A DNA stretch of 64,000 nucleotides, taken from the NCBI RefSeq assembly GCF_000716715.1, contig NZ_JNYJ01000022.1, forward strand, positions 124,001-188,000, given 5' to 3'. Within the stretch, counting starts at the first letter, position 1, and each line of letters opens with the position of its first letter. Made by a program: the position numbers and the translations under genes. Below, piece by piece: positions 1 to 64,000 of this stretch. The notes below the pieces were generated by a model. That model did not search any database. It worked only from the letters and a program-made list of their open reading frames with translations, and was not told the DNA's origin. The stretch is from Dactylosporangium aurantiacum (GTDB lineage: Bacteria > Actinomycetota > Actinomycetes > Mycobacteriales > Micromonosporaceae).

Positions 1-99
1 GTCGGCCGACAGCACCACCGCCTGCTGCAGGTGCCCGACGCGTTTGACGAGATCGTTGAGCAACCACTGCAACTCAGCGACCGGATGTTTCTGCTGCAC
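1..99 (-). CDS. Roadblock/LC7 domain protein (partial, N-terminal 33 residues)
   Basis: Only the first 33 codons lie in the window; the rest runs off the left edge. The GTG start at 99 is preceded by AGGAG at suitable spacing. The peptide (AELQWLLNDLVKRVGHLQQ, then VVLSAD) has the amphipathic helix followed by a VLSADG-like strand that opens actinobacterial roadblock/LC7 proteins. In conservons (cvnA-D of Streptomyces) the order is histidine kinase, roadblock protein, DUF742 protein, small GTPase; the kinase directly upstream here fits. Such proteins are thought to act as regulators of the partner Ras-like GTPase at the membrane. The identification rests on both the short sequence and the context. 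Confidence 0.8.
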   Translation of the reverse strand, partial: MQQKHPVAELQWLLNDLVKRVGHLQQAVVLSAD

Positions 100-132
100 C
101 GAACTGTCTCCTTCTACCAGGTCCCGCCGCAC

Positions 133-2718
133 TTACCGGTTCTCGCCGTCGGTTTCCGGCCGGTCGCCCGGCTCACCGGTGCCGTCGGACGCCTGCACCA
201 CCTGCCCGGCCTGCCCGGCCTGCTCGGCCTGCTCGGCCTGCTCCCGGCCGCGGACCGTCTGCTGCTGGTAGCTGGCCCAGCGGTGGCGGGTCTCCTCGGG
301 GCTCAGGGGCGCGTTGCCGGCCGCCCCGTTGGTGGTGTCCTGCGCCGCGCCGTTCGACCCGGTCTGGCGGACCCGGCGGGGCAGGCCGTTCGGCGTCGGC
401 GGCAGCGCGACCGGCACCGGCGCGGCGGGAGCGGCGGGCACGGCCGGCGCCGCGGGCACGGAGGACCCGGCAGACACGGACGGCGTGGCGGGCACGGACG
501 ACATGGCGGGCACGGACGGCGTGGCGGGCACGGACGACGCGGGCACGGACGGCACCGGAGGCGCGGTGGGCGCGGCGGGCGCGGGCGGCGCCGCCTGACT
601 CACGGCGACCGGGGCCGAGGAAGGGGCCGGGGAAGCCGTCGGCGCCGGGGCGGCCGGTGCGGGGACCAGCGCCGGCGGCCGGGCGGCCGGTGCGGCCGTC
701 CGCACCGGGGCCGCGGCGACCAGCAGGCCACCGGTGCGCGCGGTCGCGTGCATCGCCGTGACCGGGGCGCCCTGGTCGGCGGCCGCCAGCTCCGGCTGCG
801 CCGCCACCGCGGGCTCCGCCTGCGGCGCCCCCAGCGGTTCGGTGGCCACGACGAGCGCCGCCGGGATCAGCACGATGGCGGTCGTCCCACCGTACGGCGA
901 GCTGCGCAGCTCGACCCGGATGCCGTGCCGCACCGCGAGCCGGCCGACGACGAACAGCCCCAGCCGGACGGTGCTGGACAGCACGAACTCCGGCGGCGCC
1001 TTCAGCTCGGCGTTGGCGGCGGCGAGGTCCTCCTCGCTCATGCCGAGCCCGCGGTCCTCGACCTCCACCACGTAGCCGTTGGTGACCAGCTGCCCGGTCA
1101 CCTGCACCTGGGTGTGCGGCGGGGAGAAGGCGGTCGCGTTCTCGATCAGCTCGGCGAGCAGGTGGGCGGTGTCACCGGCGGCGATACCGGCGACGCCGGC
1201 CGGGTTCGGCGGCGGGACGGTGACCCGGGTGTAGTCCTCGACCTCGGCGACCGCGGCGCGGATGACGTCGATGACCGGCACCGGCCGGCGCCAGGTCCGC
1301 CCGGCGGTGGCGCCGGCGAGCACGATGAGGTTCTCGGCGTTGCGGCGCATGCGGGTGGCGAGGTGGTCGAGGCGGAACAGGCCGTCGAGGTTGTCCGGGT
1401 CGTTCTCCCGGCGCTCCATGTCGTCCAGCAGGGTCAGCTGCCGGTGCACCAGGCCCTGGGTACGGCGGGCCAGGCTCAGGTACACGTCGCGGACGCTGCG
1501 GCGCATCTCGGCCTGCTCGACGGCGGTGCGGATCGCGGTCTCCTGCACCTGGTTGAACGCGGTGCCGAGCTGCCCGACCTCGTCCCGGCCGAACGCCAGC
1601 GGCGGCGCCTCGGCCGCGACGTCGACCGTCTCGCCGCGCCGGATACGGTCGACGACCCCGGGCAGCCGCTCGTTGGCGAGGGTGAACGCCGCGGTGCGCA
1701 GCCGCTCCAGCTGCCGGATCAGGGACCGGGCGGTGGTGATCGAGATGACGATCGAGGCGACGACCGCGATCAGGCCGAGGCCACCGGCGAGCGAGATGCG
1801 CACGATGACGCCGATCGCGGCGGAGCCGGCGCGGTCGATGAGGTGGTCGGCGGCCCGCAGCACCAGCTCGCGCAGCTGGACGAAGACCGGCTCCACGGTG
1901 CTCTGCCAGGTCGCCAGGTCGATCGGTGGCGGCCCGTTGACCCGGCCCTTGTCGACGATCAGGTCCTCGGCCGCGCGCAGCTTGTTGAACGTGTCGCCGC
2001 CGACGAGGTCGTCGTAGGCGGCCCGGTCGGCGTCGGGCAGCGCGGCGGCGACCTCCGCGTACCGCACCCGCTGCGCGCCGACGAGCTTGACGAACTGGGT
2101 GTGCTCGGCCACGGTGAACCGGCCCGCGGCCAGGACACCGGCGAGCAGCGCGTCCTCCTGGGACAGGATCTCCCGGGCGTAGCTGGCCTCGACGAGGGTC
2201 CGGCCGTCGTTGATGATTGCCGGGTCATCGAGCGAGGACAGTGCACCGAATACCAGTAACGTGTCGGAAACAATGTCGCTGAGGAATGCCGCGGTCTGTG
2301 CCCGGTCGGCGGTGCGGGCGTCGACACCGGCGCGGGTTTCACCGAGCCGGCCGAGCTTTCCGACGACATTCTCGATTCGCCGGTCGAGCGTGTCACTGCC
2401 GGCATCCCTGGCATCCTCGCCACGGGCCAGCCGCTCGAAGGTCTGGCGCGCGGTGTCGGTGCGGGCGCGCTGGTCGGCGAGGGCCTGCCGGCGCTCGGAG
2501 GTCGGGTTGGCGATGTAGACGACGGTGAGGCGCCGCTCCTGCTGCAGCGCGTCCACGAGGGATTCCGCCGGCCGGCCGACGGTCTTGTCGAGCGTCGTGA
2601 CGGTCAGCAGGTTGAGGCCCTCGCGCAGGGTCACGAACGCGGCGAAGCCCCAGAGCGCGACGAGCGACGCCAGCAGGGCGACGATCTTCACCCGCACGTG
2701 TGAGCTGCCGGATCTCAT
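133..2718 (-). CDS. Nitrate/nitrite-sensing-type sensor histidine kinase (conservon CvnA-like)
   Basis: About 861 residues from the ATG at 2718. The order is an N-terminal transmembrane segment (VKIVALLASLVALWGFAAF), an extracytoplasmic NIT-type helical sensor domain (residues about 40-290), a second transmembrane segment (GLGLIAVVASIVIS), a HAMP-like linker, a helical dimerisation region without a canonical HExxP H-box, and a HATPase_c domain with the N box (ELIENATAFSPP) and G box (DRGLGM). A 300-residue Pro/Ala/Ser-rich tail follows. Kinases of this layout head conservon operons, where the kinase, a roadblock protein, a DUF742 protein and a GTPase form a membrane complex. A roadblock gene follows 33 nt downstream. 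The low-complexity tail is probably a cytoplasmic tether. Phosphotransfer activity is uncertain in this family. Confidence 0.85.
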   Translation of the reverse strand: MRSGSSHVRVKIVALLASLVALWGFAAFVTLREGLNLLTVTTLDKTVGRPAESLVDALQQERRLTVVYIANPTSERRQALADQRARTDTARQTFERLARGEDARDAGSDTLDRRIENVVGKLGRLGETRAGVDARTADRAQTAAFLSDIVSDTLLVFGALSSLDDPAIINDGRTLVEASYAREILSQEDALLAGVLAAGRFTVAEHTQFVKLVGAQRVRYAEVAAALPDADRAAYDDLVGGDTFNKLRAAEDLIVDKGRVNGPPPIDLATWQSTVEPVFVQLRELVLRAADHLIDRAGSAAIGVIVRISLAGGLGLIAVVASIVISITTARSLIRQLERLRTAAFTLANERLPGVVDRIRRGETVDVAAEAPPLAFGRDEVGQLGTAFNQVQETAIRTAVEQAEMRRSVRDVYLSLARRTQGLVHRQLTLLDDMERRENDPDNLDGLFRLDHLATRMRRNAENLIVLAGATAGRTWRRPVPVIDVIRAAVAEVEDYTRVTVPPPNPAGVAGIAAGDTAHLLAELIENATAFSPPHTQVQVTGQLVTNGYVVEVEDRGLGMSEEDLAAANAELKAPPEFVLSSTVRLGLFVVGRLAVRHGIRVELRSSPYGGTTAIVLIPAALVVATEPLGAPQAEPAVAAQPELAAADQGAPVTAMHATARTGGLLVAAAPVRTAAPAARPPALVPAPAAPAPTASPAPSSAPVAVSQAAPPAPAAPTAPPVPSVPASSVPATPSVPAMSSVPATPSVSAGSSVPAAPAVPAAPAAPVPVALPPTPNGLPRRVRQTGSNGAAQDTTNGAAGNAPLSPEETRHRWASYQQQTVRGREQAEQAEQAGQAGQVVQASDGTGEPGDRPETDGENR

Positions 2719-2838
2719 GACATTGTCTCCCGAAAGCCCACGCGCCCAACGGATCGACCTGGGATTTACCCTGATCACGGGGATGCGCTGTTGATGTTGG
2801 ACTAGCAGTGGTGCGGTCACGGTCATTCGACAACGGGC

Positions 2839-2867
2839 ACCGTAGCAGCGCGCGTACGACCGCTCAA
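2839..2867 (-). promoter_or_regulatory. Candidate sigma-70-type promoter for the conservon operon
   Basis: On the minus strand TTGAGC (2867-2862) and TACGGT (2844-2839) are separated by exactly 17 nt, about 120 nt upstream of the histidine kinase start. The spacing and both hexamers fit the actinobacterial housekeeping consensus (TTGACN, TANNNT). It suggests the kinase and roadblock genes have their own promoter, separate from the terpene cyclase gene upstream. Confidence 0.45.
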
Positions 2868-2906
2868 GTTGCCTGGTGACCGGGGTGTAAACGTTCGGTG
2901 CCGAAA

Positions 2907-4574
2907 CTAATCCGTCACGGCCGGGGACGACATTCCGTGGCGCATTGCATTGTCCGATCCGGCCAGCCGGAATGCGGCGAGAACCGCGGCCCGCACAATG
3001 CGCGGCGGCACGTAGAGATCTTTGTCGTGCCACAACGGCGGGTCCGGCTGCTGCCCGAACGTCTCGGTGAGGTAGGCCAGTCCACCGGCCGCGGCGGTGT
3101 GCACCCCGGGCTCGTCCAGGGCGGTGAGCAGCAGGGTCTGCACCGCGTACGCCGTCTCCTCGGCCGTGCCCTGCCAGCGCCCCCAGGAGCCGTCGGCGCC
3201 CTGGGTCGCGACGATCCACCGCACGGCCCGGTGGATCGCGGCGGCCGGCCCGCCGCCGTCACCACCGCCGGCGGGGCGGCCGTAGCGGTGCAGCGCGGTG
3301 ACGCAGCAGAACGTCGCGTAGTACGGCGACGCGTGCCACTTGTCGGTCCAGCTGCCGTCGGGCAGTTGCTGCGCGCACAGCCACGCGGTGAGCTTGGCGA
3401 CGACGAGGCGGTCCCGCCCGGCCACCCGGGCGGGCGTGGCGGGCCCGGCGGCGTGGTGGCCGAACAGCTCCAGCACGTGCGCGTTCGTGGTCGTCGACGG
3501 GGTCCGCTCGCCGAGCCACGTGCTGAAGTGGGTGTCGACCTCGAACGGCCACAGGCTGTCGACCGGCGGTGCCGCGCCGAGCTGCGCGAGGGTCAGCAGG
3601 GTGACCGAGGTGGTGTCGGCGTCCAGGGGCAGGCCCTCGCCGCCGGCCAGCCCGCCCGGGCCGAGCGGCGCGGCCAGGGCGGTGGTGAGCCGGTCGGGGC
3701 GGTCGAGCCGGAACCCGGCGCCGATCAGCAGGCTGAGCACCCAGGCCCGCTCGAACGGCGCGATCGGCACGACGCTGGACACGGGCCCGCCGTGGCGACC
3801 GGTGACCGCCTCCAGGTAGCGCAGCGTCGCCGAGGTGGGGCCGGACGGGTGCCCGGCCAGCCACGCGGCGGAGGCGGCGGGCGACGCGCCGATCCCGCCG
3901 AGCGGCGGCGGGTGCACCTGCTGCTCGCCGGCGAGCGGCCCGACCACCTCCAGGGAGTGCAGCAGCTTGTCCGGCACCGGCGCGCCGGCGCCGAGGGCCG
4001 CGCGGATCGCCCGCAGCGGCCGGTCGTCCATGCCGGGCGGCGTCGCGAGCCGGACGCCGGCGAACCGGTCCAGGCCGGGCACCGGCCGGTCGGTGAGGGC
4101 GTCGAGGTGCGCGTTCACGAGGTCGACCATGGCCGGCACGATCAGCTCGATCGCCGGGGTGTCCGGCACGTCGGCGACGCGCAGCGGCGCGGGTCCGGTC
4201 AGCCAGCCGATGAGCCGGTCGAGGCCCTGCCCGGCGGGCTCCGCGGCGGACGGGTCGCCGTGGCGGGCGGTGGCCAGCAGCGCCTCGGTGGCGCTGAGGG
4301 TCGGCACGAGCGCGTAGCCGCCGGGCTGGCCCCAGCCGCCGTCGGGGCGCTGGGTGGCGCGCAGGAACGCGACGCGGGCGGCGTGGTCGACCAGCCAGGG
4401 CGCGATCGAGACGAGGCGGCCGGTCTCGTACACCGACGGGGAGATGCGGCCCCACCGGGTGGTGGCGACCTCGTCCACGATCTCGGCCGCCGCGGCCCGC
4501 AGCGGCCCCGGCCCGGCCGGGGCGAAGCCCACCGGGGAGGCGCCCGCCGGTGCGGCGCCGTCCACGCCGGTCAC
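2907..4574 (-). CDS. Class II (type B) terpene cyclase-like protein, squalene-cyclase superfamily
   Basis: 555 residues from a GTG whose GTGA overlaps the P450 stop codon, so the two genes are translationally coupled. The protein is an alpha/alpha-barrel prenyltransferase/squalene-oxidase repeat protein, with QW-like repeats at DGGWGQ (about 79), DGSWTDKW and DGSWGRW. The acid motif DADTTS at 318-323 corresponds to the DxDD catalytic motif of class II cyclases. The DxDTT variant is known from mycobacterial halimadienyl diphosphate synthase (Rv3377c), which is of similar length. A protonation-initiated cyclisation of a prenyl diphosphate, probably geranylgeranyl diphosphate, is therefore likely; the product cannot be deduced. 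No prenyl diphosphate synthase gene is in the window. Confidence 0.75.
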   Translation of the reverse strand: MTGVDGAAPAGASPVGFAPAGPGPLRAAAAEIVDEVATTRWGRISPSVYETGRLVSIAPWLVDHAARVAFLRATQRPDGGWGQPGGYALVPTLSATEALLATARHGDPSAAEPAGQGLDRLIGWLTGPAPLRVADVPDTPAIELIVPAMVDLVNAHLDALTDRPVPGLDRFAGVRLATPPGMDDRPLRAIRAALGAGAPVPDKLLHSLEVVGPLAGEQQVHPPPLGGIGASPAASAAWLAGHPSGPTSATLRYLEAVTGRHGGPVSSVVPIAPFERAWVLSLLIGAGFRLDRPDRLTTALAAPLGPGGLAGGEGLPLDADTTSVTLLTLAQLGAAPPVDSLWPFEVDTHFSTWLGERTPSTTTNAHVLELFGHHAAGPATPARVAGRDRLVVAKLTAWLCAQQLPDGSWTDKWHASPYYATFCCVTALHRYGRPAGGGDGGGPAAAIHRAVRWIVATQGADGSWGRWQGTAEETAYAVQTLLLTALDEPGVHTAAAGGLAYLTETFGQQPDPPLWHDKDLYVPPRIVRAAVLAAFRLAGSDNAMRHGMSSPAVTD

Positions 4575-5929
4575 GGCTCGCGCCGGGTGATGGTCATGGC
4601 CAGCCGGCGGCTGGGACGCAGGGTGACCGCGGCCCGCGGGTGGACCGGGCCGTCGTCGCGCAGCCGCGGCCGGAAGCGGCTGAGCATCGCCGCCACCACC
4701 AGCTGCGCCTCGACCATGAACAGCTGGCTGCCGAGGCACTGGTGCGGGCCGCCGGCGAACGGCAGGTACGCGAAGCGGTGCCGGCCCGCCCGCTCGGCGC
4801 CGAAGCGTTCGGGGTCGAACGTGTCTGGCCGGTCCCACAGTGACGGCATGCGGTGGGTGAGGTACGGGCTCATCACGACCGTGCTGCCGGCCGGGATCCG
4901 TACCCCGCCGACCACGTCGTCGGCGAGCGCGGTGCGGGGCAGGAACCAGCCCGACGGGTACAGCCGCAGCACCTCCTGGACGACCATGCGGGTGTACCGC
5001 AGCCGCGGCAGGTGCGCGGCGGCCGGGCGCTCGTCGCCGACGACCTCCTCGACCTCGGCGCGCAGCCGCCGGGCGACGTCGGGGTTGGCGTCCAGCGCGA
5101 CCCACAGCCAGGTGAGGGCCATCGCGGTGGTCTCGGTGCCGGCGACGTACATGCCGACGACGTCGTCGCGGATGCGCCGGTCGTCCAGCGGCCGCCCGTC
5201 GCCGTCGCGGGCCTGGCAGAGCAGCGCCACGACGTCGTCGGCGTCGGGTTGCCGGCGCCGCTGCGCCACGAGCGGGTACATGACGTCGTCGACGGTGCGC
5301 ACCGCCCGCCGGAACGCGCGGTCGCCGGGCAGCGGCAGCCACCGGGGCGCGAACGGCAGCAGCATCCGGGCGGTCAGGGAGGTGAACGCGGTCGCGACGG
5401 CCTGGCCGAGCCGGTCGCCGTCGGCCGCCGCGATGCCGCCGCCGAAGAACGCCCGGCCGAGCGCGAGGTCGGCGACGCGGGTCATCGCCTCGGCCACGTC
5501 GAACGGCCGGCCGGTCGCCGCGTGCCCGTCGAGGGCGTCGACCGCCTCGTTGACGGTGGCGGCGAGCAGGTCGGTCAGGGCGGCGACGTGCCGGGCGGCG
5601 AACATGGGGCGCAGCACCTCGCGGCTGGCCCGCCACGGCGGGCCGTCGCCGGAGATGCCGTTGCCGGTCAGCCGGCGCACCGGCTGCCACATCATGCCCT
5701 CGCGCACGTACCGCTCGGCGTTGGCGCTCAGCACGTGCTGCACGTCGTCGGGCCGGGTGACCAGGTACGGCCGCAGGAACCCGAGGTTGAGCCGCACGAT
5801 CTGGCCCCCGGTGCGGCCGGAGACCGCCTCGAGCTCGGCGAGCGGGTCGCGGGCGAACCTGACCGGTGCGCGGTAGACGGCCACCGAGGCCGGGTCCCGC
5901 GACTGCTGCCGGAGGGTGTCCGACCGCAT
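4571..5929 (-). CDS. Cytochrome P450
   Basis: 452 residues using the ATG at 5929, which has a purine-rich GGGGGTGGGA stretch just upstream; an upstream ATG at 5962 lacks this. The I-helix oxygen-binding motif AGTETTA, the K-helix ExxR (EVLRLYP), the PERF-like FDPERF and the haem loop FAGGPHQCLG with Cys at about 398 are all present. The AGTETT pattern and overall layout resemble the CYP102/CYP4-like class found next to terpene cyclases. Oxidation of the terpene made by the adjacent cyclase is the obvious inference. Redox partners are not encoded nearby. P450 genes are also commonly associated with conservons in Streptomyces. Confidence 0.92.
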   Translation of the reverse strand: MRSDTLRQQSRDPASVAVYRAPVRFARDPLAELEAVSGRTGGQIVRLNLGFLRPYLVTRPDDVQHVLSANAERYVREGMMWQPVRRLTGNGISGDGPPWRASREVLRPMFAARHVAALTDLLAATVNEAVDALDGHAATGRPFDVAEAMTRVADLALGRAFFGGGIAAADGDRLGQAVATAFTSLTARMLLPFAPRWLPLPGDRAFRRAVRTVDDVMYPLVAQRRRQPDADDVVALLCQARDGDGRPLDDRRIRDDVVGMYVAGTETTAMALTWLWVALDANPDVARRLRAEVEEVVGDERPAAAHLPRLRYTRMVVQEVLRLYPSGWFLPRTALADDVVGGVRIPAGSTVVMSPYLTHRMPSLWDRPDTFDPERFGAERAGRHRFAYLPFAGGPHQCLGSQLFMVEAQLVVAAMLSRFRPRLRDDGPVHPRAAVTLRPSRRLAMTITRREP

Positions 5930-6017
5930 GTCCCACCCCCTTTGCGCGCGGGCACACATCACTGCTCGCCGATGCCCCCGTGCACGAACCTACGTGATCA
6001 CTTACGGCAACGGAATG

Positions 6018-6063
6018 CCGGGCGGGTGGGATCGTGCCCGTGAGCCCGCTCCCACCCGCCCGG
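6018..6063 (-). terminator. Strong stem-loop downstream of the AMIN-like gene
   Basis: A perfect 14-bp inverted repeat (6018-6031 with 6050-6063) encloses an 18-nt loop. It lies between the stop of the AMIN-like gene (6128) and the P450 start, both on the minus strand, so it most likely ends the former transcript. There is no U-tract, as is usual in high-GC actinomycetes. Confidence 0.7.
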
Positions 6064-6127
6064 ACTGCCCGCATACGGGGTGAAGATCGACGATGTCGTT
6101 TGTGGCAGAACCACCATGTCGCGCGCC

Positions 6128-7057
6128 TCAGTGGGCGATGTCGACCACGACGCGGGTCGGGTCGGCCAGCAGCAGCACCCGGTACCCGGTGCGGTGGTGC
6201 GTGGTGATGAACGCCGAGACGGTGCCGTTGTCGTACCGGGTGAACGCCACGGACCGCGCCTGGGTGAGCCCGATCGGCACGGGGTTCGGGCCGGTCACGG
6301 TGCCGGGCCGGGTGGTGGCGGCGGTGAGACCGACGTGGATCGTCGCCGGCGCGGGCCCGGTGTAGCTGACGCTGACCAGCGGGGTGTCCGCCGTGCCCAG
6401 GTCGAGCACGACCCGGTCGTAGCCGGGGTGTGCGGCCGCCCGCACGCCCGCGACCTGGACCTGCGCCGCGGTGCCGGCGCCGCCCTGGAACCGTTCGGTG
6501 GTGAACGGCAGGCCGGGCTGGTGCGCGACGTCGACCGCGATCCGCGGCGGGCCGGTGAGCCGCAGCACCCGGAAGCCGACCCGGTCGGCGACCCCGAGGC
6601 CGAAGCTGACGTACCCCTCGGCAGCGCCGCCGGAGCGGATCTGCCGCAGGATCGGCAGCCGCGGGTCGTAGACCCGGCCGAGGTCGATCGTGGCCGCGCC
6701 GGTGGCGACGTCGTACGGGTACGCCCCGTCGAAGACGACCCGCAGCGTGGCCGCGCCGTCCACCGGGACCGGGACGCCGGTGCCCTCGGCGGGCAGCGGG
6801 CCGTACTCGACCCGGTATCCGGGGGTGCCGCCGGTGAAGTCGAAGACGGTGCGGTCGTAGTGCTCGTGCCGGCCGGTGCGGACCCCGACCAGGGTCGGCG
6901 GGTGCGGGTCCCAGGGCGGCACGGTCGCGGCGCCGGCGACCGGCGCGACGCCCGTCGGGGCGGGCAGGTCCCCCGCCGCGGCCGCGGCGCCCGGCACCAC
7001 GAGGACCGGGGCGAGGACGAGGGCGGCGGACAGGGTTCGGAGCGTGGTCGTCCACAT
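6128..7057 (-). CDS. Secreted AMIN-like domain protein
   Basis: 309 residues. The ATG at 7057 begins a clear signal peptide (WTTTLRTLSAALVLAPVLVVPGAAAAAGD) with an Ala-x-Ala cleavage region near residue 28. The mature part contains two copies of a beta-rich unit. The first begins VGVRTGRHEHYDRTVFDFTGGTPGYRVEY and the second VAGVRAAAHPGYDRVVLDL, with VSVSYTG; each ends with hydrophobic strands such as RVVVDIAH. This matches the actinobacterial AMIN-like family, which is thought to bind cell-envelope polymers. The gene is monocistronic by context, with a terminator downstream. The exact ligand is unknown. Confidence 0.75.
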   Translation of the reverse strand: MWTTTLRTLSAALVLAPVLVVPGAAAAAGDLPAPTGVAPVAGAATVPPWDPHPPTLVGVRTGRHEHYDRTVFDFTGGTPGYRVEYGPLPAEGTGVPVPVDGAATLRVVFDGAYPYDVATGAATIDLGRVYDPRLPILRQIRSGGAAEGYVSFGLGVADRVGFRVLRLTGPPRIAVDVAHQPGLPFTTERFQGGAGTAAQVQVAGVRAAAHPGYDRVVLDLGTADTPLVSVSYTGPAPATIHVGLTAATTRPGTVTGPNPVPIGLTQARSVAFTRYDNGTVSAFITTHHRTGYRVLLLADPTRVVVDIAH

Positions 7058-7206
7058 GGCGGTGGCCTTCCGGGGGTGGCGATCGATGACACGACCCAGA
7101 CGCCCGGGCCGCCGCGCCGGTTGACCGCCGCCGGCGGCCGGGCCTTCGATTCGACACCCGTCGAGCCGATGGACGGACGTCACGGGCGGCTGCCACGATG
7201 GCGGGC

Positions 7207-7785
7207 ATGGCCGACGACTCGCCGCACGTGCCGCACGCCGGTCACTACGCGCTGCTGGCGCTGCTGCCGCCGGCGGCGGGGATCTTCCTGTGGCAGGCCG
7301 CCGGCGCCGCGGCCCACGCCCAGCTCGGCTGGGCGACGATCAGCGCCGGGCTGCTCGCCGGGGTCGCGGCCACCGTCGTGTGGGCGCGGCGGGTGCGGAC
7401 CAGTGTCACGGCGACGGCGGCGGCCGCGGCGATCGTCGCCGACATCGCCGTGAACGTCTTCGGCGACCTGGTCAACGGCGCCACACCGGCCCACGTGGTC
7501 GGCTTCGGCGGCGGGTACGTCGCCGGTCAGCTGCTGGTCAGCGAGGTCGTGCTCGCGCTGTGGATGCACGGCAACTACCGGTTCGAGCCCGGTCACCGGG
7601 TCAGCGTGTGGCTGCTGTCCGGCCGTACCGGCGACGAACCCGACTACTACCAGGCGCGCTGCGAGTGCGCCTGGACGAGCGAGCGGTTCCCCGTGGCGGA
7701 CGGCGACGAGTCGGAGGAGCTCGCCTTCGAGGTCGCCCGCGGGCACAGCCCCACCGTCCGCGCGGATCTCGCCGTGCAGCTCTGA
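7207..7785 (+). CDS. Membrane protein of unknown function
   Basis: 192 residues from the ATG at 7207; another ATG at 7198 is possible. CACGAT at 7194-7199 lies 7 nt before this ATG, the layout of a leaderless transcript. Hydrophobic stretches at residues about 12-32, 40-60, 66-90 and 96-116 suggest three or four membrane segments. A hydrophilic C-terminal domain (about 75 residues) is rich in Tyr, Glu and Cys (YYQARCECAW). I do not recognise the family. It is divergent from the AMIN-like gene and convergent with the esterase gene. Confidence 0.6.
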   Translation: MADDSPHVPHAGHYALLALLPPAAGIFLWQAAGAAAHAQLGWATISAGLLAGVAATVVWARRVRTSVTATAAAAAIVADIAVNVFGDLVNGATPAHVVGFGGGYVAGQLLVSEVVLALWMHGNYRFEPGHRVSVWLLSGRTGDEPDYYQARCECAWTSERFPVADGDESEELAFEVARGHSPTVRADLAVQL

Positions 7786-7810
7786 GCCGCGGCCAGTGCC
7801 GGCGGGCGGG

Positions 7811-8581
7811 TCAGGACGGCAGCGGGAGCCAGGCGAGGACGTCGCGGATCTTGTCGTCCCAGTGCGACCACTCGTGGGTGCCGGGACCGAACTGGGAGGT
7901 CAGCGGCACACCGCGGGCGGTGCAGGCGTCGCGGAAGCGGACGTTGCCCTCGTACAGGACGTCCTCGGTGCCGCACCACTGGAACAGCGGCGGCGGGTCG
8001 GTGACCTTGTCGAGTAGGGCGAACAGGTCGTTGTCGCCACCGTCGAACGGGGTGTCGCCGAACACGCGGCGCCACATCATCGGGTCGACGTCGAAGTCCT
8101 GGGTGCGCACGCGTTCGCCGAGGTCGAGGACGCCGGAGAGGCTGGCGGCGGCGGCGTAGCGGTCCGGGTGGCGCAGGGCGAGCTTGAACGCGCCGTAGCC
8201 GCCCATCGACAGGCCCGCCACGTATGTCTCCGAGGGGCGGGCGGAGAGCCGGAAGAAGCTGCGCGCGATCGCCGGCAGCTCGTCGGCGACGAACGTCCCG
8301 TACGGGCGGCCCCACACCTCGTCGGTGTAGAAGCTGCGGTGCGCCTGGGGCATGACGACGGCGATGCCGAGGTCGGCGACGTACCGCTCGATCGAGGTGC
8401 GGCGGGTCCAGGTGGTGTCGTCGTCGCTGAGGCCGTGCAGCAGGTAGAGGGTGGGCAGGTCGCCGTCGCGGCCGCTGCCGGACATGCCGATCTGCCCGCT
8501 CGTGCGCTGGGGCAGCACCACGGTCATCGAGGTGCTGAAGCCGAGGACGTCGGAGAAGAAATCACAGCGCATGAGGGCCAT
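7811..8581 (-). CDS. Alpha/beta-hydrolase, esterase D / tributyrin-esterase family
   Basis: 256 residues with the nucleophile elbow GLSMGGYG (Ser about 125), LLHGLSDDDTTW as the oxyanion-hole region, and a late His in GTHEWSHWDD. Length and motifs match the putative esterase / S-formylglutathione hydrolase-like family that also includes corynebacterial mycolyltransferases. There is no signal peptide, so the enzyme is cytoplasmic. It probably hydrolyses acyl esters. It shares a very short divergent promoter region with the MFS exporter gene, which suggests co-regulation. Confidence 0.8.
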   Translation of the reverse strand: MALMRCDFFSDVLGFSTSMTVVLPQRTSGQIGMSGSGRDGDLPTLYLLHGLSDDDTTWTRRTSIERYVADLGIAVVMPQAHRSFYTDEVWGRPYGTFVADELPAIARSFFRLSARPSETYVAGLSMGGYGAFKLALRHPDRYAAAASLSGVLDLGERVRTQDFDVDPMMWRRVFGDTPFDGGDNDLFALLDKVTDPPPLFQWCGTEDVLYEGNVRFRDACTARGVPLTSQFGPGTHEWSHWDDKIRDVLAWLPLPS

Positions 8582-8614
8582 GGACCACCCTAAACACGCT
8601 TTAAGGTGGGCGGT
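8582..8614. promoter_or_regulatory. Back-to-back promoters of the esterase and MFS genes, probably leaderless
   Basis: Only 33 nt separate the two start codons. TAAGGT (8602-8607) stands 7 nt before the GTG at 8615 on the plus strand, and TAGGGT (8592-8587) stands 5 nt before the ATG at 8581 on the minus strand. The middle (CCTAAA, cacgc, TTTAAGG) is nearly palindromic, so a repressor could shut both promoters at once. Confidence 0.5.
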
Positions 8615-9841
8615 GTGGAACGCCGCGCCGACGCCGCCCTCGCCGCGTTGGCGGTGGCGACGTTCATCTTCGTCACTGTCGAGGTGCTGCCGATCGGGCT
8701 GCTGACGCTGATCGCCGACGACCTGGGGCGCAGCCGGGCCGAGGTGGGGATGCTGCTCACCGGGTATGCGGCGGTCGTGGTGCTGCTGTCGGTGCCGATG
8801 GCGGCGGTGACCCGCAGGGTGCCGCGGCGGCTGCTGCTCGGCGCGACGCTCGGCCTGTCCGCGGCCGCCACGGCGGTGTCGGCGGTCGCGCAGGGCTACG
8901 CGATGCTGCTCGGGGCGCGGCTCGTGGTCGCCTCGACGCAGGCGCTGTTCTGGTCGATCGTCGGCTCGACCGCCACGGCGATGTTCCCGCCGTCACAGCG
9001 GGGCCGCACCGTGGCGCGCATGTCGATCGGGGCGGCGCTCGCCCCGGTGCTCGGCGTGCCGGCCGGCACCTGGCTCGGCCAGCAGCTGGGGTGGCGGGCC
9101 GCGTTCGGGGTGATGGCCGTGATCGGCGCGGCGACCTGCGTCGCGGTGGTGGTGCTGCTGCCGGCGTCGCTGCCGTCCGGTGCCGCGTCCGCGCGGGCCG
9201 TCGCGCCGGACCGGCGGCGGTACCTGCTGCTGCTCCTGGTCACCACGCTCGGGGTGGCCGGGGCGATGACGGCGCAGACGTACGTGACGCCGTTCCTGCT
9301 GGACGTGACGCACTTCGCCGCGGCGTCGCTCGGGCCGCTGCTGCTGGTCTCCGGCGCCGGCGGGATCGCCGGGACGCTGGTGGTCGGCAGGTTCCTGGAC
9401 CGGCACCCGTGGCCGGCCCTCGCCGTGCCGATGGCCCTGCTGTGCGCGGCGGCGGTCGTGCTGTACGCCGGCGGCACCGTGCGCGTGCCGGCGATCGTGG
9501 CCCTGGCGACGAGCGGCGCGGCGTACGCGGCGTTCGCGGCCGCGGTGCAGAACCGGGTGCTGCAGGTCGCGCCGGGCAGCACCGACATGGCATCGGCCGG
9601 CAGCAGCTCCTCGTTCAACATCGGCATCGCGGCCGGCTCGTTCGTCGGCGGCGTGATCATCGAGGACGTGAGCGTGCGGGCGGTCGCGCTCGCCGCGGCC
9701 GTGCTCATCGCCGCGGCGCTGGCGGCGCTGCTGCTCGACCCGTTCCTGCCGCGGCGGGAGCCGTCCAGGACGCCGGGGCGGCGGCACGAGCCGCTCACGG
9801 CCGCCGCGTGTCCGGAAAAGTCCGGTAATCCGAACGGGTGA
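8615..9841 (+). CDS. MFS transporter, drug:H+ antiporter type
   Basis: 408 residues from GTG 8615; a GTG at 8606 is in frame, but the promoter-like TAAGGT favours the later start. About 12 hydrophobic segments are visible. The loop 2-3 motif appears as AAVTRRVPRRLLL and the motif C-like region as GVPAGTWLGQQLGW, both typical of the DHA1 efflux branch. Transport of small toxic or signalling compounds out of the cell is likely, but the substrate cannot be read from sequence. The divergent esterase shares the regulatory gap. Confidence 0.85.
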   Translation: MERRADAALAALAVATFIFVTVEVLPIGLLTLIADDLGRSRAEVGMLLTGYAAVVVLLSVPMAAVTRRVPRRLLLGATLGLSAAATAVSAVAQGYAMLLGARLVVASTQALFWSIVGSTATAMFPPSQRGRTVARMSIGAALAPVLGVPAGTWLGQQLGWRAAFGVMAVIGAATCVAVVVLLPASLPSGAASARAVAPDRRRYLLLLLVTTLGVAGAMTAQTYVTPFLLDVTHFAAASLGPLLLVSGAGGIAGTLVVGRFLDRHPWPALAVPMALLCAAAVVLYAGGTVRVPAIVALATSGAAYAAFAAAVQNRVLQVAPGSTDMASAGSSSSFNIGIAAGSFVGGVIIEDVSVRAVALAAAVLIAAALAALLLDPFLPRREPSRTPGRRHEPLTAAACPEKSGNPNG

Positions 9842-10069
9842 CCGCTGTCGGATCTTCTACATCGGCAATTTGTATCAGCCGTCGAATCGCACCGGCGACG
9901 CCGACTGAACCTCCTCCACCAGCGCGAATGGAATGTCAGACATTTACTGCTTTCAATGCATAAACGATCGGGAACCTGCTCGGCGCGATGGGCGGACTCA
10001 CCTACGATCGGGCTGGTCGAGGCGATGCTCTGCGCATCAGTGCAGGCGACCGGTGAGGGAGGCAGGCAC

Positions 10070-12073
10070 GTGGCGGACGAGCACGCCGCGACCGTCCGCA
10101 CCACGCCCGCCGAGAAACGAGCGCTGGCGCGGCGCCTCCGCGACGCCGACACCCACCGCGCCTACGCGGCCTGCAACACCCTCACCGGCCCCCTGACCAC
10201 CCCCGCCGGTCCCCATCTGCCGGTCGTGTACAGAAGCACGGCCCGCCCGGCGCAACGGTTCATGCTCAGCGCCCTCATTTCGCTGAACCTCCTCACCGCG
10301 ATCGTCTTCATCGGCTGGCTCGCCCTGCCCCGGCACATCCCCGGCGTGGCGTCCGGCGTCCTGGACTGGCACGTGGTGGTGGCCCGGGTCGCGTTCTGCT
10401 TCGTGCTGCTCGTCGAGCTGGTACGGCTGCTGCAGAACCTCGCCGTGTGGGTGTTCGCCTGGAAGGCCGCCGACCCGGTGCCGATGGTGCCCGAGCCGGG
10501 GCTGCGCATCGCGATGCTCACCACGATCGTGCCGGCGAAGGAGCCGCTCGACGTCGTGGAGCGCTCGCTCAAGGCGATGCAGAAGGTCCGCTACCCCGGC
10601 CAGGTCGACATCTGGATCCTCGACGAGGGCAACGACCCGCGGGTCAAGGCGATGGCGAAGAAGCTCGGCGTGCAGCACTTCAGCCGCCGCGGCCGGCCCG
10701 AGTTCAACCAGCCCGACGGGCCGTTCCGGGCCAAGACGAAGGCCGGCAACCACAACGCGTGGCGCTTCACCCACGAGCACGTCTACGACGTGGTCGCGCA
10801 GATGGACCCGGACCACGTGCCGCTGCCCAGCTTCCTGGAGCGCACCGTGGGCTACTTCCGCGACCCCGACGTCGCGTTCGTCGTCGCCCCACAGGTGTAC
10901 GGCAACATGTACGGCGGCTGGGTCGTGCACGGCGCGTCGGTGCAGCAGTACCTGTTCAGCGGCCTCATCGAGCGCGGCGCCAACGGGCTCGGCGCGCCCC
11001 TGCTCATCGGCACCAACCACCTCTACCGGCCCCTCGCCTGGGCGCTGATCGACGGCTACCAGGACAGCATCATCGAGGACCACCTCACCTCGATGGTGGT
11101 GATGGGCGCGACGAACCCGCTCACCGACCGGCGCTGGAAGGGCGTGTACACCCCGGACGTCATCGCCGTCGGCGAGGGCCCGACCACCTGGACCGACTAC
11201 TTCAACCAGCAGAAACGCTGGGCGTACGGGGTGTGGGAGATCCTGCTGCGGGCCCGGCCGTTCCTGCGGCGGCTGAGCGCCTCGCAGCGGCTCTGCTACG
11301 GCCTCGTGCAGTCCTACTACCCGAGCGTCGCGCTGTCCGCGGTGTCCGGCACCGTCGCCACCGCCGCGTACCTGGGCTTCGGCATCGGTGCCGTGCGCGT
11401 GGAATGGCAGCTGTGGCTGCTGCTGTGGTCGGCGAGCATGGGCAGCTGGGCGCTGCTGTGGCTGTGGCTGCGCCGGTTCAACCTCGCCGAGCACGAGCGG
11501 CGCGAGCTGGGCGTGCACGGCATGCTGCTGGCGTTGTTCGCGGTGCCGGTGTACGTGGCCGCGGGCGTCGCCGCGCTGCTGCGCCGTCCCCTCGCGTACG
11601 CGGTGACCGCGAAGGGCCGCCTCGCCAGCGCCGACGGGCCCAGGGCGTTCCGCCTGCACGCGGTGTGGGCCGGACTGTCCGCGGCGCTGCTCGGGGGCAG
11701 CTGGTGGCTGGGGCACCACTCCGACGCGCTGCGGTTCTGGTCGGCGCTGAGCGTCGTCGCCGGGATCAGCCCGCCGCTCATCGCGTGGGTCACCCGGCTG
11801 CGCAACCGCCGCATCACCGAGCAGGAGGCCGACCTCACCCAGCAGACCGGCCCGCTGGTCATGACAGTGCGCGGCAAGGCCGCCGTGGTCCGCGAGTCGA
11901 TCACCAGCACGTCCACGATCCGGCTGTCGGACCTGCCGCACGTGCCCGGCCTCGACATCGTCGTGCCCGGCGCGCGGCCCGCCGCACCCGCGACGTCGCC
12001 CGCCGGGCCGGCCGTGTCGCCCGCCGGGCCGGCCGTGTCGCCCGCCGGGTCGTCCTCGAAGGAGCCGGTGTGA
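10070..12073 (+). CDS. Processive GT2 glycosyltransferase (cellulose synthase-like membrane protein)
   Basis: 667 residues from the GTG at 10070, which is preceded by GGGAGG. Two transmembrane helices follow a cytoplasmic N-terminus. The GT-A domain carries IVPAKEP, WILDEGND, QMDPDHV (the metal-binding D-x-D), the TNHLYR loop, the acceptor-site ED in IIEDHLTSM, and QQKRW (the QxxRW signature of processive enzymes). Four or five C-terminal helices form a pore. A Pro/Ala tail with APATSPAGPAVSPAG repeats ends the protein. It should polymerise and export a beta-linked polysaccharide. The next gene starts inside its stop codon (GTGA), and that gene encodes a GH26 hydrolase, so it belongs to a synthase-hydrolase operon. 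Confidence 0.88.
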   Translation: MADEHAATVRTTPAEKRALARRLRDADTHRAYAACNTLTGPLTTPAGPHLPVVYRSTARPAQRFMLSALISLNLLTAIVFIGWLALPRHIPGVASGVLDWHVVVARVAFCFVLLVELVRLLQNLAVWVFAWKAADPVPMVPEPGLRIAMLTTIVPAKEPLDVVERSLKAMQKVRYPGQVDIWILDEGNDPRVKAMAKKLGVQHFSRRGRPEFNQPDGPFRAKTKAGNHNAWRFTHEHVYDVVAQMDPDHVPLPSFLERTVGYFRDPDVAFVVAPQVYGNMYGGWVVHGASVQQYLFSGLIERGANGLGAPLLIGTNHLYRPLAWALIDGYQDSIIEDHLTSMVVMGATNPLTDRRWKGVYTPDVIAVGEGPTTWTDYFNQQKRWAYGVWEILLRARPFLRRLSASQRLCYGLVQSYYPSVALSAVSGTVATAAYLGFGIGAVRVEWQLWLLLWSASMGSWALLWLWLRRFNLAEHERRELGVHGMLLALFAVPVYVAAGVAALLRRPLAYAVTAKGRLASADGPRAFRLHAVWAGLSAALLGGSWWLGHHSDALRFWSALSVVAGISPPLIAWVTRLRNRRITEQEADLTQQTGPLVMTVRGKAAVVRESITSTSTIRLSDLPHVPGLDIVVPGARPAAPATSPAGPAVSPAGPAVSPAGSSSKEPV

Positions 12074-13182
12074 TCACGCTGCCCCGGCTCATGCTCGCCG
12101 TGCTGCTGCTCGTCGCCGGCTACACGTTCGTCATCGCGCCGCAGGTCGCCGCCGGCACCGGCCCGTCCGTGCGGTGGGAGACGAAACGGACCGAGCCGCG
12201 CCCGACGTTCACCCCCGGCCCGGGCACCGGGCAGCGCAAGCCCTTCCCGCCGGCGGGCAAGGCGTTCTTCGGCGTGTTCACCTCCCGCGGCCCGGCCGAC
12301 CTCACCGAGTACGACGGGTTCGTCGCCGCCGCCGGCAAGCCGCCGCAGGTGATGATGTTCGCGCAGGGCTGGGCGGTGGCGAAGACGTTCGACCGGCAGC
12401 CGTTCGACCGCATCGCGAACCGCGGCATGCTGCCGATGCTCGCCTGGGAGCCGTGGAACTTCCGGTCGGAGTCCAAGCAGGACCGGCAGCGCGGCGACCA
12501 GCCCGACTACCGGCTGTCGCGGATCACCGGCGGCGCCTACGACGACTACGTCAAGGCCTGGGCGGCCGGCGTGAAGAGCCTCGGCTACCCGGTCGCGATC
12601 CGCTTCGCGCACGAGATGAACGGCTACTGGTACCCGTGGTGCGAGTCGGCCAACGGCAACCGCAAGGGCGACTACGTCGCCGCCTGGCGGCACATGCACG
12701 ACCTGTTCGAGGCCGCCGGCGCCGGCAACGTCATCTGGGTGTGGAGCCCCAACGTCGCCTACGACGGCTCCACCCCGCTGCAGCAGCTGTACCCCGGCGA
12801 CGCCTACGTCGACTGGGTCGGCCTGTCCGGGTACTACGGCACCGACGGCCTCGAGCAGTACCAGACCTTCGACCAGATCTACCGCAGAACCCTCACGTCC
12901 GTCGCGGCGATCTCGAAGCGGCCCGTCGTCGTCACCGAGGTCGCCGCCACCGACGCGGCCGGCCGCAAGGCGGAGTGGATCACCGACCTGCTCCGGACGC
13001 TGCCGAAGCACCCCGAGATCATCGGCTTCCTCTGGTACGAGTCGGTCAAGGAGACCGACTGGCGCATCGCGGCCACCCCGGCGGCGTCGAAGGCGTTCGC
13101 CGCCGGCATCGCCCAGCCGTACTTCACCGCCACCTACTCCCCCGACATGGTGCCCCGCACCGCCGCTAGGAGCGCATCATGA
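12070..13182 (+). CDS. Membrane-anchored glycoside hydrolase family 26 (beta-mannanase-like)
   Basis: 370 residues; the GTG overlaps the preceding stop by 4 nt. An N-terminal uncleaved signal anchor (LPRLMLAVLLLVAGYTFVI) places a TIM barrel outside the membrane. The acid/base Glu lies in RFAHEMNGYWYPW (Glu about 182) and the nucleophile in PVVVTEVAA (Glu about 290), both at the positions expected for GH26. The protein probably trims or releases the polymer made by the preceding glycosyltransferase, as hydrolases do in cellulose and mannan synthase operons. The substrate (mannan or mixed glucan) is inferred from the family only. Confidence 0.85.
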   Translation: MITLPRLMLAVLLLVAGYTFVIAPQVAAGTGPSVRWETKRTEPRPTFTPGPGTGQRKPFPPAGKAFFGVFTSRGPADLTEYDGFVAAAGKPPQVMMFAQGWAVAKTFDRQPFDRIANRGMLPMLAWEPWNFRSESKQDRQRGDQPDYRLSRITGGAYDDYVKAWAAGVKSLGYPVAIRFAHEMNGYWYPWCESANGNRKGDYVAAWRHMHDLFEAAGAGNVIWVWSPNVAYDGSTPLQQLYPGDAYVDWVGLSGYYGTDGLEQYQTFDQIYRRTLTSVAAISKRPVVVTEVAATDAAGRKAEWITDLLRTLPKHPEIIGFLWYESVKETDWRIAATPAASKAFAAGIAQPYFTATYSPDMVPRTAARSAS

Positions 13183-15554
13183 CGGGACACGTCGTCGGCA
13201 TCGACCTGGGCACCTCCAACACCGTCGCGGTCATCCGCTCCCCCGACGGCCGGCGCCGCCCGGTGCTGTTCGACGGCGCGCCGCTCATGCCGTCCGCGGT
13301 GTACCTGCAGGACAACGGGCAGCTCGCGGTCGGCCGCGACGCGCAACGCCTCGCCCAGCTCGACCCGGCCCGCTACGAGCCGAACCCGAAGCGGCGCATC
13401 GACGAGCCCACCGTCCTGCTCGGCAACACCGAGGTCCCGACCCGGGAGATGCTCGCCGCGGTGCTCGGCGCCGTCGCCGCCGGCGTCGCCGAGGTCACCC
13501 GCACCCCGCCGCCGGTCGTGCTCACGTATCCGGCGTCGTGGGCGTACACCCGCCGGACCCTGCTGCAGGAGGCGGCCACCCGGGCCGGCTGGCGGCAGGT
13601 GACCCTCGTCCCCGAGCCCGTCGCGGCCGCCCGCTACTTCATCAGCGCCCTCAACCACCCGCTGCCGCGCGGCGCCGCCATGGTCGTCTACGACTTCGGC
13701 GGCGGCACCGTCGACATCGCCGTCGTGCGCCACGACGAGGCGGGCTTCACCGTCATCGGCGCCGGCGGCCTCGAGGACGTCGGCGGCCTCGACCTCGACG
13801 CCACCCTGGTCGAGCACGTCGGCGGCCTGCTGCGCCGTACCGACCCGGTCGCCTGGCAGCGCCTGCAGCAGCCGGCGACCGCGCAGGACCGCCGCGACCG
13901 GCGCCTGTTCTGGGAGGACGTCCGCGGCGCGAAGGAGATGCTGTCGCGCACCGCCACCGCCCCGGTCTCCGTCCCCGGCGTCGAGGCCGCCCTGCACCTC
14001 ACCCGCGACGAGCTGGAGTCGCTGGTCGAGCCGATGCTGCGGCAGACCGTCGCGGAGACCGCCCGGGTCGTCGCCGGCTGCCGGCTCGCCCCCGACCGGC
14101 TCGCCGGGATCATGCTCGTCGGCGGCTCGTCGCGGGTACCGCTGGTCGCCCGCATGCTGCACCGCTCCCTCGGCGTGGTGCCGACCGTCCTGGAGCAGCC
14201 GGAGCTGCCGGTCGCCGAGGGCGCCGTGGTCCACCCCGCCGAGCTGGCCGGTGCGCCCGCCACCGGCACCGCGTCGGTGGGCGTGCCGTACCAGACGCAG
14301 GGGTACCCGGCGCAGCAGCTGACCTCGCACAGCGGCGTGGTGTACGGCTCGCAGACCGCCGCCGCGGTGCCGGTGTCGCCGCCGGTCGCCCCGGTGTCGG
14401 CGGTGCCCGCGTCGGGCCTGCCGGTGTCCGGCGCGCCCGTGTCGGGTGTGCCGGTGTCCTCGCCGCCCATGTCCGGCGCGCCCGTGTCGGGTGTGCCGGT
14501 GTCCTCGCCGCCGGTGTCCTCGCCGCCGGTGTCCGTGTCGGGCGCTCCCGCCGCGCCACCGCCGGCCCCCCGACGGCGGCGTCGTCTCGCCCTCGTCGCC
14601 GGCGCGGTCGCCGCCGCCGTGCTCGCCGGGGCCGCCGGCTGGTACCTCACCCGTCCCGATCCGCTCGGCTCCTGGGAGACCCTGCCGAAGGTCCCCGTCG
14701 TGGACAAGGGCGTCCCGGCCGAGATCGAGGGCGCCGGCGCCGCGTTCTTCAACGGCGAGCTGTACGTCATCGGCGGCATGACCGCCGCCAACCCCCGCAC
14801 GCAGCTCACCTCCGTCTGGATCTTCAACCCCGGTGACGGCAGGTGGAGACCCGGGCCGGAGCTGCAGCAGGCGACGACCCAGATGGCCGTCGTGGTGACC
14901 CCCGGCAACCAGCTGAAGATCCTCGGCGGCTACACCGGGCGCGGCGCCACCGCCAACACGTACGTCCTGGACGGCGACCGCTGGAGCGCCGGCACCCCGC
15001 TGCCCGAGCCCCGTCTGGCCGGCGCGGCCGTCCACGACGGCACTACCACGATCTTCGCCGGCGGCACCGGCAGCGACGGCAGGGCGAGGGACACCATCTG
15101 GAAGCTCAACCCGGACGGCACCGCCTGGACCCAGCTGACCGGCCGGCTGCAGCACCCCCGCACGAAGCTCACCGCCGGCACCGACGGCGCCGGCACCGCG
15201 TGGTTCATCGGCGGCAACGGCGACGGCACCACGTACGCCGACATCGACACCGTCGTCCAGGGCGAGGTGAAACCCCCGTCGCTGAGGCTCCCCCAGCCCC
15301 GCGAGGCGCCCTCCGCCGTCGTCCTGGAGGGCTACGGCCTGTGCGTCCTCGGCGGCCACGACGGCGAGCGGATGTACCAGTGGTGGTGCGACAAGGACGG
15401 CGTCGCGGACCGCCTGCCGGCGCTCGCCGTCCCCCGCGCCGGCATGGCCGTCACCACCACCGGCAACACCGTCTACGCCGTCGGCGGCTACAACACCGTG
15501 AACAAGTCCAACGGCAGCACCGACGCGGAGCGCTTCACCGCCGAGGAGTCCTGA
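13179..15554 (+). CDS. Hsp70-type ATPase fused through a transmembrane helix to a Kelch-like propeller
   Basis: 791 residues, ATGA overlap with the GH26 gene. The N-terminal 350 residues are an actin/Hsp70 ATPase: phosphate-1 GIDLGTSNTVAV, phosphate-2 VVYDFGGGTVDIAVV and adenosine motif IMLVGGSSRVPLV. No substrate-binding domain follows. Instead there is a Pro/Val/Ser-rich linker with PVSGAPVSGVPVSSPP repeats, a single transmembrane helix (LALVAGAVAAAVLAGAAGWYL) and about 290 extracytoplasmic residues with Kelch-like blades (ELYVIGGMT, LKILGGYTGRG, TIFAGGTG, WFIGGNGDG, LCVLGGHDG, VYAVGGYNTVN). ATP state inside could be coupled to a sugar- or protein-binding propeller outside. The neighbours point to regulation of polysaccharide synthesis. 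The function is untested. Confidence 0.85.
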   Translation: MTGHVVGIDLGTSNTVAVIRSPDGRRRPVLFDGAPLMPSAVYLQDNGQLAVGRDAQRLAQLDPARYEPNPKRRIDEPTVLLGNTEVPTREMLAAVLGAVAAGVAEVTRTPPPVVLTYPASWAYTRRTLLQEAATRAGWRQVTLVPEPVAAARYFISALNHPLPRGAAMVVYDFGGGTVDIAVVRHDEAGFTVIGAGGLEDVGGLDLDATLVEHVGGLLRRTDPVAWQRLQQPATAQDRRDRRLFWEDVRGAKEMLSRTATAPVSVPGVEAALHLTRDELESLVEPMLRQTVAETARVVAGCRLAPDRLAGIMLVGGSSRVPLVARMLHRSLGVVPTVLEQPELPVAEGAVVHPAELAGAPATGTASVGVPYQTQGYPAQQLTSHSGVVYGSQTAAAVPVSPPVAPVSAVPASGLPVSGAPVSGVPVSSPPMSGAPVSGVPVSSPPVSSPPVSVSGAPAAPPPAPRRRRRLALVAGAVAAAVLAGAAGWYLTRPDPLGSWETLPKVPVVDKGVPAEIEGAGAAFFNGELYVIGGMTAANPRTQLTSVWIFNPGDGRWRPGPELQQATTQMAVVVTPGNQLKILGGYTGRGATANTYVLDGDRWSAGTPLPEPRLAGAAVHDGTTTIFAGGTGSDGRARDTIWKLNPDGTAWTQLTGRLQHPRTKLTAGTDGAGTAWFIGGNGDGTTYADIDTVVQGEVKPPSLRLPQPREAPSAVVLEGYGLCVLGGHDGERMYQWWCDKDGVADRLPALAVPRAGMAVTTTGNTVYAVGGYNTVNKSNGSTDAERFTAEES
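14425..14514 (+). repeat. Two 45-bp tandem repeats in the Hsp70-Kelch linker
   Basis: A 45-bp unit starting TGTCCGGCGCGCCCGTGTCG occurs twice in tandem, followed by partial units. It encodes the PVSGAPVSGVPVSSPP linker, and the frame is kept because 45 is divisible by 3. Confidence 0.8.
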
Positions 15555-15562
15555 CCTTCGCG

Positions 15563-16417
15563 TCAGGGCCGGTTGTGCACGAACCACGCGTCGCCGTCGG
15601 CCACGGCGACGGCGACCTCCCACCGGCTCAGTTCGAGGTTCGGGGCGAGCGCCTTGAGCTGCCCGGCCGCGGCCCACGCGTCGTCCCCGGCCACCGGGCG
15701 GCGCCCCACCTGGAACTGCAGCATGGTGCCCCACGACGCGACCAGCCGGGCGTCCCACCGGTCGCGCCACCGCGCCAGCACCTCGGCGAGCCCGGCCTGC
15801 TCCTCCTCGTCGATCGCGCCGTAGAAGTCCACCCAGTACCCCGAGCGCCGCACGTCGCCGGTGGGCACCAGCATGAGCAGCACGACGTCGGGCGTGTACC
15901 AGTAGTCGGTGCGCGTCACGAACCGCACGCTGTCCAGCACCCGCGCGTGCAGGGCGGCGTCGGCGAGCACCCGGTCGTAGATCGCCCGTTCCAGCACCGG
16001 CCGCGGCGCCGGCAGCGGCACGTCCGCCACCAGGTCCGTGAGGTCGACGCCGGCGACGCCGCGCGCGTGGTACCCGCGCTCGCCCTCCTCGACCTCGTCG
16101 TCCTCGCCGTAGTGGCGGTACCTCAGCCACGGCTCACTCGCCCTGGCGGCCTCGGCGAACCCGTCCAGCTCCGCAGCCGCCGGCCCGGGCTCGGGCTCGG
16201 GCAGCACCGCCATCGCGTCGTCGTACTCGTCCGTGACCATGACGGGCCGCCGCCCGGTGACCGGCACCAGCGCCTCGGCGGCCTGCCACGCCTCGTGCAG
16301 CCCGCCGGGGTCGACGCCGACGACGAGGACCGTGCCCGCCGGGCCGTACCCGACCGGCAGGCCGGCCAGGGCCGTACCGACGAATGCCGCTTCGATCTGA
16401 TCGGGGTCGCTCAGCAC
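15563..16417 (-). CDS. DUF4253 domain protein
   Basis: 284 residues from GTG 16417. The C-terminal half, with DAALHARVLDSVRF, a WVDFYG segment and the conserved ending LARWRDRWDARLVASWGTMLQFQVGRRP, matches the actinobacterial DUF4253 family of soluble proteins. DUF4253 proteins often sit beside SMI1/KNR4-like immunity proteins, as here. The N-terminus is rich in Ala, Val and Gly and has no membrane segment. The biochemical role is unknown. It is convergent with the Hsp70-Kelch gene, with only an 8-nt gap. Confidence 0.65.
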   Translation of the reverse strand: MLSDPDQIEAAFVGTALAGLPVGYGPAGTVLVVGVDPGGLHEAWQAAEALVPVTGRRPVMVTDEYDDAMAVLPEPEPGPAAAELDGFAEAARASEPWLRYRHYGEDDEVEEGERGYHARGVAGVDLTDLVADVPLPAPRPVLERAIYDRVLADAALHARVLDSVRFVTRTDYWYTPDVVLLMLVPTGDVRRSGYWVDFYGAIDEEEQAGLAEVLARWRDRWDARLVASWGTMLQFQVGRRPVAGDDAWAAAGQLKALAPNLELSRWEVAVAVADGDAWFVHNRP

Positions 16418-16463
16418 GGCAGCCAGTGTCTCCCATCCCCGGCGACGATTCCTGCCCACGGGC

Positions 16464-16901
16464 TCAGGCCGGCCCGAGGCTGACGGGCGCCCCGGCGGCG
16501 CGCAGCCGCCCGGCCAGCAGCTCCATCTCGGCCCGCGTCCCGGTGAGGCCCTCACCGGCGAGGCGCTCGACCGCGCCGGCCGCCTCGGCCAGCCCGGCGC
16601 CGCCGTCCCGGAACACCCGCATCACCTTCAGCCGCGCCGCCCCCGGCACGCCACCGCCGGCCCGCACCCGGGTCAGCCCGCACTGCTCGACCAGCGCCGC
16701 CCGCGCGCCCTCGGGCAGGTCGCCGCGGCCGCACTCGTACGCCTCCCGCCCGCACCCGCCGCACGCGCGATGGATCGACCATTCGATCCCGCCGTGGATC
16801 ACGGACTGGGAGATCTCCACCCGCACGGACCCGCCGCAGTCGCCGCACCGGGCGGTCAGCTCGGCCACACCCGTCGCACCTCCGGCCACCCCGTCGTTCA
16901 C
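16464..16901 (-). CDS. Small Cys-rich hypothetical protein, possible zinc ribbon
   Basis: 145 residues. Cysteines in CGDCGG (about 19-22) and CGGCGREAYECG (about 47-57) could hold one zinc ion. The C-terminal half looks like two amphipathic helices (LKVMRVFRDGGAGLAEAAG and AEMELLAGRLRAAG). I do not recognise the family. The start overlaps the stop of the SMI1-like gene by ATGA, so the two proteins are made together. Confidence 0.6.
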   Translation of the reverse strand: MNDGVAGGATGVAELTARCGDCGGSVRVEISQSVIHGGIEWSIHRACGGCGREAYECGRGDLPEGARAALVEQCGLTRVRAGGGVPGAARLKVMRVFRDGGAGLAEAAGAVERLAGEGLTGTRAEMELLAGRLRAAGAPVSLGPA

Positions 16902-17647
16902 CCGTCCCCGAACTCGAACTCGAAGCCGCCGTCCTCGACGCGCCGGATGAAGGCACCCACGTCGTCGGCCTGCCGGATGCCGCTCTCCCAGCCGGCGCTG
17001 GTGATGTCGACCAGCAGCACCGGTGCCGGGTCGCCGCGCAGGTCGAGCGCGAGGTGCTCCCGTGCGCCGTCACCGCCGATGACGGCGATCCCCGGATGCG
17101 CCGCGGTGCCGCCGTCCCACGCCTCGTGCAGCCGCAGCATCTCGCGTGGCGGGTTGAGCCACACGTACGCCCCGCTGGCCAGCCAACCCCGCCGGAACCA
17201 CGACGCGCCCTGCAGGTAGCTGCGCCACACCGCCGGCAGCGGCCGCCCCAGCGCCCGCTCGGCCTCGGCGAACTCCCGGTCACTCACCGGACCCCGGTAG
17301 TCGGCCTCTTCCGTGATCGCCCCGACGAGGTGGGCGTTGAGCCCGGCGATCTCCTTCGCCGGGATCACGTACCCGTGTTCGCGGTGCGCCGCGAAACGCT
17401 CCAGGTACGCCCGCTCGACCTCGAACCGGACGACGTAGCCGACCCCGTCCGCGGGCACGAACCGCTCCCGGCTGAGCTGCGCGGCCCGCCGGCGCTCGGG
17501 CACGGCGGCGAAGCCGGGACCAGCCGGCCACGCCCTCCACCCGGCCGCCGCGACCAGGTCAAGCTCCGCCTGCCCCACTGCCCGCCACAACACGACCGTG
17601 CCGGCCCTTCCACCGTCGTCGTGATCCTGCTCGGGCACGCCATCCAT
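16898..17647 (-). CDS. SMI1/KNR4-like protein with an extra N-terminal domain
   Basis: 249 residues. Residues about 110-249 fit the SMI1/KNR4 fold (FAEAERALGRPLPAVWRSYLQ, then LHEAWDG and IAVIGGDGAREHLALDLRG). The first 100 residues (VVLWRAVGQAELDLVAAAGWRAWPAG, then GYVVRFEVERAYLERF) resemble a small domain common in actinobacterial hypothetical proteins. SMI1 superfamily proteins are frequently immunity proteins of polymorphic toxins. No toxin gene is seen next to it, so this would be an orphan immunity gene or a protein with another regulatory role. Confidence 0.7.
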   Translation of the reverse strand: MDGVPEQDHDDGGRAGTVVLWRAVGQAELDLVAAAGWRAWPAGPGFAAVPERRRAAQLSRERFVPADGVGYVVRFEVERAYLERFAAHREHGYVIPAKEIAGLNAHLVGAITEEADYRGPVSDREFAEAERALGRPLPAVWRSYLQGASWFRRGWLASGAYVWLNPPREMLRLHEAWDGGTAAHPGIAVIGGDGAREHLALDLRGDPAPVLLVDITSAGWESGIRQADDVGAFIRRVEDGGFEFEFGDG

Positions 17648-17664
17648 TCTGCCGGAGCCCCCTT

Positions 17665-18099
17665 CTAGCGGCGCCTGAAGAACCGGCGTTTCGGTCGCAC
17701 GAGCCCTTCGATCAGCGAGCGGATGGCGTCGAGGGTCACCAGGTCCGGGTTCCGGCCGGCCGACGCCAGCAGCCCCAGGCAGCGCAGGACGAACTTCCGA
17801 CCGTTCCGCTCGGTGCCGAGGACGGGACCACCCGCGAACCCGTCGCGCAGCGACCCCCGCCGGCGCACCACGCCGTCAGGGTCCCGAGCGACCGTGGAGG
17901 TGGCGATGGCCAGCGGCCGCGCCTCGCCGGGCGCGCCCAGCTCCCGCACGACGTGACCCAGGGCGTACGCCGGACACGGTTGCGCACCGACGGCCCGTAC
18001 CTGCTCAGCCTTGGCGGCGACGCCCTCCGTGATCTGCGTGTGCGCCCACGACCAGCCCTTCTTCGCCGCGTGTTCGTGGAGGAAGGCCGTCCGCGTCAC
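17665..18099 (-). CDS. Hypothetical protein, possibly the C-terminal half of a decayed trypsin-like protein
   Basis: 144 residues from GTG 18099. YALGHVVRELG followed by RDGFAGGPVLGTERNGRKFVLRCLG resembles the end of trypsin-like peptidases, where a LGYP-like strand is followed by GxSGGPV. Here alanine replaces the catalytic serine. A separate reading frame immediately upstream carries a sequence like the start of such proteins, and the GTG overlaps the stop of that frame. The whole locus may be an inactive remnant. Alternatively it is an uncharacterised small family. Confidence 0.4.
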   Translation of the reverse strand: MTRTAFLHEHAAKKGWSWAHTQITEGVAAKAEQVRAVGAQPCPAYALGHVVRELGAPGEARPLAIATSTVARDPDGVVRRRGSLRDGFAGGPVLGTERNGRKFVLRCLGLLASAGRNPDLVTLDAIRSLIEGLVRPKRRFFRRR

Positions 18100-18290
18100 C
18101 GCCGCGCCGCGCCCACGTTGGTCCGCGTCAGACGGTCAGCGGTCAGCCACCATTCCCGGACGCGGTCACCCTCGGACGTGGATTCCACCAGCTCGTTGTA
18201 GAAGAACGCCGTCCCCGCAGATCTGCCGTAGCCCACCGGAAGGGTGCTGGCGCTCCAGTGCTCCAGGACAGCGGCAGGGCGGGGCGGTCG
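18096..18290 (-). pseudogene. Probable N-terminal fragment of a trypsin-like protein
   Basis: Reading the minus strand gives HWSASTLPVGYGRSAGTAFFYNEL, then REWWLTADRL, and a stop that overlaps the GTG of the next reading frame. The GTAFFY...WLT pattern looks like the start of a trypsin-like fold (GTGFFY...LVTNRHV), but the catalytic His is absent and no good start codon is seen. It is probably a degenerate remnant together with the reading frame below it. Confidence 0.3.
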
Positions 18291-18303
18291 TAGGATGCGA
18301 GCC
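18291..18303 (+). promoter_or_regulatory. -10 element of a probable leaderless response-regulator transcript
   Basis: TAGGAT (18291-18296) lies 7 nt before the GTG at 18304, and no Shine-Dalgarno is visible. This is the typical actinobacterial leaderless arrangement and favours GTG 18304 over the upstream ATG 18295 as start. No clear -35 element is seen. Confidence 0.45.
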
Positions 18304-18966
18304 GTGGTGCACGTGCTGGTGGTCGACGACGACCCGCCGCTGGCGGACTCGTTGCGCCGGGCGCTGGTCTACGGCGGGTACCGGGTGACCGTGGCGGCGA
18401 CCGGGCCCGCCGCGCTCGACGCCGTCGCCGTGGAGCGGCCGGACCTGGTGGTGCTGGACCGGCTGCTGCCGGGGCTGGACGGGGTCGGGGTGTGCCGGCG
18501 GCTGCGGGCGACCGACCGGGACCTGCCGGTGCTCATGCTCACCGCCCGCGACGCGACCGCCGACCGGGTCGAAGGGCTCGACGCCGGCGCGGACGACTAC
18601 CTCGTCAAGCCGTTCGAGTACGACGAGCTCCTCGCCCGGGTGCGGGCGCTGCTGCGGCGGGCCCGGCCGCAGGGGCTGCAGTTCCAGGATCTGCGGCTCG
18701 ACCCGGTCGCGCACGAGTGCCGGCGCGGGGAGCTGACCGTGGAGCTGACGGCGCTGGAGTTCAAGCTGCTGGAGCACTTCCTGGCGCACCCGCGGCAGGT
18801 GCTGACCCGGGCGCAGCTGCTGGACGCGGTATGGGGCATCGGCTTCGCCACCGCCAGCAACGTGGTCGACGTGTACGTCGGCTACCTGCGCGCGAAGCTC
18901 GGCGAGCCGCGGCTGCTGCACACCGTCCGCGGCGTCGGCTACGTCCTGCGGGCCGGCGGCGGCTGA
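18304..18966 (+). CDS. OmpR/PhoB-family response regulator
   Basis: 220 residues. The receiver domain has the acidic pocket VVDDD (about 8-10), the phosphoacceptor Asp about 52 in LVVLDRLLPG, and Lys about 102 in DDYLVKPFEYDEL. The C-terminal winged-helix effector has LTALEFKLLEHFLAHPRQVLTRAQLLDAVW and the VDVYVGYLRAKL recognition region, ending VRGVGYVLR. It is co-transcribed with the histidine kinase (stop and start overlap by one base). Tandem half-sites with an 11-bp period at the end of the kinase gene are candidate binding sites and point to control of the membrane genes downstream. Confidence 0.95.
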   Translation: MVHVLVVDDDPPLADSLRRALVYGGYRVTVAATGPAALDAVAVERPDLVVLDRLLPGLDGVGVCRRLRATDRDLPVLMLTARDATADRVEGLDAGADDYLVKPFEYDELLARVRALLRRARPQGLQFQDLRLDPVAHECRRGELTVELTALEFKLLEHFLAHPRQVLTRAQLLDAVWGIGFATASNVVDVYVGYLRAKLGEPRLLHTVRGVGYVLRAGGG

Positions 18967-20318
18967 TGTCGATCCGGCTGCGGATCACGCTGTTCGGGCT
19001 CGGCGTCGCCGGGGCCGTGCTCGGGCTGTTCTGCGCCGCGGTGTACCTGCTGCTCGCCGCCGGGGCGGCGGCCGGGCAGGACACCGCCCTGGCGGCCCGG
19101 GCCGACGCGGTCGCGGCGTCGCTGCCGGCGCTGCCGGCGGCCGCGGCCGGGCCCGCACCGGCCGCCGTGGACGTGCGGACCAGTCCTGACATCTTCGTCA
19201 TGGTGCTCGACGAGCGGGGGCGTGTGCTGTTCAGCACCGGCGCGCTGGACGGCCGTTTCCCCACCGTACCCACGACGGCGACGACCGCCGCGAAGTCCAC
19301 TGTGGACATCGGGGTGCCGGTGCGGGTCGCGGTGCGCCCGGCGGCCGGCGGTGGGCACGTGGTCGCGGCGCAGCCGACCCGGAAGGTGACCGACGACCGG
19401 CGGGGACTGTTCGTGCTGGTGTGCGTGTACGCGGTGCTGGCGCTCGCCGCGGCGGCCGGCGCGACGTGGCTCGTCACCGGCCGGGCGCTGCGGCCGCTGC
19501 GGCAGCTGACCGGGCACGTCGAGCGGATCGGGCGGGAGCAGGACTTCACCCGGCGGCTGCCGCCGGTGCCGGTCCGCGACGACGTGGGCCGGCTGACCGC
19601 GGCGTTCAACACGATGATGGAGCGGTTGCAGGGCAGCTACGCCGCGCAGCGGCGGTTCGTCGCCGACGCGTCGCACGAGCTGCGCACGCCGCTCACCACG
19701 ATCCGCAACAACGCCGGGTTCCTGCAGCGGCACCCCGACGCGGCGCCGGAGGACGTGGCGGCGGCGGTGCGCGACATCGCCGGGGAGAGCGCGCGGATGA
19801 GCCGGCTCGTCGAGCACCTGCTGGTCCTGGCCCGGTCCGACGCGGCGGGGCCGGCGGGGCTGGACCTCGCGCCGGTCGACCTGGGTGCGCTGGTCGCCGA
19901 CGTGTGCCGGCAGGCGGAGGCGCAGCACCCGGACCGGACGTTCCACCGGGCGATCACGCCGGCGCCGCCGGTGCACGGGTCGGCCGACGCGCTCACCCAG
20001 CTGGTGTGGATCCTGCTGGACAACGCGGTGAAGTACTCCGCGCCCGGCGGCAACGTGTGGGTCACCGTCACCCAGCGCGGCGACCGGGCGCAGCTCAACG
20101 TCACCGACGACGGCACCGGCATCCCGCCGGGCGCGCAGCGGCGGATCTTCGAGCGGTTCCACCGCGGCGACGAGGCGCGCACCGGCCCCGGCGCCGGGCT
20201 CGGCCTGGCCATCGCGCTGTCCATCGTGGACGGTCACGGCGGCACGATCGTCGCGGCGAACAACGCCGCCGGCGGCGCGTCGTTCGTCGCCGACCTGCCG
20301 CTCTCATCGTCTTCTTAA
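18966..20318 (+). CDS. Sensor histidine kinase of the adjacent two-component system
   Basis: 450 residues. An N-terminal transmembrane helix, an extracytoplasmic sensor of about 115 residues (containing DIFVMVLDERGRVLFSTG), a second transmembrane helix (VLALAAAAGATWLVTG), a HAMP domain (RALRPLRQLTGHVERIG), the H-box DASHELRTPLTTIRNN, the N box LLDNAVKYSAPGG, and the G boxes DDGTGIPP and GLGLAI are all present. It should autophosphorylate and pass phosphate to the regulator encoded just upstream. The signal is unknown. Confidence 0.95.
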   Translation: MSIRLRITLFGLGVAGAVLGLFCAAVYLLLAAGAAAGQDTALAARADAVAASLPALPAAAAGPAPAAVDVRTSPDIFVMVLDERGRVLFSTGALDGRFPTVPTTATTAAKSTVDIGVPVRVAVRPAAGGGHVVAAQPTRKVTDDRRGLFVLVCVYAVLALAAAAGATWLVTGRALRPLRQLTGHVERIGREQDFTRRLPPVPVRDDVGRLTAAFNTMMERLQGSYAAQRRFVADASHELRTPLTTIRNNAGFLQRHPDAAPEDVAAAVRDIAGESARMSRLVEHLLVLARSDAAGPAGLDLAPVDLGALVADVCRQAEAQHPDRTFHRAITPAPPVHGSADALTQLVWILLDNAVKYSAPGGNVWVTVTQRGDRAQLNVTDDGTGIPPGAQRRIFERFHRGDEARTGPGAGLGLAIALSIVDGHGGTIVAANNAAGGASFVADLPLSSSS

Positions 20319-20340
20319 CCGCCGCTCATCGTCGGCTCAT
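20302..20340 (+). promoter_or_regulatory. Four half-sites at 11-bp intervals, candidate OmpR-type binding array
   Basis: TCTCAT (20302), TCTTAA (20313), GCTCAT (20324) and GCTCAT (20335) recur every 11 bp. Head-to-tail half-sites at one helical turn are how OmpR/PhoB-family regulators bind. The array ends 24 nt before the start of the next membrane gene. Its first part lies inside the end of the kinase gene, so coding constraint may explain some of it. Confidence 0.4.
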
Positions 20341-20363
20341 GCCGCGGGGCGAGGCTTCGCGGC

Positions 20364-21038
20364 ATGGCCGTGGTGCGGGGACTGCTCGTGCTGCAGGGTG
20401 CGTTCGGGCTGACGGGCACCCTCGGCGTCGTCACGCTGATGGGGTTCGACCCGGTGTACGCGATCGTGCCCGTCGCGCACGCCGCGCTGCTCATGACGCT
20501 CGCCGCGCTGCTGGAGCGGCGCCGGTGGGCGCTCGTCGCCGCGATCGTGGCGGAGGTCCTCGCCGTCGCGGGCTGGCAGTGGCAGCTGCTGCTCGGGCTG
20601 CTGCCGCAGCTGGACTTCACGGTCAACCTCACCGGCCTGCTCACCACCCTCGCCCTGCCGGTGACGGTGCTGGTGCTGTGCGCGGCGGGTGACCGACCGT
20701 GCGTGACTTCTGGCTCGGCATCGCCCCCGACCACCGCGTCGGCCTGCTGTGCCTGCTCGCCGCGCCGCTGCTGCTCGTCCAGCTCCGCGCCTGGCGCGCC
20801 GCGACCGGCGAGGTGCGCTGGTGCTCGGGGCTGCTCGGCACGCTCGCGCTGGTCCACCTGGGGCTGCCGTGGACGTCCGGGTCCGTGCTGTCGGCGGGCC
20901 TGTTCGGGTGGCTGGCCGTGCGCTGCCTGGCGGGCCGGTCGTGGCGGGTGCAGAGCGGCTTGCTGGTCACCGCGCTGCTGCTGCTCTTCGTCGCGGTGTC
21001 AGGTGTACGGCCGGCGACCGCCGATCAGGTCGGCCTGA
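20364..21038 (+). CDS. Small membrane protein, probable frameshift near its end
   Basis: The first 110 residues form three or four hydrophobic helices (GLLVLQGAFGLTGTLGVVTLMG, AALLMTLAALLE, WALVAAIVAEVLAVAGWQWQLLLGLL, GLLTTLALPVTVLVLCAA). After about 20690 the frame turns Cys/Ser/Arg/Pro-rich and runs out of phase through 340 nt of the next gene. A TGA at 20690-20692, 6 nt before the next GTG, would be used if one base were gained or lost just upstream. I infer that the true product is about 110 residues, and that a late frameshift (biological, or an assembly error) extends the reading frame. The function is unknown. Confidence 0.45.
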   Translation: MAVVRGLLVLQGAFGLTGTLGVVTLMGFDPVYAIVPVAHAALLMTLAALLERRRWALVAAIVAEVLAVAGWQWQLLLGLLPQLDFTVNLTGLLTTLALPVTVLVLCAAGDRPCVTSGSASPPTTASACCACSPRRCCSSSSAPGAPRPARCAGARGCSARSRWSTWGCRGRPGPCCRRACSGGWPCAAWRAGRGGCRAACWSPRCCCSSSRCQVYGRRPPIRSA

Positions 21039-21727
21039 CGGTCGCGGCCCTGGAGCTGGCGCTGCTGTCGATCTCGTGCCGGCGGGCGCTGTCGCGGGTG
21101 GGCACGGTCGCGCTGGTGCTCGTGTTCGGCACCGCCATGTGGGTCGTCTCGCTCGCCGGGCACGACCACGACGGCGTGGACCGCATCCAGGCCGGCACGA
21201 TCCAGCGCCCGGCCGGCCCGGCGGCCACGGCGGTCGAGCGGGCCGCGGCGCGGGACCTCGCCGCGCAGGTCCGCGCGGCGACCGCCCGGTACGCGGACCT
21301 CGCCGCCGCCGAGGCCGACGGGTACCGGGCCACCGGCCCCAGGACCGGCCTGCAGGTCCATTTCGAGCACAAGGGCCACCAGCGGGACGGCCGGGTGCTC
21401 GACCCGGCCGCGCCCGAGCAGCTCGTCTACGCCGTGCGCGGCGACCGGGCCCGGCTGCTCGGCGTGGTGTTCCAGGTCCCGGTCGCCGGCGCGGCCGGCC
21501 CCGCGATCGGCGACGCCGGCACCCGCTGGCACGCCCACGACGTGTGCGTGAGCCTGCTGCCGCCGGGCTTCGGGGCGGTGTCGCCGTTCGGCTCGTGCCC
21601 GGGGCTCACGTTCGCCACGACGCTGCCGGAGATGATCCACGTGTGGGTCGTGGACCCGCCGGGCGGTGCGTACGCCACGCACCTCGACGACGCCTGGATC
21701 GAGGCCTGGATCCGGGCCCAGCCGTAG
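20699..21727 (+). CDS. Membrane protein with a conserved extracytoplasmic domain
   Basis: 342 residues from GTG 20699. About five transmembrane helices fill residues 15-165. The last 170 residues begin ATARYADLAAAEADGYRAT and contain VHFEHKGH, APEQLVYAVRGDRARLLGVVFQVPV, WHAHDVCVSLLP, PEMIHVWVVDPPGG. The helix-GY...LDP..PE.L.Y...G..RL.GV.F.VP pattern recurs in actinobacterial secreted hypothetical proteins, sometimes near copper or haem proteins. The His-rich motifs (WHAHDVC, EMIHVW) could bind metal. It follows the two-component system and may be its target. Confidence 0.7.
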   Translation: MRDFWLGIAPDHRVGLLCLLAAPLLLVQLRAWRAATGEVRWCSGLLGTLALVHLGLPWTSGSVLSAGLFGWLAVRCLAGRSWRVQSGLLVTALLLLFVAVSGVRPATADQVGLTVAALELALLSISCRRALSRVGTVALVLVFGTAMWVVSLAGHDHDGVDRIQAGTIQRPAGPAATAVERAAARDLAAQVRAATARYADLAAAEADGYRATGPRTGLQVHFEHKGHQRDGRVLDPAAPEQLVYAVRGDRARLLGVVFQVPVAGAAGPAIGDAGTRWHAHDVCVSLLPPGFGAVSPFGSCPGLTFATTLPEMIHVWVVDPPGGAYATHLDDAWIEAWIRAQP

Positions 21728-21970
21728 CTGTTCGGCGCGGGTGTACGTGAGGAACAGCGCCCCGCTGTCCAGCACGGTGTGCTCGCTGAGCCGCCAGGTG
21801 CGCGGCGAACCGGCTGCCCGCGGCTTCGACGCCGAGCGCCTGCCGGGCCGGGAAGCGTCTCGGGATACTCGGCGATGATGTGAGATGCCGAACGATCCGG
21901 CCTCGCCACCCCGCGCGGAGGCTTCCGCCGGTGACCCGGCGGCGGCCCGCCCGGTGGTGGCGGGGTCCGT

Positions 21971-23221
21971 TCAGGTGAGGGTGACCTCCTGCGCGGCGCG
22001 GCCCGCGGTGACGGTGAACGGGACACCGTCGGCGGTGTAGTCGCCGAGGAAGCCGCGGACGGTGAGCGTCCCGTCCGCGGACGTGTGCATGCTGGTCGGT
22101 GGCAGCCACCACTCGCCCTTGATGAGCGACTCCAGGGCGTCGTACGACGGCTTGCGGGTGCCGTCCGCGCGGACCAGGCCGGCCGGGGCGCCGAGCCACG
22201 CCCCGTCGTCGGTGAGCCCCCAGTAGGTGACCGACCGCACCGCCGGGTGCGCGAACAGCGTCCGGTAGTGGCGGACCACGTCGTCGGCCTGGCGCGCCTC
22301 GCCCTCGGGGGTGCTCGGCCAGTGCGGGATCCGGTAGTCGTTGAGGTCGTCGATGCCGGCCGGCATCAGGTGCCCCGACACCAGCGTCGTCTCCGTCAGG
22401 TGCAGCGGCAGCCCGTACCTGGCGAAGCGGTCCAGGACGCCGGCGGTGTACTCCTCGCCGCGGTACCCCTGGTGCATGTGCGTCTGCAGGCCGATCGCGT
22501 CGACCCGCACGCCCGCCTCCAGCACGCCCTCGATCAGGCACTCGTAGGCGGAGGACAGGTCGAAGTCGTTGAGGATCAGGGTCGCGGCCGGGTTGGCGGC
22601 GCGGGCCTCCTCGAACGCCATCCGCACCATGTGGATGCGGCCCCGGGCCCGAGCCAGCGGCGTGACGGCGTTGTCCCCGTTGGCGAACACCGGCATGATG
22701 ACGGCCTCGTTGATGGCGTCCCAGGTGTCGATCAGGCCGGCGAAGCCGCCGGCGAGGTCGCGGATGCGGGCCCGCAGCAGCCGCTCCACCTCGTCCAGGT
22801 CCAGGCCCAGCAGCCACGGCGGCTGCACGGTGTGCCAGACGAGGGGGTGCCCCTTGACGGTGACGCCGCGCCCGGCGAACCAGCGGGCGGTCGCGGTCAG
22901 CCGCGCGGTGTCCGGCGCGCCGCGGCGCGGCTCGTAGCCGCCCCAGTAGAACGGCAGGGTCGCGGTGTTGAACAGGTTGCACCACAGCGCCTCGGCCCGC
23001 TCCAGGTCGAGGCCGCCGGCCTGGCCGAACGTCTCGACGTCCCCGGCGCCGGCCGGCCCGGGGCCGGCGACGAGCGGCACGAAGTCGAAGCCGATGTTGC
23101 CGAACGCGAACGCGTGCCGCCGCTGCGCCACGGTGACGGTGCGGCCGGCGGCGGGCCGGCCGTCGGGCGTGCGGACGGTCAGCGTCACCTCGCCGGTGCG
23201 GTGCATGAGCGTGCGGTCCAT
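21971..23221 (-). CDS. GH10 endo-1,4-beta-xylanase-like enzyme, no signal peptide
   Basis: 416 residues. The acid/base Glu is about 172 in DTWDAINEA and the nucleophile Glu about 277 in LHLTETTL. KGHPLVWH and the WGLTDDGAWL segment complete the GH10 barrel signature. A short beta-rich N-terminal part (VTLTVRTPDGRPAAGRTVTVAQRRHAFAFG) is typical of cytoplasmic-looking GH10 proteins. No secretion signal is seen, so it may act on imported xylo-oligosaccharides. It is divergent from the PadR gene across a 103-nt gap. The region just downstream (21728-21970) shows no gene I can support. Confidence 0.88.
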   Translation of the reverse strand: MDRTLMHRTGEVTLTVRTPDGRPAAGRTVTVAQRRHAFAFGNIGFDFVPLVAGPGPAGAGDVETFGQAGGLDLERAEALWCNLFNTATLPFYWGGYEPRRGAPDTARLTATARWFAGRGVTVKGHPLVWHTVQPPWLLGLDLDEVERLLRARIRDLAGGFAGLIDTWDAINEAVIMPVFANGDNAVTPLARARGRIHMVRMAFEEARAANPAATLILNDFDLSSAYECLIEGVLEAGVRVDAIGLQTHMHQGYRGEEYTAGVLDRFARYGLPLHLTETTLVSGHLMPAGIDDLNDYRIPHWPSTPEGEARQADDVVRHYRTLFAHPAVRSVTYWGLTDDGAWLGAPAGLVRADGTRKPSYDALESLIKGEWWLPPTSMHTSADGTLTVRGFLGDYTADGVPFTVTAGRAAQEVTLT

Positions 23222-23289
23222 GGGCTCGGCGGACCTCCGTGATCGGGGTACGGGTCGGGGACCAGCCTAGACCGGTGCCGAGGGTGGAG

Positions 23290-23318
23290 TTGTGATACTT
23301 CGAGCGACGAAGTATGGT
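23290..23318 (+). promoter_or_regulatory. PadR promoter with embedded operator
   Basis: TTGTGA (23290-23295), a 17-nt spacer and TATGGT (23313-23318) form a promoter whose -10 lies 6 nt before the PadR ATG, which implies a leaderless mRNA. The perfect inverted repeat ATACTTCG-AGCGA-CGAAGTAT (23295-23315) fills the spacer. ATAC/GTAT-ended dyads of this kind are bound by PadR regulators, so autorepression is likely. Confidence 0.7.
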
Positions 23319-23324
23319 CCGGCC

Positions 23325-23642
23325 ATGACGGAGCAGACGTACTACGTGCTCGCCGCGCTGCTCGACGGGCCGCGGCACGGGTACGCGATCATCAAGCACG
23401 CATTCGAGCTGTCCGGCGGACGGGTCAAGCTGCCGGTCGGCACGCTGTACGGCTCGCTCGACCGGCTGGCCGACCAGGACCTGATCGAGCTGGACCACGA
23501 GGAGATCGTCGCCGGACGGCCGCGCCGCTACTTCCGGCTCACCGGCGACGGCCGGCAGGCGGTCGTGGCCGAGGCCGCGCGCATGCAGAAGGCCGCCCGC
23601 CTGGTGCTGCGGCACACCGCCGTGCGGCCGGCGACGGCATGA
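23325..23642 (+). CDS. PadR-family transcriptional regulator
   Basis: 105 residues from ATG 23325. The winged helix MTEQTYYVLAALLDGPRHGYAIIKH...VKLPVGTLYGSLDRLADQDLIEL...GRPRRYFRLTGDGRQAV is a textbook PadR N-terminal domain. The length is that of the short subfamily-1 members. Its promoter carries a perfect dyad operator. The following gene overlaps by ATGA and encodes a membrane protein, the usual PadR partner arrangement in which the regulator controls its own two-gene operon in response to envelope stress or antibiotics. Confidence 0.93.
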   Translation: MTEQTYYVLAALLDGPRHGYAIIKHAFELSGGRVKLPVGTLYGSLDRLADQDLIELDHEEIVAGRPRRYFRLTGDGRQAVVAEAARMQKAARLVLRHTAVRPATA

Positions 23643-24538
23643 ACGAGGCGCTCGCCCGCCGCTACGGCCGGCTCATCCGGATGTACCCGCGCGACTACCG
23701 GGCCAGCCACGGCGACGAGATCGTCGCCACGCTGCTCGCCGTGGCCCGGCCCGGCCAGCGCCGGCCCGACGCGCGCGAGGTCGTGGCCCTCGCCGTCGAG
23801 GCGACGAGGCTGCGCGCGGCCGGTGCCGTCGCCGGCCGCCCCGTGTGGTGGCTCGACGGGCTGCACATGGCGGCGTTCCTGCTCGCGCTGGGCACGTTCG
23901 CCACGGCCCTGGGCCAGTCGTGGTTCTCCGGCGTGTATGCCGCCTGGCCCCTGCTGCTCGCCGCGGTGTTCGTCGCGCTGCTGATCGGCCGGCCCTGGCT
24001 CGCCCTGCCCTTCGCGCTCGCCGAGGTCTTCGGCTTCAGCCGCCTGCAGCTGCGCGAGGTGTGGCCGTCGCTGGACGAGCTGCCGCCGTTCTCGCCGCAA
24101 CTGGCCACGCCGGCGGAGCTCGCGCCCTGCCTGACCCTGCTCGTCGCGGTGGTGGCACTGGGCACGCTGTCCTGGCGCCGGAAGCTGCGCCGGCGGTCGT
24201 GGTGGTGGCTCGCGGTGCCGGCCGGCGCGTTCCTGGCCCAGCGGACCATGGTCGCCGTCCCCGAGTCGGCGAGGTGGGTGGCCGCCGTGGCGATCGGGCA
24301 GGTCGCCCTGCTGAGCCTCGCCCTGGGCTGGACCGTGATCACCCGGGACGGCCGGTGGGCGCTCGCCGCGGTGGTGTTCTTCGCGCCCGACCTGGTCTGG
24401 CTGCGGTACAACCGGTGGCTCGACCCGAGCCCGCTGGGCGTCGCCTACTGGGTGGTCGTCGGCGTCCTGACGCTCGCCATCGTGGCCGCGGCCGGCTGGC
24501 CGTGGCACCGCCGCCGCTCCGTCCGCACGAGCGGCTGA
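23639..24538 (+). CDS. PadR-associated membrane protein
   Basis: 299 residues. The N-terminal 50 residues (RRYGRLIRMYPRDYRASHGDEIVATLLAVA) are the conserved cytoplasmic helix of membrane proteins co-transcribed with PadR regulators. Six to eight hydrophobic segments follow (LDGLHMAAFLLALGTFATALG, WPLLLAAVFVALLIG, CLTLLVAVVALGTL and others). The function is unknown. It probably shares the PadR operator and is induced together with padR. Confidence 0.7.
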   Translation: MNEALARRYGRLIRMYPRDYRASHGDEIVATLLAVARPGQRRPDAREVVALAVEATRLRAAGAVAGRPVWWLDGLHMAAFLLALGTFATALGQSWFSGVYAAWPLLLAAVFVALLIGRPWLALPFALAEVFGFSRLQLREVWPSLDELPPFSPQLATPAELAPCLTLLVAVVALGTLSWRRKLRRRSWWWLAVPAGAFLAQRTMVAVPESARWVAAVAIGQVALLSLALGWTVITRDGRWALAAVVFFAPDLVWLRYNRWLDPSPLGVAYWVVVGVLTLAIVAAAGWPWHRRRSVRTSG

Positions 24539-24540
24539 GG

Positions 24541-24576
24541 TTGCGCGGATACTACGGATCCGTATAATCCGAAACC
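24541..24576 (+). promoter_or_regulatory. MarR promoter with overlapping palindromic operator
   Basis: TTGCGC (24541-24546), 16 nt and a consensus TATAAT (24563-24568) precede the GTG at 24577 by 8 nt, so the transcript is probably leaderless. The perfect 12-bp palindrome TACGGATCCGTA (24553-24564) overlaps the -10 element, where MarR proteins usually bind to block their own promoter. Confidence 0.65.
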
Positions 24577-24978
24577 GTGATACTTGAGCTGCAGCGTGCC
24601 ACGCACGCGACCCTGCAGGTGCTGTCGGCGCGCCTGGTCGACCTGGACCTGAGCCCGTCGGAGCTCAACGCCCTCGGCAACCTCGCCGACGGGGCCGGAC
24701 GGACCGTCTCGGAGCTCGGCGCCGCCGTCGGCAGCCGGCCCACCACGCTCACCGGCGTCCTCGACCGCCTCGAGCGGCGCGGCCTCATCGCCCGCGGCGC
24801 GCGGCCCGGTGACCGGCGGGCCGTGCTCATCACCCTCACCGACGACGGCGCCGCCACCGCGGCGGTCATCACCCGGGCCATCGCCGACCTGGAGGCCGAC
24901 GCCCTCGCCGGGCTCCCCGCCGCCACGGTCGACGGCGCCCTCGCGGTGCTGCGCGCCCTCACGGAGGCGGGCCGGTGA
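24577..24978 (+). CDS. MarR-family transcriptional regulator
   Basis: 133 residues. The winged helix is complete: LSPSELNALGNLADGAGRTVSELGAAVGSRPTTLTGVLDRLERRGLIARGARPGDRRAVLITLTDDG, with the wing DRR motif intact. The flanking helices for dimerisation are short but present. It overlaps the next gene by GTGA. The palindrome over the -10 element suggests autorepression, relieved by a small ligand. Confidence 0.93.
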   Translation: MILELQRATHATLQVLSARLVDLDLSPSELNALGNLADGAGRTVSELGAAVGSRPTTLTGVLDRLERRGLIARGARPGDRRAVLITLTDDGAATAAVITRAIADLEADALAGLPAATVDGALAVLRALTEAGR

Positions 24979-25373
24979 GCACCCACGACAGTCCGTTCGC
25001 CGCGCTGTACGCCGAGGCCGTCGGCGACACCGGCCGGTTCGGGCACCGCGAGCACGTGCACGTCACCTGGCTGGCCGTGCGCCGCTACGGCACCGCCGCG
25101 GCCGTCGGCGTGATCAGCGACGGCATCCGGCGCACGGCCAGGTATGCGGGCGTGCCGCAGAAGTACCACGTGACGGTCAGCCGCGCCTGGGTCGAGCTCG
25201 TCGCCTGCCACGACGAACCGGGCGAGGACGACTTCGACGCGTTCCTCGCCCGGTACCCCGACCTGCTCGACAAGCGGCTGCTGACCCGCTTCTACCGCAG
25301 CGCCACGCTCGCGTCAGTGGCCGCCAGGAACGGCTGGGTCGAGCCGGACCTGCGGCCCATCCCCGCGCACTGA
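24975..25373 (+). CDS. Conserved hypothetical protein coupled to MarR
   Basis: 132 residues. A His-rich early motif (FGHREHVHVTWLAVRRYG) and KYHVTVSRAWVELVACHD form a compact all-helical protein. I do not recognise a named domain. GTGA overlap with the MarR gene means translational coupling, so it is probably the effector gene controlled by that regulator. Its last 60 nt overlap the end of the convergent MFS gene. Confidence 0.65.
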   Translation: MSTHDSPFAALYAEAVGDTGRFGHREHVHVTWLAVRRYGTAAAVGVISDGIRRTARYAGVPQKYHVTVSRAWVELVACHDEPGEDDFDAFLARYPDLLDKRLLTRFYRSATLASVAARNGWVEPDLRPIPAH

Positions 25374-26738
25374 GGGCGCCGGGCGGCGCACGAACAGCAG
25401 CACCAGCACGCCCGCGGCGAGGGCCAGCGCACCCGCGACCACGAGGGTGTGGTCGAGCGCGTCGGCCACCCCGGCCCGCGGGTCGCGGTGCCCGGCCAGG
25501 CGGTGGCTGAACACGGCGCCGAACACGGCCACGCCGAGGGCGAAGCCGAGCTGGCGGAACGTGTTCACCGCGCCGCTGGCCATGCCGCTGCGCTCCGGCG
25601 GCGCCGCGGCCAGGGCCGCCGACGCCAGCACCGGCAGCACCATGGCCACCCCGACACCGGCCACGACCAGCCCGGGGATCAGCGCGGTCGCCGGGCTGGC
25701 CGCGGTGAGCCGCGCCTGGAGCAGGTCGCCGGCGCCGACGAGGAGCAGCCCCGCGCCGATCGTCCACCGCGGCGCGACCCGCTGCAGCAGCCGGCCGCCG
25801 AACGCGGCGACGACGAACGACGCGACGCTCATCGGCAGCGCGCCGAGCAGGCCGGCGTCGACCGGGCCCTTGCCGAGGAACTCCTGCAGCCAGACCGTCG
25901 CGAACGGCAGGTACGCGAACGCCGCCGCCTGGGCCAGCACCGCGGCGACCATGAGCGTGCTGAACGACGCGCTGCGGAACAGCCGCAGGTCCAGCATCGG
26001 CTGGGCGGCGGAGCGTTCGACGAGCAGGAACACGACCAGCGCGGCCGCGCAGACCCCGAACGCGGTCAGCGTCGACGCGGCGGTCCAGCCGGCCTCGCCG
26101 CCGCGGATGAGGCCGTAGGTGACCGCGGCCGCGCCGATCGTGAACGCGACCGTGCCGGGCACGTCGAACCGGGCGTCGGTGCGGCCCTTGGACTCGGTGA
26201 CGCCGCGGACGGTGAACCACACCGCGAGGAGGCTGACGGGCAGGTTGACCAGGAAGATCCAGCGCCAGCCGAGGTGCTCGGTGAGCAGCCCGCCGACGAT
26301 CGGACCGGCCGCGGCGGCGGCGCCGTTGACCGCGCCCCAGACGCCGAAGGCGATCCCGCGGTCCTTGCCCTGGTACGTGACGCCGAGCAGCGCCACGGTG
26401 GTGGCGAACATGGCCGCGCCGCCGACACCCTGCAGGAAGCGGGCCGCGACGAGGAGCCCGGCGTCGTCGGCGACCGCGCACAGCAGCGACGCCGCGGCGA
26501 ACACCACCGTGCCGGCGAGGTACATGCGGCGCCGGCCGTGCCGGTCGGCGAGGGCGCCGGCGCCGAGCAGCAGCGCGGCGAGCGCCAGGGCGTAGCCGTC
26601 GAGGACCCACTGCAGCCCGTCGAGCGAGGCGTGCAGATCACCGGCGACGGCCGGCAGCGCCACGGTCACGATCGTGACGTCGACGAGGAGCATGAACGTG
26701 CCGATGGACACGGCGAGCAGAGGGGACCATTTCCGCAT
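25314..26738 (-). CDS. MFS transporter, 14-helix drug efflux (DHA2/EmrB-type)
   Basis: 474 residues from ATG 26738. Helix 1 carries LLVDVTIVTVALPAVAGDL and is followed by LQWVLDGYALALAALLLGAGALADRHGRRR, the DHA2 signatures D1 and motif A. RWIFLVNLPVSLLAV is also typical. Fourteen hydrophobic segments are visible. Proton-driven export of drugs or metabolites is likely. It is divergent from an Lrp/AsnC gene, which probably controls it. Confidence 0.9.
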   Translation of the reverse strand: MRKWSPLLAVSIGTFMLLVDVTIVTVALPAVAGDLHASLDGLQWVLDGYALALAALLLGAGALADRHGRRRMYLAGTVVFAAASLLCAVADDAGLLVAARFLQGVGGAAMFATTVALLGVTYQGKDRGIAFGVWGAVNGAAAAAGPIVGGLLTEHLGWRWIFLVNLPVSLLAVWFTVRGVTESKGRTDARFDVPGTVAFTIGAAAVTYGLIRGGEAGWTAASTLTAFGVCAAALVVFLLVERSAAQPMLDLRLFRSASFSTLMVAAVLAQAAAFAYLPFATVWLQEFLGKGPVDAGLLGALPMSVASFVVAAFGGRLLQRVAPRWTIGAGLLLVGAGDLLQARLTAASPATALIPGLVVAGVGVAMVLPVLASAALAAAPPERSGMASGAVNTFRQLGFALGVAVFGAVFSHRLAGHRDPRAGVADALDHTLVVAGALALAAGVLVLLFVRRPAPSVRGDGPQVRLDPAVPGGH

Positions 26739-26811
26739 GCCGACGACTCTGCGGCACCGCTGACCGCGCGGCGAAGCCAGCACGCCGATCATGACGGAAT
26801 CCGACATGCGT

Positions 26812-26817
26812 TACGGT
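26812..26817 (+). promoter_or_regulatory. -10 element of the Lrp/AsnC gene
   Basis: TACGGT lies 6 nt before the GTG at 26824. No Shine-Dalgarno is present, so the transcript is probably leaderless and the GTG at 26824 (or 26821) is the start rather than the ATG at 26791. Confidence 0.4.
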
Positions 26818-26823
26818 TCCGTG

Positions 26824-27771
26824 GTGGAAATCGACACCCTGGACCGGCAGATCGTGGACGCGTTGCGGGTCGACGGGCGGGCCGGGTTCAGCCGGATCGC
26901 CGAGGTCCTCGGTGTCTCCGACCAGACGGTGGCCCGCCGGTACCGGCGGCTGCGCGCGGAGGCGGGGGTGCGCGTCGTCGGCCTGCCCAACGGGATCCGG
27001 CTCGGCTACGACAAGTGGATGATCCGGGTGCAGAGCACCCCCGGCGGGGCGTCCGCGGTCGCCGAGGCGCTCGCCCGCCGGCCCGACACCACGTGGGTGA
27101 CGATCGCGTCCGGCGGCACCGAGGTCACCTGCATCGTGCAGAACCCGGGCACCGCCGACCGGGAGGCGCTGCTGCTGCAGAAGCTGCCGAACACGCCGCG
27201 CCTGGTGTCGGTGCGGGCGCACTGCCTCATCCACTACTTCGCCGGCGGCGCGGTCGACGCGGCCGGGCCGACCGCGCTCACCCCGGAGCAGGGCGCGGCG
27301 GTGCTCCCGCCGGCCGCCGAGGGCCCGGCCGTGCTGCTCGACACCGACCAGCCGCTGGTCGCCGCGCTCGCCCGGGACGGCCGCACCGGCCTGCCGGAGC
27401 TGGCCGCCGCGACCGGCTGGTCGGAGTCCACCGTCCGGCGCCGGCTCGAGCACCTGCTGGGCACCGGCGCGCTGTTCTTCGACGTCGAGGTGAACCCGGT
27501 GCTGTTCGGGTACACCGCCCGGATCCTGCTGTGGATGTCCGTGGCGCCCGCGCACCTGGAGATCGTCGGGCGGGCCCTGTGCGGCCACCCGGAGGTGGTG
27601 TTCGCGGCGGCCACGACCGGCGAGACGAACCTCGTCGCCACCGTCATCTGCCCCGACATGGCCGGCCTGTACGAGTACCTCACCCGCCGGGTCGGTCCGC
27701 TGCCCGGCGTCGAACGGGTCGAGACGGCACCGGCGCTGCGGCACGTCAAGCAGGTCGGCGCGGTGCGCTGA
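26824..27771 (+). CDS. Lrp/AsnC-family regulator with duplicated HTH/RAM architecture
   Basis: 315 residues, about twice the usual Lrp length. The first HTH is IDTLDRQIVDALRVDGRAGFSRIAEVLGVSDQTVARRYRRL; a second, TDQPLVAALARDGRTGLPELAAATGWSESTVRRRLEHL, starts near residue 185. Both are followed by RAM-like alpha/beta halves. Duplicated Lrp proteins of this form are common in actinobacteria and often control a divergent MFS exporter, as here. The ligand is probably an amino acid or a related metabolite. Confidence 0.85.
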   Translation: MEIDTLDRQIVDALRVDGRAGFSRIAEVLGVSDQTVARRYRRLRAEAGVRVVGLPNGIRLGYDKWMIRVQSTPGGASAVAEALARRPDTTWVTIASGGTEVTCIVQNPGTADREALLLQKLPNTPRLVSVRAHCLIHYFAGGAVDAAGPTALTPEQGAAVLPPAAEGPAVLLDTDQPLVAALARDGRTGLPELAAATGWSESTVRRRLEHLLGTGALFFDVEVNPVLFGYTARILLWMSVAPAHLEIVGRALCGHPEVVFAAATTGETNLVATVICPDMAGLYEYLTRRVGPLPGVERVETAPALRHVKQVGAVR

Positions 27772-28573
27772 GCCGCGGCGCGCCGGCCGGTGCGCTGCCC
27801 GGCACCGGCCAGCCGGGCGTCACCTGCCGCAGCCCCGACGCCGAGACCAGCAGCGCGTCGTGCCCGTCCAGGGTCTCCAGCCAGCGCAGGGACCCGGGTC
27901 CGCGGGCCGCGGCGGCGGTCGCGTAGACGTCGGCCCACAGCAGGTCCGGCCCGGCGACGGTGACGGCGTGCACCCCGGTCGCCGGCCGGCGGGTGCGCGG
28001 GTTGACGATGTGCCCGCCCCGGTGCGCGGTGCCGGAGGTGGCGACCGCCCCGCCGCGCCGTTCGAGCACGGCCAGGACCGTGCCGGGACGGGCCGGGTCC
28101 TCGATGCCGACCCGCCACGCGGGATCCCCGGGCGCGGCGTGCACGATCAGGTCCCCGCCGGCGTTCAGGCACCACGAGTGGCCCGGCAGCCGGCGCAGGT
28201 GCGCCGCGGCCCGCTGCACCGCCCACCCCTTGACCAGGCCGGACGGGTCGAACCGGGGGGTGCCGGTGCGCGGGTCGGGCAGCTCCCGCGGGTCGAACCA
28301 GCCGCCGGTGCGCGCCCGGGCCTCCTCGCACAGCCGCAGGACGTCGGCGAGCAGCGGGTCGGCGGCGCCGGCGGTCAGCTCCCCGCGTTCCCAGCGGGAC
28401 AGGTCGCTGTCGGCGCGGTACGGGCTGAACACCGCGTCGGCGTGCCGCAGCTCGGCGAAGACCGCCGCGACCGCACGGGCCGCCTCGGCGGAGCCGGGGT
28501 CGGTGCCGGTGCCGCGGACGTGGACGCTGACCGGCAGGCCCATGACCTGCTCGACCCAGGCGCGCCGGTTCAT
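27746..28573 (-). CDS. apbE: FAD:protein FMN transferase (ApbE)
   Basis: 275 residues. ApbE motifs seen are ADAVFSPYRADSDLSRW, FDPSGLVKGWAVQRAAAHL, NAGGDLIVH, ATSGTAHRGGHIVNPRTRRP and LLWADVYATAA. The enzyme transfers FMN from FAD to a Thr/Ser of target proteins. The target is almost certainly the FMN-binding protein encoded by the overlapping upstream gene (ATGA). No lipoprotein signal is seen, so it may work inside before export, or without a membrane anchor. Its 3' end overlaps the convergent Lrp gene. Confidence 0.9.
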   Translation of the reverse strand: MNRRAWVEQVMGLPVSVHVRGTGTDPGSAEAARAVAAVFAELRHADAVFSPYRADSDLSRWERGELTAGAADPLLADVLRLCEEARARTGGWFDPRELPDPRTGTPRFDPSGLVKGWAVQRAAAHLRRLPGHSWCLNAGGDLIVHAAPGDPAWRVGIEDPARPGTVLAVLERRGGAVATSGTAHRGGHIVNPRTRRPATGVHAVTVAGPDLLWADVYATAAAARGPGSLRWLETLDGHDALLVSASGLRQVTPGWPVPGSAPAGAPRLSAPRRPA

Positions 28574-29064
28574 GACAGGTGCGCCGCGTCGAGGGCGGCC
28601 TGCAGCGACTCCCGGTAGCCGTCGCTGGTGACGGTGGCGCCGGAGACGGTGTCGATGTCGGCGCTCTGCGCGGCCAGGGTCTCCTGGATGAGCACCGGCA
28701 GGGCCCGGGCGTTGATCTGCCGGTCCTTGCCGTTGGCGGTCGGGTAGACCGGCACCGTCACCGCGGTGATCTTCCCCCCGGACACGGTGATCCTGACCTG
28801 CACGTCACCCCACCGGGTGGCCGCGACCGAACCGTCGTAGGTGGTGCCGCCACTGGTGTCGCTGCCGCCGGTACCGCTGCCGCCGCCGTTGCCACCGCCG
28901 GTGGTGCCGCCGCTGCCGTCGACGGTGCCGCCGCTGCCGCCCGTGTCGCCGGCGCCCTGGGCGGCCGCGGTGCTCGGGGCGGCGTCGCCGAGGCTGGTGC
29001 GGTAGCTGAACAGCAGCACCACCGCGGCGACCGTGGACAGCAGCCACAACGTGATCCGACGCAT
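28570..29064 (-). CDS. FMN-binding domain protein, exported
   Basis: 164 residues. An N-terminal hydrophobic segment (ITLWLLSTVAAVVLLFS) anchors or exports the protein. A Gly/Ser/Thr spacer (residues 38-75) leads to the FMN_bind domain, with SGATVTSDGY at 141-150; Thr 146 is the expected phosphoester-FMN site made by ApbE. It is encoded between a ferric reductase-like flavocytochrome and ApbE, the typical arrangement for passing electrons across the membrane to an extracytoplasmic acceptor. Confidence 0.9.
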   Translation of the reverse strand: MRRITLWLLSTVAAVVLLFSYRTSLGDAAPSTAAAQGAGDTGGSGGTVDGSGGTTGGGNGGGSGTGGSDTSGGTTYDGSVAATRWGDVQVRITVSGGKITAVTVPVYPTANGKDRQINARALPVLIQETLAAQSADIDTVSGATVTSDGYRESLQAALDAAHLS

Positions 29065-29078
29065 CGAAGACTCCTCGT

Positions 29079-30479
29079 TCACCAGGCGAACTGTTCGGTG
29101 TGCACGCGCCGCGGGGCGACCCCGGCGGCCACGGCCGCGGCGCGGGCGGCGGCGGTCCACGCGTCGGGCCCGCAGATGTACACGTCGGCGGCGGCGACGT
29201 CCGGCGCGCACCGCCGCAGCGTCTCGGCGTCGCTGAGCCCCGCGGCCGACGCCGGCAGCCATGACGGGCGGGTGGCCCGCGGGCCGAGCAGGTAGACGAC
29301 CCGGACCCCGCGCCGGCGGGCCAGCCACTCCAGCTCGCCGCGGAACGCGACCTCGGCCTCGGTGCGTGCCCGGTACACCAGCGTCGCCTGTCCCGGCCCG
29401 TACGGCAGCTCCCCGAGCAGCGCCAGCAGCGGCGTGACCCCGATGCCGCAGGCCAGCATGACGACCGGACCGCCGGTGTACGACTCGCCGGTGAGCCTGC
29501 CGTACGGTCCCTCGATCACCGCCCTGGTCCCCGGCCGCAGCCCGGCGACGCGGGCGCTGCCGTCGCCGAGGTCCTTCACCGTGATGCGCAGGACCCCGGT
29601 GTGCGGCGTCGCCGACAGCGAGTACGGGTGCGCCCGCGACCAGCCCGGCCCGTCCAGGAACCGCCACTGGAAGAACTGCCCGGCCCGCACCGGCAGCTCG
29701 GGCAGGTGCCGCCCGCTCAGGTACACCGAGGTCAGCCCCGGCCCTTCCGCCACGACCCGGTCGACGACGAGCCGGTGCCGCCAGGTCCGCCACGCGGGCA
29801 GCCCCACCCGGTAGGCGAGCACGGCCCCGGCGGCCGCCGCGTACAGCGTCCACCAGTACGCCCGCGACCACGCCGAGGCGATGAAGTCCGCCCCGGTCCA
29901 GATCTGGTGCGGCAGCGCCAGCCCGACGCCGAGGTACGCGTACAGGTGCAGCAGGTGCCACGACTCGTACCGCAACCGCCGCCGCGCCGCCCGCATCGAC
30001 GTCACCACGACCATCAGCAGCAGCACCGTGCCGGCCGCGGCGAGCAGCATCCCCGGGTAGTCGACGGTCAGGACCCACAGCTCCCGCACGACGTCGACCC
30101 GCTCGTCGAGCGCGTACCCCACGGTGATCAGCACGATGTGCGCCACCATCAGGTGGAACGAGCTGAACCCCGTCCAGCGGTGCCACCGGGCCAGCCGGTC
30201 CTGACCGAACGCCCGCTCGATCAGGGGTACCCGCGCCATCAGCAGCACCTGCAGCAGCAGCAGGTCGGCGGCGACCAGCCCGGTGAGCCGCCCGAGCGCG
30301 CTCGTCGCCGCACCGGCGCCGTCCCCGAGCTGCCCCACCCCGCCGTTGGCGACCCACAGCGCCACGACGACCAGCAGGCTGACGAACGCCGCCCCGGCGC
30401 CGACGTCGGCGGCGGGCGCCGCGGAGACGGCCTGACGGTGCGGCGGTGCGGGACGGGGCGGGGCGGTCGTTGCGGTCAC
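29079..30479 (-). CDS. Ferric reductase-like transmembrane flavocytochrome (FAD/NAD-binding)
   Basis: 466 residues. Six transmembrane helices with haem-ligand His candidates (LARWHRWTGFSSFHLMVAHI and ESWHLLHLYAYLGVGLALPHQ) form the ferric_reduct domain. The FAD domain has the flavin motif RAHPYSLS, and the NAD domain has GGPVVMLACGIGVTPLLALL and YICGPDAW. It should take electrons from NAD(P)H through FAD and haem to the outside, probably to the FMN-binding protein. It starts the three-gene operon. Confidence 0.9.
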   Translation of the reverse strand: MTATTAPPRPAPPHRQAVSAAPAADVGAGAAFVSLLVVVALWVANGGVGQLGDGAGAATSALGRLTGLVAADLLLLQVLLMARVPLIERAFGQDRLARWHRWTGFSSFHLMVAHIVLITVGYALDERVDVVRELWVLTVDYPGMLLAAAGTVLLLMVVVTSMRAARRRLRYESWHLLHLYAYLGVGLALPHQIWTGADFIASAWSRAYWWTLYAAAAGAVLAYRVGLPAWRTWRHRLVVDRVVAEGPGLTSVYLSGRHLPELPVRAGQFFQWRFLDGPGWSRAHPYSLSATPHTGVLRITVKDLGDGSARVAGLRPGTRAVIEGPYGRLTGESYTGGPVVMLACGIGVTPLLALLGELPYGPGQATLVYRARTEAEVAFRGELEWLARRRGVRVVYLLGPRATRPSWLPASAAGLSDAETLRRCAPDVAAADVYICGPDAWTAAARAAAVAAGVAPRRVHTEQFAW

Positions 30480-30557
30480 GGGCTCAACGTTCGGGGCGGA
30501 ACCTGGGAATTGCCCGTGAGCGGGTTGCGGAGTTGCTCAGAACCACCCGGCCCGCCG

Positions 30558-31013
30558 TCACGGCGGGTCCTGGCGCGCGCCCTTCTTCCGCCGGCCGGCG
30601 CGGAAGGCCCACGCCGTCAGCGCGCCGCCGGCCACGGCGACGCCGAGGCCCACGGCGGCCCGGCCGGCCGTCTGGCCGCCGAACAGCAACCGGACGCCCG
30701 TGCACACCGCGAGCGCGCCGTACAGCTGGGCCGCCTGCAGCAGGAACGCCGGCCGCCGCACCGCCGGGTCGGCCGCGACCTGCCGGCGGAGGCCGGCCCG
30801 CCAGCCGAGGCCGAACAGGATCACCGAGACGCCGAGCCCGCCGAGGCCGTACCCCAGCCCGGCACCGCCGGCACCACCGGCGACGAGCAGCAGCGCGATG
30901 CTGATCCCGCCCAGGACGACGGCCGCCGCGACCGCCCCGGTGGCCAGGCGGGCGCGGCACCACCGGAGCGGGTCCCGCGTCCGCCGCCGCGCCGGCGTCC
31001 CACGTCGCACCAT
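30558..31013 (-). CDS. Small membrane protein of unknown function
   Basis: 151 residues from ATG 31013. Hydrophobic segments at LATGAVAAAVVLGGISIALLLVAGGAG, YGLGGLGVSVILFGLGW, LLQAAQLYGALAVCTGVRLLFG and AAVGLGVAVAGGALTAWAF suggest four helices with a basic tail (RAGRRKKGARQ). No family is recognised. It may be transcribed with the reductase operon downstream (a gap of 78 nt). Confidence 0.55.
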   Translation of the reverse strand: MVRRGTPARRRTRDPLRWCRARLATGAVAAAVVLGGISIALLLVAGGAGGAGLGYGLGGLGVSVILFGLGWRAGLRRQVAADPAVRRPAFLLQAAQLYGALAVCTGVRLLFGGQTAGRAAVGLGVAVAGGALTAWAFRAGRRKKGARQDPP

Positions 31014-31097
31014 GCCGACCGCATGCCCGCCGCCGGTCCGCCCGCAAACACCGCCGGCCGGCCGCCGGGACCGGTCAGGATCGGCGGCGGCCAGGGT

Positions 31098-31338
31098 CAG
31101 AAGCCGCCGGTCACGGTCAGCATGCCGTCGGCGTCGATCGTGACCAGGCCGTCGTGCAGGAGGGTGGCGACGGCGGCGCGGTTCATCGCGCCCGTGTACT
31201 GGTGGGCGATGGTCAGCGCGTGGAACGGATCGCTCCACGTCCGGCGGCTGCGCCCACGCCCGCCGCTCGGCCGCGCTCGGGGACCACCACCTGACGGCGA
31301 GCGCCGCCGTCAGACCCGCCACGCCGGCGTCGTCATGC
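31098..31338 (-). pseudogene. Possible frameshifted small gene
   Basis: One frame reads AGVAGLTAALAVRWWSPSA then AERRAWAQPP. A second frame, entered one base later, reads WSDPFHALTIAHQYTGAMN then RAAVATLLHDGLVTIDADG and MLTVTGGF before a stop. Both halves look protein-like, but neither has a good complete frame with start and ribosome-binding site. A single indel near 31245 would join them into about 75 residues. No family is recognised. Confidence 0.3.
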
Positions 31339-31376
31339 GTCGATGGTCGCAAATCGACGCCGGCGTCCGGTGGCGG

Positions 31377-34300
31377 TCAGGCCTTGCGCAGCCAGAAGGT
31401 GAGGCCGAGCGACTCGTCGGTGAACGGCACCGCGTCCGGCCACGCCGGCTCGCCCTCGGCGTAGGCGGTGGCCAGCACGTCGTCGGTGACCAGGTCGCGG
31501 TGCTCGGTCAGGGCCAGCGCCGTGTCGTCGCGGGTGGTGGTGTACCGCAGCTCGATGCGGTCCACCACGTCCAGGCCACTGGACTTGCGGGCCTCCTGGA
31601 TCTGCCGGACGGCGTCGCGGGCCAGGCCGGCGCGCTCCAGCTCCGGGGTGAGCCGCAGGTCCAGGGCGAGGGTCGCGCCGGAGTCCGCGGCGACGGTCCA
31701 GCCCTCCCGCGGGGTCTCGGTGATGAACACCTCGTCCGGGGACAACTGCACCGCGGCGCCGTCGACGACGACCGTGGCGGTGCCGGCGCGCAGCGCGTCC
31801 CGCAGCGCGAGGGCGTCGGCGGCGGCGATCGCCTTCGCGACGTCCTGCACGCCCTTGCCGAACCGCTTGCCGAGGGCGCGGAAGTTCGCCTTGGCGGTCG
31901 CGTCGACGAGCGAGGAGCCGGCCGCGTCGACGGGGACGACGGTGGCCACGTTCAGCTCCGCCGCGATCTCCGCGAGCAGGTCGGCGGGCAGCTGCTCGAA
32001 GCCGGCCGCCGAGGCGAGCGCCCGCGACAGCGGCTGGCGGACCCGGATGCCGGAGTCGGCGCGCGCCGCCCGGCCCAGCTCGACGAGGCGGCGGGCGAGG
32101 GCCATCTGCGCCGACAGCGCCGGGTCGACCAGGGCCGCGTCGAGGAGCGGGTACGCGGCGAGGTGCACCGACGGGGCCGCGTCCGGCGACGAGGGCACCA
32201 CGATGTCCTGCCAGACCCGTTCGGTGATGAACGGCACGATCGGGGCGAGCAGCAACGTCACCGTCGACACGACCTCGTGCAGGGTGGCGAGGGCGGCCGG
32301 GTCGCCGCGCCAGAAGCGGCGGCGGCTGCGGCGCACGTACCAGTTGGACAGGTCGTCGACGAAGGCGGCCAGCAGCTTGCCGGTCTCGTGGGTGTCGAAG
32401 ACGTCCATGGCGGCGTCGACCCGGCCGACGAGGGTGTGCAGCTCCGACAGCACCCAGCGGTCCATGACGGGCCGGTCGGCGACCGCGGGGTCCGCCGGTG
32501 ACGGGGTCCAGCCGGCGGTGCGGCCGTACAGCGCCTGGAACGCGACCGTGTTCCAGTACGTCAGCAGCGTCTTGCGGACCACCTCCTGCAGGGTGGTGTG
32601 CCCGACCCGCCGCGCCGACCAGGGCGAGCCGACCGCGGCCATGAACCAGCGGACCGCGTCGGCGCCGTGCCGGTCCAGCAGCGGGATCGGCTCCAGGATG
32701 TTGCCGAGGTGCTTGGACATCTTGCGGCCGTCCTCGGCGAGGATGTGCCCGAGGCAGACCACGGTCTCGTAGCTGGACCGGCCGAAGACGAGGGTGCTGA
32801 CCGCCATCAGCGTGTAGAACCAGCCGCGGGTCTGGTCGATCGCCTCGGAGATGAACTGGGCCGGGAAGCGCCGCTCGAACACCTCGGCGTTGCGGTACGG
32901 GTACCCGAACTGCGCGAACGGCATGGCGCCCGAGTCGTACCAGGCGTCGATGACGTCGGGGACCCGGGTCGCGGTCTCGCCGCAGTGGCAGGGGAAGGTG
33001 ATCTCGTCGATGAACGGCCGGTGCGGGTCGAGCCCGGACAGGTCCCGCCCGGTGCGCTCGCCGAGCTCGGCGAGGGACCCGACGCAGGTCAGGTGCTCGC
33101 CGGGGCAGCGCCAGATGGGCAGCGGCGTGCCCCAGTACCGTTGCCGGGACAGCGCCCAGTCGACGTTGTTGACCAGCCAGTCGCCGTACCGGCCGTGCTT
33201 GACGCTCTCCGGCTGCCAGGTGGTGCGCTCGTTCTCGCGCAGCAGGTCGTCGCGGATCGCGGTGGTCCGCACGTACCAGGACGGCTGCGCGTAGTAGATG
33301 AGCGCGGTGTGGCAGCGCCAGCAGTGCGGGTAGCTGTGCTCGTAGGGCACGTGCCGGAACAGCAGCCCCCGCGCCTGCAGGTCCGCGACCAGCGCGGGGT
33401 TGGCGTCGCGGAAGAACACCCCGCCGACCAGCGCGATGTCCGGTTCGAACGTGCCGTCGCGGCGCACCGGGTTGATCATCGGCAGCCCGTACGCGCGGCA
33501 GCTGGCGAGGTCGTCGGCGCCGAACGCCGGTGCCTGGTGGACCAGGCCGGTGCCGCTGTCGGTGGTGACGTAGGAGGCGAGGATGACGATGTGCGCGCCG
33601 GGCACGTCGACGAGGTCGAACGGCGGCCGGTAGGTCCACCGTTCGAGGTCCTTGCCTGGGAACGACTCGCCGGTCAGCGTCCAGCCGTCGCCCAGCACGG
33701 CGCCGACCAGCGGCTCGGCCAGCAGCAGCTGCTCGGTGCCGTCGGTGGCCACGACGTACGTGACGTCGGGGTTGACGGCCACGGCGGTGTTGGCCACGAG
33801 GGTCCACGGGGTGGTCGTCCACACCAGCATCGCGACCCGCCCGGCGAGCGGGCCGGAGGTGAGCGGGAACCGGACGAACACGGACGGGTCGACGTCGGTC
33901 TCGTACCCCTGCGCCAGCTCGTGGTCCGACAGGGCCGTCTGGTCCCGCGGGCACCAGGGCGCGACCCGGAAGTCCTCGACGAGCAGACCCTTGTCGAAGA
34001 TCTGCTTGAGCGACCACCAGACGGACTCGATGTAGGGCGGGTCCATCGTGCGGTACGCGTCGTCCATGTCGACCCAGTAGCCCATGCGGTGGGTGAGCTC
34101 GGCGAACGCGTCGGTGTGCCGGGTCACCGACTCGCGGCACTTCGCGTTGAACGCGGCGATGCCGTAGTCCTCGATGTCGTGCTTGCCGGTGAAGCCGAGC
34201 TCCTTCTCCACCGCCAGCTCGACCGGCAGTCCGTGGCAGTCCCAGCCCGCCTTGCGCTCGACGTGGTAGCCCTTCATCGTCCGGTACCGGGGGAAGACGT

Positions 34301-34496
34301 CCTTGAACACCCGGGCCTCGATGTGGTGGGCGCCGGGCATGCCGTTGGCGGTCGGCGGACCCTCGTAGAACACCCACTCGGGCCGGCCGCGGGACTGCTC
34401 CAGGCTGCGGGCGAAGACGTCGCGGTCGCGCCAGAAGCGCAGGACGTCGTGGTCCAGGGCGGGCAGGTCGACCTGGGCGGGCACGGGGCGGTACAT
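31377..34496 (-). CDS. ileS: Isoleucyl-tRNA synthetase
   Basis: 1039 residues from ATG 34496, which has GGAGG upstream. The class I signatures are PGAHHIEAR (HIGH) and KMSKH (KMSKS). The editing domain, the anticodon-binding domain and a C-terminal DUF5915-type extension are all present. The length fits the long actinobacterial/eukaryal-like IleS class. It charges tRNA-Ile in the cytoplasm. A T-box leader on the same strand senses uncharged tRNA-Ile and controls translation. The gene is essential in most bacteria and looks intact. Confidence 0.97.
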   Translation of the reverse strand: MYRPVPAQVDLPALDHDVLRFWRDRDVFARSLEQSRGRPEWVFYEGPPTANGMPGAHHIEARVFKDVFPRYRTMKGYHVERKAGWDCHGLPVELAVEKELGFTGKHDIEDYGIAAFNAKCRESVTRHTDAFAELTHRMGYWVDMDDAYRTMDPPYIESVWWSLKQIFDKGLLVEDFRVAPWCPRDQTALSDHELAQGYETDVDPSVFVRFPLTSGPLAGRVAMLVWTTTPWTLVANTAVAVNPDVTYVVATDGTEQLLLAEPLVGAVLGDGWTLTGESFPGKDLERWTYRPPFDLVDVPGAHIVILASYVTTDSGTGLVHQAPAFGADDLASCRAYGLPMINPVRRDGTFEPDIALVGGVFFRDANPALVADLQARGLLFRHVPYEHSYPHCWRCHTALIYYAQPSWYVRTTAIRDDLLRENERTTWQPESVKHGRYGDWLVNNVDWALSRQRYWGTPLPIWRCPGEHLTCVGSLAELGERTGRDLSGLDPHRPFIDEITFPCHCGETATRVPDVIDAWYDSGAMPFAQFGYPYRNAEVFERRFPAQFISEAIDQTRGWFYTLMAVSTLVFGRSSYETVVCLGHILAEDGRKMSKHLGNILEPIPLLDRHGADAVRWFMAAVGSPWSARRVGHTTLQEVVRKTLLTYWNTVAFQALYGRTAGWTPSPADPAVADRPVMDRWVLSELHTLVGRVDAAMDVFDTHETGKLLAAFVDDLSNWYVRRSRRRFWRGDPAALATLHEVVSTVTLLLAPIVPFITERVWQDIVVPSSPDAAPSVHLAAYPLLDAALVDPALSAQMALARRLVELGRAARADSGIRVRQPLSRALASAAGFEQLPADLLAEIAAELNVATVVPVDAAGSSLVDATAKANFRALGKRFGKGVQDVAKAIAAADALALRDALRAGTATVVVDGAAVQLSPDEVFITETPREGWTVAADSGATLALDLRLTPELERAGLARDAVRQIQEARKSSGLDVVDRIELRYTTTRDDTALALTEHRDLVTDDVLATAYAEGEPAWPDAVPFTDESLGLTFWLRKA

Positions 34497-34499
34497 GCT

Positions 34500-34738
34500 G
34501 GTTCCTCCGTCGGACGCGGTGCGGCACTCCAACGGAGGGACGAGGCGGACTGCCCCGCGGTACCACCCTCCTTGACCGCGGCGAGCGCGGCCCCCTCGAC
34601 AGGGTTGCGGCCGGTTCTACTCGGCGCGGACGCCTTTCCTCCGGCGGCTCCGGGGTGATCTTCACGCCGCGCACACCGCCGGGCTTCCACCGTCCCCGGC
34701 TCGCTACGGGCTGCGTGCGGCGCTACTCGTCCCCATCA
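34500..34738 (-). ncRNA. Translational T-box riboswitch of ileS
   Basis: Upstream of ileS the minus strand carries the invariant T-box sequence GGTGGTACCGCGG (34569-34557). A stem I region begins near GGGACGAGTAG (about 34733) with a candidate Ile specifier ATC in GTGAAGATCACC. CCTCCGT (34538-34532) can pair with ACGGAGG (34510-34504), which contains the ileS ribosome-binding site. Alternatively CCCTCC can pair with the GAGGG beside the T-box bulge. This is the sequestrator/antisequestrator switch of actinobacterial translational T-boxes: uncharged tRNA-Ile opens the ribosome-binding site. Confidence 0.9.
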
Positions 34739-34929
34739 ACGCCTTGCGTGCACCATGGTACCCGCCCGGTCGAGGCATATGCCGCGGGCGGCCGGGCCCG
34801 CTCGGGACATTTCGGGCACCCGGCGGCGCGATCCGCCGTCACGGGCCGCAACGCGGACCGTTCGTCGATACGACCCGCGTCGATCACTGTGCAACGATCC
34901 AGGCCTGCGAGCGTGTGGAGGTTCGAGCA

Positions 34930-36369
34930 ATGGTGGAGCGGATCGTCGTGCCCTTCGAAGGTGACGGGGCCGGCGTCGGCGGCCTCACCTGGGGCCAGCA
35001 GCAGGTGTGGCGGGCGATCGTCGAGGTCGGCGCGTCGATGAGCATGGGCGGGGTCGTGCCGGTCACCGACGGCCGTGTCGTGCCCGACTTCGTCGAGGAG
35101 CTGCGGTTCCTGATGAGCCGGTTCGCGGCGCTGCGCTCCCGCCTGGTCTTCGCCGAGCCGTGGCACGCCACCTCCGTCGACGCGTGCCATCTGGTGCGGC
35201 AGGAGATCGCCGGGCGGGGCGAGGCGGTCCTGGAGGTCCACGACGCCGCCGACGACGAGGACCCGGCCGCGGTCGCCGCCGCGCTGTTCGCCGCGTGGAA
35301 GGCCCGCGACTTCGACTACACCGGCGAGTGGCCGATCCGGGAGGCCGTGGTGCGGCACCGCGGCGCGGTCACCCACGTCGTCGTGCTCGTGTGTCACCTC
35401 GCCGCCGACGGCAGCGGCCTCGGCACGATGATCCGCGAACTCGCCGAGCGGGACCCGGTGACGCGGCAGCCGCGCGGGCCGTACACGGCGATGCAGCCCC
35501 TCGCGCTCGTCGAGGCGCAGCGGACCTCGAAACGGCAGACCGACACCGCGCTGCGCTACTGGGAGGCGCAGCTGCGCGCGGTCCGGCCGCGGCGTTTCCC
35601 CGCCACCGTGGACCGGGGTGAGCCGCGGTGGCGGCGGGTGGTGTGGCGGTCCACGGCGCTGCTGCTGGCCGCGGAGCGGGTCGCGGCGGGGCTCGGCATC
35701 GACACCGCGCCGGTGCTGCTGGCCGCGTACGGCACCGCGTTCAACGCCGTCACCGGGCAGACGGCGCCGTTCGCCACGCAGGTCATCGTCAGCAACCGCT
35801 TCCGGCCGGGCCTCGCCGACGTCGTCACCCCGCTCGCGCAGAACGGCCTCGTCGTCGTCGACCTGCACGGCGTCACCGCCGGCGAGGCGGTCGACCGGGC
35901 CCGCCGCGCGTCGATGAACGCCTCGAAGCACGCGTACTACGACCCGGCGGCCCGGCTCGCGCTGATCGACCGGATCGGCGCCGAGCACGGCGAGCCGGTC
36001 GACCTGGCGGTGTTCTACAACGACCGGCGGGTCGGGGTGATCGAGGCGCACGGCCCGCTGGACACGATGCCGACCGCCGGGGAGATCGAGGCGGCGCTGC
36101 CGCTGACCGAGCTGGTGTCCGACACGCCGATGCCGTACTTCAACGAGAAGCTCATGGTGAACGTCGACGACGTGGTCGGCACCGTGCAGCTCACCGTCGA
36201 GGTGGACACGCACCACCTGGCGATCGGGGACCTGCACCGGCTGCTGGCGGCGATGGAGGCCTTCACGGTCGGAGCCGCCCGGTCACTGGACCAGGCGGCT
36301 CCGGACGCCGACCCGGGTGCCGCCGCGGGCGCGGCGTCGCCGGCCCCTCAGGCCGTGGCCTCGATGTAG
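34930..36369 (+). CDS. Stand-alone condensation-domain protein (C1)
   Basis: 479 residues from ATG 34930, with TGGAGG upstream. The protein is a single NRPS condensation/acyltransferase fold. The active motif is VCHLAADG, so HHxxxDG has lost its first His while His 156 and Asp 160 remain. VSNRFRPGLADVV is shared with the two condensation proteins at 45-48 kb, as is an N-terminal LTWGQQQVWR. The closest relatives in this window are therefore those proteins. It lacks carrier and adenylation partners nearby. Acyl or aminoacyl transfer is inferred from the fold only. Its end overlaps the convergent methyltransferase gene. Confidence 0.8.
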   Translation: MVERIVVPFEGDGAGVGGLTWGQQQVWRAIVEVGASMSMGGVVPVTDGRVVPDFVEELRFLMSRFAALRSRLVFAEPWHATSVDACHLVRQEIAGRGEAVLEVHDAADDEDPAAVAAALFAAWKARDFDYTGEWPIREAVVRHRGAVTHVVVLVCHLAADGSGLGTMIRELAERDPVTRQPRGPYTAMQPLALVEAQRTSKRQTDTALRYWEAQLRAVRPRRFPATVDRGEPRWRRVVWRSTALLLAAERVAAGLGIDTAPVLLAAYGTAFNAVTGQTAPFATQVIVSNRFRPGLADVVTPLAQNGLVVVDLHGVTAGEAVDRARRASMNASKHAYYDPAARLALIDRIGAEHGEPVDLAVFYNDRRVGVIEAHGPLDTMPTAGEIEAALPLTELVSDTPMPYFNEKLMVNVDDVVGTVQLTVEVDTHHLAIGDLHRLLAAMEAFTVGAARSLDQAAPDADPGAAAGAASPAPQAVASM

Positions 36370-37127
36370 ATGCTCTCGTCGTTGCGCAGGACCTGGTCGA
36401 GGTCGGCCACGTCCTGCCGGGCGCCCTCCCGGTAGGCCCGCACCGCGATGCCGTCGGGGTCGAACCCGGCGGTGGTGAGCACGTGCCGCAGCTCTTCCAG
36501 GTCGTAGATCCAGCGGTGGCCGTACACGTAGAACAGCTGGTTGAACATGAAGGCGCCGCGCGGCGGCATCTTCGGCGCGACACCGGTCAGCGCCCGGTCG
36601 ACCCGGCGGCGGTGCTTGCCGAAGAAGCCGTCGCCGTTGACGTAGCTCTGCGCGTAGATCTTCAGGTCGGGCGTGGTGATCCGCACGAATCCGCCCGGCT
36701 TGAGGACCCGCTTGACCTCCTTGAGCCACGCGATGCCGACCTTCATCGACACGTGCTCGATGAGGTGCTCCGCGTACACCCAGTCCACGGCGTCGTCGAC
36801 GATCGGCAGCGGCTGGGAGATGTCCATCTCGGCGAAGAACGCCGACCCGTCGACGCGGTAGATGTGCCCCCGCTCGGAGGTGAGCTCCGGGCTGCTGACC
36901 GACACCAGGTCGGTGCCGAGCGCCTGCGGGTGGTCGGTCTTGAACGCGGCGAACTCGATACCGGTGATCCCCAGCTGGTCGAGCTGCTCACGGGTGATGA
37001 GATCGGTGCTGAGCAGCAGCTCCAGCTTCTCGCACTTGCCGAGGTCGGCGGTGAACGAGTCGACCACCGCCTCGATCCCCTGCGGGTCTTCCCAGTCCCA
37101 GGCTAAACCCGCTGCATCGGTGGACAT
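36348..37127 (-). CDS. Class I SAM-dependent methyltransferase-like protein
   Basis: 259 residues from ATG 37127, with GGAAGGA upstream. The mid-part has VDWVYAEHLIEHVSMKVGIAWLKEVKRVLKPGGFVRITTPDL, the motif II/III region of class I methyltransferases. The N-terminal glycine-rich SAM loop is replaced by FAAFKTDHPQALGTDLVSV, so SAM binding is weakly supported. Proteins of this type often occur in sugar or polysaccharide gene sets as predicted SAM-dependent methyltransferases. The substrate is unknown. Confidence 0.7.
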   Translation of the reverse strand: MSTDAAGLAWDWEDPQGIEAVVDSFTADLGKCEKLELLLSTDLITREQLDQLGITGIEFAAFKTDHPQALGTDLVSVSSPELTSERGHIYRVDGSAFFAEMDISQPLPIVDDAVDWVYAEHLIEHVSMKVGIAWLKEVKRVLKPGGFVRITTPDLKIYAQSYVNGDGFFGKHRRRVDRALTGVAPKMPPRGAFMFNQLFYVYGHRWIYDLEELRHVLTTAGFDPDGIAVRAYREGARQDVADLDQVLRNDESIYIEATA

Positions 37128-37227
37128 CGTTGGGCGGTCCTTCCACGGAAAAGTTGATTGATCTAAACATGTCGTGCAGTGGCCCACAAGGAGCGGAGCG
37201 TGACAGCCCGTCGGGCAGTATTGGCTC

Positions 37228-37980
37228 ATGAACATCACCTGGTGGGGGCATGCGACGGTGGCCGTGGCCGACCGTGGCACCACGATCCTGACCGACCCGG
37301 TGCTGCGCGACCGGCTGGCGCACCTGCACCGCCGCCGCGGCCCGCGCCCGGTCCTGGCCGCCGCGCCGGACGCCGTGGTCATCTCCCACCTGCACGGCGA
37401 CCACTGCGACCTGCCGTCGCTGCGGACCCTGCCGCCGTCCACCCGCCTGCTCGTGCCGCGCGGCGGCGGCGCGTTCCTGCGCTCCCGCCTCGGCGCCGGC
37501 CGGGACATCGTCGAGGTCGCCGCGGGCGACTGCGTCGACGTCGGCGAGCTGCGCGTCCGGGCGGTGCACGCCAACCACGACGGCCGCCGCAACCCGAAGT
37601 CCCGCATCCGGGCCGTCGCGCTCGGCTACGTCATCGAGGGCACCCGCTCGGCCTGGTTCGGCGGCGACACCGGCCTCTTCGACGAGATGCGCTCCCTCGG
37701 CCCGCTGGATCTGGCGCTGGTACCGGTGTGGGGGTGGGGCTGGACGCTCGGCGCCGGCCACCTCGACCCGGCGGGTGCCGCCGAGGCGATGCGCCTCGTC
37801 AACCCCGCGCAGGCCGTCCCCATCCACTGGGGCACCCTGTGGCCGGTCGGCTGCCGGCGGGTCCGGCCCGACCGCTTCCACCGCCCCGGCGACGAGTTCG
37901 CCGACCTGACCGCCGCCGCAGCGCCCAAGACCGACGTGCGGGTCCTGGCGCCCGGCGAATCCCTCACGGTGGCCGCGTGA
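37228..37980 (+). CDS. UlaG-like metallo-beta-lactamase-fold hydrolase
   Basis: 250 residues. ITWWGHATVAV at the N-terminus, the metal motif HLHGDHCD, AVHANHDGR and the Asp-containing WFGGDTG loop identify the UlaG/L-ascorbate-6-phosphate lactonase-like group. CAGTAT (37216-37221) 6 nt before the ATG suggests a leaderless transcript. The gene is coupled by GTGA to a DedA gene. A phosphodiesterase or lactonase role is possible. Confidence 0.85.
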   Translation: MNITWWGHATVAVADRGTTILTDPVLRDRLAHLHRRRGPRPVLAAAPDAVVISHLHGDHCDLPSLRTLPPSTRLLVPRGGGAFLRSRLGAGRDIVEVAAGDCVDVGELRVRAVHANHDGRRNPKSRIRAVALGYVIEGTRSAWFGGDTGLFDEMRSLGPLDLALVPVWGWGWTLGAGHLDPAGAAEAMRLVNPAQAVPIHWGTLWPVGCRRVRPDRFHRPGDEFADLTAAAAPKTDVRVLAPGESLTVAA

Positions 37981-38588
37981 CCACCTTCGGGGCGTTGCTG
38001 GCCGCGATCGCCGGGCTCTTCGCCGTCGTCGCCGTCGGCTCCACCGTGCCGATCCTGCCCACCGGCGCCGCCGTGAGCGCGACCGCGGTCGTCGCCGCGC
38101 ACCGCAGCCCGCTCGCCCTGCTCGCCGTGGTGGCCGCCGGCGCGGCCGGCGCGTACTGCGGCGACGCGGTCACCTACGCGATCTGCCGGGCCGGCGGCGA
38201 GGCCCTCACCCGGCGGCTGCGGTTGCTGCGCCAGCCGCTGCAGCTCGCCGAAGCCGTCCAGCGCCGCCTGACCGCCCGGCCGGTCAGCGCCCTGCTGGTG
38301 TCCCGGCTCGTCCCCGGCGGCCGCATCCCGGTCCTGCTGACCGCCGCGATCGTCGGGCTGTCCTGGCGTCGTTTCGCCACCGCCAACGTGGCCGCCTGCG
38401 CGCTGTGGTCCTCGACGTACGCGGCGATCGGCCTGCTCGGCCGCTCGGTCTTCCCCCAGCCGTGGCAGGGCGTCGTGGCGGCGCTGGTGATCGCCCTCGG
38501 CGCCACCCAGCTGGCCAGTTGGCTGCGCCACCGCCGGGAGCGCCGCGACCGGCGCGCCACGGGCCACGCCCCGTCGGAGACCGCCTGA
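37977..38588 (+). CDS. DedA-family membrane protein
   Basis: 203 residues from a GTG overlapping the previous stop. The conserved DedA/SNARE-associated core is seen as GAYCGDAVTYAICRAGGEAL and VSRLVPGGRIPVLLTAAIVGLSWRRFATANVAACALWSSTYAAIG. Five or six membrane segments are predicted. Family members act as lipid scramblases or flippases, for example of undecaprenyl phosphate or phosphatidylethanolamine. The basic C-terminal tail (RHRRERRDRRATG) is cytoplasmic. Confidence 0.85.
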   Translation: MTTFGALLAAIAGLFAVVAVGSTVPILPTGAAVSATAVVAAHRSPLALLAVVAAGAAGAYCGDAVTYAICRAGGEALTRRLRLLRQPLQLAEAVQRRLTARPVSALLVSRLVPGGRIPVLLTAAIVGLSWRRFATANVAACALWSSTYAAIGLLGRSVFPQPWQGVVAALVIALGATQLASWLRHRRERRDRRATGHAPSETA

Positions 38589-38614
38589 GCGCTGTGGGCC
38601 CGCCAACCGGTGCG

Positions 38615-40843
38615 TCAGTGCGGGCTGTCGGCCGGTAACAGCGGCCGCCCGGGTTCGCGGGGTTCGGGCAGGTCCGTGCCCGGACCGTTCCCGTCGGCCG
38701 CGACCACACCGTCCGTCGCCACCACACCGTCGGCCGCCACCGCAGCGTCCGCCGCGACCGCGCCGGCGGCGGTGGGCAGGCACTGCGCGGCCGGCAGGCT
38801 TCCCGCGGCCGGCGGGCTGTCCGCGGCGTCGTCGCGCAGGCCCAGGTCGGCGAGCCACTGGACCAGCTGGCGGTGCACCGCGGCCGGGCCGACCGGGGTG
38901 CGGTCCAGGCACCGCCAGCCGGCCGGGTAGACCAGCACCGCCTCGGTCTGCCAGCCGCCGATGCCGCCGTGCGAACCGACCAGCTCCTCGAACGCGGCGA
39001 CCTCGTCCGTGCCCGGGTCGACCCGGCTGACCAGGACCAGGTCGCCCACGTTGGCCACGGCTTGGTGGGCGAGGAGGTCCCGGGCGGCGCGGGGACCGTA
39101 CGGCAGCAGCGGGTCCTCGCCGTCGACCTGCCCGTCGCGGAGGCGGTGCCGGCCGGCCGGGCCGAAGGCGACGGGGCCGTCGACGGAGGACAGGCCGACG
39201 ACGAGACCGATGCCGGGATGCTCGGCGAGGCCCTGGATGAGGGCGGGCCGGGCCACGCCGATCTCCTCGACGGTCGCGCGGCCGGGATGCTCGGTCAGGT
39301 ACAGCATCGCCAGGTTGCCCGAGGCGACCGTGACCACCGGGGCCGGTGCGGCGGTCGGTTTCGCGCGGTCGGGGCGGCCGGCGACGGCGAGGAGGAGGTT
39401 GTGGGCGCGGGCGCGCTCGTCGTCGTTCGGGTCCGGGGTGGCGGCGGCCACGTGACCGGCGATCGAGGCGACGACCTGCTCGACGGTCTGGCCGTACCGC
39501 TGGGAGAACGTCGCGCCCTGGCTCTGGCCGTGGTCGGAGAGCACCACGATCTCGTAGCGGCGGCCGGCGACCTGGGCGATGCGGTGCAGGGTGCCGAGGA
39601 CCCGGTCGAGGCCCTCGAGGGTCTGCAGGGCCTCGGGGCGCAACGGGCCGGCGTGGTGGGCGACCTCGTCGTAGTCGACGAAGTCGCAGAAGATGGCGGG
39701 TGCGCCGCGGGTCATCTGCTCCGCGATGAGGGAGACGTTGAGGTCGCGCAGCAGCACGTTGGTGACGGCCCGCAGGGCCACGTACGCGGCGGTGCGGGGC
39801 ACCCGCGGGTACACGTTGCGGAAGCGCTGCCGGCGGGCCTGCTGGATCTCCTTGAGCATCTCGCCGACCGACAGCACGATCGCGCGGGCGAAGCCGTAGG
39901 GGCTGGCGACGAACGCCAGGTAGCCGCGGGCGGTGCGGCCCGGCAGGCCGGCGTTGCTGAAGGTGAGCAGGCTGGTCGGGGCGTCGCCGGAGAAGACGTT
40001 GCTGATGCTGGCGCCACCGTCGGCGAGCAGCCCCCGCCCCGTCGAGATGCGGGCCTCGACCTCGGCGGCGTCCCGCGGCCGGTTGGTGACGACGAGACGG
40101 TCCGTCGCCTTCTCGTACCAGCGGAACGCCGGCACCTCCGACTCGCTGCCGTGCAGGATGCCGGCCTGGCTGGCCGGGGTCGTGGCGGGCATGCCGGTGT
40201 GCCAGGGCACCAGCGCGTGGGTGCCGGTGCGCAGCCACTTGCCGAGGTTGGGCAGGTTGCCGGCCTTCACCGCCCACGACAGCAGGGGCGCGGACAGGCC
40301 GTCGATCTGCACGAACAGCACGCCCGGCTCGGTCGCGGGCCGCTCGTGGTTGCGGCGGACCATCTGCCGCAGCGTCTGGCCGAGGAACACGTCGTCGCTG
40401 CCGGCGTCGGCGAGCCAGTTGACCAGGGCGGTGAGCACGGCCGCGGTCCAGCTGGCGACCCACGCGTCCAGGACGCTGCCGACGGAGACGCCCTCGGCGA
40501 CGCGCAGTGCGGTGAACATGACGCCGGTCTGCAGCAGCACCCCGACGAGCAGGACCCCGAGGCCGCCGATGACGACGGCCACGCCGAACAGCACCAGGCG
40601 CATGAGGGTGCCGATGAGGGCGAGCAGGACGGCCAGCTCGACCAGCGCGGCCGGGCCGCCGGTGGCGGTGACGCCCGGCAGCAGCCAGAAGGTGACGGCG
40701 AGGACCACCACGGACGTGACGCCGCTGCGCAGCAGCGACTTGCCCCACGCGACGGTGAGCCGCCAGTCGCGCAGCATCCGCGCGGCGAACCGGACCCGCT
40801 GCCCGATCACGGACGAGGTCACGACGCGCACCAGCCAGCTCAC
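38615..40843 (-). CDS. Membrane-anchored alkaline phosphatase-superfamily protein with holin-like N-terminus
   Basis: 742 residues. The first 150 residues hold four hydrophobic helices (phage-holin-IV-like). The rest is a phosphodiesterase/sulfatase-fold catalytic domain: VLFVQIDGLSAPLL, GMPATTPASQAGILHG (nucleophile Thr region), FCDFVDYDEVAHHAGPL and VVLSDHGQSQG supply the metal ligands. The C-terminal 80 residues are an Ala/Val/Asp-rich low-complexity tail (AADAAVAADGVVATDGVVAADG). It probably cleaves phosphodiesters or nucleotide-linked substrates at the membrane. Homologues are common in actinobacteria but poorly characterised. Confidence 0.8.
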   Translation of the reverse strand: MSWLVRVVTSSVIGQRVRFAARMLRDWRLTVAWGKSLLRSGVTSVVVLAVTFWLLPGVTATGGPAALVELAVLLALIGTLMRLVLFGVAVVIGGLGVLLVGVLLQTGVMFTALRVAEGVSVGSVLDAWVASWTAAVLTALVNWLADAGSDDVFLGQTLRQMVRRNHERPATEPGVLFVQIDGLSAPLLSWAVKAGNLPNLGKWLRTGTHALVPWHTGMPATTPASQAGILHGSESEVPAFRWYEKATDRLVVTNRPRDAAEVEARISTGRGLLADGGASISNVFSGDAPTSLLTFSNAGLPGRTARGYLAFVASPYGFARAIVLSVGEMLKEIQQARRQRFRNVYPRVPRTAAYVALRAVTNVLLRDLNVSLIAEQMTRGAPAIFCDFVDYDEVAHHAGPLRPEALQTLEGLDRVLGTLHRIAQVAGRRYEIVVLSDHGQSQGATFSQRYGQTVEQVVASIAGHVAAATPDPNDDERARAHNLLLAVAGRPDRAKPTAAPAPVVTVASGNLAMLYLTEHPGRATVEEIGVARPALIQGLAEHPGIGLVVGLSSVDGPVAFGPAGRHRLRDGQVDGEDPLLPYGPRAARDLLAHQAVANVGDLVLVSRVDPGTDEVAAFEELVGSHGGIGGWQTEAVLVYPAGWRCLDRTPVGPAAVHRQLVQWLADLGLRDDAADSPPAAGSLPAAQCLPTAAGAVAADAAVAADGVVATDGVVAADGNGPGTDLPEPREPGRPLLPADSPH

Positions 40844-40941
40844 CTGACCAAGGTTACGTCCCGCCGATCACGTGGATTTCCGAATGAAACACCCCGGAAA
40901 CCGTAGGCTCATCCTGGAGGGTGACCCGCGCCCCGACGCAC

Positions 40942-40976
40942 TGTCGCCCCCGCACCGGAACGGCGCGGGGGCGACA
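40942..40976 (-). terminator. Stem-loop terminator after the lysine-rich microprotein gene
   Basis: A perfect 12-bp inverted repeat (40942-40953 with 40965-40976), 11-nt loop, begins 14 nt after the stop of the 20-codon gene. It supports that tiny gene as a real, separately terminated transcript. Confidence 0.75.
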
Positions 40977-40990
40977 CAGAGCGGGCAGAG

Positions 40991-41053
40991 CTACTTCTTC
41001 TTGCCCTTCTTGTCCTTCTTGTCCTTCTTGCCCTTCTTCGACTTCTTCGCCAT
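40991..41053 (-). CDS. Lysine-rich 20-residue microprotein
   Basis: ATG 41053 has a strong GGGGAGG six bases upstream, and a stem-loop terminator follows the stop. The product has 13 lysines in 20 residues, arranged as KK pairs every third position (MAKKSKKGKKDKK and so on, with Asp, Gly and Ser between). All lysine codons are AAG. A TTGACA sequence (41126-41121) upstream may be part of its promoter. It is divergent from a CYTH-CHAD gene of the polyphosphate-binding type, and lysine tracts bind polyphosphate. A polyphosphate- or nucleic-acid-binding role is inferred. It could also be a ribosome-associated peptide. Confidence 0.7.
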   Translation of the reverse strand: MAKKSKKGKKDKKDKKGKKK

Positions 41054-41229
41054 CGGTGCCTCCCCTTCCCAGGGAACGGTGCGACTTTCGGACCCTCGAA
41101 CAGGGCTCGAATCGTTGCGCTGTCAACACCGTAGCCTCACGACACGCCGAGCGACAGAGGATCACTCACCTTTTCTTGGGCTCCTGTTTACCTTTTCGCG
41201 TCCGGGCGTTCGCTCGGTAAGGTATCGAC

Positions 41230-42807
41230 ATGGCCGAAAAGCTTGAGGTGGAACGGAAGTACGAGCTGCCCGACGACTTCACGATGCCCTCGATGATCGG
41301 AATCGCTGATGTGGTCAGGGTTACAGAGCCCGATGACCAACACCTGGACGCGACCTACTACGACACCGCAGGGCTGCGCCTCACTTCCGGCCGGATGACG
41401 CTGCGCCGCCGCAGCGGCGGACACGACGCCGGCTGGCACCTCAAACGGCCCTCCGGCGGCGAGCGCAGCGAGCTGCAGGTGCCGGCCGGGGACGACGAGC
41501 AGGCACCGCCGCCGCGGATCACCACCCAGGTCCGGGCGGTGACCCGCGGCGAGCCGCTGCACCCGGTCGCCCTCATCCGCACCCACCGCGTCGAGCGGGG
41601 GCTGCAGGACGCGGCCGGCGCCACGGTCGCGCTCGTCGCCGACGACACCGTCGAGACCGAGTCGCTGATCGGCGCCCGCGTCGCGCAGCGCTGGCGGGAG
41701 CTGGAGGTCGAGCTGGTCGACGGCTCCCCCGACGACCTCACCCTCATCGACGAGGCGCTGCGCGCCGCCGGCGCCCGCCCGTCGGCCTCGCCGTCGAAGC
41801 TGTCCCGGGCCCTCGGCCCCGACCACCCGGCCGCCGCCGCGAAGGCCGCCGGGGACGGCGGCACCACCGGGCCGGCCAAGCCCGGCGACGGCAAGCGGGA
41901 CGCGGGCCGGCGGGCGCTCGTCGCGTACGTCACCGAGCAGCGTGACGCCGTCGTCGCCCACGACCCGCAGGCCCGCGCCGGCGACGTCGAGGCGGTGCAC
42001 GACATGCGGGTGGCGACCCGGCGGCTGCGTTCGACGCTGCGGACCTTCGCCCCGCTGCTGTCGGCGTACGAGGGCGACCTCGACCGCCTGCACGACGAGA
42101 TCAAGTGGCTGACGGGCCTGCTCGGCGAGGTCCGCGACGGCGACGTCATGGCCCTGCGCCTCGCCGACCTGCTGGCCGCCGAGCCGCCGGAGCTGGTCGT
42201 CGGTCCGGTCGCCGCGCGGGTCTCGGAGCTGCTCGCCGCCCGCACCCAGGCCGCCCGTGAGCGGCTGATCGAGGGACTGGACAGCGACCGGTACATCGCC
42301 CTGCTCAACGACATCGACGCGCTGGTCGCGGCGGCCGCCGCCGGCGGCCCGGCCGGCAAGGGGCGGATGCGCCGTCTCGCCCGCCGGGCGGTCCGCCGCG
42401 CCGACCGCCGCCTGGCCGCCGCGACCGCGCGGCCGGAGCCGGTGACGGCCGGCACCCCCGCCGGCGGCACCGCCGGCACCGACGTCGCGTTGCACGAGGC
42501 GCGCAAGGCGTACAAGCGGGCCCGGTATGCCGCCGAGCTCGCCGCCCCCGTCGCCGGCACGCCCGCGGCGAAGCTCGCCGACCGGCTCAAGGACCTGCAG
42601 GACGTGCTCGGCGCGCACCAGGACGCCATCGTCACCGCCGAGCTGCTGCGCGAGCAGGGGATGCGGGCGTTCGCCGAAGGGGAGAACGCGTTCACCTACG
42701 GGCTGCTGCACGCCCGTCAGGCCGAGCACGGCCGGGTGGCCCTCGCCGGCCTGCCCCGGGCCCGCCGCCGCGCCACCCGCCAGAAGGTCCGCCGCTGGCT
42801 GTGGTGA
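41230..42807 (+). CDS. CYTH-CHAD domain protein
   Basis: 525 residues. The N-terminal CYTH (triphosphate tunnel) domain starts EVERKYELP, the ExExK signature, and continues with ATYYDTAGLRLTSGRMTLRRRSGG and WHLKRP. The C-terminal CHAD domain (from about residue 235) is helical with conserved His/Arg, e.g. VHDMRVATRRLRSTLRTF and LHEARKAYKRARYAAEL. CYTH-CHAD proteins hydrolyse tripolyphosphate-like substrates and bind polyphosphate granules. It is divergent from the lysine-rich microprotein. Confidence 0.93.
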   Translation: MAEKLEVERKYELPDDFTMPSMIGIADVVRVTEPDDQHLDATYYDTAGLRLTSGRMTLRRRSGGHDAGWHLKRPSGGERSELQVPAGDDEQAPPPRITTQVRAVTRGEPLHPVALIRTHRVERGLQDAAGATVALVADDTVETESLIGARVAQRWRELEVELVDGSPDDLTLIDEALRAAGARPSASPSKLSRALGPDHPAAAAKAAGDGGTTGPAKPGDGKRDAGRRALVAYVTEQRDAVVAHDPQARAGDVEAVHDMRVATRRLRSTLRTFAPLLSAYEGDLDRLHDEIKWLTGLLGEVRDGDVMALRLADLLAAEPPELVVGPVAARVSELLAARTQAARERLIEGLDSDRYIALLNDIDALVAAAAAGGPAGKGRMRRLARRAVRRADRRLAAATARPEPVTAGTPAGGTAGTDVALHEARKAYKRARYAAELAAPVAGTPAAKLADRLKDLQDVLGAHQDAIVTAELLREQGMRAFAEGENAFTYGLLHARQAEHGRVALAGLPRARRRATRQKVRRWLW

Positions 42808-42878
42808 GGCGGGGCGGGTCCACCGGCGGCGGCGAAGACGATTGATTGGGGCAGCGGCGTCTGGGAATGGGTGACGCC

Positions 42879-43856
42879 ATGCGGTTGCGGCGCAGCACAC
42901 CAGGCAAGGGCGGCTACCGGCGCAAGGGGCGGGGCAGGGGCTTCAGCTACCACCACGCCGACGGCGCGGCGGTGACCGACCGGGCGGAGCTGGACCGGAT
43001 CAAGGCCCTGGTCATCCCGCCCGCCTGGCGTGACGTGTGGATCAGCGACGATCCCCGCGGCCACATCCAGGCCGTCGGCACCGACGCGGCCGGGCGGCGC
43101 CAGTACCGCTACCACGACGTGTGGCGGGTCAAGCGCGACGCGGCGAAGTTCGACCACGTCCTGGAGGTCGGCGAGCGGCTGCCGCACATCCGCAAGCAGG
43201 TCGACGCCGACCTGCACACCCGGGGCTTCGGCCGGGACCGGATCCTGGCCGTCGCGGTGCGGCTGCTGGACGTCGGGTGCTTCCGGATCGGCGGGGAGGC
43301 GTACGCGGCCGGCGAGGAGGGCACGTTCGGGCTGGCGACGCTGCAGCGCGAGCACGTCGCGGTGCCCCGCGGCACGGTCCGGTTCTGCTACCCGGCGAAG
43401 GGCGGCATCGAGCGGTCCGTCGACGTCACCGACCCCGACGTGGGCGCCGTGCTGCGGAAGCTGCTGCGGCAGGACACCGGGCAGGAGGAGCTGCTGGTGT
43501 ACCGCGACGGACGGCGCTGGGCCGACGTGCGCAGCGGCGACATCAACGCGTACCTGCGCGACGTCGGCGGCATCGAGATCTCGGCGAAGGACTTCCGCAC
43601 CTGGCACGGCACCGTCCTGGCGGCCCGGCTGCTGGCGCGGGAGCCGCGGGTCACGAAACGGGCCGTGCCGCGGGTCATGCGGGAGGTGTCGGAGTTCCTC
43701 GGCAACACCCCCGCGGTCGCCAGGGCGTCCTATGTGGACCCGCGGGTGGTCGACCTGTACAGCGGCGGCGTCACGATCCCGAAGGCCGCGACGGCGACCC
43801 GTGAGCGCAGCGAGGCGGCGGTGCTGGAGCTGCTTGCCGACACCTCGGGTCGGTGA
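42879..43856 (+). CDS. DNA topoisomerase IB, poxvirus/bacterial type
   Basis: 325 residues from ATG 42879; an ATG at 42867 is an alternative. VIPPAWRDVWISDDPRGHIQAVGTDAAGRRQYRYH is the conserved N-terminal signature. Catalytic residues lie in VGCFRIGGEAYA (Arg), KDFRTWHGT (Arg, His) and the nucleophilic Tyr in ARASYVDPRVVDLY. It relaxes supercoils by nicking one strand through a 3'-phosphotyrosine. Such genes are scattered accessory genes in actinobacteria, and its link to the neighbours is not obvious. Confidence 0.92.
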   Translation: MRLRRSTPGKGGYRRKGRGRGFSYHHADGAAVTDRAELDRIKALVIPPAWRDVWISDDPRGHIQAVGTDAAGRRQYRYHDVWRVKRDAAKFDHVLEVGERLPHIRKQVDADLHTRGFGRDRILAVAVRLLDVGCFRIGGEAYAAGEEGTFGLATLQREHVAVPRGTVRFCYPAKGGIERSVDVTDPDVGAVLRKLLRQDTGQEELLVYRDGRRWADVRSGDINAYLRDVGGIEISAKDFRTWHGTVLAARLLAREPRVTKRAVPRVMREVSEFLGNTPAVARASYVDPRVVDLYSGGVTIPKAATATRERSEAAVLELLADTSGR

Positions 43857-43868
43857 CAGTATCTGCGG
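43834..43868 (+). promoter_or_regulatory. Promoter of the BBE-type oxidase gene, leaderless
   Basis: TTGCCG (43834-43839), 17 nt and CAGTAT (43857-43862) precede the GTG at 43869 by 6 nt. It overlaps the end of the topoisomerase gene. No Shine-Dalgarno is visible. Confidence 0.45.
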
Positions 43869-45269
43869 GTGCGACTCGATCTTGCCGGTCTTCGTGACAC
43901 GTTCCACGGCACCCTGGTGACCCCGTACGACCCCGGTTACGAGGCGGCCCGGGTGCTGTTCAACACCCGGGTGCGGACCCGCCCGGCCCTGATCGCCCAG
44001 TGCGCCGACACCGCCGACGTGGCGGCCGCGATCGGGTTCGCCCGCGCGGCCGGGTTGCCGCTCGCGGTCCGCGGCGGCGGGCACCACGCGGCCGGGCTGT
44101 CCCTGGTCGAGGGCGGCGTCGTGGTCGACGTCGGCGGTCTGCGGTCGATCAGCCTGGATGCGCAGGCACGCACGGTGACGGTCGGGCCCGGCGTCGGCTG
44201 GCGCGACATCGACAAGGTGACCTACGTCGCGCACTCGTTCACCGGCGACGACGGCCTGGAGTACGGGCTGGCCGGCCCCGGCGGCGAGTGCCCGACGGTG
44301 AGCAACGCCGGCTACAGCCTCGGCGGCGGCTACGGCCCGCTCGGCCGCACCTATGGGCTGGGTTGCGACCACATCGTCGCCGCGGAGGTCGTCGACGCCG
44401 ACGGCACGGTCCTCACGGTGAGCCAGGACGAGCACCCGGACCTGTTCTGGGCGCTGCGCGGGGCCGGCGGCGCCGGGTTCGGGGTGGTGACGTCGCTGAC
44501 GTACCGGCTCAACCCGCTGCCGAAGACCGTGGTCGGCGGCGTGATCGCGTGGCCCGTCGCCCGGGCCGAGGAGGTCTTCCGCGCCTACCGCGACCTGTAC
44601 GACGGCCGCACCGACGAGCGGCTCGCGTTCTGCCTGCTGCTGACCACGGAGCCGTACCCGGACGGGGAGCAGGTCGTGGTCATGTACGGCCTCTACGTCG
44701 GCCCTCCCGGGGAGGCGGCCGAGGCGCTCAAGCCGATCGAGGCGCTCGGCGAGCCGCTGTTCAGCTCGATCGGCGAGACCTCGTACTTCGACCTCATGCA
44801 GGGCATGGGCGAGGAGATCGTGTACGGGCTGCAGTCGAAGTGGCTCGGTGGCTACTTCACCCCGGACGGCTTCGACGAGCCGGCGTTCGCCACGATCCTG
44901 GACAGCTTCCGGCGGATGCCGTCGGGGTACTCCATGGTCCGGTTCGACCTGCTCGGCGGCGGCGCGATCGGCCGGGTCGCCCCGGACGCGACCGCGTTCG
45001 TGCACCGGGCGCCGCTGCACTACATCTCGGTGATCGCGCAGTGGCAGGGCGACGAGGAGACCGACCGCAACGTCGCCTGGGTCGACGACTTCGTCGAGCG
45101 GCTCGCCCCGCACCTGACCGGCGAGGTGTACCAGAACTACGCCAGCCGGGACCTGACCGACTGGGCCGGCGCGTACTACGGCGCGAACTACCCCCGCCTG
45201 CAGCAGGTGAAGCAGCGCTACGACCCGCAGGACGTGTTCCACACCCCGCAGTCGGTCCGGCTGCCGTAG
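43869..45269 (+). CDS. Berberine bridge enzyme-type FAD-linked oxidoreductase
   Basis: 466 residues. The PCMH FAD domain has VRGGGHHAAGLS, whose His can carry 8-alpha FAD, and GECPTVSNAGYSLGGGYG, whose Cys is placed for a second 6-S-cysteinyl bond, so flavin may be bicovalent. The C-terminal BBE segment is YQNYASRDLTDWAGAYYGANYPRLQQVKQRYDP. Enzymes of this family oxidise sugars, alcohols or secondary-metabolite intermediates. It borders the biosynthetic cluster and could belong to it. No signal peptide is present. Confidence 0.9.
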   Translation: MRLDLAGLRDTFHGTLVTPYDPGYEAARVLFNTRVRTRPALIAQCADTADVAAAIGFARAAGLPLAVRGGGHHAAGLSLVEGGVVVDVGGLRSISLDAQARTVTVGPGVGWRDIDKVTYVAHSFTGDDGLEYGLAGPGGECPTVSNAGYSLGGGYGPLGRTYGLGCDHIVAAEVVDADGTVLTVSQDEHPDLFWALRGAGGAGFGVVTSLTYRLNPLPKTVVGGVIAWPVARAEEVFRAYRDLYDGRTDERLAFCLLLTTEPYPDGEQVVVMYGLYVGPPGEAAEALKPIEALGEPLFSSIGETSYFDLMQGMGEEIVYGLQSKWLGGYFTPDGFDEPAFATILDSFRRMPSGYSMVRFDLLGGGAIGRVAPDATAFVHRAPLHYISVIAQWQGDEETDRNVAWVDDFVERLAPHLTGEVYQNYASRDLTDWAGAYYGANYPRLQQVKQRYDPQDVFHTPQSVRLP

Positions 45270-45276
45270 CGGGCGG

Positions 45277-45310
45277 CGGTCACGGCGGCGCTCGCCGCGG
45301 GTCGTGACCG
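45277..45310. terminator. Stem-loop between convergent genes
   Basis: CGGTCAC (45277-45283) and GTGACCG (45304-45310) enclose an inner GC hairpin (GGCGGCG-CTC-GCCGC). It lies between the convergent oxidase gene and condensation-domain gene C2 and can serve both. Confidence 0.5.
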
Positions 45311-45329
45311 ACGGACCGGGTCGCGGCGC

Positions 45330-46673
45330 TCACCCGCCCGCAGTGAGCGCCGCGTCGACGGCGGCGGCCTCGATGCCGCGGGCGCACGCCTCGACCTGCG
45401 CCGGGGACAGCCGGTGCGTGTCGGCCCAGATCGCCAGTTCGACCGCCGGCTCGGGGCCGCCGACGGCGTCGACCTGCAGGTAGAAGGTGCCGTCGTAGGT
45501 CGGCAGGGTCCGGTCCCAGCGCAGCGTCGTGCGTGGCCGCGCCGCGCGGACCTGCTCGGCGGTGGGCGGCACCGCGGGCAGCGCGGCGGCCGCGCCGCGC
45601 CGGTCGTTGACGAAGCAGGAGATGTCGATCGGCACGCCACGCTCGGCGGCGAGCCGGTCGAGCATCGCCCGGTGGTCGGCCGGGTCGAAGTAGCCGTGCA
45701 GGTAGGCGGTCGTCGCGGCCCGCCAGACCCGTTTCGCGACGGTGTCGAGGTCCCCGTCCGGGTCGATGACGCAGATGCCGGGCTGGGTCAGATGGCACAC
45801 GGCGTCGGCGAAGCCGGGCCGGAAGCGGTTGCTGACCAGCACCTGCGCGACGCTCGGCCGGCGCCCGGTGACCCGGGCCAGGGCGACGCCGTAGGCCGCG
45901 AGCAGCACGTGCCCGGTCTCCACGGCGCCGCGGGCGGCGACGACCTGCAGGGCGAGGTGCAGCGCCGGGGAGCGGCAGACCAGCTCCCAGAAGCGTGGGG
46001 TGCGCGGGTCGTCGGAGACGCCGAACCGCTCGGCCGGCAGGTCCCGCAGCGTCGCCTGCCAGTGCCGCAGCGACTTCGCGCTGTGCCGGCGCTCGGCCGG
46101 CTGCGCCTGGCGGCGGGCCAGCTGCAGGGGCTGGACCGCGGCGGCCGGCGGGGCACCTGAGCCCAGCAGCGGCAGGTCCCGCACGATCGCCTCGATGCCG
46201 AACCCGTCGACGGCGAGGTGGGAGTACTGCACGACGAGGTGGCTGGGCGTGTCGCCGGTGGTGACCACGCCCCACCGGACCGGAAACTCCGCGGCGGGGT
46301 CGAACGGGGTGAGCTCGTACCGCCGGCGCAGCGTCTCGGCGTCGGCCTCGGCGTCGCCGGCGCGGGACGCGACGATCTCCAGGGTGACGGTGCCCGCGGT
46401 GGACACGGTCTGCCGGGGCGGGTCGGCGGTGAGGTCGAAGCGGGTGCGCAGCGCCTGGTGCCGGCCGACCAGTGCGCCCAGGGTCGCGGCGAGCTGGGTG
46501 ACGGTGGCGCCCGGCGCGAGCGCGACGGTGCCGCCGATGTTCATCGTCCGGCCGGTGCGCCGCATCGTCCGCCAGATCTCCGCCTGCCCCCACGTCAGCG
46601 GGCCCGTCGGGTCGCCGGTGCCGGTGTCGTCGCCGAGGAACGGCACGGCGAGGTGGGACGTGGCGACATGCAT
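45330..46673 (-). CDS. Stand-alone condensation-domain protein (C2)
   Basis: 447 residues. It opens with LTWGQAEIWRTMRRTGRTMNIGG and has the active motif YSHLAVDGFG, with His 152 and Asp 156 retained and the first His of HHxxxDG replaced by Ser. LVSNRFRPGFADAVCHLTQPG and a late NDRRGAAAALP match the other two proteins of this set. Its start follows C3 by 3 nt, so both are in one operon behind the AQLR peptide gene. Condensation folds transfer acyl groups from carrier-bound thioesters to amines or alcohols. The substrate here is unknown; the neighbouring ACPs and repeat peptides are candidates. Confidence 0.85.
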   Translation of the reverse strand: MHVATSHLAVPFLGDDTGTGDPTGPLTWGQAEIWRTMRRTGRTMNIGGTVALAPGATVTQLAATLGALVGRHQALRTRFDLTADPPRQTVSTAGTVTLEIVASRAGDAEADAETLRRRYELTPFDPAAEFPVRWGVVTTGDTPSHLVVQYSHLAVDGFGIEAIVRDLPLLGSGAPPAAAVQPLQLARRQAQPAERRHSAKSLRHWQATLRDLPAERFGVSDDPRTPRFWELVCRSPALHLALQVVAARGAVETGHVLLAAYGVALARVTGRRPSVAQVLVSNRFRPGFADAVCHLTQPGICVIDPDGDLDTVAKRVWRAATTAYLHGYFDPADHRAMLDRLAAERGVPIDISCFVNDRRGAAAALPAVPPTAEQVRAARPRTTLRWDRTLPTYDGTFYLQVDAVGGPEPAVELAIWADTHRLSPAQVEACARGIEAAAVDAALTAGG

Positions 46674-46676
46674 CGG

Positions 46677-48023
46677 CTACTCCTGGAGCGCGGCGGCGAC
46701 CACCAGTTCCTCGATCCCCCGCAGGATCGCCACCAGATCGTCCGGGGCGACCCACCGGGTGTCGACGCGCAGCGTGATGTCGACCGTGTCCGGCACCGGG
46801 TTGATCAGGAAGAAAACCGTGGCGCCGGGATCGTCGGAGCCACGTCCCCAGCGCAGCCGGCTCTTCGGCAGCGCCTCGGTGATGTCCTGCGGGCCGGCCT
46901 GCGGCAGCACCTCCGCCGAGGCCAGCGAACGGCGCCGGTCGTTGAAGTAGGACTGCAGGTCCAGGGTGGCGCCGCGCTCCTCGCCGACCCGGGCGATCAT
47001 GTCCCACAGGCCGCGGGGGTCGTAGTAGGCGTGCAGGCCGGCGGTCAGCTGGGTCTTCCAGACCCGCGCGATCAGCTCGTCGAAACTGACGTCCGCGGTG
47101 TCGACCACGCACAGGGCGCTCTGCGCCAGGCCGGCGACCGACTCCTTGAAGCCGGGCCGGAAGCGGTTGCTCACCAGCATCCGCACCACGGTGGTGGAGT
47201 AGCCCGAGACCCGGGCCAGCATGAGCACGTACGCGGCGAGCAGGATCGTGCTGCTGTGCGCCTTGGTCCGCTCGGCGATCACGCCGAGGGCGAGGTAGGC
47301 GGCGGGTGAGGTGTAGGTCGCCTCCCAGTACCGCGGCGACGGCGGGTCGGCCACCGGCGGGAAGCGGTCCGGCGCGATCTCGCGCAGCTGCTTCTCCCAG
47401 TGCCGCAGCGAGGCGTTGTGCTGCCGCTTCGCCGCGCCGGCGCGCTGCTGGCGGGCCAGGTCCGCGGGCTGGATGCCGGCGACCGGGGCGAGGTGCTCGC
47501 CGGTGGCCCGGTCCAGGTTGGCCATGTCGGCGATGAGCGCCTCGATGCCGTAGGCGTCGATGGCCATGTGGGAGTACAGCACGACGAACCACACCGGGGT
47601 CCCGTCGCGGCACACGACCGCCGCACGCACCGGCCAGTCCTCGGCGTTGTCGAACGGCGCCTCCTGCAGGGCGACGTCGAGGGCGTCGGCGACCTCGGCC
47701 GGGTCCTCCGTCCCGGCCTCGACGATCTCGATGAGCAGCTCGCCGGATTCGGACAGGACCTGCCGGGGCAGGCCGTCCTCGCCGAGCCGGTAGCGGGTCC
47801 GCAGCGACTGGTGCCGGCTCATCAGAAACGCGAGCTCCATGACGATCTGCTCGATCGTCTGGCCGTCGACCAGTGGCATCGTGCCGCCGGCCCAGTCGAC
47901 CCGGCCACCGCCGAGTTCCATGGATCTCCACGCGGCCCATTGGCCCCAGGTCAATTCCTCGACGCCCGATCCTTCACCCTTGAAGTGCACCGGGACGCGC
48001 TGCACCGTCGCAGTCTCCGCCAT
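46677..48023 (-). CDS. Stand-alone condensation-domain protein (C3)
   Basis: 448 residues from ATG 48023, with GAGAGG upstream. The motif is YSHMAIDAYG: His 152 and Asp 156 remain, the first His is Ser and the Gly after Asp is Ala. TWGQWAAWRSMELGGG, MLVSNRFRPGFKESVAGLAQSALCVVDT and the YFNDRRRSL segment are shared with C1 and C2, so the three are paralogues. It is the first enzyme gene after the repeat-peptide gene on the minus strand, separated from it by a perfect 14-bp stem-loop. A transferase acting with a carrier protein or peptide is inferred. The Ala may lower or alter activity. Confidence 0.85.
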   Translation of the reverse strand: MAETATVQRVPVHFKGEGSGVEELTWGQWAAWRSMELGGGRVDWAGGTMPLVDGQTIEQIVMELAFLMSRHQSLRTRYRLGEDGLPRQVLSESGELLIEIVEAGTEDPAEVADALDVALQEAPFDNAEDWPVRAAVVCRDGTPVWFVVLYSHMAIDAYGIEALIADMANLDRATGEHLAPVAGIQPADLARQQRAGAAKRQHNASLRHWEKQLREIAPDRFPPVADPPSPRYWEATYTSPAAYLALGVIAERTKAHSSTILLAAYVLMLARVSGYSTTVVRMLVSNRFRPGFKESVAGLAQSALCVVDTADVSFDELIARVWKTQLTAGLHAYYDPRGLWDMIARVGEERGATLDLQSYFNDRRRSLASAEVLPQAGPQDITEALPKSRLRWGRGSDDPGATVFFLINPVPDTVDITLRVDTRWVAPDDLVAILRGIEELVVAAALQE

Positions 48024-48081
48024 GACCTCTCGCCTCGTGATCGTCGGTGTACGCGCAGGCTTGAAGGGCCTGCGACCGGGT

Positions 48082-48123
48082 GGCGGCCGGCCGGCGACGC
48101 CTGCGCCGTGCCGGCCGGCCGCC
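48082..48123 (-). terminator. 14-bp stem-loop between peptide gene A and C3 (attenuator)
   Basis: Perfect inverted repeat 48082-48095 with 48110-48123 and a 14-nt loop, all G/C. It starts 10 nt after the peptide stop and ends about 60 nt before the C3 start. A partial terminator or 3' stabiliser here would make peptide mRNA more abundant than enzyme mRNA, as in many precursor-peptide operons. Confidence 0.7.
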
Positions 48124-48132
48124 GCGACAGAA

Positions 48133-48210
48133 CTAGAGCCGGGCGTTCCGGAGCTGAGCGTTGACACTCCGGAGCTGAGCGTTGCTACCACGCAGCTGAG
48201 CAGACTTCAT
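48133..48210 (-). CDS. Repeat peptide A (25 residues, three AQLR units)
   Basis: ATG 48210 follows a strong AAGGGAGGTG ribosome-binding site. The product is MK, then SAQLRGS, NAQLRSV, NAQLRNA and RL: three seven-residue units with Arg at 7, 14 and 21. The unit codons differ only at synonymous positions (CTG/CTC, CGT/CGG), which points to selection on the peptide. Net charge is about +5 with no acidic residue. It is followed by a GC stem-loop and two condensation-domain genes and faces a second repeat-peptide gene across a regulatory gap. I do not recognise it. It could be a precursor or carrier peptide, a signalling or antimicrobial peptide, or a translated leader. Confidence 0.75.
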   Translation of the reverse strand: MKSAQLRGSNAQLRSVNAQLRNARL

Positions 48211-48370
48211 TTCGCACCTCCCTTGCCTGGTGAGTGAATGTGCTCGAAAGGGACCACCTGCGTCTTGTCCGGATCCCGACCTGTTCGGACCCGGATGATC
48301 GCGCGGGCCCACCCTGCAAGCACTGCGCCGAAGCCTATCGGCTGTCTTCTACCTGACGAAAGAGGCGAAT

Positions 48371-48390
48371 ATTGATCTCATCCAATCAAT
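48371..48390. promoter_or_regulatory. Dyad operator candidate ATTGAT-N8-ATCAAT
   Basis: A six-base inverted repeat with an 8-bp spacer in the divergent control region, a size usual for TetR- or LysR-type sites. No regulator gene is visible in the window. Confidence 0.35.
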
Positions 48391-48408
48391 GCCCGAAGGT
48401 CCGAATTT

Positions 48409-48420
48409 TAACGATCGTTA
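48409..48420. promoter_or_regulatory. Perfect 12-bp palindrome TAACGATCGTTA
   Basis: An uninterrupted palindrome at the centre of the divergent control region, in an AT-rich patch that is very unlike the surrounding 74%-GC sequence. It is a good candidate site for a dimeric regulator acting on both peptide genes. Confidence 0.45.
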
Positions 48421-48492
48421 TGTCCGATTTCCGGGGATGCGCCGTAGAAATGCGAATGGCATTGAAAAATTCCTAAGTCGTTAGGTGCGCGG

Positions 48493-48521
48493 TTGACACG
48501 ATCCACACGCGGGGTGATGCT
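48493..48521 (+). promoter_or_regulatory. Promoter of repeat-peptide gene B
   Basis: A consensus TTGACA (48493-48498), a 17-nt spacer and GATGCT (48516-48521). The expected transcript would have a leader of about 134 nt before the ATG at 48662, with inverted repeats GGTCAT/ATGACC (48528-48557) and CATATCG/CGATATG (48616-48646). Confidence 0.55.
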
Positions 48522-48615
48522 TCTGGCGGTCATAGACTTCGGTCGTTCAGAATGACCACAGCGGGCCGGAGCGCATTCGTCGTGAAGGCGACGGATGCGA
48601 TGCGGCCCGCCATTC

Positions 48616-48646
48616 CATATCGCACTGTGATGTGCCAAACGATATG
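48616..48646 (+). promoter_or_regulatory. Leader hairpin abutting the Shine-Dalgarno of peptide gene B
   Basis: CATATCG (48616-48622) and CGATATG (48640-48646) can pair around a 17-nt loop. The second arm ends exactly where AGGAGGTGAAA begins, so folding could expose or stabilise the ribosome-binding site. Confidence 0.45.
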
Positions 48647-48661
48647 AGGAGGTGAAACTTC

Positions 48662-48745
48662 ATGCGCGTTGTCTCCAGCCGCGTCGTGTCCAGCCGCGTC
48701 GTCTCCAGCCGGGTCGTGTCCAGCCGGGTCGTGTCCAGCCGTTGA
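48662..48745 (+). CDS. Repeat peptide B, M-(RVVSS)5-R (27 residues)
   Basis: ATG 48662 is preceded by an ideal GAGGAGGTG. After Met the product is five perfect RVVSS units and a final Arg. The DNA units differ (CGC/CGG/CGT, GTT/GTC, GTC/GTG) but every difference is synonymous, strong evidence that the peptide is what is conserved. Net charge is about +6. Two or three strong stem-loops follow, then a condensation-domain gene (C4), mirroring peptide A. Arg every fifth residue would let a trypsin-like protease release VVSSR units, and Ser side chains offer acylation or dehydration sites. No known RiPP family with this repeat is recognised. A leader-peptide role remains possible. Confidence 0.8.
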   Translation: MRVVSSRVVSSRVVSSRVVSSRVVSSR

Positions 48746-48789
48746 TTTCGGCCGCACCGCCTGAAGCACGCACCACCGAATGAGTAGGG

Positions 48790-48860
48790 CAGCCCGTGTC
48801 CGCACGGGCGGGGCGGCACCCGACGGGCATGGGTGCCGCCCGCTTGCCGGACGGGCTGCC
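48790..48860 (+). terminator. Nested stem-loops between peptide gene B and C4 (attenuator)
   Basis: A perfect 11-bp stem (48812-48822 with 48832-48842, 9-nt loop) lies inside an outer 9-bp pairing (48790-48798 with 48852-48860). A competing 7-bp hairpin at 48793-48810 is possible. As on the other arm, this should reduce read-through from the peptide gene into the enzyme gene. Confidence 0.65.
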
Positions 48861-48920
48861 GTACTCCCCCATGAGCCGCACCGAAGACCACCGCACCGAG
48901 CAGCACCCTGGAGGCGCACC

Positions 48921-50177
48921 TTGTCCGGCGACGAGACGTATCCGGCCACCGTCGGACAGCTGTCCGTCTGGCGCGACATCGAACGGTTCCCACCCGACCG
49001 GCTGTGGGAGGCCAACCTCTCCTTCGTCTGGGACCTCCCCGAGGGCACCTGGAGCGAGGAGCAGGTCTGGTCCGCGCTCGGCGCCGTCGCCGTGCGGCAC
49101 GCCTCGATGCGCACCACGTACGTCGTCGACGACGAGGGCTTCCCCCGCCAGCGGATCGCCGCGCACACCGCCGAGGAGGTCCTCGCCCAGGTCAGGCAGG
49201 GCACCGCGGACGTCGCCGACCGCGAGGCGAAGGACGCCGAGGAGATCCGCCGCGGCATCGACGCGCTCCGCGAGCTGCCCTGGCGGGCCTGGATCCTGCT
49301 CGACGCGGGCGTGCCCCGGCAGGTCCTCGTCGTGGTCAACCACATGGCCGCCGACGGCGTCGCGTCCGTCGTGCTCCGCGAGGACTTCGAGACCATCCTC
49401 GGCGGCACGGACCTGCCGCCCGCCCCCGGCCCGCTCGAGCTGGCCCTCAACCAGCAGGGCGAGGGCAGCGCCCGGCTGCGCAACGCCGAGCGCTACTGGC
49501 GGCGCACCATGGCCGCCGCGCCGCACCGCCCGGAGACCGGCGAGCTCACGCCGCTCGGCGCCGTGCTGCAGACCGGCATCCCGATGCCGCTGGCGCACGA
49601 GGCGATGGCCAAGCACGACGTCACCCTGGCCAGCCTGATCCTCGCCGCCTACTATCGCGGCATCCAGGCCGCCACCGGCGAGCGCGAGGTGCTGCTGTTC
49701 CCGATGTCGGCCAACCGGTTCGACGAGCAGCACGCCCGGGTCGTCACCAGCCTCAACCAGTGGGCACCGCTGCTGCTGGACCTGGAGGAGGACGAGCCGT
49801 TCGCGGCGATCCTGCCCAAGGTGCACTGGAAGGCGTTCAACGCGCTGAAGAACGGCGTGTGCTCGCCGGACGCGATCTGGCAGATCCGCGACGAGCACGC
49901 CCGCCTCGACCCGCCCGTGGACCGCGGCTTCTACTACAACCCGATGCTCGCGCCGCCCGGCTTCCCGTCGCAGGACCAGCTGCGCCCGCCGAAGATCGAC
50001 TGGTTCGAGCACGGCCGCACCACCGGCCCCGGCTTCTACCTGATCGTGCGCGGCCTGACCTCGCTCAACCTGATGTTCCGGGTCAACCGGGCCGGCTTCG
50101 ACCGCGACTCGCTGACCACCATGCTGACCACCATGCAGGCCTGCCTCGCCGAGACGCTCGGCGGCGAGCGGCTCTGA
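48921..50177 (+). CDS. Stand-alone condensation-domain / acyltransferase-like protein (C4)
   Basis: 418 residues from TTG 48921, chosen because GGAGG lies 7 nt upstream and no other start has one. VGQLSVWRDIERFPPDRLWEANLSFVWDLP opens a condensation fold; the motif VNHMAADGVAS keeps His 141 and Asp 145 with Asn in place of the first His. It is more distant from C1-C3 than they are from each other (MSANRFDEQHARVVTSLNQW instead of VSNRFRPG). It is the only enzyme gene behind peptide gene B on the plus strand and ends at a perfect terminator, so the peptide/C4 pair is one transcription unit. Confidence 0.85.
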   Translation: MSGDETYPATVGQLSVWRDIERFPPDRLWEANLSFVWDLPEGTWSEEQVWSALGAVAVRHASMRTTYVVDDEGFPRQRIAAHTAEEVLAQVRQGTADVADREAKDAEEIRRGIDALRELPWRAWILLDAGVPRQVLVVVNHMAADGVASVVLREDFETILGGTDLPPAPGPLELALNQQGEGSARLRNAERYWRRTMAAAPHRPETGELTPLGAVLQTGIPMPLAHEAMAKHDVTLASLILAAYYRGIQAATGEREVLLFPMSANRFDEQHARVVTSLNQWAPLLLDLEEDEPFAAILPKVHWKAFNALKNGVCSPDAIWQIRDEHARLDPPVDRGFYYNPMLAPPGFPSQDQLRPPKIDWFEHGRTTGPGFYLIVRGLTSLNLMFRVNRAGFDRDSLTTMLTTMQACLAETLGGERL

Positions 50178-50185
50178 GACCCGCT

Positions 50186-50217
50186 GGAGGGCGCGACCCG
50201 CGCGGGTCGCGCCCTCC
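50186..50217. terminator. Perfect bidirectional terminator
   Basis: A 32-nt perfect palindrome (arms 50186-50201 and 50202-50217) between the convergent C4 and ABC ATPase genes. It marks the end of both transcription units. Confidence 0.85.
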
Positions 50218-50239
50218 GTCGTCGCGGTGCCCTGCCGGA

Positions 50240-51193
50240 TCAGTCGCGCAGGGAACGGCCGGTCTTGGTGAGGAAGACGTCGTCGAGCGTCGGGCGGTGC
50301 AGCTCGATCGTCTCCAGCTTGATCCCCGCGCCCTCCAGCACCCGCATGATCTGCGGGATGGCCGAGTCGCCGGCATCGACGTTGAGCCGCAGCTCATTGT
50401 CCTCGCGGACCTCGACGCCGTTGGCGAACTCCTCCTTGCCCAGCAGCTCACCGGCGCGTTCGGCGTCCTCGGCGACGACGACCGTGACCACGTCGCCGGA
50501 GATCTCGCGCTTGAGGTCGGCCGGGGTACCCTCCGCGACGATCTCGCCGTGGTCGATGATCGCGATGCGGTCGCAGAGGGCGTCGGCCTCGTCGAGGTAG
50601 TGCGTGGTGATGAAGACGGTCATGCCCTCGGCGCGCAGCCGGCGGATCTCGTCCCACATGTGCGCGCGGCTCTGCGGGTCCAGGCCCGACGTCGGCTCGT
50701 CCAGGAACAGCACCTGCGGCTGGTGGATGACGCCCATCGCGATGTCGACGCGGCGGCGCTGGCCACCGGAGTACGTCTTGCACTTGCGGTCGGCGTACTC
50801 GGTCAGGTCGAACGCGGCGAGGGCCGCCTCCGCGCGCTGCTCCGCCTCGGCCTTGCTGATGCCGTACATGCGCGCCTGCAGCACGATCTCCTCGCGGCCG
50901 GTCACGTCGTCGGTGGTGCCGCCGCCCTGCGCCACGAAGCCGATCGCCCGGCGCACCGCCTCGGGCTCGGTACGCAGGTTCGCCCCGGCGATCGTCGCCT
51001 CGCCGTCGTCGACGGAGAGCAGGGTGGCGAGCATCCGCAGCGTGGTGGTCTTGCCCGCGCCGTTCGGGCCGAGGAACCCGAAGATCTCGCCCTGCGCGAC
51101 GTCCAGGTCGATGCCCTTGACCGCCTCGACGCTGGTCGCCTTCTTGCCGCGGCCCGACTTGTAGATCTTCTTCAGTCCCTTGATCTTGATCAT
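50240..51193 (-). CDS. ABC transporter ATP-binding protein, DrrA type
   Basis: 317 residues. Walker A GPNGAGKTTT, the Q-loop AQGGG, signature YSGGQRRR, Walker B VLFLDEPTSG and switch His in FITTHYLDEAD are intact. The C-terminal about 90 residues (LGKEEFANGVEVREDNELRLNV, then TIELHRPTLDDVFL) are the DUF4162-like extension of daunorubicin-resistance ATPases. It pairs with the permease gene upstream in the operon and probably exports the cluster product and confers self-resistance. Confidence 0.93.
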   Translation of the reverse strand: MIKIKGLKKIYKSGRGKKATSVEAVKGIDLDVAQGEIFGFLGPNGAGKTTTLRMLATLLSVDDGEATIAGANLRTEPEAVRRAIGFVAQGGGTTDDVTGREEIVLQARMYGISKAEAEQRAEAALAAFDLTEYADRKCKTYSGGQRRRVDIAMGVIHQPQVLFLDEPTSGLDPQSRAHMWDEIRRLRAEGMTVFITTHYLDEADALCDRIAIIDHGEIVAEGTPADLKREISGDVVTVVVAEDAERAGELLGKEEFANGVEVREDNELRLNVDAGDSAIPQIMRVLEGAGIKLETIELHRPTLDDVFLTKTGRSLRD

Positions 51194-51205
51194 GATCCTG
51201 CTCCC

Positions 51206-51970
51206 TTACCGGACCGAACGCGAGAATGTGCGGGCCGACCAGATCACGGCGACCACCATGAGACCGGCGGCGATGACGATGCTCTGCCAGATGGCCGGGT
51301 CGCTGGTGTTGCCGATGAACAGCGCCCGCAGCCCCTTGGCGGCCCAGTTGAAGGGGTTGAAGTCGGCCACGGTACGCAGCCACAGCGGCGCGAGCGCGAG
51401 CGGCAGCAGCGTGCCGGACAGCAGCATCAGCGGCTGGGCGATGTTGTTGACGACCTGGCCGAGGACACTGGGGTTGGCGACCCGGATCGCGATGCCGTAG
51501 GAGATCGACGCCGAGGACAGCGCGCACAGCGCCAGGATCGCGTAGCCGAGCAGCAGGCTGCCGATGTTGACGAACACGCCGAACGGCAGCGACAGGATCG
51601 TGATGATGATCGACTGCACGACGACGGTGACGACGTCGCGCAGCGAGCGGCCCAGCAGCAGCGCGACCCGGCTGACCGTGGTCACCCGGGACCGTTCGAT
51701 GACCCCGTTGGCGAGGTCGCCGAGCAGGCCGAAGCCGACGTAGAGACCACCGGCGAGCGCCAGGGCGACGAGCATGCCGGGCACGTAGATCTTGTACGCG
51801 TCGCTCATCGAGTCCGCGCCGACCGAGGCGAGCGCCGGCTTGAGTAGCGGCGCGAAGAGGATCAGGTAGACCGCCGGCTGGGCCACGCCGAGGACGACCC
51901 ACAGCGGCGACCGCAGCATCAGCAGCATGTGCCGCTGGAAGATCAACCAGGTGTCACGCAGGAGTTTCAC
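51206..51970 (-). CDS. ABC-2 type permease, DrrB type
   Basis: 254 residues, six hydrophobic segments, beginning MKLLRDTWLIFQRHMLLMLRSPLWVVLGVAQPAVYLILF as in DrrB-type permeases. ALCALSSASISYGIAIRVANPSVLGQVVNNIAQPLMLLSGTLLPL is the conserved ABC-2 region. Its start overlaps the end of the glycosyltransferase gene by 17 nt. Together with the ATPase it forms the exporter. Confidence 0.9.
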   Translation of the reverse strand: MKLLRDTWLIFQRHMLLMLRSPLWVVLGVAQPAVYLILFAPLLKPALASVGADSMSDAYKIYVPGMLVALALAGGLYVGFGLLGDLANGVIERSRVTTVSRVALLLGRSLRDVVTVVVQSIIITILSLPFGVFVNIGSLLLGYAILALCALSSASISYGIAIRVANPSVLGQVVNNIAQPLMLLSGTLLPLALAPLWLRTVADFNPFNWAAKGLRALFIGNTSDPAIWQSIVIAAGLMVVAVIWSARTFSRSVR

Positions 51971-53165
51971 GCGCTTGCTCGCTTTCAGACGTCGTACGTT
52001 GCGATGGGGTGCCGGCGGATGCCAGCTGGATCAGTGCCGTCGCGGCGGCATCGGCGCCGCCGCCCGCGAGCAGTCGCTTGCCGGTCGCGCGCGCCGCCTC
52101 GGCGTAGCGGGGGTCGTCGAGCAGGTCGAGCAGCGCGGCCCGCAGCGCGGCGGGCCGGCTGTGGTCGATCGAGACCCGCAGCCCGGCGCCGGCCCGCGCC
52201 ACCGCCGAGGCCATCAGCGCCTGGTCACCCTTGATCGGGGCGACGAGCAGCGGCACGCCGTGCACCAGGGACTCGTTGACGGTGTTGGCGCCGCCGTGGC
52301 TGACCACCGCGTCCAGGTGCGGCAGCAGGTCCAGCACCGGCACCGGCCGGCGGACCAGCACGTGCCCCGGCTCGCCGGTGATCGTGCCCTGCGGCGCGAC
52401 GACGACCGCCTGCAGCTGCTCGCCGAGCGGCGCGATCGCCTCGAGCATCCGCGGGTAGAAGTGCGCGGCCTGGTCCATGTTGAGCGTGCCCATGGTCACC
52501 AGGACGTGCCTGCGCGCCGGGTCGAGCCAGTCGAACGGGAAGTCCGGGTCCGGCGCCCGCTCCGCGAGGGACGGGCCGACCACCAGGGTGTTCGCCGGCA
52601 GCTGCGACGGGTCGTCCAGCAGGTCCTCGCCGAGGAAGCTGATCAGCAGGTGCGGGGAGAAGCGCAGGTCCCACGGCGGCTCACCGTCGTGCCCGGCGGC
52701 GCTCCACGCGGTGCGCATCCGCTGCTGGATCCACGCCTCGACCTTCGGCAGCCCGCGGGCGAACGGCCTGGTCAGCTCCATCGCGCTGGACGCGACGGTG
52801 ACCCACGGCAGGCCGAAGCGGTGCGCCACGATCGGGCCGGCGATGGCGTGCTGGTCGACGACGAGCAGGTCCGGCCGGAACGCCTCGACGGCCGCCTCGA
52901 CGCCTTTGCGGGTGTGCTTCGTGTGCGGCAGGATGTAGCCCTCCCACCGCGAGCGGGTGGCGTCCAGGCCCCGTTCCGCCTGGCCACGGTGGGCGCGCAG
53001 CGGGATCGGGTGGATCACCGCGTCGGGTCCGGCCAGGGGGCGCAGGAAGGACTCCGACCCCGCCCACAGCACCTCGTGCCCGCGCGCCAGCAGCACCTTC
53101 GCCACCGCGACCATCGGGTTCACGTGCCCGGTCAGCGGCAGCGACAGGAACAGAAACCTGCTCAT
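51954..53165 (-). CDS. GT1-family glycosyltransferase (macrolide/antibiotic type)
   Basis: 403 residues from ATG 53165 (MSRFLFLSLPLTGHVNPMVAVAKVLLARGHEV), a GT-B fold. The donor-site signature is VVSHGGANTVNESLVHGVPLLVAPIKGDQ. DQHAIAGPIVAHRFGLPWVTVASSA lies in the acceptor half. Enzymes of this group add sugars from NDP-sugars to antibiotics and polyketides. No deoxysugar genes are visible, so a common donor such as UDP-glucose is likely. A repeated element with a small ORF is inserted between it and the ACP gene upstream. Confidence 0.92.
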   Translation of the reverse strand: MSRFLFLSLPLTGHVNPMVAVAKVLLARGHEVLWAGSESFLRPLAGPDAVIHPIPLRAHRGQAERGLDATRSRWEGYILPHTKHTRKGVEAAVEAFRPDLLVVDQHAIAGPIVAHRFGLPWVTVASSAMELTRPFARGLPKVEAWIQQRMRTAWSAAGHDGEPPWDLRFSPHLLISFLGEDLLDDPSQLPANTLVVGPSLAERAPDPDFPFDWLDPARRHVLVTMGTLNMDQAAHFYPRMLEAIAPLGEQLQAVVVAPQGTITGEPGHVLVRRPVPVLDLLPHLDAVVSHGGANTVNESLVHGVPLLVAPIKGDQALMASAVARAGAGLRVSIDHSRPAALRAALLDLLDDPRYAEAARATGKRLLAGGGADAAATALIQLASAGTPSQRTTSESEQARETPA

Positions 53166-53287
53166 GCCGGCACCTCCGCTGCGCTCCGGCGCCGGCCTGA
53201 GCCCCACCCTGAGCCCATGATTCGCAGCCCTCCGCTGCGCTCCGGGCCGCTCATGCCGGCACCTCCGCTGCGCTGCGGCCTGCTCAT
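53162..53287 (-). repeat. Repeat element copy 1 with a 41-codon ORF between ACP and glycosyltransferase
   Basis: The gap between the ACP stop and the glycosyltransferase start is filled by a sequence nearly identical, in gene-sense orientation, to 58357-58449. It carries an uninterrupted ORF whose ATG overlaps the ACP stop and whose TGA overlaps the next ATG (both GCATGAGC). It provides GGAGGTG as ribosome-binding site. An extra 33-bp partial unit at the ACP side lengthens the ORF to 41 codons (ending GSGRRRSAAEVPA). Copy differences change amino acids, so this is probably a DNA element rather than a selected protein. Confidence 0.7.
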
Positions 53288-53547
53288 GCACCGCCCCCGG
53301 CCAGCTCCGCCAGGTCGGCGACGGTGAGCTCGATCAGCTCCGGCAGGTCCAGCCCGGCGATGTGCGCGGCGAGGTCGACCCCGTACAGCTCCCGCATCCT
53401 GGTGCTCAGGGCGACGACCTCGAGACTGTCGATGAACAGGTCGGTGTCCACCCGGGTCGACGGCGTCACGCCGGCCGCCCAGGTCTCGTCCTCGCCGGTG
53501 ACCTGGCGCAGCAGCTCCACGATCTCCTGGTGCGGCGCCGCGGCCAC
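53284..53547 (-). CDS. Acyl carrier protein
   Basis: 87 residues. The phosphopantetheine site is DLFIDSLEVVALSTRM (Ser about 41). Acidic helix II and the overall length are typical of dedicated PKS/FAS ACPs. It starts 5 nt after the methyltransferase stop. Being on the arm with the glycosyltransferase and methyltransferase, it may carry the chain during tailoring, or serve as donor for a condensation-domain protein. Confidence 0.88.
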   Translation of the reverse strand: MAAAPHQEIVELLRQVTGEDETWAAGVTPSTRVDTDLFIDSLEVVALSTRMRELYGVDLAAHIAGLDLPELIELTVADLAELAGGGA

Positions 53548-53552
53548 GACGA

Positions 53553-54461
53553 TCAGTCCCCTGCCGCCGGCTTCGTGGCGCGCACGGCCCCGTAGGTCAC
53601 CGCGCCGGTCTCGAAGCCCTTGAGCATCAGCGGCCCGGCGTAGAAGAAGCCGAGCACGTCCACACCCCGGTCGCGGGCCAGGTCACGCATCATCGACCGG
53701 CCGTTGTCCAGCTCCTTGACCTGGGCGAACCCGGGCTCCCAGGAGTTGGCGACGTTGGCGCTCCAGTCGACGATCGCGATGTCGGTGAACCCGGCCGCGG
53801 CGGCGAGCCGCTCGTGCTCCTCCAGCGAGGAGAAGCTGGGCATCACCTGATGGCGCAGGATCTGGTCGACCACCCGGGACTCCTGCGCGGTGAGCTCTCC
53901 GTCGCGGACCGACCAGGTGGCGATCGCGACGATGCCGCCCGGCTTCAGCACCCGCCGCACCTCGGCGAAGAACGCCGCCCGGTCCGCGATGTGCATGAGA
54001 CTTTCAACGGCCCAGACCACGTCGAAGGACGCGTCCGGGTAGTCGTTGGCCATGAAGTCGCACTGGCGGAACCTGGTGCGTTCGGCGAGGCCCAGCTCAG
54101 CGGCCTTCTCGTTGGCACGGGCGGCCTGCGCGGCGCTGAGGGTGACACCCTCGACGGTGCAGCCGAGCGGCCCGGCCAGGTACATCGCCGGCCCGCCGAT
54201 ACCGCAGCCCACGTCCAGGACCCGGGCGCCGGCCGGCAGACCGGCGAAGGCGACCAGCTCACGCACGAGACGGTCGGTCGCGGCGTGCCGGTCCTCGTCG
54301 TTGCCGGGGCGCTCACCGGCGTCCCAGAAGCCGTGGTGCACGTGCTGGCCCCACAGGTCCTCGTAGAGGTCCAGGGTGGTGTCGTAATACCGCTCGACGG
54401 CGGCGTTCAGTCCGGGCCCGGCCGGTGCGGACGGGTATGCGGAACTGGCATTTGCTTTCAC
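53553..54461 (-). CDS. SAM-dependent C-methyltransferase-like enzyme
   Basis: 302 residues from GTG 54461, with GGAGA upstream. The SAM motif I is VLDVGCGIGGPAMYLA, followed by VEGVTLSAAQAARANEKA, DFMANDYPDASFDVVWAVESLMHI and LKPGGIVAIATW. The sequence style is that of gamma-tocopherol/sterol and geranyl-diphosphate C-methyltransferases and RebM-like enzymes. A cluster tailoring role is likely; C- versus O-methylation cannot be decided. It is the first gene of the minus-strand arm. Confidence 0.9.
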   Translation of the reverse strand: MKANASSAYPSAPAGPGLNAAVERYYDTTLDLYEDLWGQHVHHGFWDAGERPGNDEDRHAATDRLVRELVAFAGLPAGARVLDVGCGIGGPAMYLAGPLGCTVEGVTLSAAQAARANEKAAELGLAERTRFRQCDFMANDYPDASFDVVWAVESLMHIADRAAFFAEVRRVLKPGGIVAIATWSVRDGELTAQESRVVDQILRHQVMPSFSSLEEHERLAAAAGFTDIAIVDWSANVANSWEPGFAQVKELDNGRSMMRDLARDRGVDVLGFFYAGPLMLKGFETGAVTYGAVRATKPAAGD

Positions 54462-54498
54462 AGTCGCAAATCTCCGAATGGGATCACCAGCTATGGGC

Positions 54499-54515
54499 GC
54501 GTCCGGTTAGGACGC
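54499..54515. promoter_or_regulatory. Dyad operator candidate GCGTCC-N5-GGACGC
   Basis: It lies just downstream of the expected transcription start of the minus arm, about 14 nt beyond the TACAAT element, a position that suits repression of the methyltransferase-ACP-glycosyltransferase-exporter operon. Confidence 0.35.
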
Positions 54516-54528
54516 ACGGAGCCCGGCC

Positions 54529-54559
54529 ATTGTATGGGCGACGCGCCGACGCTTGTCAA
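54529..54559 (-). promoter_or_regulatory. Candidate promoter of the minus tailoring/export operon
   Basis: A perfect TTGACA (54559-54554) with TACAAT (54534-54529) at 19 nt spacing, slightly long. It would give a leader of about 60 nt before the methyltransferase GTG. Confidence 0.4.
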
Positions 54560-54942
54560 TGCACGTTACATGGCTCTTCACCGGCCCCGGCCTGCAGTGT
54601 CGGAGATCGCGCAGCCCGACGCTCATCATGCCGCCATACATGGCGAAACGGTATATCGGCCCGAAGCGACGTCGACCGGGGTCAATCGTGGCGGTTGCGC
54701 ACCGTAGGGCCCGGCAATGGGCGTGAGGAGAGCGTTCTCAGGGTAAGCACCAGTTGCGTCCGGTGCGTCGCCTAGCGACCAGTATCGTCCCATTTGCCAT
54801 TCGTCTGATGTCCCCCCAACCGGCCGTGACCTCGGCTTCTCGCAATTCGTCCGGGAATGCTGAACGTATCGAAGCAAACGATTCTTAGCGGTCGTAGGGG
54901 TGGCAGAACGGACAAACAGCGGCACCGTCGGGTTGTGCACTC

Positions 54943-54970
54943 TTGTAAAACCGCTTTGATTGCGTAAGGT
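54943..54970 (+). promoter_or_regulatory. Candidate promoter of the plus ligase-KS operon
   Basis: TTGTAA (54943-54948), 16 nt, TAAGGT (54965-54970). The expected start near 54977 falls at the edge of the TAGTCGG/CCGACTA dyad. The leader would be about 170 nt. Confidence 0.45.
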
Positions 54971-54977
54971 CTATGGC

Positions 54978-54992
54978 TAGTCGGGCCGACTA
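54978..54992. promoter_or_regulatory. Perfect 15-bp dyad at the predicted start of the plus operon
   Basis: TAGTCGG and CCGACTA flank a single central G. Placement right after the -10 element is a classic repressor site (for example TetR type). Confidence 0.5.
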
Positions 54993-55147
54993 TTTCCTGC
55001 GCATTGTGTCCGGGCGTGATTCGCGCCGGTGGCCGCAGGCCGCCCGACGTTCGCCAGTGTGTTCATTCGGGGGTTGCACACGCTGCTCGCCGGCCAACGA
55101 GGGCCGTCGATCAGCGGAGCAGCCGCGCGCGTAGGAAGGGGTTCCGG

Positions 55148-56674
55148 GTGACCGACGTCGCACTCGAGACCCAGCCGATCCCGGCGATCGACCCGTCGTG
55201 GGTCGACGAGGTGCTGCTGTCCGGCCCCGCCGACCAGGTCGCCCTGGTCTTCGAGGCCCCCGTCACCCGTGCCGAGCTGCGCCGGATGATCGCCGCCAAA
55301 CAGTCCGTGCTCGCCGCCGCGGGTCTCGGCCCCGGCGGGTCGGTCGCCCTGTGCCTCGCCCCGTCGCTCGCGTTCGTGACCAACCTGCTCGCCGCCTGGC
55401 GCCTCGGTGCCCGCGCGGCCCTGCTGGACCACCGCCTCACCGCCTTCGAGGTGGACAACGCCCTGCAGCGGCTGGCGCCGCAGGTCGTGGTCTCCGCCAA
55501 GCACGTGACCGGCGGGCCGCTGCGCGGCTTCGTCGAGATCGAGGAGCGCGTCGCCACCTACCCCGGACGGCCCGCCGACACCGCGCACGCGCTCATCCAG
55601 CTCAGCTCCGGCTCGACCGGCCCGTCGAAGGTCATCGCCCGCACCGCGGCGAACCTCGTCGAGGAGATCGAGCGGTACGTGAAGATCGGCGCCGGTGTGC
55701 CGCAGGCCGGCGAGCGGATCGTCTCGCTCGCGTCCATGGTGCACGTGCTCGGTCTGGTCGGCGGCCTGCTCTACGGCCTGCACGCCGGCGCTCAGCTCGT
55801 GGTGCCGGCGCGGATGACCGCCGACGGCATCCTGTCCACGGTCGCCGCCGGACCCGAGCCGACCACGCTGCTCGGCGTCCCCTTCCACATCGAGCTGCTC
55901 TCCTCCGTGCAGGCTCCGCCCAGCCTGCCCCAGCTGACCGGCATGACCACCGGCGGCGAGCTCGTCCGCGCCGAGGTCTACAGCGGTTTCGTCGACCGGT
56001 ACGGCATCCGGCTCGGCAACATGTACGGGATGACCGAGGTCGGGGTCATCGCCACCGACCTGTTCGGCGAACACCGCCCTTCTCTCACCCCCGCACCCGG
56101 CCTCACCGTCCGCGAGGAAGCCGGCGAGCTGCTCGTGTCGCTGCCCGCGTCGCCGTACCTCGGCCTCGTCGACCCGGCCCGCTGGGCCGACGGCTGGCTG
56201 CACACCAAGGACGCCGGCAGCGTCGATGAGGCCACCGGCCGCGTGCGCATCCACGGCCGGCGTGACTCGCAGGTCTCCGTCGGCGGCCTGAAGGTCGACC
56301 TGACCGAGGTCGAGCACACGCTCGCCGCGCTGCCCGGCGTCGCCGGCGCCGTCGTGACCTTCGACAAGGCCATCGAGGCGTACGTGATGCTGCGCGACGG
56401 CCACACCGCGGCACAGCTCCAGGACCGCCTCGCCGAACGGCTCGCCGGGTTCAAGCGGCCGCGCGTGCTGAAGGTCGTGGAGCAGCTGCCGCGCACCGCC
56501 ACCGGCAAGCTCGTCCGGGACCGCGCCGCGCTGCTCGCCGCCGCGCCGGCGCCCGCGACCCCGGCGGCGCCCCAGGTGGCGATCCCGGCGCAGCGGGCGG
56601 GGCAAGACGTGACCGATGGCGCGACCGACCCGGTCGCGCCGGCACCCGTGAAGGAAGGGAACCACTCGCGATGA
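55148..56674 (+). CDS. Acyl/aryl-AMP ligase (ANL superfamily)
   Basis: 508 residues from GTG 55148, with AGGAAGGGG upstream. The core motifs are the P-loop IQLSSGSTGPSKV, GNMYGMTEVG, the hinge HGRRDSQVSVGGLKVDLTEVE and the catalytic Lys in TATGKLVR. The sequence is shorter in the N-terminal region than acyl-CoA synthetases and resembles ligases that load ACPs. A 40-residue Ala/Pro/Thr tail follows. It overlaps the ACP gene by ATGA, so it most likely activates the starter acid and loads that ACP. Confidence 0.9.
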   Translation: MTDVALETQPIPAIDPSWVDEVLLSGPADQVALVFEAPVTRAELRRMIAAKQSVLAAAGLGPGGSVALCLAPSLAFVTNLLAAWRLGARAALLDHRLTAFEVDNALQRLAPQVVVSAKHVTGGPLRGFVEIEERVATYPGRPADTAHALIQLSSGSTGPSKVIARTAANLVEEIERYVKIGAGVPQAGERIVSLASMVHVLGLVGGLLYGLHAGAQLVVPARMTADGILSTVAAGPEPTTLLGVPFHIELLSSVQAPPSLPQLTGMTTGGELVRAEVYSGFVDRYGIRLGNMYGMTEVGVIATDLFGEHRPSLTPAPGLTVREEAGELLVSLPASPYLGLVDPARWADGWLHTKDAGSVDEATGRVRIHGRRDSQVSVGGLKVDLTEVEHTLAALPGVAGAVVTFDKAIEAYVMLRDGHTAAQLQDRLAERLAGFKRPRVLKVVEQLPRTATGKLVRDRAALLAAAPAPATPAAPQVAIPAQRAGQDVTDGATDPVAPAPVKEGNHSR

Positions 56675-56949
56675 ACGACACGACGAATCAGGAAATTCGC
56701 CAGTTCCTGCTGGACTCGTTGACCGAGATGAACTACAGCGTCGAGGACGTCGACGACGACACCGCGCTCGGCCCGGCCGGCGCCGACCTCGAGTCGCTGT
56801 CGCTCGCCGAGCTGGCGGTGCGCGTCGAGGACCGCTTCGGTGTCCGCTTCGACGACGACGAGGCGGAGAAGCTGGCCGGGATGACCGTCGGCGAGTTCAT
56901 CGCCGCGGTCGCCGAGCGCCGCTCCGCCGCGGCCACGGCGGGCAGCTGA
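56671..56949 (+). CDS. Acyl carrier protein
   Basis: 92 residues. The phosphopantetheine Ser lies in ADLESLSLAELAVRVEDRFGV, where the usual DSL is ESL. The long acidic helix with DDDEAEKLAGMTVGEFIAAVAERR is typical of ACPs of aryl-polyene-like and fatty-acid-like pathways. It overlaps the ligase gene and is probably its loading partner. Confidence 0.9.
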   Translation: MNDTTNQEIRQFLLDSLTEMNYSVEDVDDDTALGPAGADLESLSLAELAVRVEDRFGVRFDDDEAEKLAGMTVGEFIAAVAERRSAAATAGS

Positions 56950-56951
56950 AC

Positions 56952-57191
56952 GTGGCCACTGCACCAACCCGCGACGACGTCCTGGCCATGCTCGCCACGT
57001 ACGGCGACCGCACGCCGGCTGACGTCGCCGAGGGGATCGACTCGCTGGAGCTCGCGTGGCTCGTCCACCAGCTCGAACAGCACTACGGCGTGCCGCTCGA
57101 CCTCGACGACGAAGCCCTCGCCCGGATGTCGACGGTGAGCGGGACGCTCGAGGTCCTTCAGGAACTGAAGGTCGAGACGGGTTCACGATGA
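56952..57191 (+). CDS. Second, short acyl carrier protein
   Basis: 79 residues from GTG 56952, two bases after the previous stop. GIDSLELAWLVHQLEQHYGVPLDLDDEALARM carries the Ser. It is shorter than usual (about 80) at both ends but helices II and III look complete. It overlaps the KS gene by ATGA. Two tandem ACPs may carry the starter and extender separately. Confidence 0.85.
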   Translation: MATAPTRDDVLAMLATYGDRTPADVAEGIDSLELAWLVHQLEQHYGVPLDLDDEALARMSTVSGTLEVLQELKVETGSR

Positions 57192-58360
57192 CCACCACCA
57201 TGGCCGTTCGGCGCGGTCCGGGTGACGTGGTGCTGACCGGTGCGGCCGTGCTCAGCGCGTTCGGCCGGGGCATGACCGCCCTGGCCGACGGCCTGGACGC
57301 GGGCGCGCCGGCGTTCCGGCCGGTGGACCGCTTCGACGTGACGGCACGGCGGGTCGGGGTGGCCGCGGCCGTGCCCGGCTCCCCCGCCCTCACCGACGAG
57401 CTCGTCCGCGTGGTCGACGAGGCCTGCGACGAGGCCAAGCTCAGCGCCGCCGAACGGTCCGGCGCACCGCTGTTCCTGGCCCTGCACGGTGACCCGGCGC
57501 TGGCCCGGGTCGCCGAGGCCGACCGCCGCCGGCACAGCAGCACGGCGTTCACCGCCGCGCTCGCCGCCACCACCGGGCTCGCCACGGACCTGCCGCTGGG
57601 AGCGGGAATCCGGGCATACACCTCGGCGTGCGTCGCGGCGAGCACCGCGGTCGCCGACGCCGCCGCGGCGATCGCCCGCGGCGAGCTCGACCGCGTGGTC
57701 GTGGCCGGTGGGTACCTCGTGGACGCTGATCAGTTCTCCCTCTTCGACGCGGGCCGTGCACTGTCCACTGACGGACAGGTCCGCCCGTTCAGCGAAGGGC
57801 GGCGCGGGCTGCTCCTCGGCGACGGGGTCGGCGCGGTCGTCGTGGAGTCCGCCGCCGCGGCCCGGGACCGGGGTGTCCCGGCGCTCGCCCGGCTGGCCGG
57901 CTGGGGCCGCGCCGGCGACGCGTACCACCCGTGCCAACCACACCCGGAGGGCGCCGGGCTGGCCCGGGCGGTCACCGCCGCGCTGCGGCGGGCCGGGATC
58001 GGGCCAGAGGCGCTCGGGTACGTCAACGCACACGGCTCGGGCACCGCGCAGAGCGACGTCGCGGAGGCCGCGGCGCTGCGGATCGCGCTCGGCGAGCACG
58101 CCGCGACGGTGCCGGTGTCGTCGACGAAGTCGCTGCACGGCCAGGCCCTGGAGGCCTCCGGCGTCCTGGAGCTGATCGTCACCCTGCACGCGCTGCGCAC
58201 CGGCCGGCTGCCGGTCAACGCCGGGTTCCTCGCCGCGGACGAGCACTGCCCGCTGCACCTGGTGCTGGACGGCTTCACCGCCGCCACGCCGTCATACGCA
58301 CTGACGTTGAACGCCGCGTTCGGCGGGGCCAACACCGCGCTGCTGGTGGGATCAGCATGA
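57188..58360 (+). CDS. Beta-ketoacyl synthase (KS1)
   Basis: 390 residues, thiolase fold. Cys about 148 is in AYTSACVAAST, the first His in NAHGSGTAQSD and the second in STKSLHGQALEASG, so the C-H-H triad is complete. Sequence style is that of KSs in aryl-polyene and type II polyketide gene sets. It extends ACP-bound chains by decarboxylative condensation. The stop overlaps the first ATG of the repeat element (GCATGAGC). Confidence 0.9.
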   Translation: MTTTMAVRRGPGDVVLTGAAVLSAFGRGMTALADGLDAGAPAFRPVDRFDVTARRVGVAAAVPGSPALTDELVRVVDEACDEAKLSAAERSGAPLFLALHGDPALARVAEADRRRHSSTAFTAALAATTGLATDLPLGAGIRAYTSACVAASTAVADAAAAIARGELDRVVVAGGYLVDADQFSLFDAGRALSTDGQVRPFSEGRRGLLLGDGVGAVVVESAAAARDRGVPALARLAGWGRAGDAYHPCQPHPEGAGLARAVTAALRRAGIGPEALGYVNAHGSGTAQSDVAEAAALRIALGEHAATVPVSSTKSLHGQALEASGVLELIVTLHALRTGRLPVNAGFLAADEHCPLHLVLDGFTAATPSYALTLNAAFGGANTALLVGSA

Positions 58361-58449
58361 GCGGCCCGCAGCGCAGCGAGGAGCCACGAATCATGGGCTC
58401 AGGGTGGAGCTCAGGCCGGCGCCGGAGCGCAGCGCAGGTGCCGGCATGA
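58357..58449 (+). repeat. Repeat element copy 2 with a 30-codon ORF between KS1 and the KS-like gene
   Basis: A near-copy (about 8 differences in 95 bp, no indels) of 53162-53255 in the same sense relative to the genes. Its ORF starts in the KS1 stop overlap and ends in the ATGA of the next gene, so GCATGAGC occurs at both edges. The ribosome-binding stretch reads GCAGGTG in place of GGAGGTG. The duplicated junction suggests insertion into a former ATGA overlap. Confidence 0.7.
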
Positions 58450-59045
58450 GCGGATTACTGCTGGAACCGAATGAGCCACAGGGGCTCGGCACCGCGGAGC
58501 TGTTCGTCGAGGAGATCCCGCCGCTGACCGCGCTCGCCACGCGGGCCGGCCTGGCGGTCCTCGCCGCCGCGGACTGGCCGGAGCCGGGCGACGAGGAGCT
58601 GCCGAAGCTCGCCGGGTTCGTGCACTCGTCGTTCAACCCTCTCGTCGCGGCCACCGCCGGGCGCTGCCTCCAGCGCCGTGCGGAGAGCGCTCCACCGGCG
58701 GTCACCGCGATCGTGCTCGTCACCGCCCTCGGCGACGTGGCCAGCGCGGCGCACGTCGCCGGGGCCGTCGACACCGGCGGCCGGGTCGGGCCGCTGTTCT
58801 TCTTCCAGTCGGTGCCGAACGCCGTCGCCGGGCACGTCGCGGCCAGATGGCAGCTCACCGGGCCGGTCGTGTGCGTGGACAGCACCGACGCCGGGCTCAG
58901 CGTGGCCCGGCTCCTGCTCGCCGACGGCGACGCCGGCGAGGTCCTCCTCGTCCTGCTCGAACAGGCCACCGTGCCGGAGGCCGTCACCGGAACCAGCCAC
59001 GACACCGCCGCCGCCGTGCTCGTGACCGAAAGAGGGGCATCATGA
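58446..59045 (+). CDS. Truncated beta-ketoacyl synthase-like protein
   Basis: 199 residues from ATG 58446. It matches the N-terminal beta-ketoacyl-synthase-like domain found in aryl-polyene clusters: LAGFVHSSFNPLVAATAGRCL, then VGPLFFFQSVPNAVAGHVAARWQLTGPVVCVDSTDAGLSVARLLLADGDAGEVLLVLLE. The usual Cys is absent at the nucleophile position (VDSTDAG) and no His residues of the C-terminal half exist. It is probably a structural or chain-length partner of one of the two full KSs rather than a catalyst. Confidence 0.8.
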   Translation: MSGLLLEPNEPQGLGTAELFVEEIPPLTALATRAGLAVLAAADWPEPGDEELPKLAGFVHSSFNPLVAATAGRCLQRRAESAPPAVTAIVLVTALGDVASAAHVAGAVDTGGRVGPLFFFQSVPNAVAGHVAARWQLTGPVVCVDSTDAGLSVARLLLADGDAGEVLLVLLEQATVPEAVTGTSHDTAAAVLVTERGAS

Positions 59046-60292
59046 CCAGGTCCGTCGCCATCACCGGGATCGGGCTCGTCACCCCGGTCGGCAGCACCGG
59101 CGCCGAGGTCTTCGACGCCATGTGCGACGGGCGCTCCGGGCTGGTCCGCCCCGGCGCCGACCATCCCCTCGCCGGGTCGGTGGACGTCGCCGCCTTCGCG
59201 CCCGCGATCGACCCGACGTCGGTGCTGCCGGCGCCGGAGACGCGGGTCGTCGACCGGTACATCGTCATGGCGATGGCCGCCGCCGAACAGGCCCTCGCCG
59301 ACGCCGGCATCGAGGTCGGCCGCGACGTCGACCCGTACCGCATCGCCATCATCCTGTCCGGCACCGGCGGCCTGGCGACCCTGGACGCGCAGGCGGTGCT
59401 GCGCTCGCAGAAGGGCCGCCTCGGCGTGAGCCCCTACCTGCTGCCCGGCATGCTGCCGAACATGGGCGCGGCCCGGGTCGCGATGCGCCACGGCATCCAG
59501 GGGTACAGCTCCTCCATCGGCACCGCCTGCGCGGCCGGCGCCCAGTCCATCGGCGAGGCGGTGCGCCTGCTGCGCGCCGGCGAGGCCGACGTCGTCGTGG
59601 CCGGGTGCAGCGAGGCCCCGCTGTTCCCGACCCTCGCGGACACGTTCGGCAACGCCCGGGCGCTCGCCCGCGGCTGGGACGACCCGACCGCCGCCAGCCG
59701 CCCGTTCGACCGCCGCCGCAACGGGCTCGTCCTCGGCGAGGGCGCCGGGGTGTTCGTCGTCGAGCGCGCCGAGCACGCCGAGGCCCGCCGCGCCCGACGC
59801 TACGCCGACCTCGTCGGCTGGGGCGCCACCAACGACGCCCACCACCCGACCACCCCGCGCCCCGACGGGTCGGCCGCCGCCGCCTGCATGAGCCGGGCCA
59901 TCGCCGACGCCGGGATCGAGCCCGGCGACGTCGGCTACGTCAACGCGCACGGGACCAGTACCAAGCTCGGCGACGTGGCCGAGTCGACCGCGATCCGCGC
60001 GGTGTTCGGTGCCGGGGCCCCGCCGGTCAGCTCCACCAAGGGCGTGACCGGCCACATGCTCGGCGCCTCGGGGGTGGTGGAGGCCGCGGTGTCGGTCCAC
60101 GCCATGCTCCGCGGGCTGCTTCCGCCGACACACAACCTGGACGAGCCCGATCCCGCCTGCGACCTGGACCACCTCCGCGAACCCCGTCCCGCGGAGGTGA
60201 CCCATGTCCTGTCCAACTCCTTCGGCTTCGGCGGCCACAACGTGAGCCTGATCTTCGGCCGGCCGGAGTCCTCGTGGACACGCACGGCGTGA
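59042..60292 (+). CDS. Beta-ketoacyl-ACP synthase II-like (KS2)
   Basis: 416 residues. Cys about 163 is in SIGTACAAGAQS, with NAHGTSTKLGD and STKGVTGHMLGASG, so the enzyme has the full C-H-H set and reads as FabF-like. AGAGG lies upstream and the start overlaps the previous stop by ATGA. It should be the main elongating KS; the truncated KS-like protein is its probable partner. Confidence 0.93.
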   Translation: MTRSVAITGIGLVTPVGSTGAEVFDAMCDGRSGLVRPGADHPLAGSVDVAAFAPAIDPTSVLPAPETRVVDRYIVMAMAAAEQALADAGIEVGRDVDPYRIAIILSGTGGLATLDAQAVLRSQKGRLGVSPYLLPGMLPNMGAARVAMRHGIQGYSSSIGTACAAGAQSIGEAVRLLRAGEADVVVAGCSEAPLFPTLADTFGNARALARGWDDPTAASRPFDRRRNGLVLGEGAGVFVVERAEHAEARRARRYADLVGWGATNDAHHPTTPRPDGSAAAACMSRAIADAGIEPGDVGYVNAHGTSTKLGDVAESTAIRAVFGAGAPPVSSTKGVTGHMLGASGVVEAAVSVHAMLRGLLPPTHNLDEPDPACDLDHLREPRPAEVTHVLSNSFGFGGHNVSLIFGRPESSWTRTA

Positions 60293-60348
60293 CGCCCGCT
60301 CGTCGCAGCCACCTGGGAACGACCGATCACCCGAAAGGGAAGCAGGCA

Positions 60349-61440
60349 ATGGAGATCCTCGACACCGACCACATCGAAATGTTCGTCGGCGACGCGCGCC
60401 AGGCGGCGCACCAGCTGTGCGCCACGTACGGCTTCCACGTCTACGGGCAGGGCGGCCCGGAGACCGGCCTCCCGGGTCAGCGCAGCGTGCTGCTGGGACA
60501 GCGCGACATCCGGATCCTGCTCACCTCCGGCCTCAGCGGCGGGCACCGTGCGAGCCGCTACGTCGCCCAGCACGGCGACGGGGTCGCGGTCATCGCGTTC
60601 GGCTGCGCCGACGTGCAGGTCGCGTTCGACGAGGCGGTCGCCGCCGGGGCCACCGCGATCCAGCCGCCGCAGCGCTTCGCGCACGAGGGCACCACGGTCA
60701 TCACCGCCGAGGTGTCCGGCTTCGGCGACGTGACCCACCGCCTGGTCCAGCGCGTCCCCGGCGGCGAACGGTTCCTGCCCGGGGCGATCGACGAGCCCGC
60801 CCGGCCCGCGCCGACCGACGCGGACCTGCTGCACACCATCGACCACGCCGCGATCTGCCTGCAGGCCGGCGAGCTCGACGAGACGGTGCGCTACTACGAA
60901 CGGGTCTTCGGGTTCGGCATGATCTTCCAGGAGTACATCGAGGTCGGCGAGCAGGGCATGCAGTCGAAGGTGGTGCAGAGCCCGTCGGGCGGCGTCACGT
61001 TCACGCTGATCCAGCCGGACCTGAGCCGCCGCGCCGGCCAGATCGACGACTTCCTGTCCTGGCACGAGGGCGCCGGCGTGCAGCACATCGCCTACAGCAC
61101 CCACGACATCGTGACCGCGGTGCGCGCCTACAGCGCCAAGGGTGTCGAGTTCGCGCAGACCCCGGCCAGCTACTACGACATGCTCGAGGCGCGGCTGGGC
61201 GAGGTCGACGTGCCCGTGGAGAAGCTGCGTCCGCTGGGCATCCTCGTCGACCGGGACCACTGGGGCCAGATGTACCAGATCTTCGCCAAGTCGACGCACA
61301 TCCGCCGGACGTACTTCCTGGAGCTCATCGACCGGCACGGTGCCCGGACCTTCGGCACGAGCAACATCCCGGCGCTGTACGCCGCGAAGGAACGCGAGCT
61401 CGCCGCGGTGCGCGACACCACAGACGGCCTGCGCAGCTGA
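60349..61440 (+). CDS. HPPD / 4-hydroxymandelate synthase-like dioxygenase
   Basis: 363 residues, two vicinal-oxygen-chelate domains. Iron ligands are His about 166 (TIDHAAICL), His about 246 (VQHIAYS) and Glu about 325 (YFLELIDRHG). The end RHGARTFGTSNIPALYAAKERE strongly resembles HPPD and HmaS. HPPD makes homogentisate and HmaS makes 4-hydroxymandelate from the same 4-hydroxyphenylpyruvate. Which product forms depends on residues that cannot be judged safely by eye. The enzyme probably supplies an aromatic building block for the cluster. Confidence 0.9.
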   Translation: MEILDTDHIEMFVGDARQAAHQLCATYGFHVYGQGGPETGLPGQRSVLLGQRDIRILLTSGLSGGHRASRYVAQHGDGVAVIAFGCADVQVAFDEAVAAGATAIQPPQRFAHEGTTVITAEVSGFGDVTHRLVQRVPGGERFLPGAIDEPARPAPTDADLLHTIDHAAICLQAGELDETVRYYERVFGFGMIFQEYIEVGEQGMQSKVVQSPSGGVTFTLIQPDLSRRAGQIDDFLSWHEGAGVQHIAYSTHDIVTAVRAYSAKGVEFAQTPASYYDMLEARLGEVDVPVEKLRPLGILVDRDHWGQMYQIFAKSTHIRRTYFLELIDRHGARTFGTSNIPALYAAKERELAAVRDTTDGLRS

Positions 61441-61475
61441 ACCCCGCACGTACGACTGTTGAAAGGACACGATCC

Positions 61476-62393
61476 TTGACCATCTCGATGACCGAAACCT
61501 TCTCGCTGTCCGACGACGAGCTGGCGCTGCTGCCGTCCGACGACGACGTCGAGCACTACGCCCGGCACGGCTGGTACCTGTCGCGGAAGCTGTTCACCGA
61601 CGACGAGATCGACCAGCTCGTCGAGGCCAGCGAGCGCTTCTACGCCGGCGAGCGCTCCCGCACGCTGCCGGTGCGCCCGCCGCGGCTGGCGTACTGGGAG
61701 CCGTCGCACGGCGACGTGCAGCGCCACCACGACTACGTGCACTACGAGAGCGACCCGATCGCGCGGATCCTGCGCAAGCCGCTCGTCGGCGCGGTCGCCG
61801 CCCGGCTGGCGAAGGCCGACGAGATCCGTGTGTTCCAGTCCACGCTCATCTACAAGCCGCCGATCGTCGGCGAGCCGAGCAACGTGGTGCCGTGGCACTT
61901 CGACCGGCACTACTGGTCGTCGTGCACGTCGGAGAACATGCTCACGGCGTTCATCCCCTTCCACGACTGCGGCGAGGAGATGGGCACCATCACCATGGTC
62001 GACGGATCCCACCTGTGGGAGGAGATCCTCGCCGACGACACGACCACGAAGCACTTCGCCGAGCGCAACCGCGACGACCTGGAGGTCATGCTCGCGGAGA
62101 ACGCCGCGTACAACAACGTCGAGGTCGTCAAGATCCCGATGATCATCCCCAAGGGGCACATGAGCTTCCACCACTGCCGCACGTACCACGGCAGCGGCCC
62201 CAACCGCAGTGCGAACCCCCGCCGCGCGGTCTCCTTCCACCTGCAGGACGGTGCGAACGAGTACCGCCGGTTCGAGCTCAGCACGGGAGACGTCGTGACC
62301 TACAACCACGACGTGCTGGTGCGGCGCACCGACGACGGCCGTCCCGACTACTCCGATCCCGAGTACTGCCCCGTGTTGTGGCGTACGCCCTAA
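61476..62393 (+). CDS. Phytanoyl-CoA dioxygenase-family Fe(II)/2-oxoglutarate enzyme
   Basis: 305 residues from TTG 61476, preferred because AAAGGA lies 8 nt upstream; ATG 61488 has none. The HxD motif is WHFDRH (His about 141, Asp about 143), the distal His is about 238 in RTYHGSGPN, and the 2-oxoglutarate Arg follows in [10 protein letters not shown]. Enzymes of this fold hydroxylate or halogenate small molecules. It may oxidise the aryl-acyl intermediate. Confidence 0.85.
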
Positions 62394-62415
62394 CCAAACC
62401 CTTCAGGAGGCTCAC

Positions 62416-63216
62416 ATGTCCCGTTACGACTGGGGTCAGCGACACCCGGGCATCGATCGGCTGGAGGCGCTGATCGCCGACGCCCGCAGCGAGGTCGTGT
62501 CCCACCCCATCTACGCCCGCCTGGACAGCCTGCCGGCGATCCAGACCTTCCTGGAGCACCACGTCTTCGCCGTGTGGGACTTCATGTCGTTACTGAAGTC
62601 GCTGCAGCGCAACCTCACCTGCGTCGAGGTGCCGTGGATCCCGACCGGGCCGACCGGCAGCCGGCGGCTCATCAACGACATCGTGCTGGTCGAGGAGAGC
62701 GACGAGCTGCGCGGCGGCTTCATCAGCCACTTCGAGCTGTACCTGCTCGGCATGCAGGAGGCCGGCGCCGACACCACCGTCATCGACGCGTTCATCTCGC
62801 TGCTGCGCGACAGGACCCCGGTGCCGGCCGCGATGGCCGCCGCGGGGGTGCCCGAGGCGTCCGCCGAGTTCGTCGGGCTGACCTGGCACCTCATCGACAC
62901 CGCGCCGATCCACTGCCAGGCCGCCGCGTTCGCCTTCGGCCGGGAGGACCTGATCCCGGACATGTTCCAGCAGGTCGTGAAGGTCAACGAGCAGGGCGGG
63001 CAGCTCAGCACGTTCGTCGACTACCTGGAGCGGCACATCGAGGTCGACGGCGAGTTCCACACGCCGATGGCCATGCAGATGGTCACCGACCTGTGCGGCG
63101 ACGACGAGAACAAGTGGAACGAGTGCGTGGAGACCATCAACCTCGCCCTCGCCGCCCGCGCCAAGCTCTGGAGCGGGATCCTCGCCAAGATCGACGAGAA
63201 GGTCCTCGCGGCCTGA
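62416..63216 (+). CDS. DUF3050 haem-oxygenase-fold (probable diiron) protein
   Basis: 266 residues with GGAGG before the ATG. The DUF3050 signature is seen as [19 protein letters not shown] and [24 protein letters not shown], then [53 protein letters not shown]. Several Glu/His residues on the long helices ([22 protein letters not shown]) are placed as in haem-oxygenase-like diiron oxygenases such as UndA and BesC. Oxidation or C-C cleavage of a cluster intermediate is likely. The exact reaction is unknown. Confidence 0.85.
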
Positions 63217-63248
63217 GGCCTGACAGGCCCGTCAAAAGGGAGTAGCAC

Positions 63249-64000
63249 GTGACTGACGCCGCCGGGCTGTACCGGACGGTCCGCCTCATCCGCCGGTTCG
63301 AGCAACGCGCGATCGAACTGGTGCGCGACGGCACGATCGTCGGTGGGATCCACCCGTACCTGGGGCAGGAGGCGATCGCGGCCGGTACCTGCGGCGCGCT
63401 GCGCCCCGGCGACGTCATCACCAGCACGCACCGCGGCCACGGGCACGTCCTGGCCAAGGGCGCGGACCCCGCCCGGATGCTCGCCGAGCTGACGGGCCGG
63501 GCCACCGGCCTCAACGCCGGCCGCGGCGGCTCCATGCACGCCGCCGACTTCAGCCTCGGCATCCTCGGCGCCAACGCCATCGTCGGCGCCGCCGTGCCGA
63601 TCGCCACCGGCGCCGCGTGGGCGGCCCGCCGGGCCGGCAAGGACACGGTGGCCGTCACCTACTTCGGTGACGGCGCCGTCAGCCAGGGCGTGGTGCTGGA
63701 GACGATGAACCTCGCCTCGCTGTGGAAGGTGCCGGTGGTGCTCGTCTGCGAGAACAACGGCTTCGCCACCACCACCCGGGTCGAGCAGGCGGTGGCCGGA
63801 TCGATCACCGGCCGCGCCGAGGCGTTCGGCATCCCGGCGTCCACTGTGGATGGCAGTGACCCGGAGGCGGTCCTCGCCGCCGCGCGGGAGGCCGTCGAGC
63901 GGGCCCGGGCCGGCGGCGGCCCGTCGTTCATCGAATGCGTCGCCTACCGGTTCGACGCCCACCACACCTGGGAGCACGCCGCGCGGCCGCGGTACCGCAC
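63249..64000 (+). CDS. TPP-dependent 2-oxo acid dehydrogenase E1 alpha subunit (partial)
   Basis: 250 residues are visible from GTG 63249 (GGGAG upstream); the gene runs off the right edge. The E1 alpha core is clear: GGIHPYLGQEAIAAG, STHRGHGHVLAKG, GRGGSMHAADFSLGILGANAIVGA and the TPP/Mg motif FGDGAVSQG to ENNGFA. Pairs of E1 alpha/beta in phenylglycine-type pathways turn arylpyruvates or arylglyoxylates into aryl-CoA, so with the HPPD-like enzyme a starter-forming role is plausible. The beta subunit is expected beyond the window. Confidence 0.93.
   Translation, partial: MTDAAGLYRTVRLIRRFEQRAIELVRDGTIVGGIHPYLGQEAIAAGTCGALRPGDVITSTHRGHGHVLAKGADPARMLAELTGRATGLNAGRGGSMHAADFSLGILGANAIVGAAVPIATGAAWAARRAGKDTVAVTYFGDGAVSQGVVLETMNLASLWKVPVVLVCENNGFATTTRVEQAVAGSITGRAEAFGIPASTVDGSDPEAVLAAAREAVERARAGGGPSFIECVAYRFDAHHTWEHAARPRYR

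Follow-up and report, generated by a model that had tools for sequence, protein, structure and literature searches.

Two peptide-condensation enzyme units in the D. aurantiacum cluster

In a 64,000-nt stretch of Dactylosporangium aurantiacum DNA (GCF_000716715.1, NZ_JNYJ01000022.1, 124,001-188,000; hereafter the window, whose internal positions are used below), three genes for stand-alone condensation enzymes were found: C4 on the + strand (48921-50177; 418 aa, TTG start), and C2 (46677-48023; 448 aa) and C3 (45330-46673; 447 aa) on the - strand. With PF00668 scores of 82.1 bits for C2 (E 4.5e-23), 77.7 bits for C3 (E 9.5e-22) and 42.4 bits for C4 (E 4.9e-11) against a curated cut-off of 30.6, all three are members of the family, and the AlphaFold model of C4 (pLDDT 92) matches NRPS C domains, indicating a C-domain fold. 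The motif xHxxxDG, attributed to these proteins in the original prediction, is found in C4 (NHMAADG) and C3 (SHLAVDG) but not in C2, which carries SHMAIDA, that is, HxxxDA; HxxxDG is also present in C1 and C5 and is conserved in the C4 family.

Upstream of C4 on the + strand lie a predicted promoter read from the sequence (TTGACA and GATGCT with a spacing of 17; 48493-48521), the Shine-Dalgarno (SD) sequence AGGAGGTGA (48647-48655; a 9-nt match to the anti-SD complement, -17.4 kcal/mol), an ORF predicted from its reading and its relatives to encode M(RVVSS)5R (48662-48745), and a GC hairpin of 30 pairs (48788-48860; -57.3 kcal/mol) whose stability was reached by none of 50 shuffles. By eye, a similar TTGACA...ATGCT also precedes the peptide in loci L040, L041, L042, L044 and L049. 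The C2 side has the SD sequence AAGGGAGGTG (48215-48224, - strand; -15.6 kcal/mol), a peptide ORF predicted on the same grounds, MKSAQLRGSNAQLRSVNAQLRNARL (48133-48210, - strand), and a GC hairpin of 18 pairs (48082-48123, - strand; -40.4 kcal/mol), reached by one of 50 shuffles. Repeated 4-mers cover 96% of the residues of M(RVVSS)5R, which is outscored for repetitiveness only by its own internal-start fragment among the 1165 window ORFs of 15-70 codons (start to stop, nested starts counted); the C2-side ORF ranks eighth. An SD scan of the whole window (intergenic ATG ORFs, 4-60 codons, -13 kcal/mol or better) returned the RVVSS ORF alone; the C2-side ORF fell below this cut and reaches its -15.6 kcal/mol with an SD slice one base longer.

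For the two peptide ORFs with their SD sites and hairpins, and for all three condensation genes, the positions given in the original prediction are confirmed. The two units, described there as mirror images, do share the order peptide, hairpin, enzyme, but they are not copies of each other, as their peptide types and C clades differ. Moreover, C3, which had been counted with C2 into one peptide unit, has no peptide of its own.

The carrier proteins, ligase and ketosynthases predicted next door were likewise recovered by Pfam. They comprise the free carrier proteins ACP1 and ACP2 (56671-57191, + strand; PF00550, E 7.6e-6 and 1.8e-4) and ACP3 (53284-53547, - strand; FIDSLEV, PF00550, E 1.4e-4), an AMP-binding ligase of the same cluster (55004-56674, + strand; PF00501, E 4.9e-33) and FabF-like ketosynthase genes matching PF00109/PF02801 (57194-60292, + strand: 57194-58360, 58404-59045 with a weak match, and 59048-60292). 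An ABC transporter (50240-51970), a glycosyltransferase, ACP3 and a methyltransferase form a - strand block (50240-54461) that is syntenic in relatives. No known RiPP-class enzyme or recognition domain is listed for the 38 Pfam-scanned proteins, and neither a protease nor a leader region or recognition domain could be identified. The window contains no Rfam family at the gathering cut-off and no tRNA or tmRNA.

The unit recurs in Micromonosporaceae

The search for condensation proteins with an adjoining short ORF, proposed along with the original prediction, gave a positive answer in the family: 24 of 30 C4-type loci and 10 of 14 C2-type loci (at least 48% identity) of Micromonosporaceae have a tiny ORF, 6 to 48 codons long, ahead of the condensation gene. 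This recurrence indicates that the layout is more than chance, and a short peptide gene is conserved beside a candidate modifying enzyme, a feature by which RiPP loci are recognized. Among the closest relatives, all seven family genomes with a C4 at least 49% identical, from two genera, carry a repeat peptide upstream of C4 (short in D. vinaceum); repeat ORFs occupy the equivalent position in L040-L044, with a short one in L049.

The C4 survey omits L040-L044 and L049-L051 (duplicates of L053-L063), any match scoring under 80 bits and any gene closer than 750 nt to a locus edge. For C2, four candidates were scored per genome, so the resulting 13 loci are an incomplete set; L092 (49%) was entered as a further negative, and L091 (47%) and L093 (46%), under the 48% cut, were also negative. 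Gene starts in relatives were placed by alignment, and distances there may therefore be off by a few codons.

The association is largely specific to two clades. In a manual tally from per-locus rows, a tiny ORF with an SD match of at least 7 nt was counted at 23 of 35 loci of C4 type (the 30 and a further five of Catenulispora type), compared with 4 of 69 loci of other stand-alone C genes, and those four are C2 of the same cluster. A tiny ORF whose SD pairs at -14 kcal/mol or better occurs in 7 of the 69 non-C4 loci, all C2-type, and in none of 29 class-wide loci outside the C4 clade proper (L164 among these is a family member). The strong-SD ORF is accordingly absent from all 29 class-wide loci, and also from 6 of the 30 family C4-type loci.

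At the sequence level, the peptides include RxxS(G/S) repeats as well as MKNNSAG, MRKDDCAG, MKAVRSL and MVVREL. The ORFs of Micromonospora and orphan relatives have 6-13 codons and no repeats, so the unit is not defined by repetition, as it had been at first. Relatives of the C2-side peptide are MKAAQLRGSNAQLRNARL, MKNAALRNAALRNARL, MKGAALRGARL, MKDAVSLRSASQLKLARLARRAEAQL, MKAVRSL, MKSVRSL, MVVREL and MPKAVRSL; Leu is the last residue of every C2-side peptide found, and a conserved side-chain nucleophile is absent, MVVREL having its N-terminus alone to offer. C4-side peptides share no common C-terminus, and show by eye, with no control, a recurrent Ser/Cys in R-x-(V/I)-(S/C) and (N/D)(S/C)A, with Lys in two Catelliglobosispora units. 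When one repeat peptide was searched against a 5.8-billion-protein database, no candidate sharing three 5-residue words was found. The repeat-ORF DNA occurs in its own genome at the known place only, and its matches in other genomes of the genus are at known peptides plus one weak match (G104:C24, E 7e-4).

Genomic contexts of the unit

The unit was found in four types of context: a type II PKS-like cluster, a radical-SAM locus, operons with a free carrier protein and a P450, and an orphan pair. Free carrier proteins stand beside it in three of these, namely in the window, in M. lupini, where a radical-SAM/SPASM protein is nearby, and in three Micromonospora operons. The orphan pair, MKAVRSL or MPKAVRSL with a C2-like enzyme, is syntenic in two species and flanked by a chemoreceptor, a LacI regulator and a GH31 glycosidase, with no biosynthetic neighbours; among the carrier proteins listed for its own genome, none is on its contig.

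In five Catenulispora-type loci, of which three lie on contigs or loci shorter than 10 kb, C2 and C4 are kept and no such peptide is present in the available sequence, suggesting that the shared core may do without the peptide. The remaining sequence has no tiny strong-SD ORF in L046, L131, L047, L048 and L052, and one unrelated tiny-ORF candidate in L045/L130. Overall, the unit occurs where the C gene appears to start a transcript and is absent where it follows another gene, as for C3 in the window and for C2-C4 in Catenulispora.

Repeat peptides appear to be under amino-acid-level selection

Differences between repeat units were counted in six loci with at least five regular units, with irregular first units and L049 left out. 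A total of 55 synonymous versus 9 nonsynonymous differences was obtained, suggesting that the amino acids of the repeat units are selected. If a synonymous share of 0.33 is expected, P is 2.5e-18, and with 0.5 it is 1.8e-9; both values are indicative only because units within one gene share ancestry. The number of units per peptide varies from 2 to about 9. Two Micromonospora ORFs showed no synonymous excess (synonymous to nonsynonymous 1:4 and 4:11); their nucleotide identity is 92% and 83% versus 64-70% in the flanks.

Hairpins and the possibility of a leader peptide

A hairpin was present in all 27 peptide-to-C spacers folded, long spacers being searched over their first 260 nt. In 20 spacers, the value of the real hairpin was reached by 38 of 1000 shuffles, L104 and L078 being the weaker cases (13/50 and 9/50), and some hairpin with 12 or more pairs and an energy of -25 kcal/mol or lower also formed in 180 of the 1000. 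A T-run directly behind the stem is seen in a few loci only, such as L049 and L025.

In erm, cat and amino-acid-operon attenuators, a short ORF with a strong SD is followed by a hairpin and then the gene, and the order is the same here. The main alternative to a substrate role is therefore that the peptide is a cis-acting leader, useless in itself, whose translation, perhaps stalled by a metabolite or by aminoacyl-tRNA shortage, gates transcription past the hairpin; we regard this as a serious possibility, though on balance an unlikely one. Besides the classical order, the small size of many of the ORFs (just 6-13 codons) and the link to a transcript-first C gene speak for it, as do the orphan pairs, which have no adjoining pathway, and the Leu ends of C2-side peptides, which resemble a possible stop-codon arrest peptide. 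The SD region of the C gene is also partly paired in predicted folds (unpaired probability 0.19-0.67).

Several observations speak against this explanation, however. Expected ORF-spacer pairing amounted to 1.3-35 base pairs in 18 cases and did not exceed that of shuffled ORFs, of which 206 of 360 reached the real value, so that an alternative pairing linking ORF and hairpin, as in attenuators, was not found; 16 of the 18 cases were unremarkable, and two Catelliglobosispora ORFs out-paired most shuffles against their own spacers (1/20 and 2/20 reach). In none of the 27 spacers did the strongest stem include the C-gene SD, unlike in a translational attenuator. Furthermore, the stem ends 22-453 nt upstream of the C start and begins 2-145 nt after the ORF stop, distances that agree neither with masking of the SD by this hairpin nor with the constant geometry of an attenuator. 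Expanded repeat units with amino acids kept through synonymous changes, and the lack of a common C-terminus on the C4 side, are also unexpected for a leader. Finally, within the window stretches inspected, no tiny ORF of the strong-SD type precedes the MT/ligase pair, C1, the FAD oxidase or PhyH.

Peptides as partners or acceptors of the condensation enzymes

Alternatively, the peptide may act in trans without being a substrate, as a partner, inhibitor, carrier or signal; because it would bind or report on the condensation enzyme, the two would stay paired across pathways, even as an orphan. Its recurrence in all four context types and the C2-side peptides with no conserved side-chain nucleophile are consistent with this. 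Against it stand the variable repeat number and the strong differences in peptide type between C4 clades, and a binding or signalling component was not identified; we consider such a role improbable. That short ORFs of GC-rich DNA merely happen to precede C genes is scarcely credible: they are common in such DNA, and a looser filter gives them 5' of 15 of 69 other C genes, but at the loci examined strong-SD ORFs are nearly confined to two C clades, and the sequence conservation of orthologous peptides speaks strongly against an artefact.

The conserved unit is a tiny peptide gene with a strong SD, a GC hairpin and a stand-alone C gene, and the phenomenon reaches further than first described. 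We favour, with a little less than even confidence, the reading that the tiny ribosome-made peptides are dedicated acceptor partners of the two stand-alone condensation clades, receiving an acyl or aminoacyl group from a free carrier protein. The original prediction had pointed in this direction, and the conserved unit, the selection apparent in the repeats and the carriers in three contexts agree with it, whereas the peptide-free Catenulispora-type loci and the orphan pair do not.

In the mechanism that we propose, the promoter 5' of the peptide would yield abundant peptide mRNA and the hairpin would let only part of transcription pass, as in ribosomal-peptide operons; with such partial read-through, the peptide would outnumber the enzyme. 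C4 and C2 would each have their own peptide as substrate. The attacking nucleophile may be the N-terminal amine, which is always present, or, on the C4 side, the recurrent Ser/Cys, and each unit of a repeat peptide could serve as one acceptor site. More generally, and more doubtfully, the system may follow a non-modular logic, with the ribosome providing the acceptor and a C2/C4-type enzyme transferring polyketide- or amino-acid-derived groups from free carriers to a leaderless micro-peptide of 6-48 residues, with tandem acceptor units in some species, giving ribosomal-nonribosomal hybrids.

If the peptides are substrates, condensation enzymes would join the modifiers of ribosomal peptides, and NRPS/PKS and RiPP biosynthesis would meet in a two-gene unit. 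Even if they are leaders or partners, a conserved unit tied to two condensation clades is a concrete and testable object. The peptide-hairpin-enzyme unit escapes gene callers, and further units may be sought by a simple rule: a strong SD, 6-50 codons, a hairpin and a stand-alone C enzyme.

Comparison with known systems

SgcC5-like C domains use small molecules or carrier-bound groups as acceptors, and we know of no peptide gene paired with such stand-alone or chain-releasing enzymes. The enzymes described here resemble SgcC5 and other C domains of these kinds (PDB 4znm, 6cgo) in fold, HxxxD motif and proposed use of a carrier-bound donor. We recognized no precedent for the modification of a ribosomal peptide by a condensation domain in the openly licensed literature, which is weak evidence because the searches covered openly licensed papers only.

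Closer parallels are found among acylated or extended ribosomal peptides. The goadvionin enzyme is reportedly of the GNAT type, and its peptide is said to be an avionin-type lanthipeptide with a leader. In goadvionin/lipolanthine biosynthesis, a dedicated acyltransferase is reported to condense a polyketide acyl chain with a ribosomal peptide (Kozakai et al. 2020, via PMC10435860), which is akin to the acyl-to-peptide transfer proposed here. Here, unlike in goadvionin biosynthesis, the transfer would fall to a condensation protein of the NRPS type, and the list for the 38 scanned proteins contains no lanthipeptide enzyme. The pheganomycin precursor is said to carry repeated cores. Its peptide ligase PGM1 links a non-ribosomal building block to the ribosomal core peptide (PMC8939145, PMC13417212); PGM1 is an ATP-grasp ligase, and no ATP-grasp match is listed among the 38 proteins. 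Biarylitide precursor genes of 18 bp, beside their modifying enzyme, are missed by gene callers (PMC13417212). The two systems share a tiny peptide gene beside an enzyme, and a P450 is also present in three Micromonospora relatives of our unit; in biarylitides a P450 cross-linker does the modifying, whereas here the condensation enzyme is the constant partner.

Two peptide units and their neighbourhood

Both of the peptide units claimed in the original prediction were found in the window, a 64 kb part of contig NZ_JNYJ01000022.1 in the 11.4 Mb genome of Dactylosporangium aurantiacum. The plus strand carries, in order, a Shine-Dalgarno sequence (SD), the peptide M(RVVSS)5R, a hairpin and C4, and the minus strand an SD, MKSAQLRGSNAQLRSVNAQLRNARL, a hairpin, C2 and C3; these stand-alone NRPS-type condensation proteins, C2, C3 and C4, each match PF00668 (Pfam). 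An inverted repeat, CATATCG...CGATATG (48616-48646), lies immediately 5' of the SD of the RVVSS peptide, where it could fold and control translation of the peptide; by eye, D. siamense has it too and D. fulvum has a near match. A further short repetitive ORF with an SD (40991-41053, minus strand) encodes the lysine-rich MAKKSKKGKKDKKDKKGKKK, with no condensation gene adjoining.

To the right of the units, one strand encodes an ABC transporter pair, a glycosyltransferase, an ACP and a methyltransferase, and the opposite strand an AMP ligase, two ACPs, ketosynthase-like proteins, a PhyH-domain protein and a DUF3050 protein. Past the window edge are E1-type dehydrogenase subunits, an AvaA6-like ligase and a fifth condensation protein. 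The top NCBIfam match of the AMP ligase just right of the window (L022:3212-4837, same contig) is AvaA6 3-aminoavenalumate diazotase, at 457.5 bits against a cut-off of 975. This AvaA6-like ligase is conserved across relatives' versions of the cluster, and may reflect nitrite chemistry in the pathway or have another role. The cluster block is syntenic in other Dactylosporangium, rearranged in Catelliglobosispora and present in part in Catenulispora; in the Catenulispora-type loci L045, L046 and L052, a relative of the condensation protein C1 (34744-36369) adjoins C4.

Tiny ORFs accompany C4 and C2 in relatives

With C4 as query, 31 of 354 Micromonosporaceae genomes had a match at E 1e-30 or lower, and loci were available for 30 of these. 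A repeat ORF lies 5' of C4 in all seven genomes with C4 identity of at least 49%, D. aurantiacum included. The C4-side repeats are of the types (RVVSS)n, (RAISG)n and (RVVSG)n; Catelliglobosispora has RAVSS/RGIKS/RAIKS units, and the D. vinaceum ORF encodes a short MPSIISRKIISRVISN. In Micromonospora relatives (C4 identity 33-43%), the ORFs are smaller still and have strong SDs, encoding MKNNSAG or MKGNSAG (four loci), MVKNDCAG (three loci), or, in tandem, MR(S/N)V..RG(V/I)SWT and then MRKxDCxx (eight loci); two more distant C4-type relatives have MRSAGHRSLVVCT and MTRKPTLRNVC. In total, 24 of the 30 family loci have a tiny ORF before the C4-type gene, and six (L075-L077, L080-L082) lack it. 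It is found in none of five Catenulispora-type loci, where C4 stands behind C2 in the same direction, and in the 29 class-wide loci (L138-L166) no ORF reaches an SD pairing energy of -14 kcal/mol.

One Micromonospora operon (L132-L134) comprises two tiny ORFs (one in L132), a C4-type protein, a second C-like protein, a free PCP and a P450. L132 and L133 also carry an AMP ligase; a class V aminotransferase is present in L133, and a phage-type integrase adjoins the operon in L132. Another locus, in Micromonospora lupini (L051), has MKNNSAG, a C4-type protein, an ACP, a radical-SAM/SPASM protein and two proteins without a Pfam match above cut-off.

On the C2 side, a strong-SD tiny ORF precedes all eight Dactylosporangium C2 genes with at least 54% identity and none of three C2-like genes at 41-43%. 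A family-wide search, with only four candidates scored per genome, gave 13 loci with E values no higher than 1e-110; with L092 (49%) added, 10 of these 14 loci (identity at least 48%) have a tiny ORF, which L185, L187, L188 and L092 lack. All ten peptides end in Leu (e.g. MKAVRSL, MPKAVRSL, MKSVRSL, MVVREL and MKGAALRGARL). An orphan pair of peptide and C2-like gene occurs on contig C40 of the D. aurantiacum genome and also in D. siamense, with the same neighbours (chemoreceptor, unknown, LacI and GH31), and the D. vinaceum C2-like gene, ~138 kb from C4 and beside a two-component system, keeps its own tiny ORF. Four genomes (G359, G357, G354, G356) have 17-26 C2-like condensation matches each, some within NRPSs, and the upstream stretches examined mostly lack tiny ORFs.

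An ORF with an SD match of at least 7 nt is present at 23 of 35 C4-type loci versus four of the 69 remaining stand-alone condensation loci, all four being C2 of this cluster. A looser ORF filter gave 23/35 versus 15/69 (Fisher P 2.6e-5), and at seven of the 69 non-C4 loci, every one C2-type, an ORF reached an SD pairing energy of -14 kcal/mol.

Selection on the peptide and RNA structure of the spacer

Comparison of unit codons with the column consensus in six repeat ORFs revealed 55 synonymous and 9 nonsynonymous changes, seven of the latter from Catelliglobosispora (binomial P 2.5e-18 for an expected synonymous share of 0.33 and 1.8e-9 for 0.5, indicative only, as units share ancestry). Two Micromonospora ORFs showed no synonymous excess (synonymous:nonsynonymous 1:4 and 4:11), and are 92% and 83% identical versus 70% and 64% for the DNA between and after them.

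A stem was present in all 27 spacers examined (12-30 pairs, -25.6 to -57.3 kcal/mol), starting 2-145 nt (median 18) after the stop codon and ending 22-453 nt before the condensation gene. When 20 spacers were shuffled 50 times each, 38 of 1000 shuffles reached the value of their own real hairpin, the weakest cases being L104 (13/50) and L078 (9/50). Caution is needed, since 180 of the 1000 contained at least one hairpin with 12 or more pairs and an energy of -25 kcal/mol or lower, indicating that such DNA folds readily. Between repeat peptide and C4, the spacers of L042 and L043 hold successive GC stem-loops, more than in other species folded (MFE -146 and -202 kcal/mol; z -8.5 and -6.3).

Expected ORF-spacer pairing ranged from 1.3 to 35 pairs in 18 cases, highest for C4-side repeat ORFs, and was not above the shuffled-ORF control (real value reached by 206/360 shuffles), the only exceptions being two Catelliglobosispora cases (1/20 and 2/20). 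A shared antitermination fold is therefore unsupported, though stalling mechanisms may operate independently of one.

Possible role of the peptide

The peptide beside these condensation enzymes recurs in pathways of quite different kinds. Its features are consistent with production in quantity for use in trans: selection on the amino acids of repeat units that expand in number, strong SDs, and a hairpin whose geometry is not fixed. Because the condensation proteins look acyl- or aminoacyl-transferring and have carrier proteins near, the simplest such use is as their acceptor, which we tentatively favour, none of the three readings considered being proved. Possible, but with a lower probability, is a leader peptide acting in cis, with which the ORFs of 6-8 codons, the orphan pairs and the absence of the tiny ORF where the condensation gene follows another gene are consistent. 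A partner or signal peptide that is not a substrate would accommodate the C2-side peptides without a nucleophile, and is unlikely.

Comparison with known pathways

To our knowledge, none of the goadvionin, pheganomycin and biarylitide pathways has a condensation-domain protein. A ribosomal peptide is acylated in the goadvionin pathway (PMC10435860), a non-ribosomal unit is ligated to a ribosomal peptide in the pheganomycin pathway (PMC8939145, PMC13417212), and precursor genes are very small in the biarylitide pathway (PMC13417212). In the openly licensed literature, we recognised no precedent for a condensation-domain protein acting on a ribosomal peptide. Since neither the openly licensed literature searched nor the compared pathways offered such a precedent, the unit of peptide and condensation enzyme would, subject to proof of modification, belong to the ribosomal-peptide kind, with a candidate modifying enzyme new to it.
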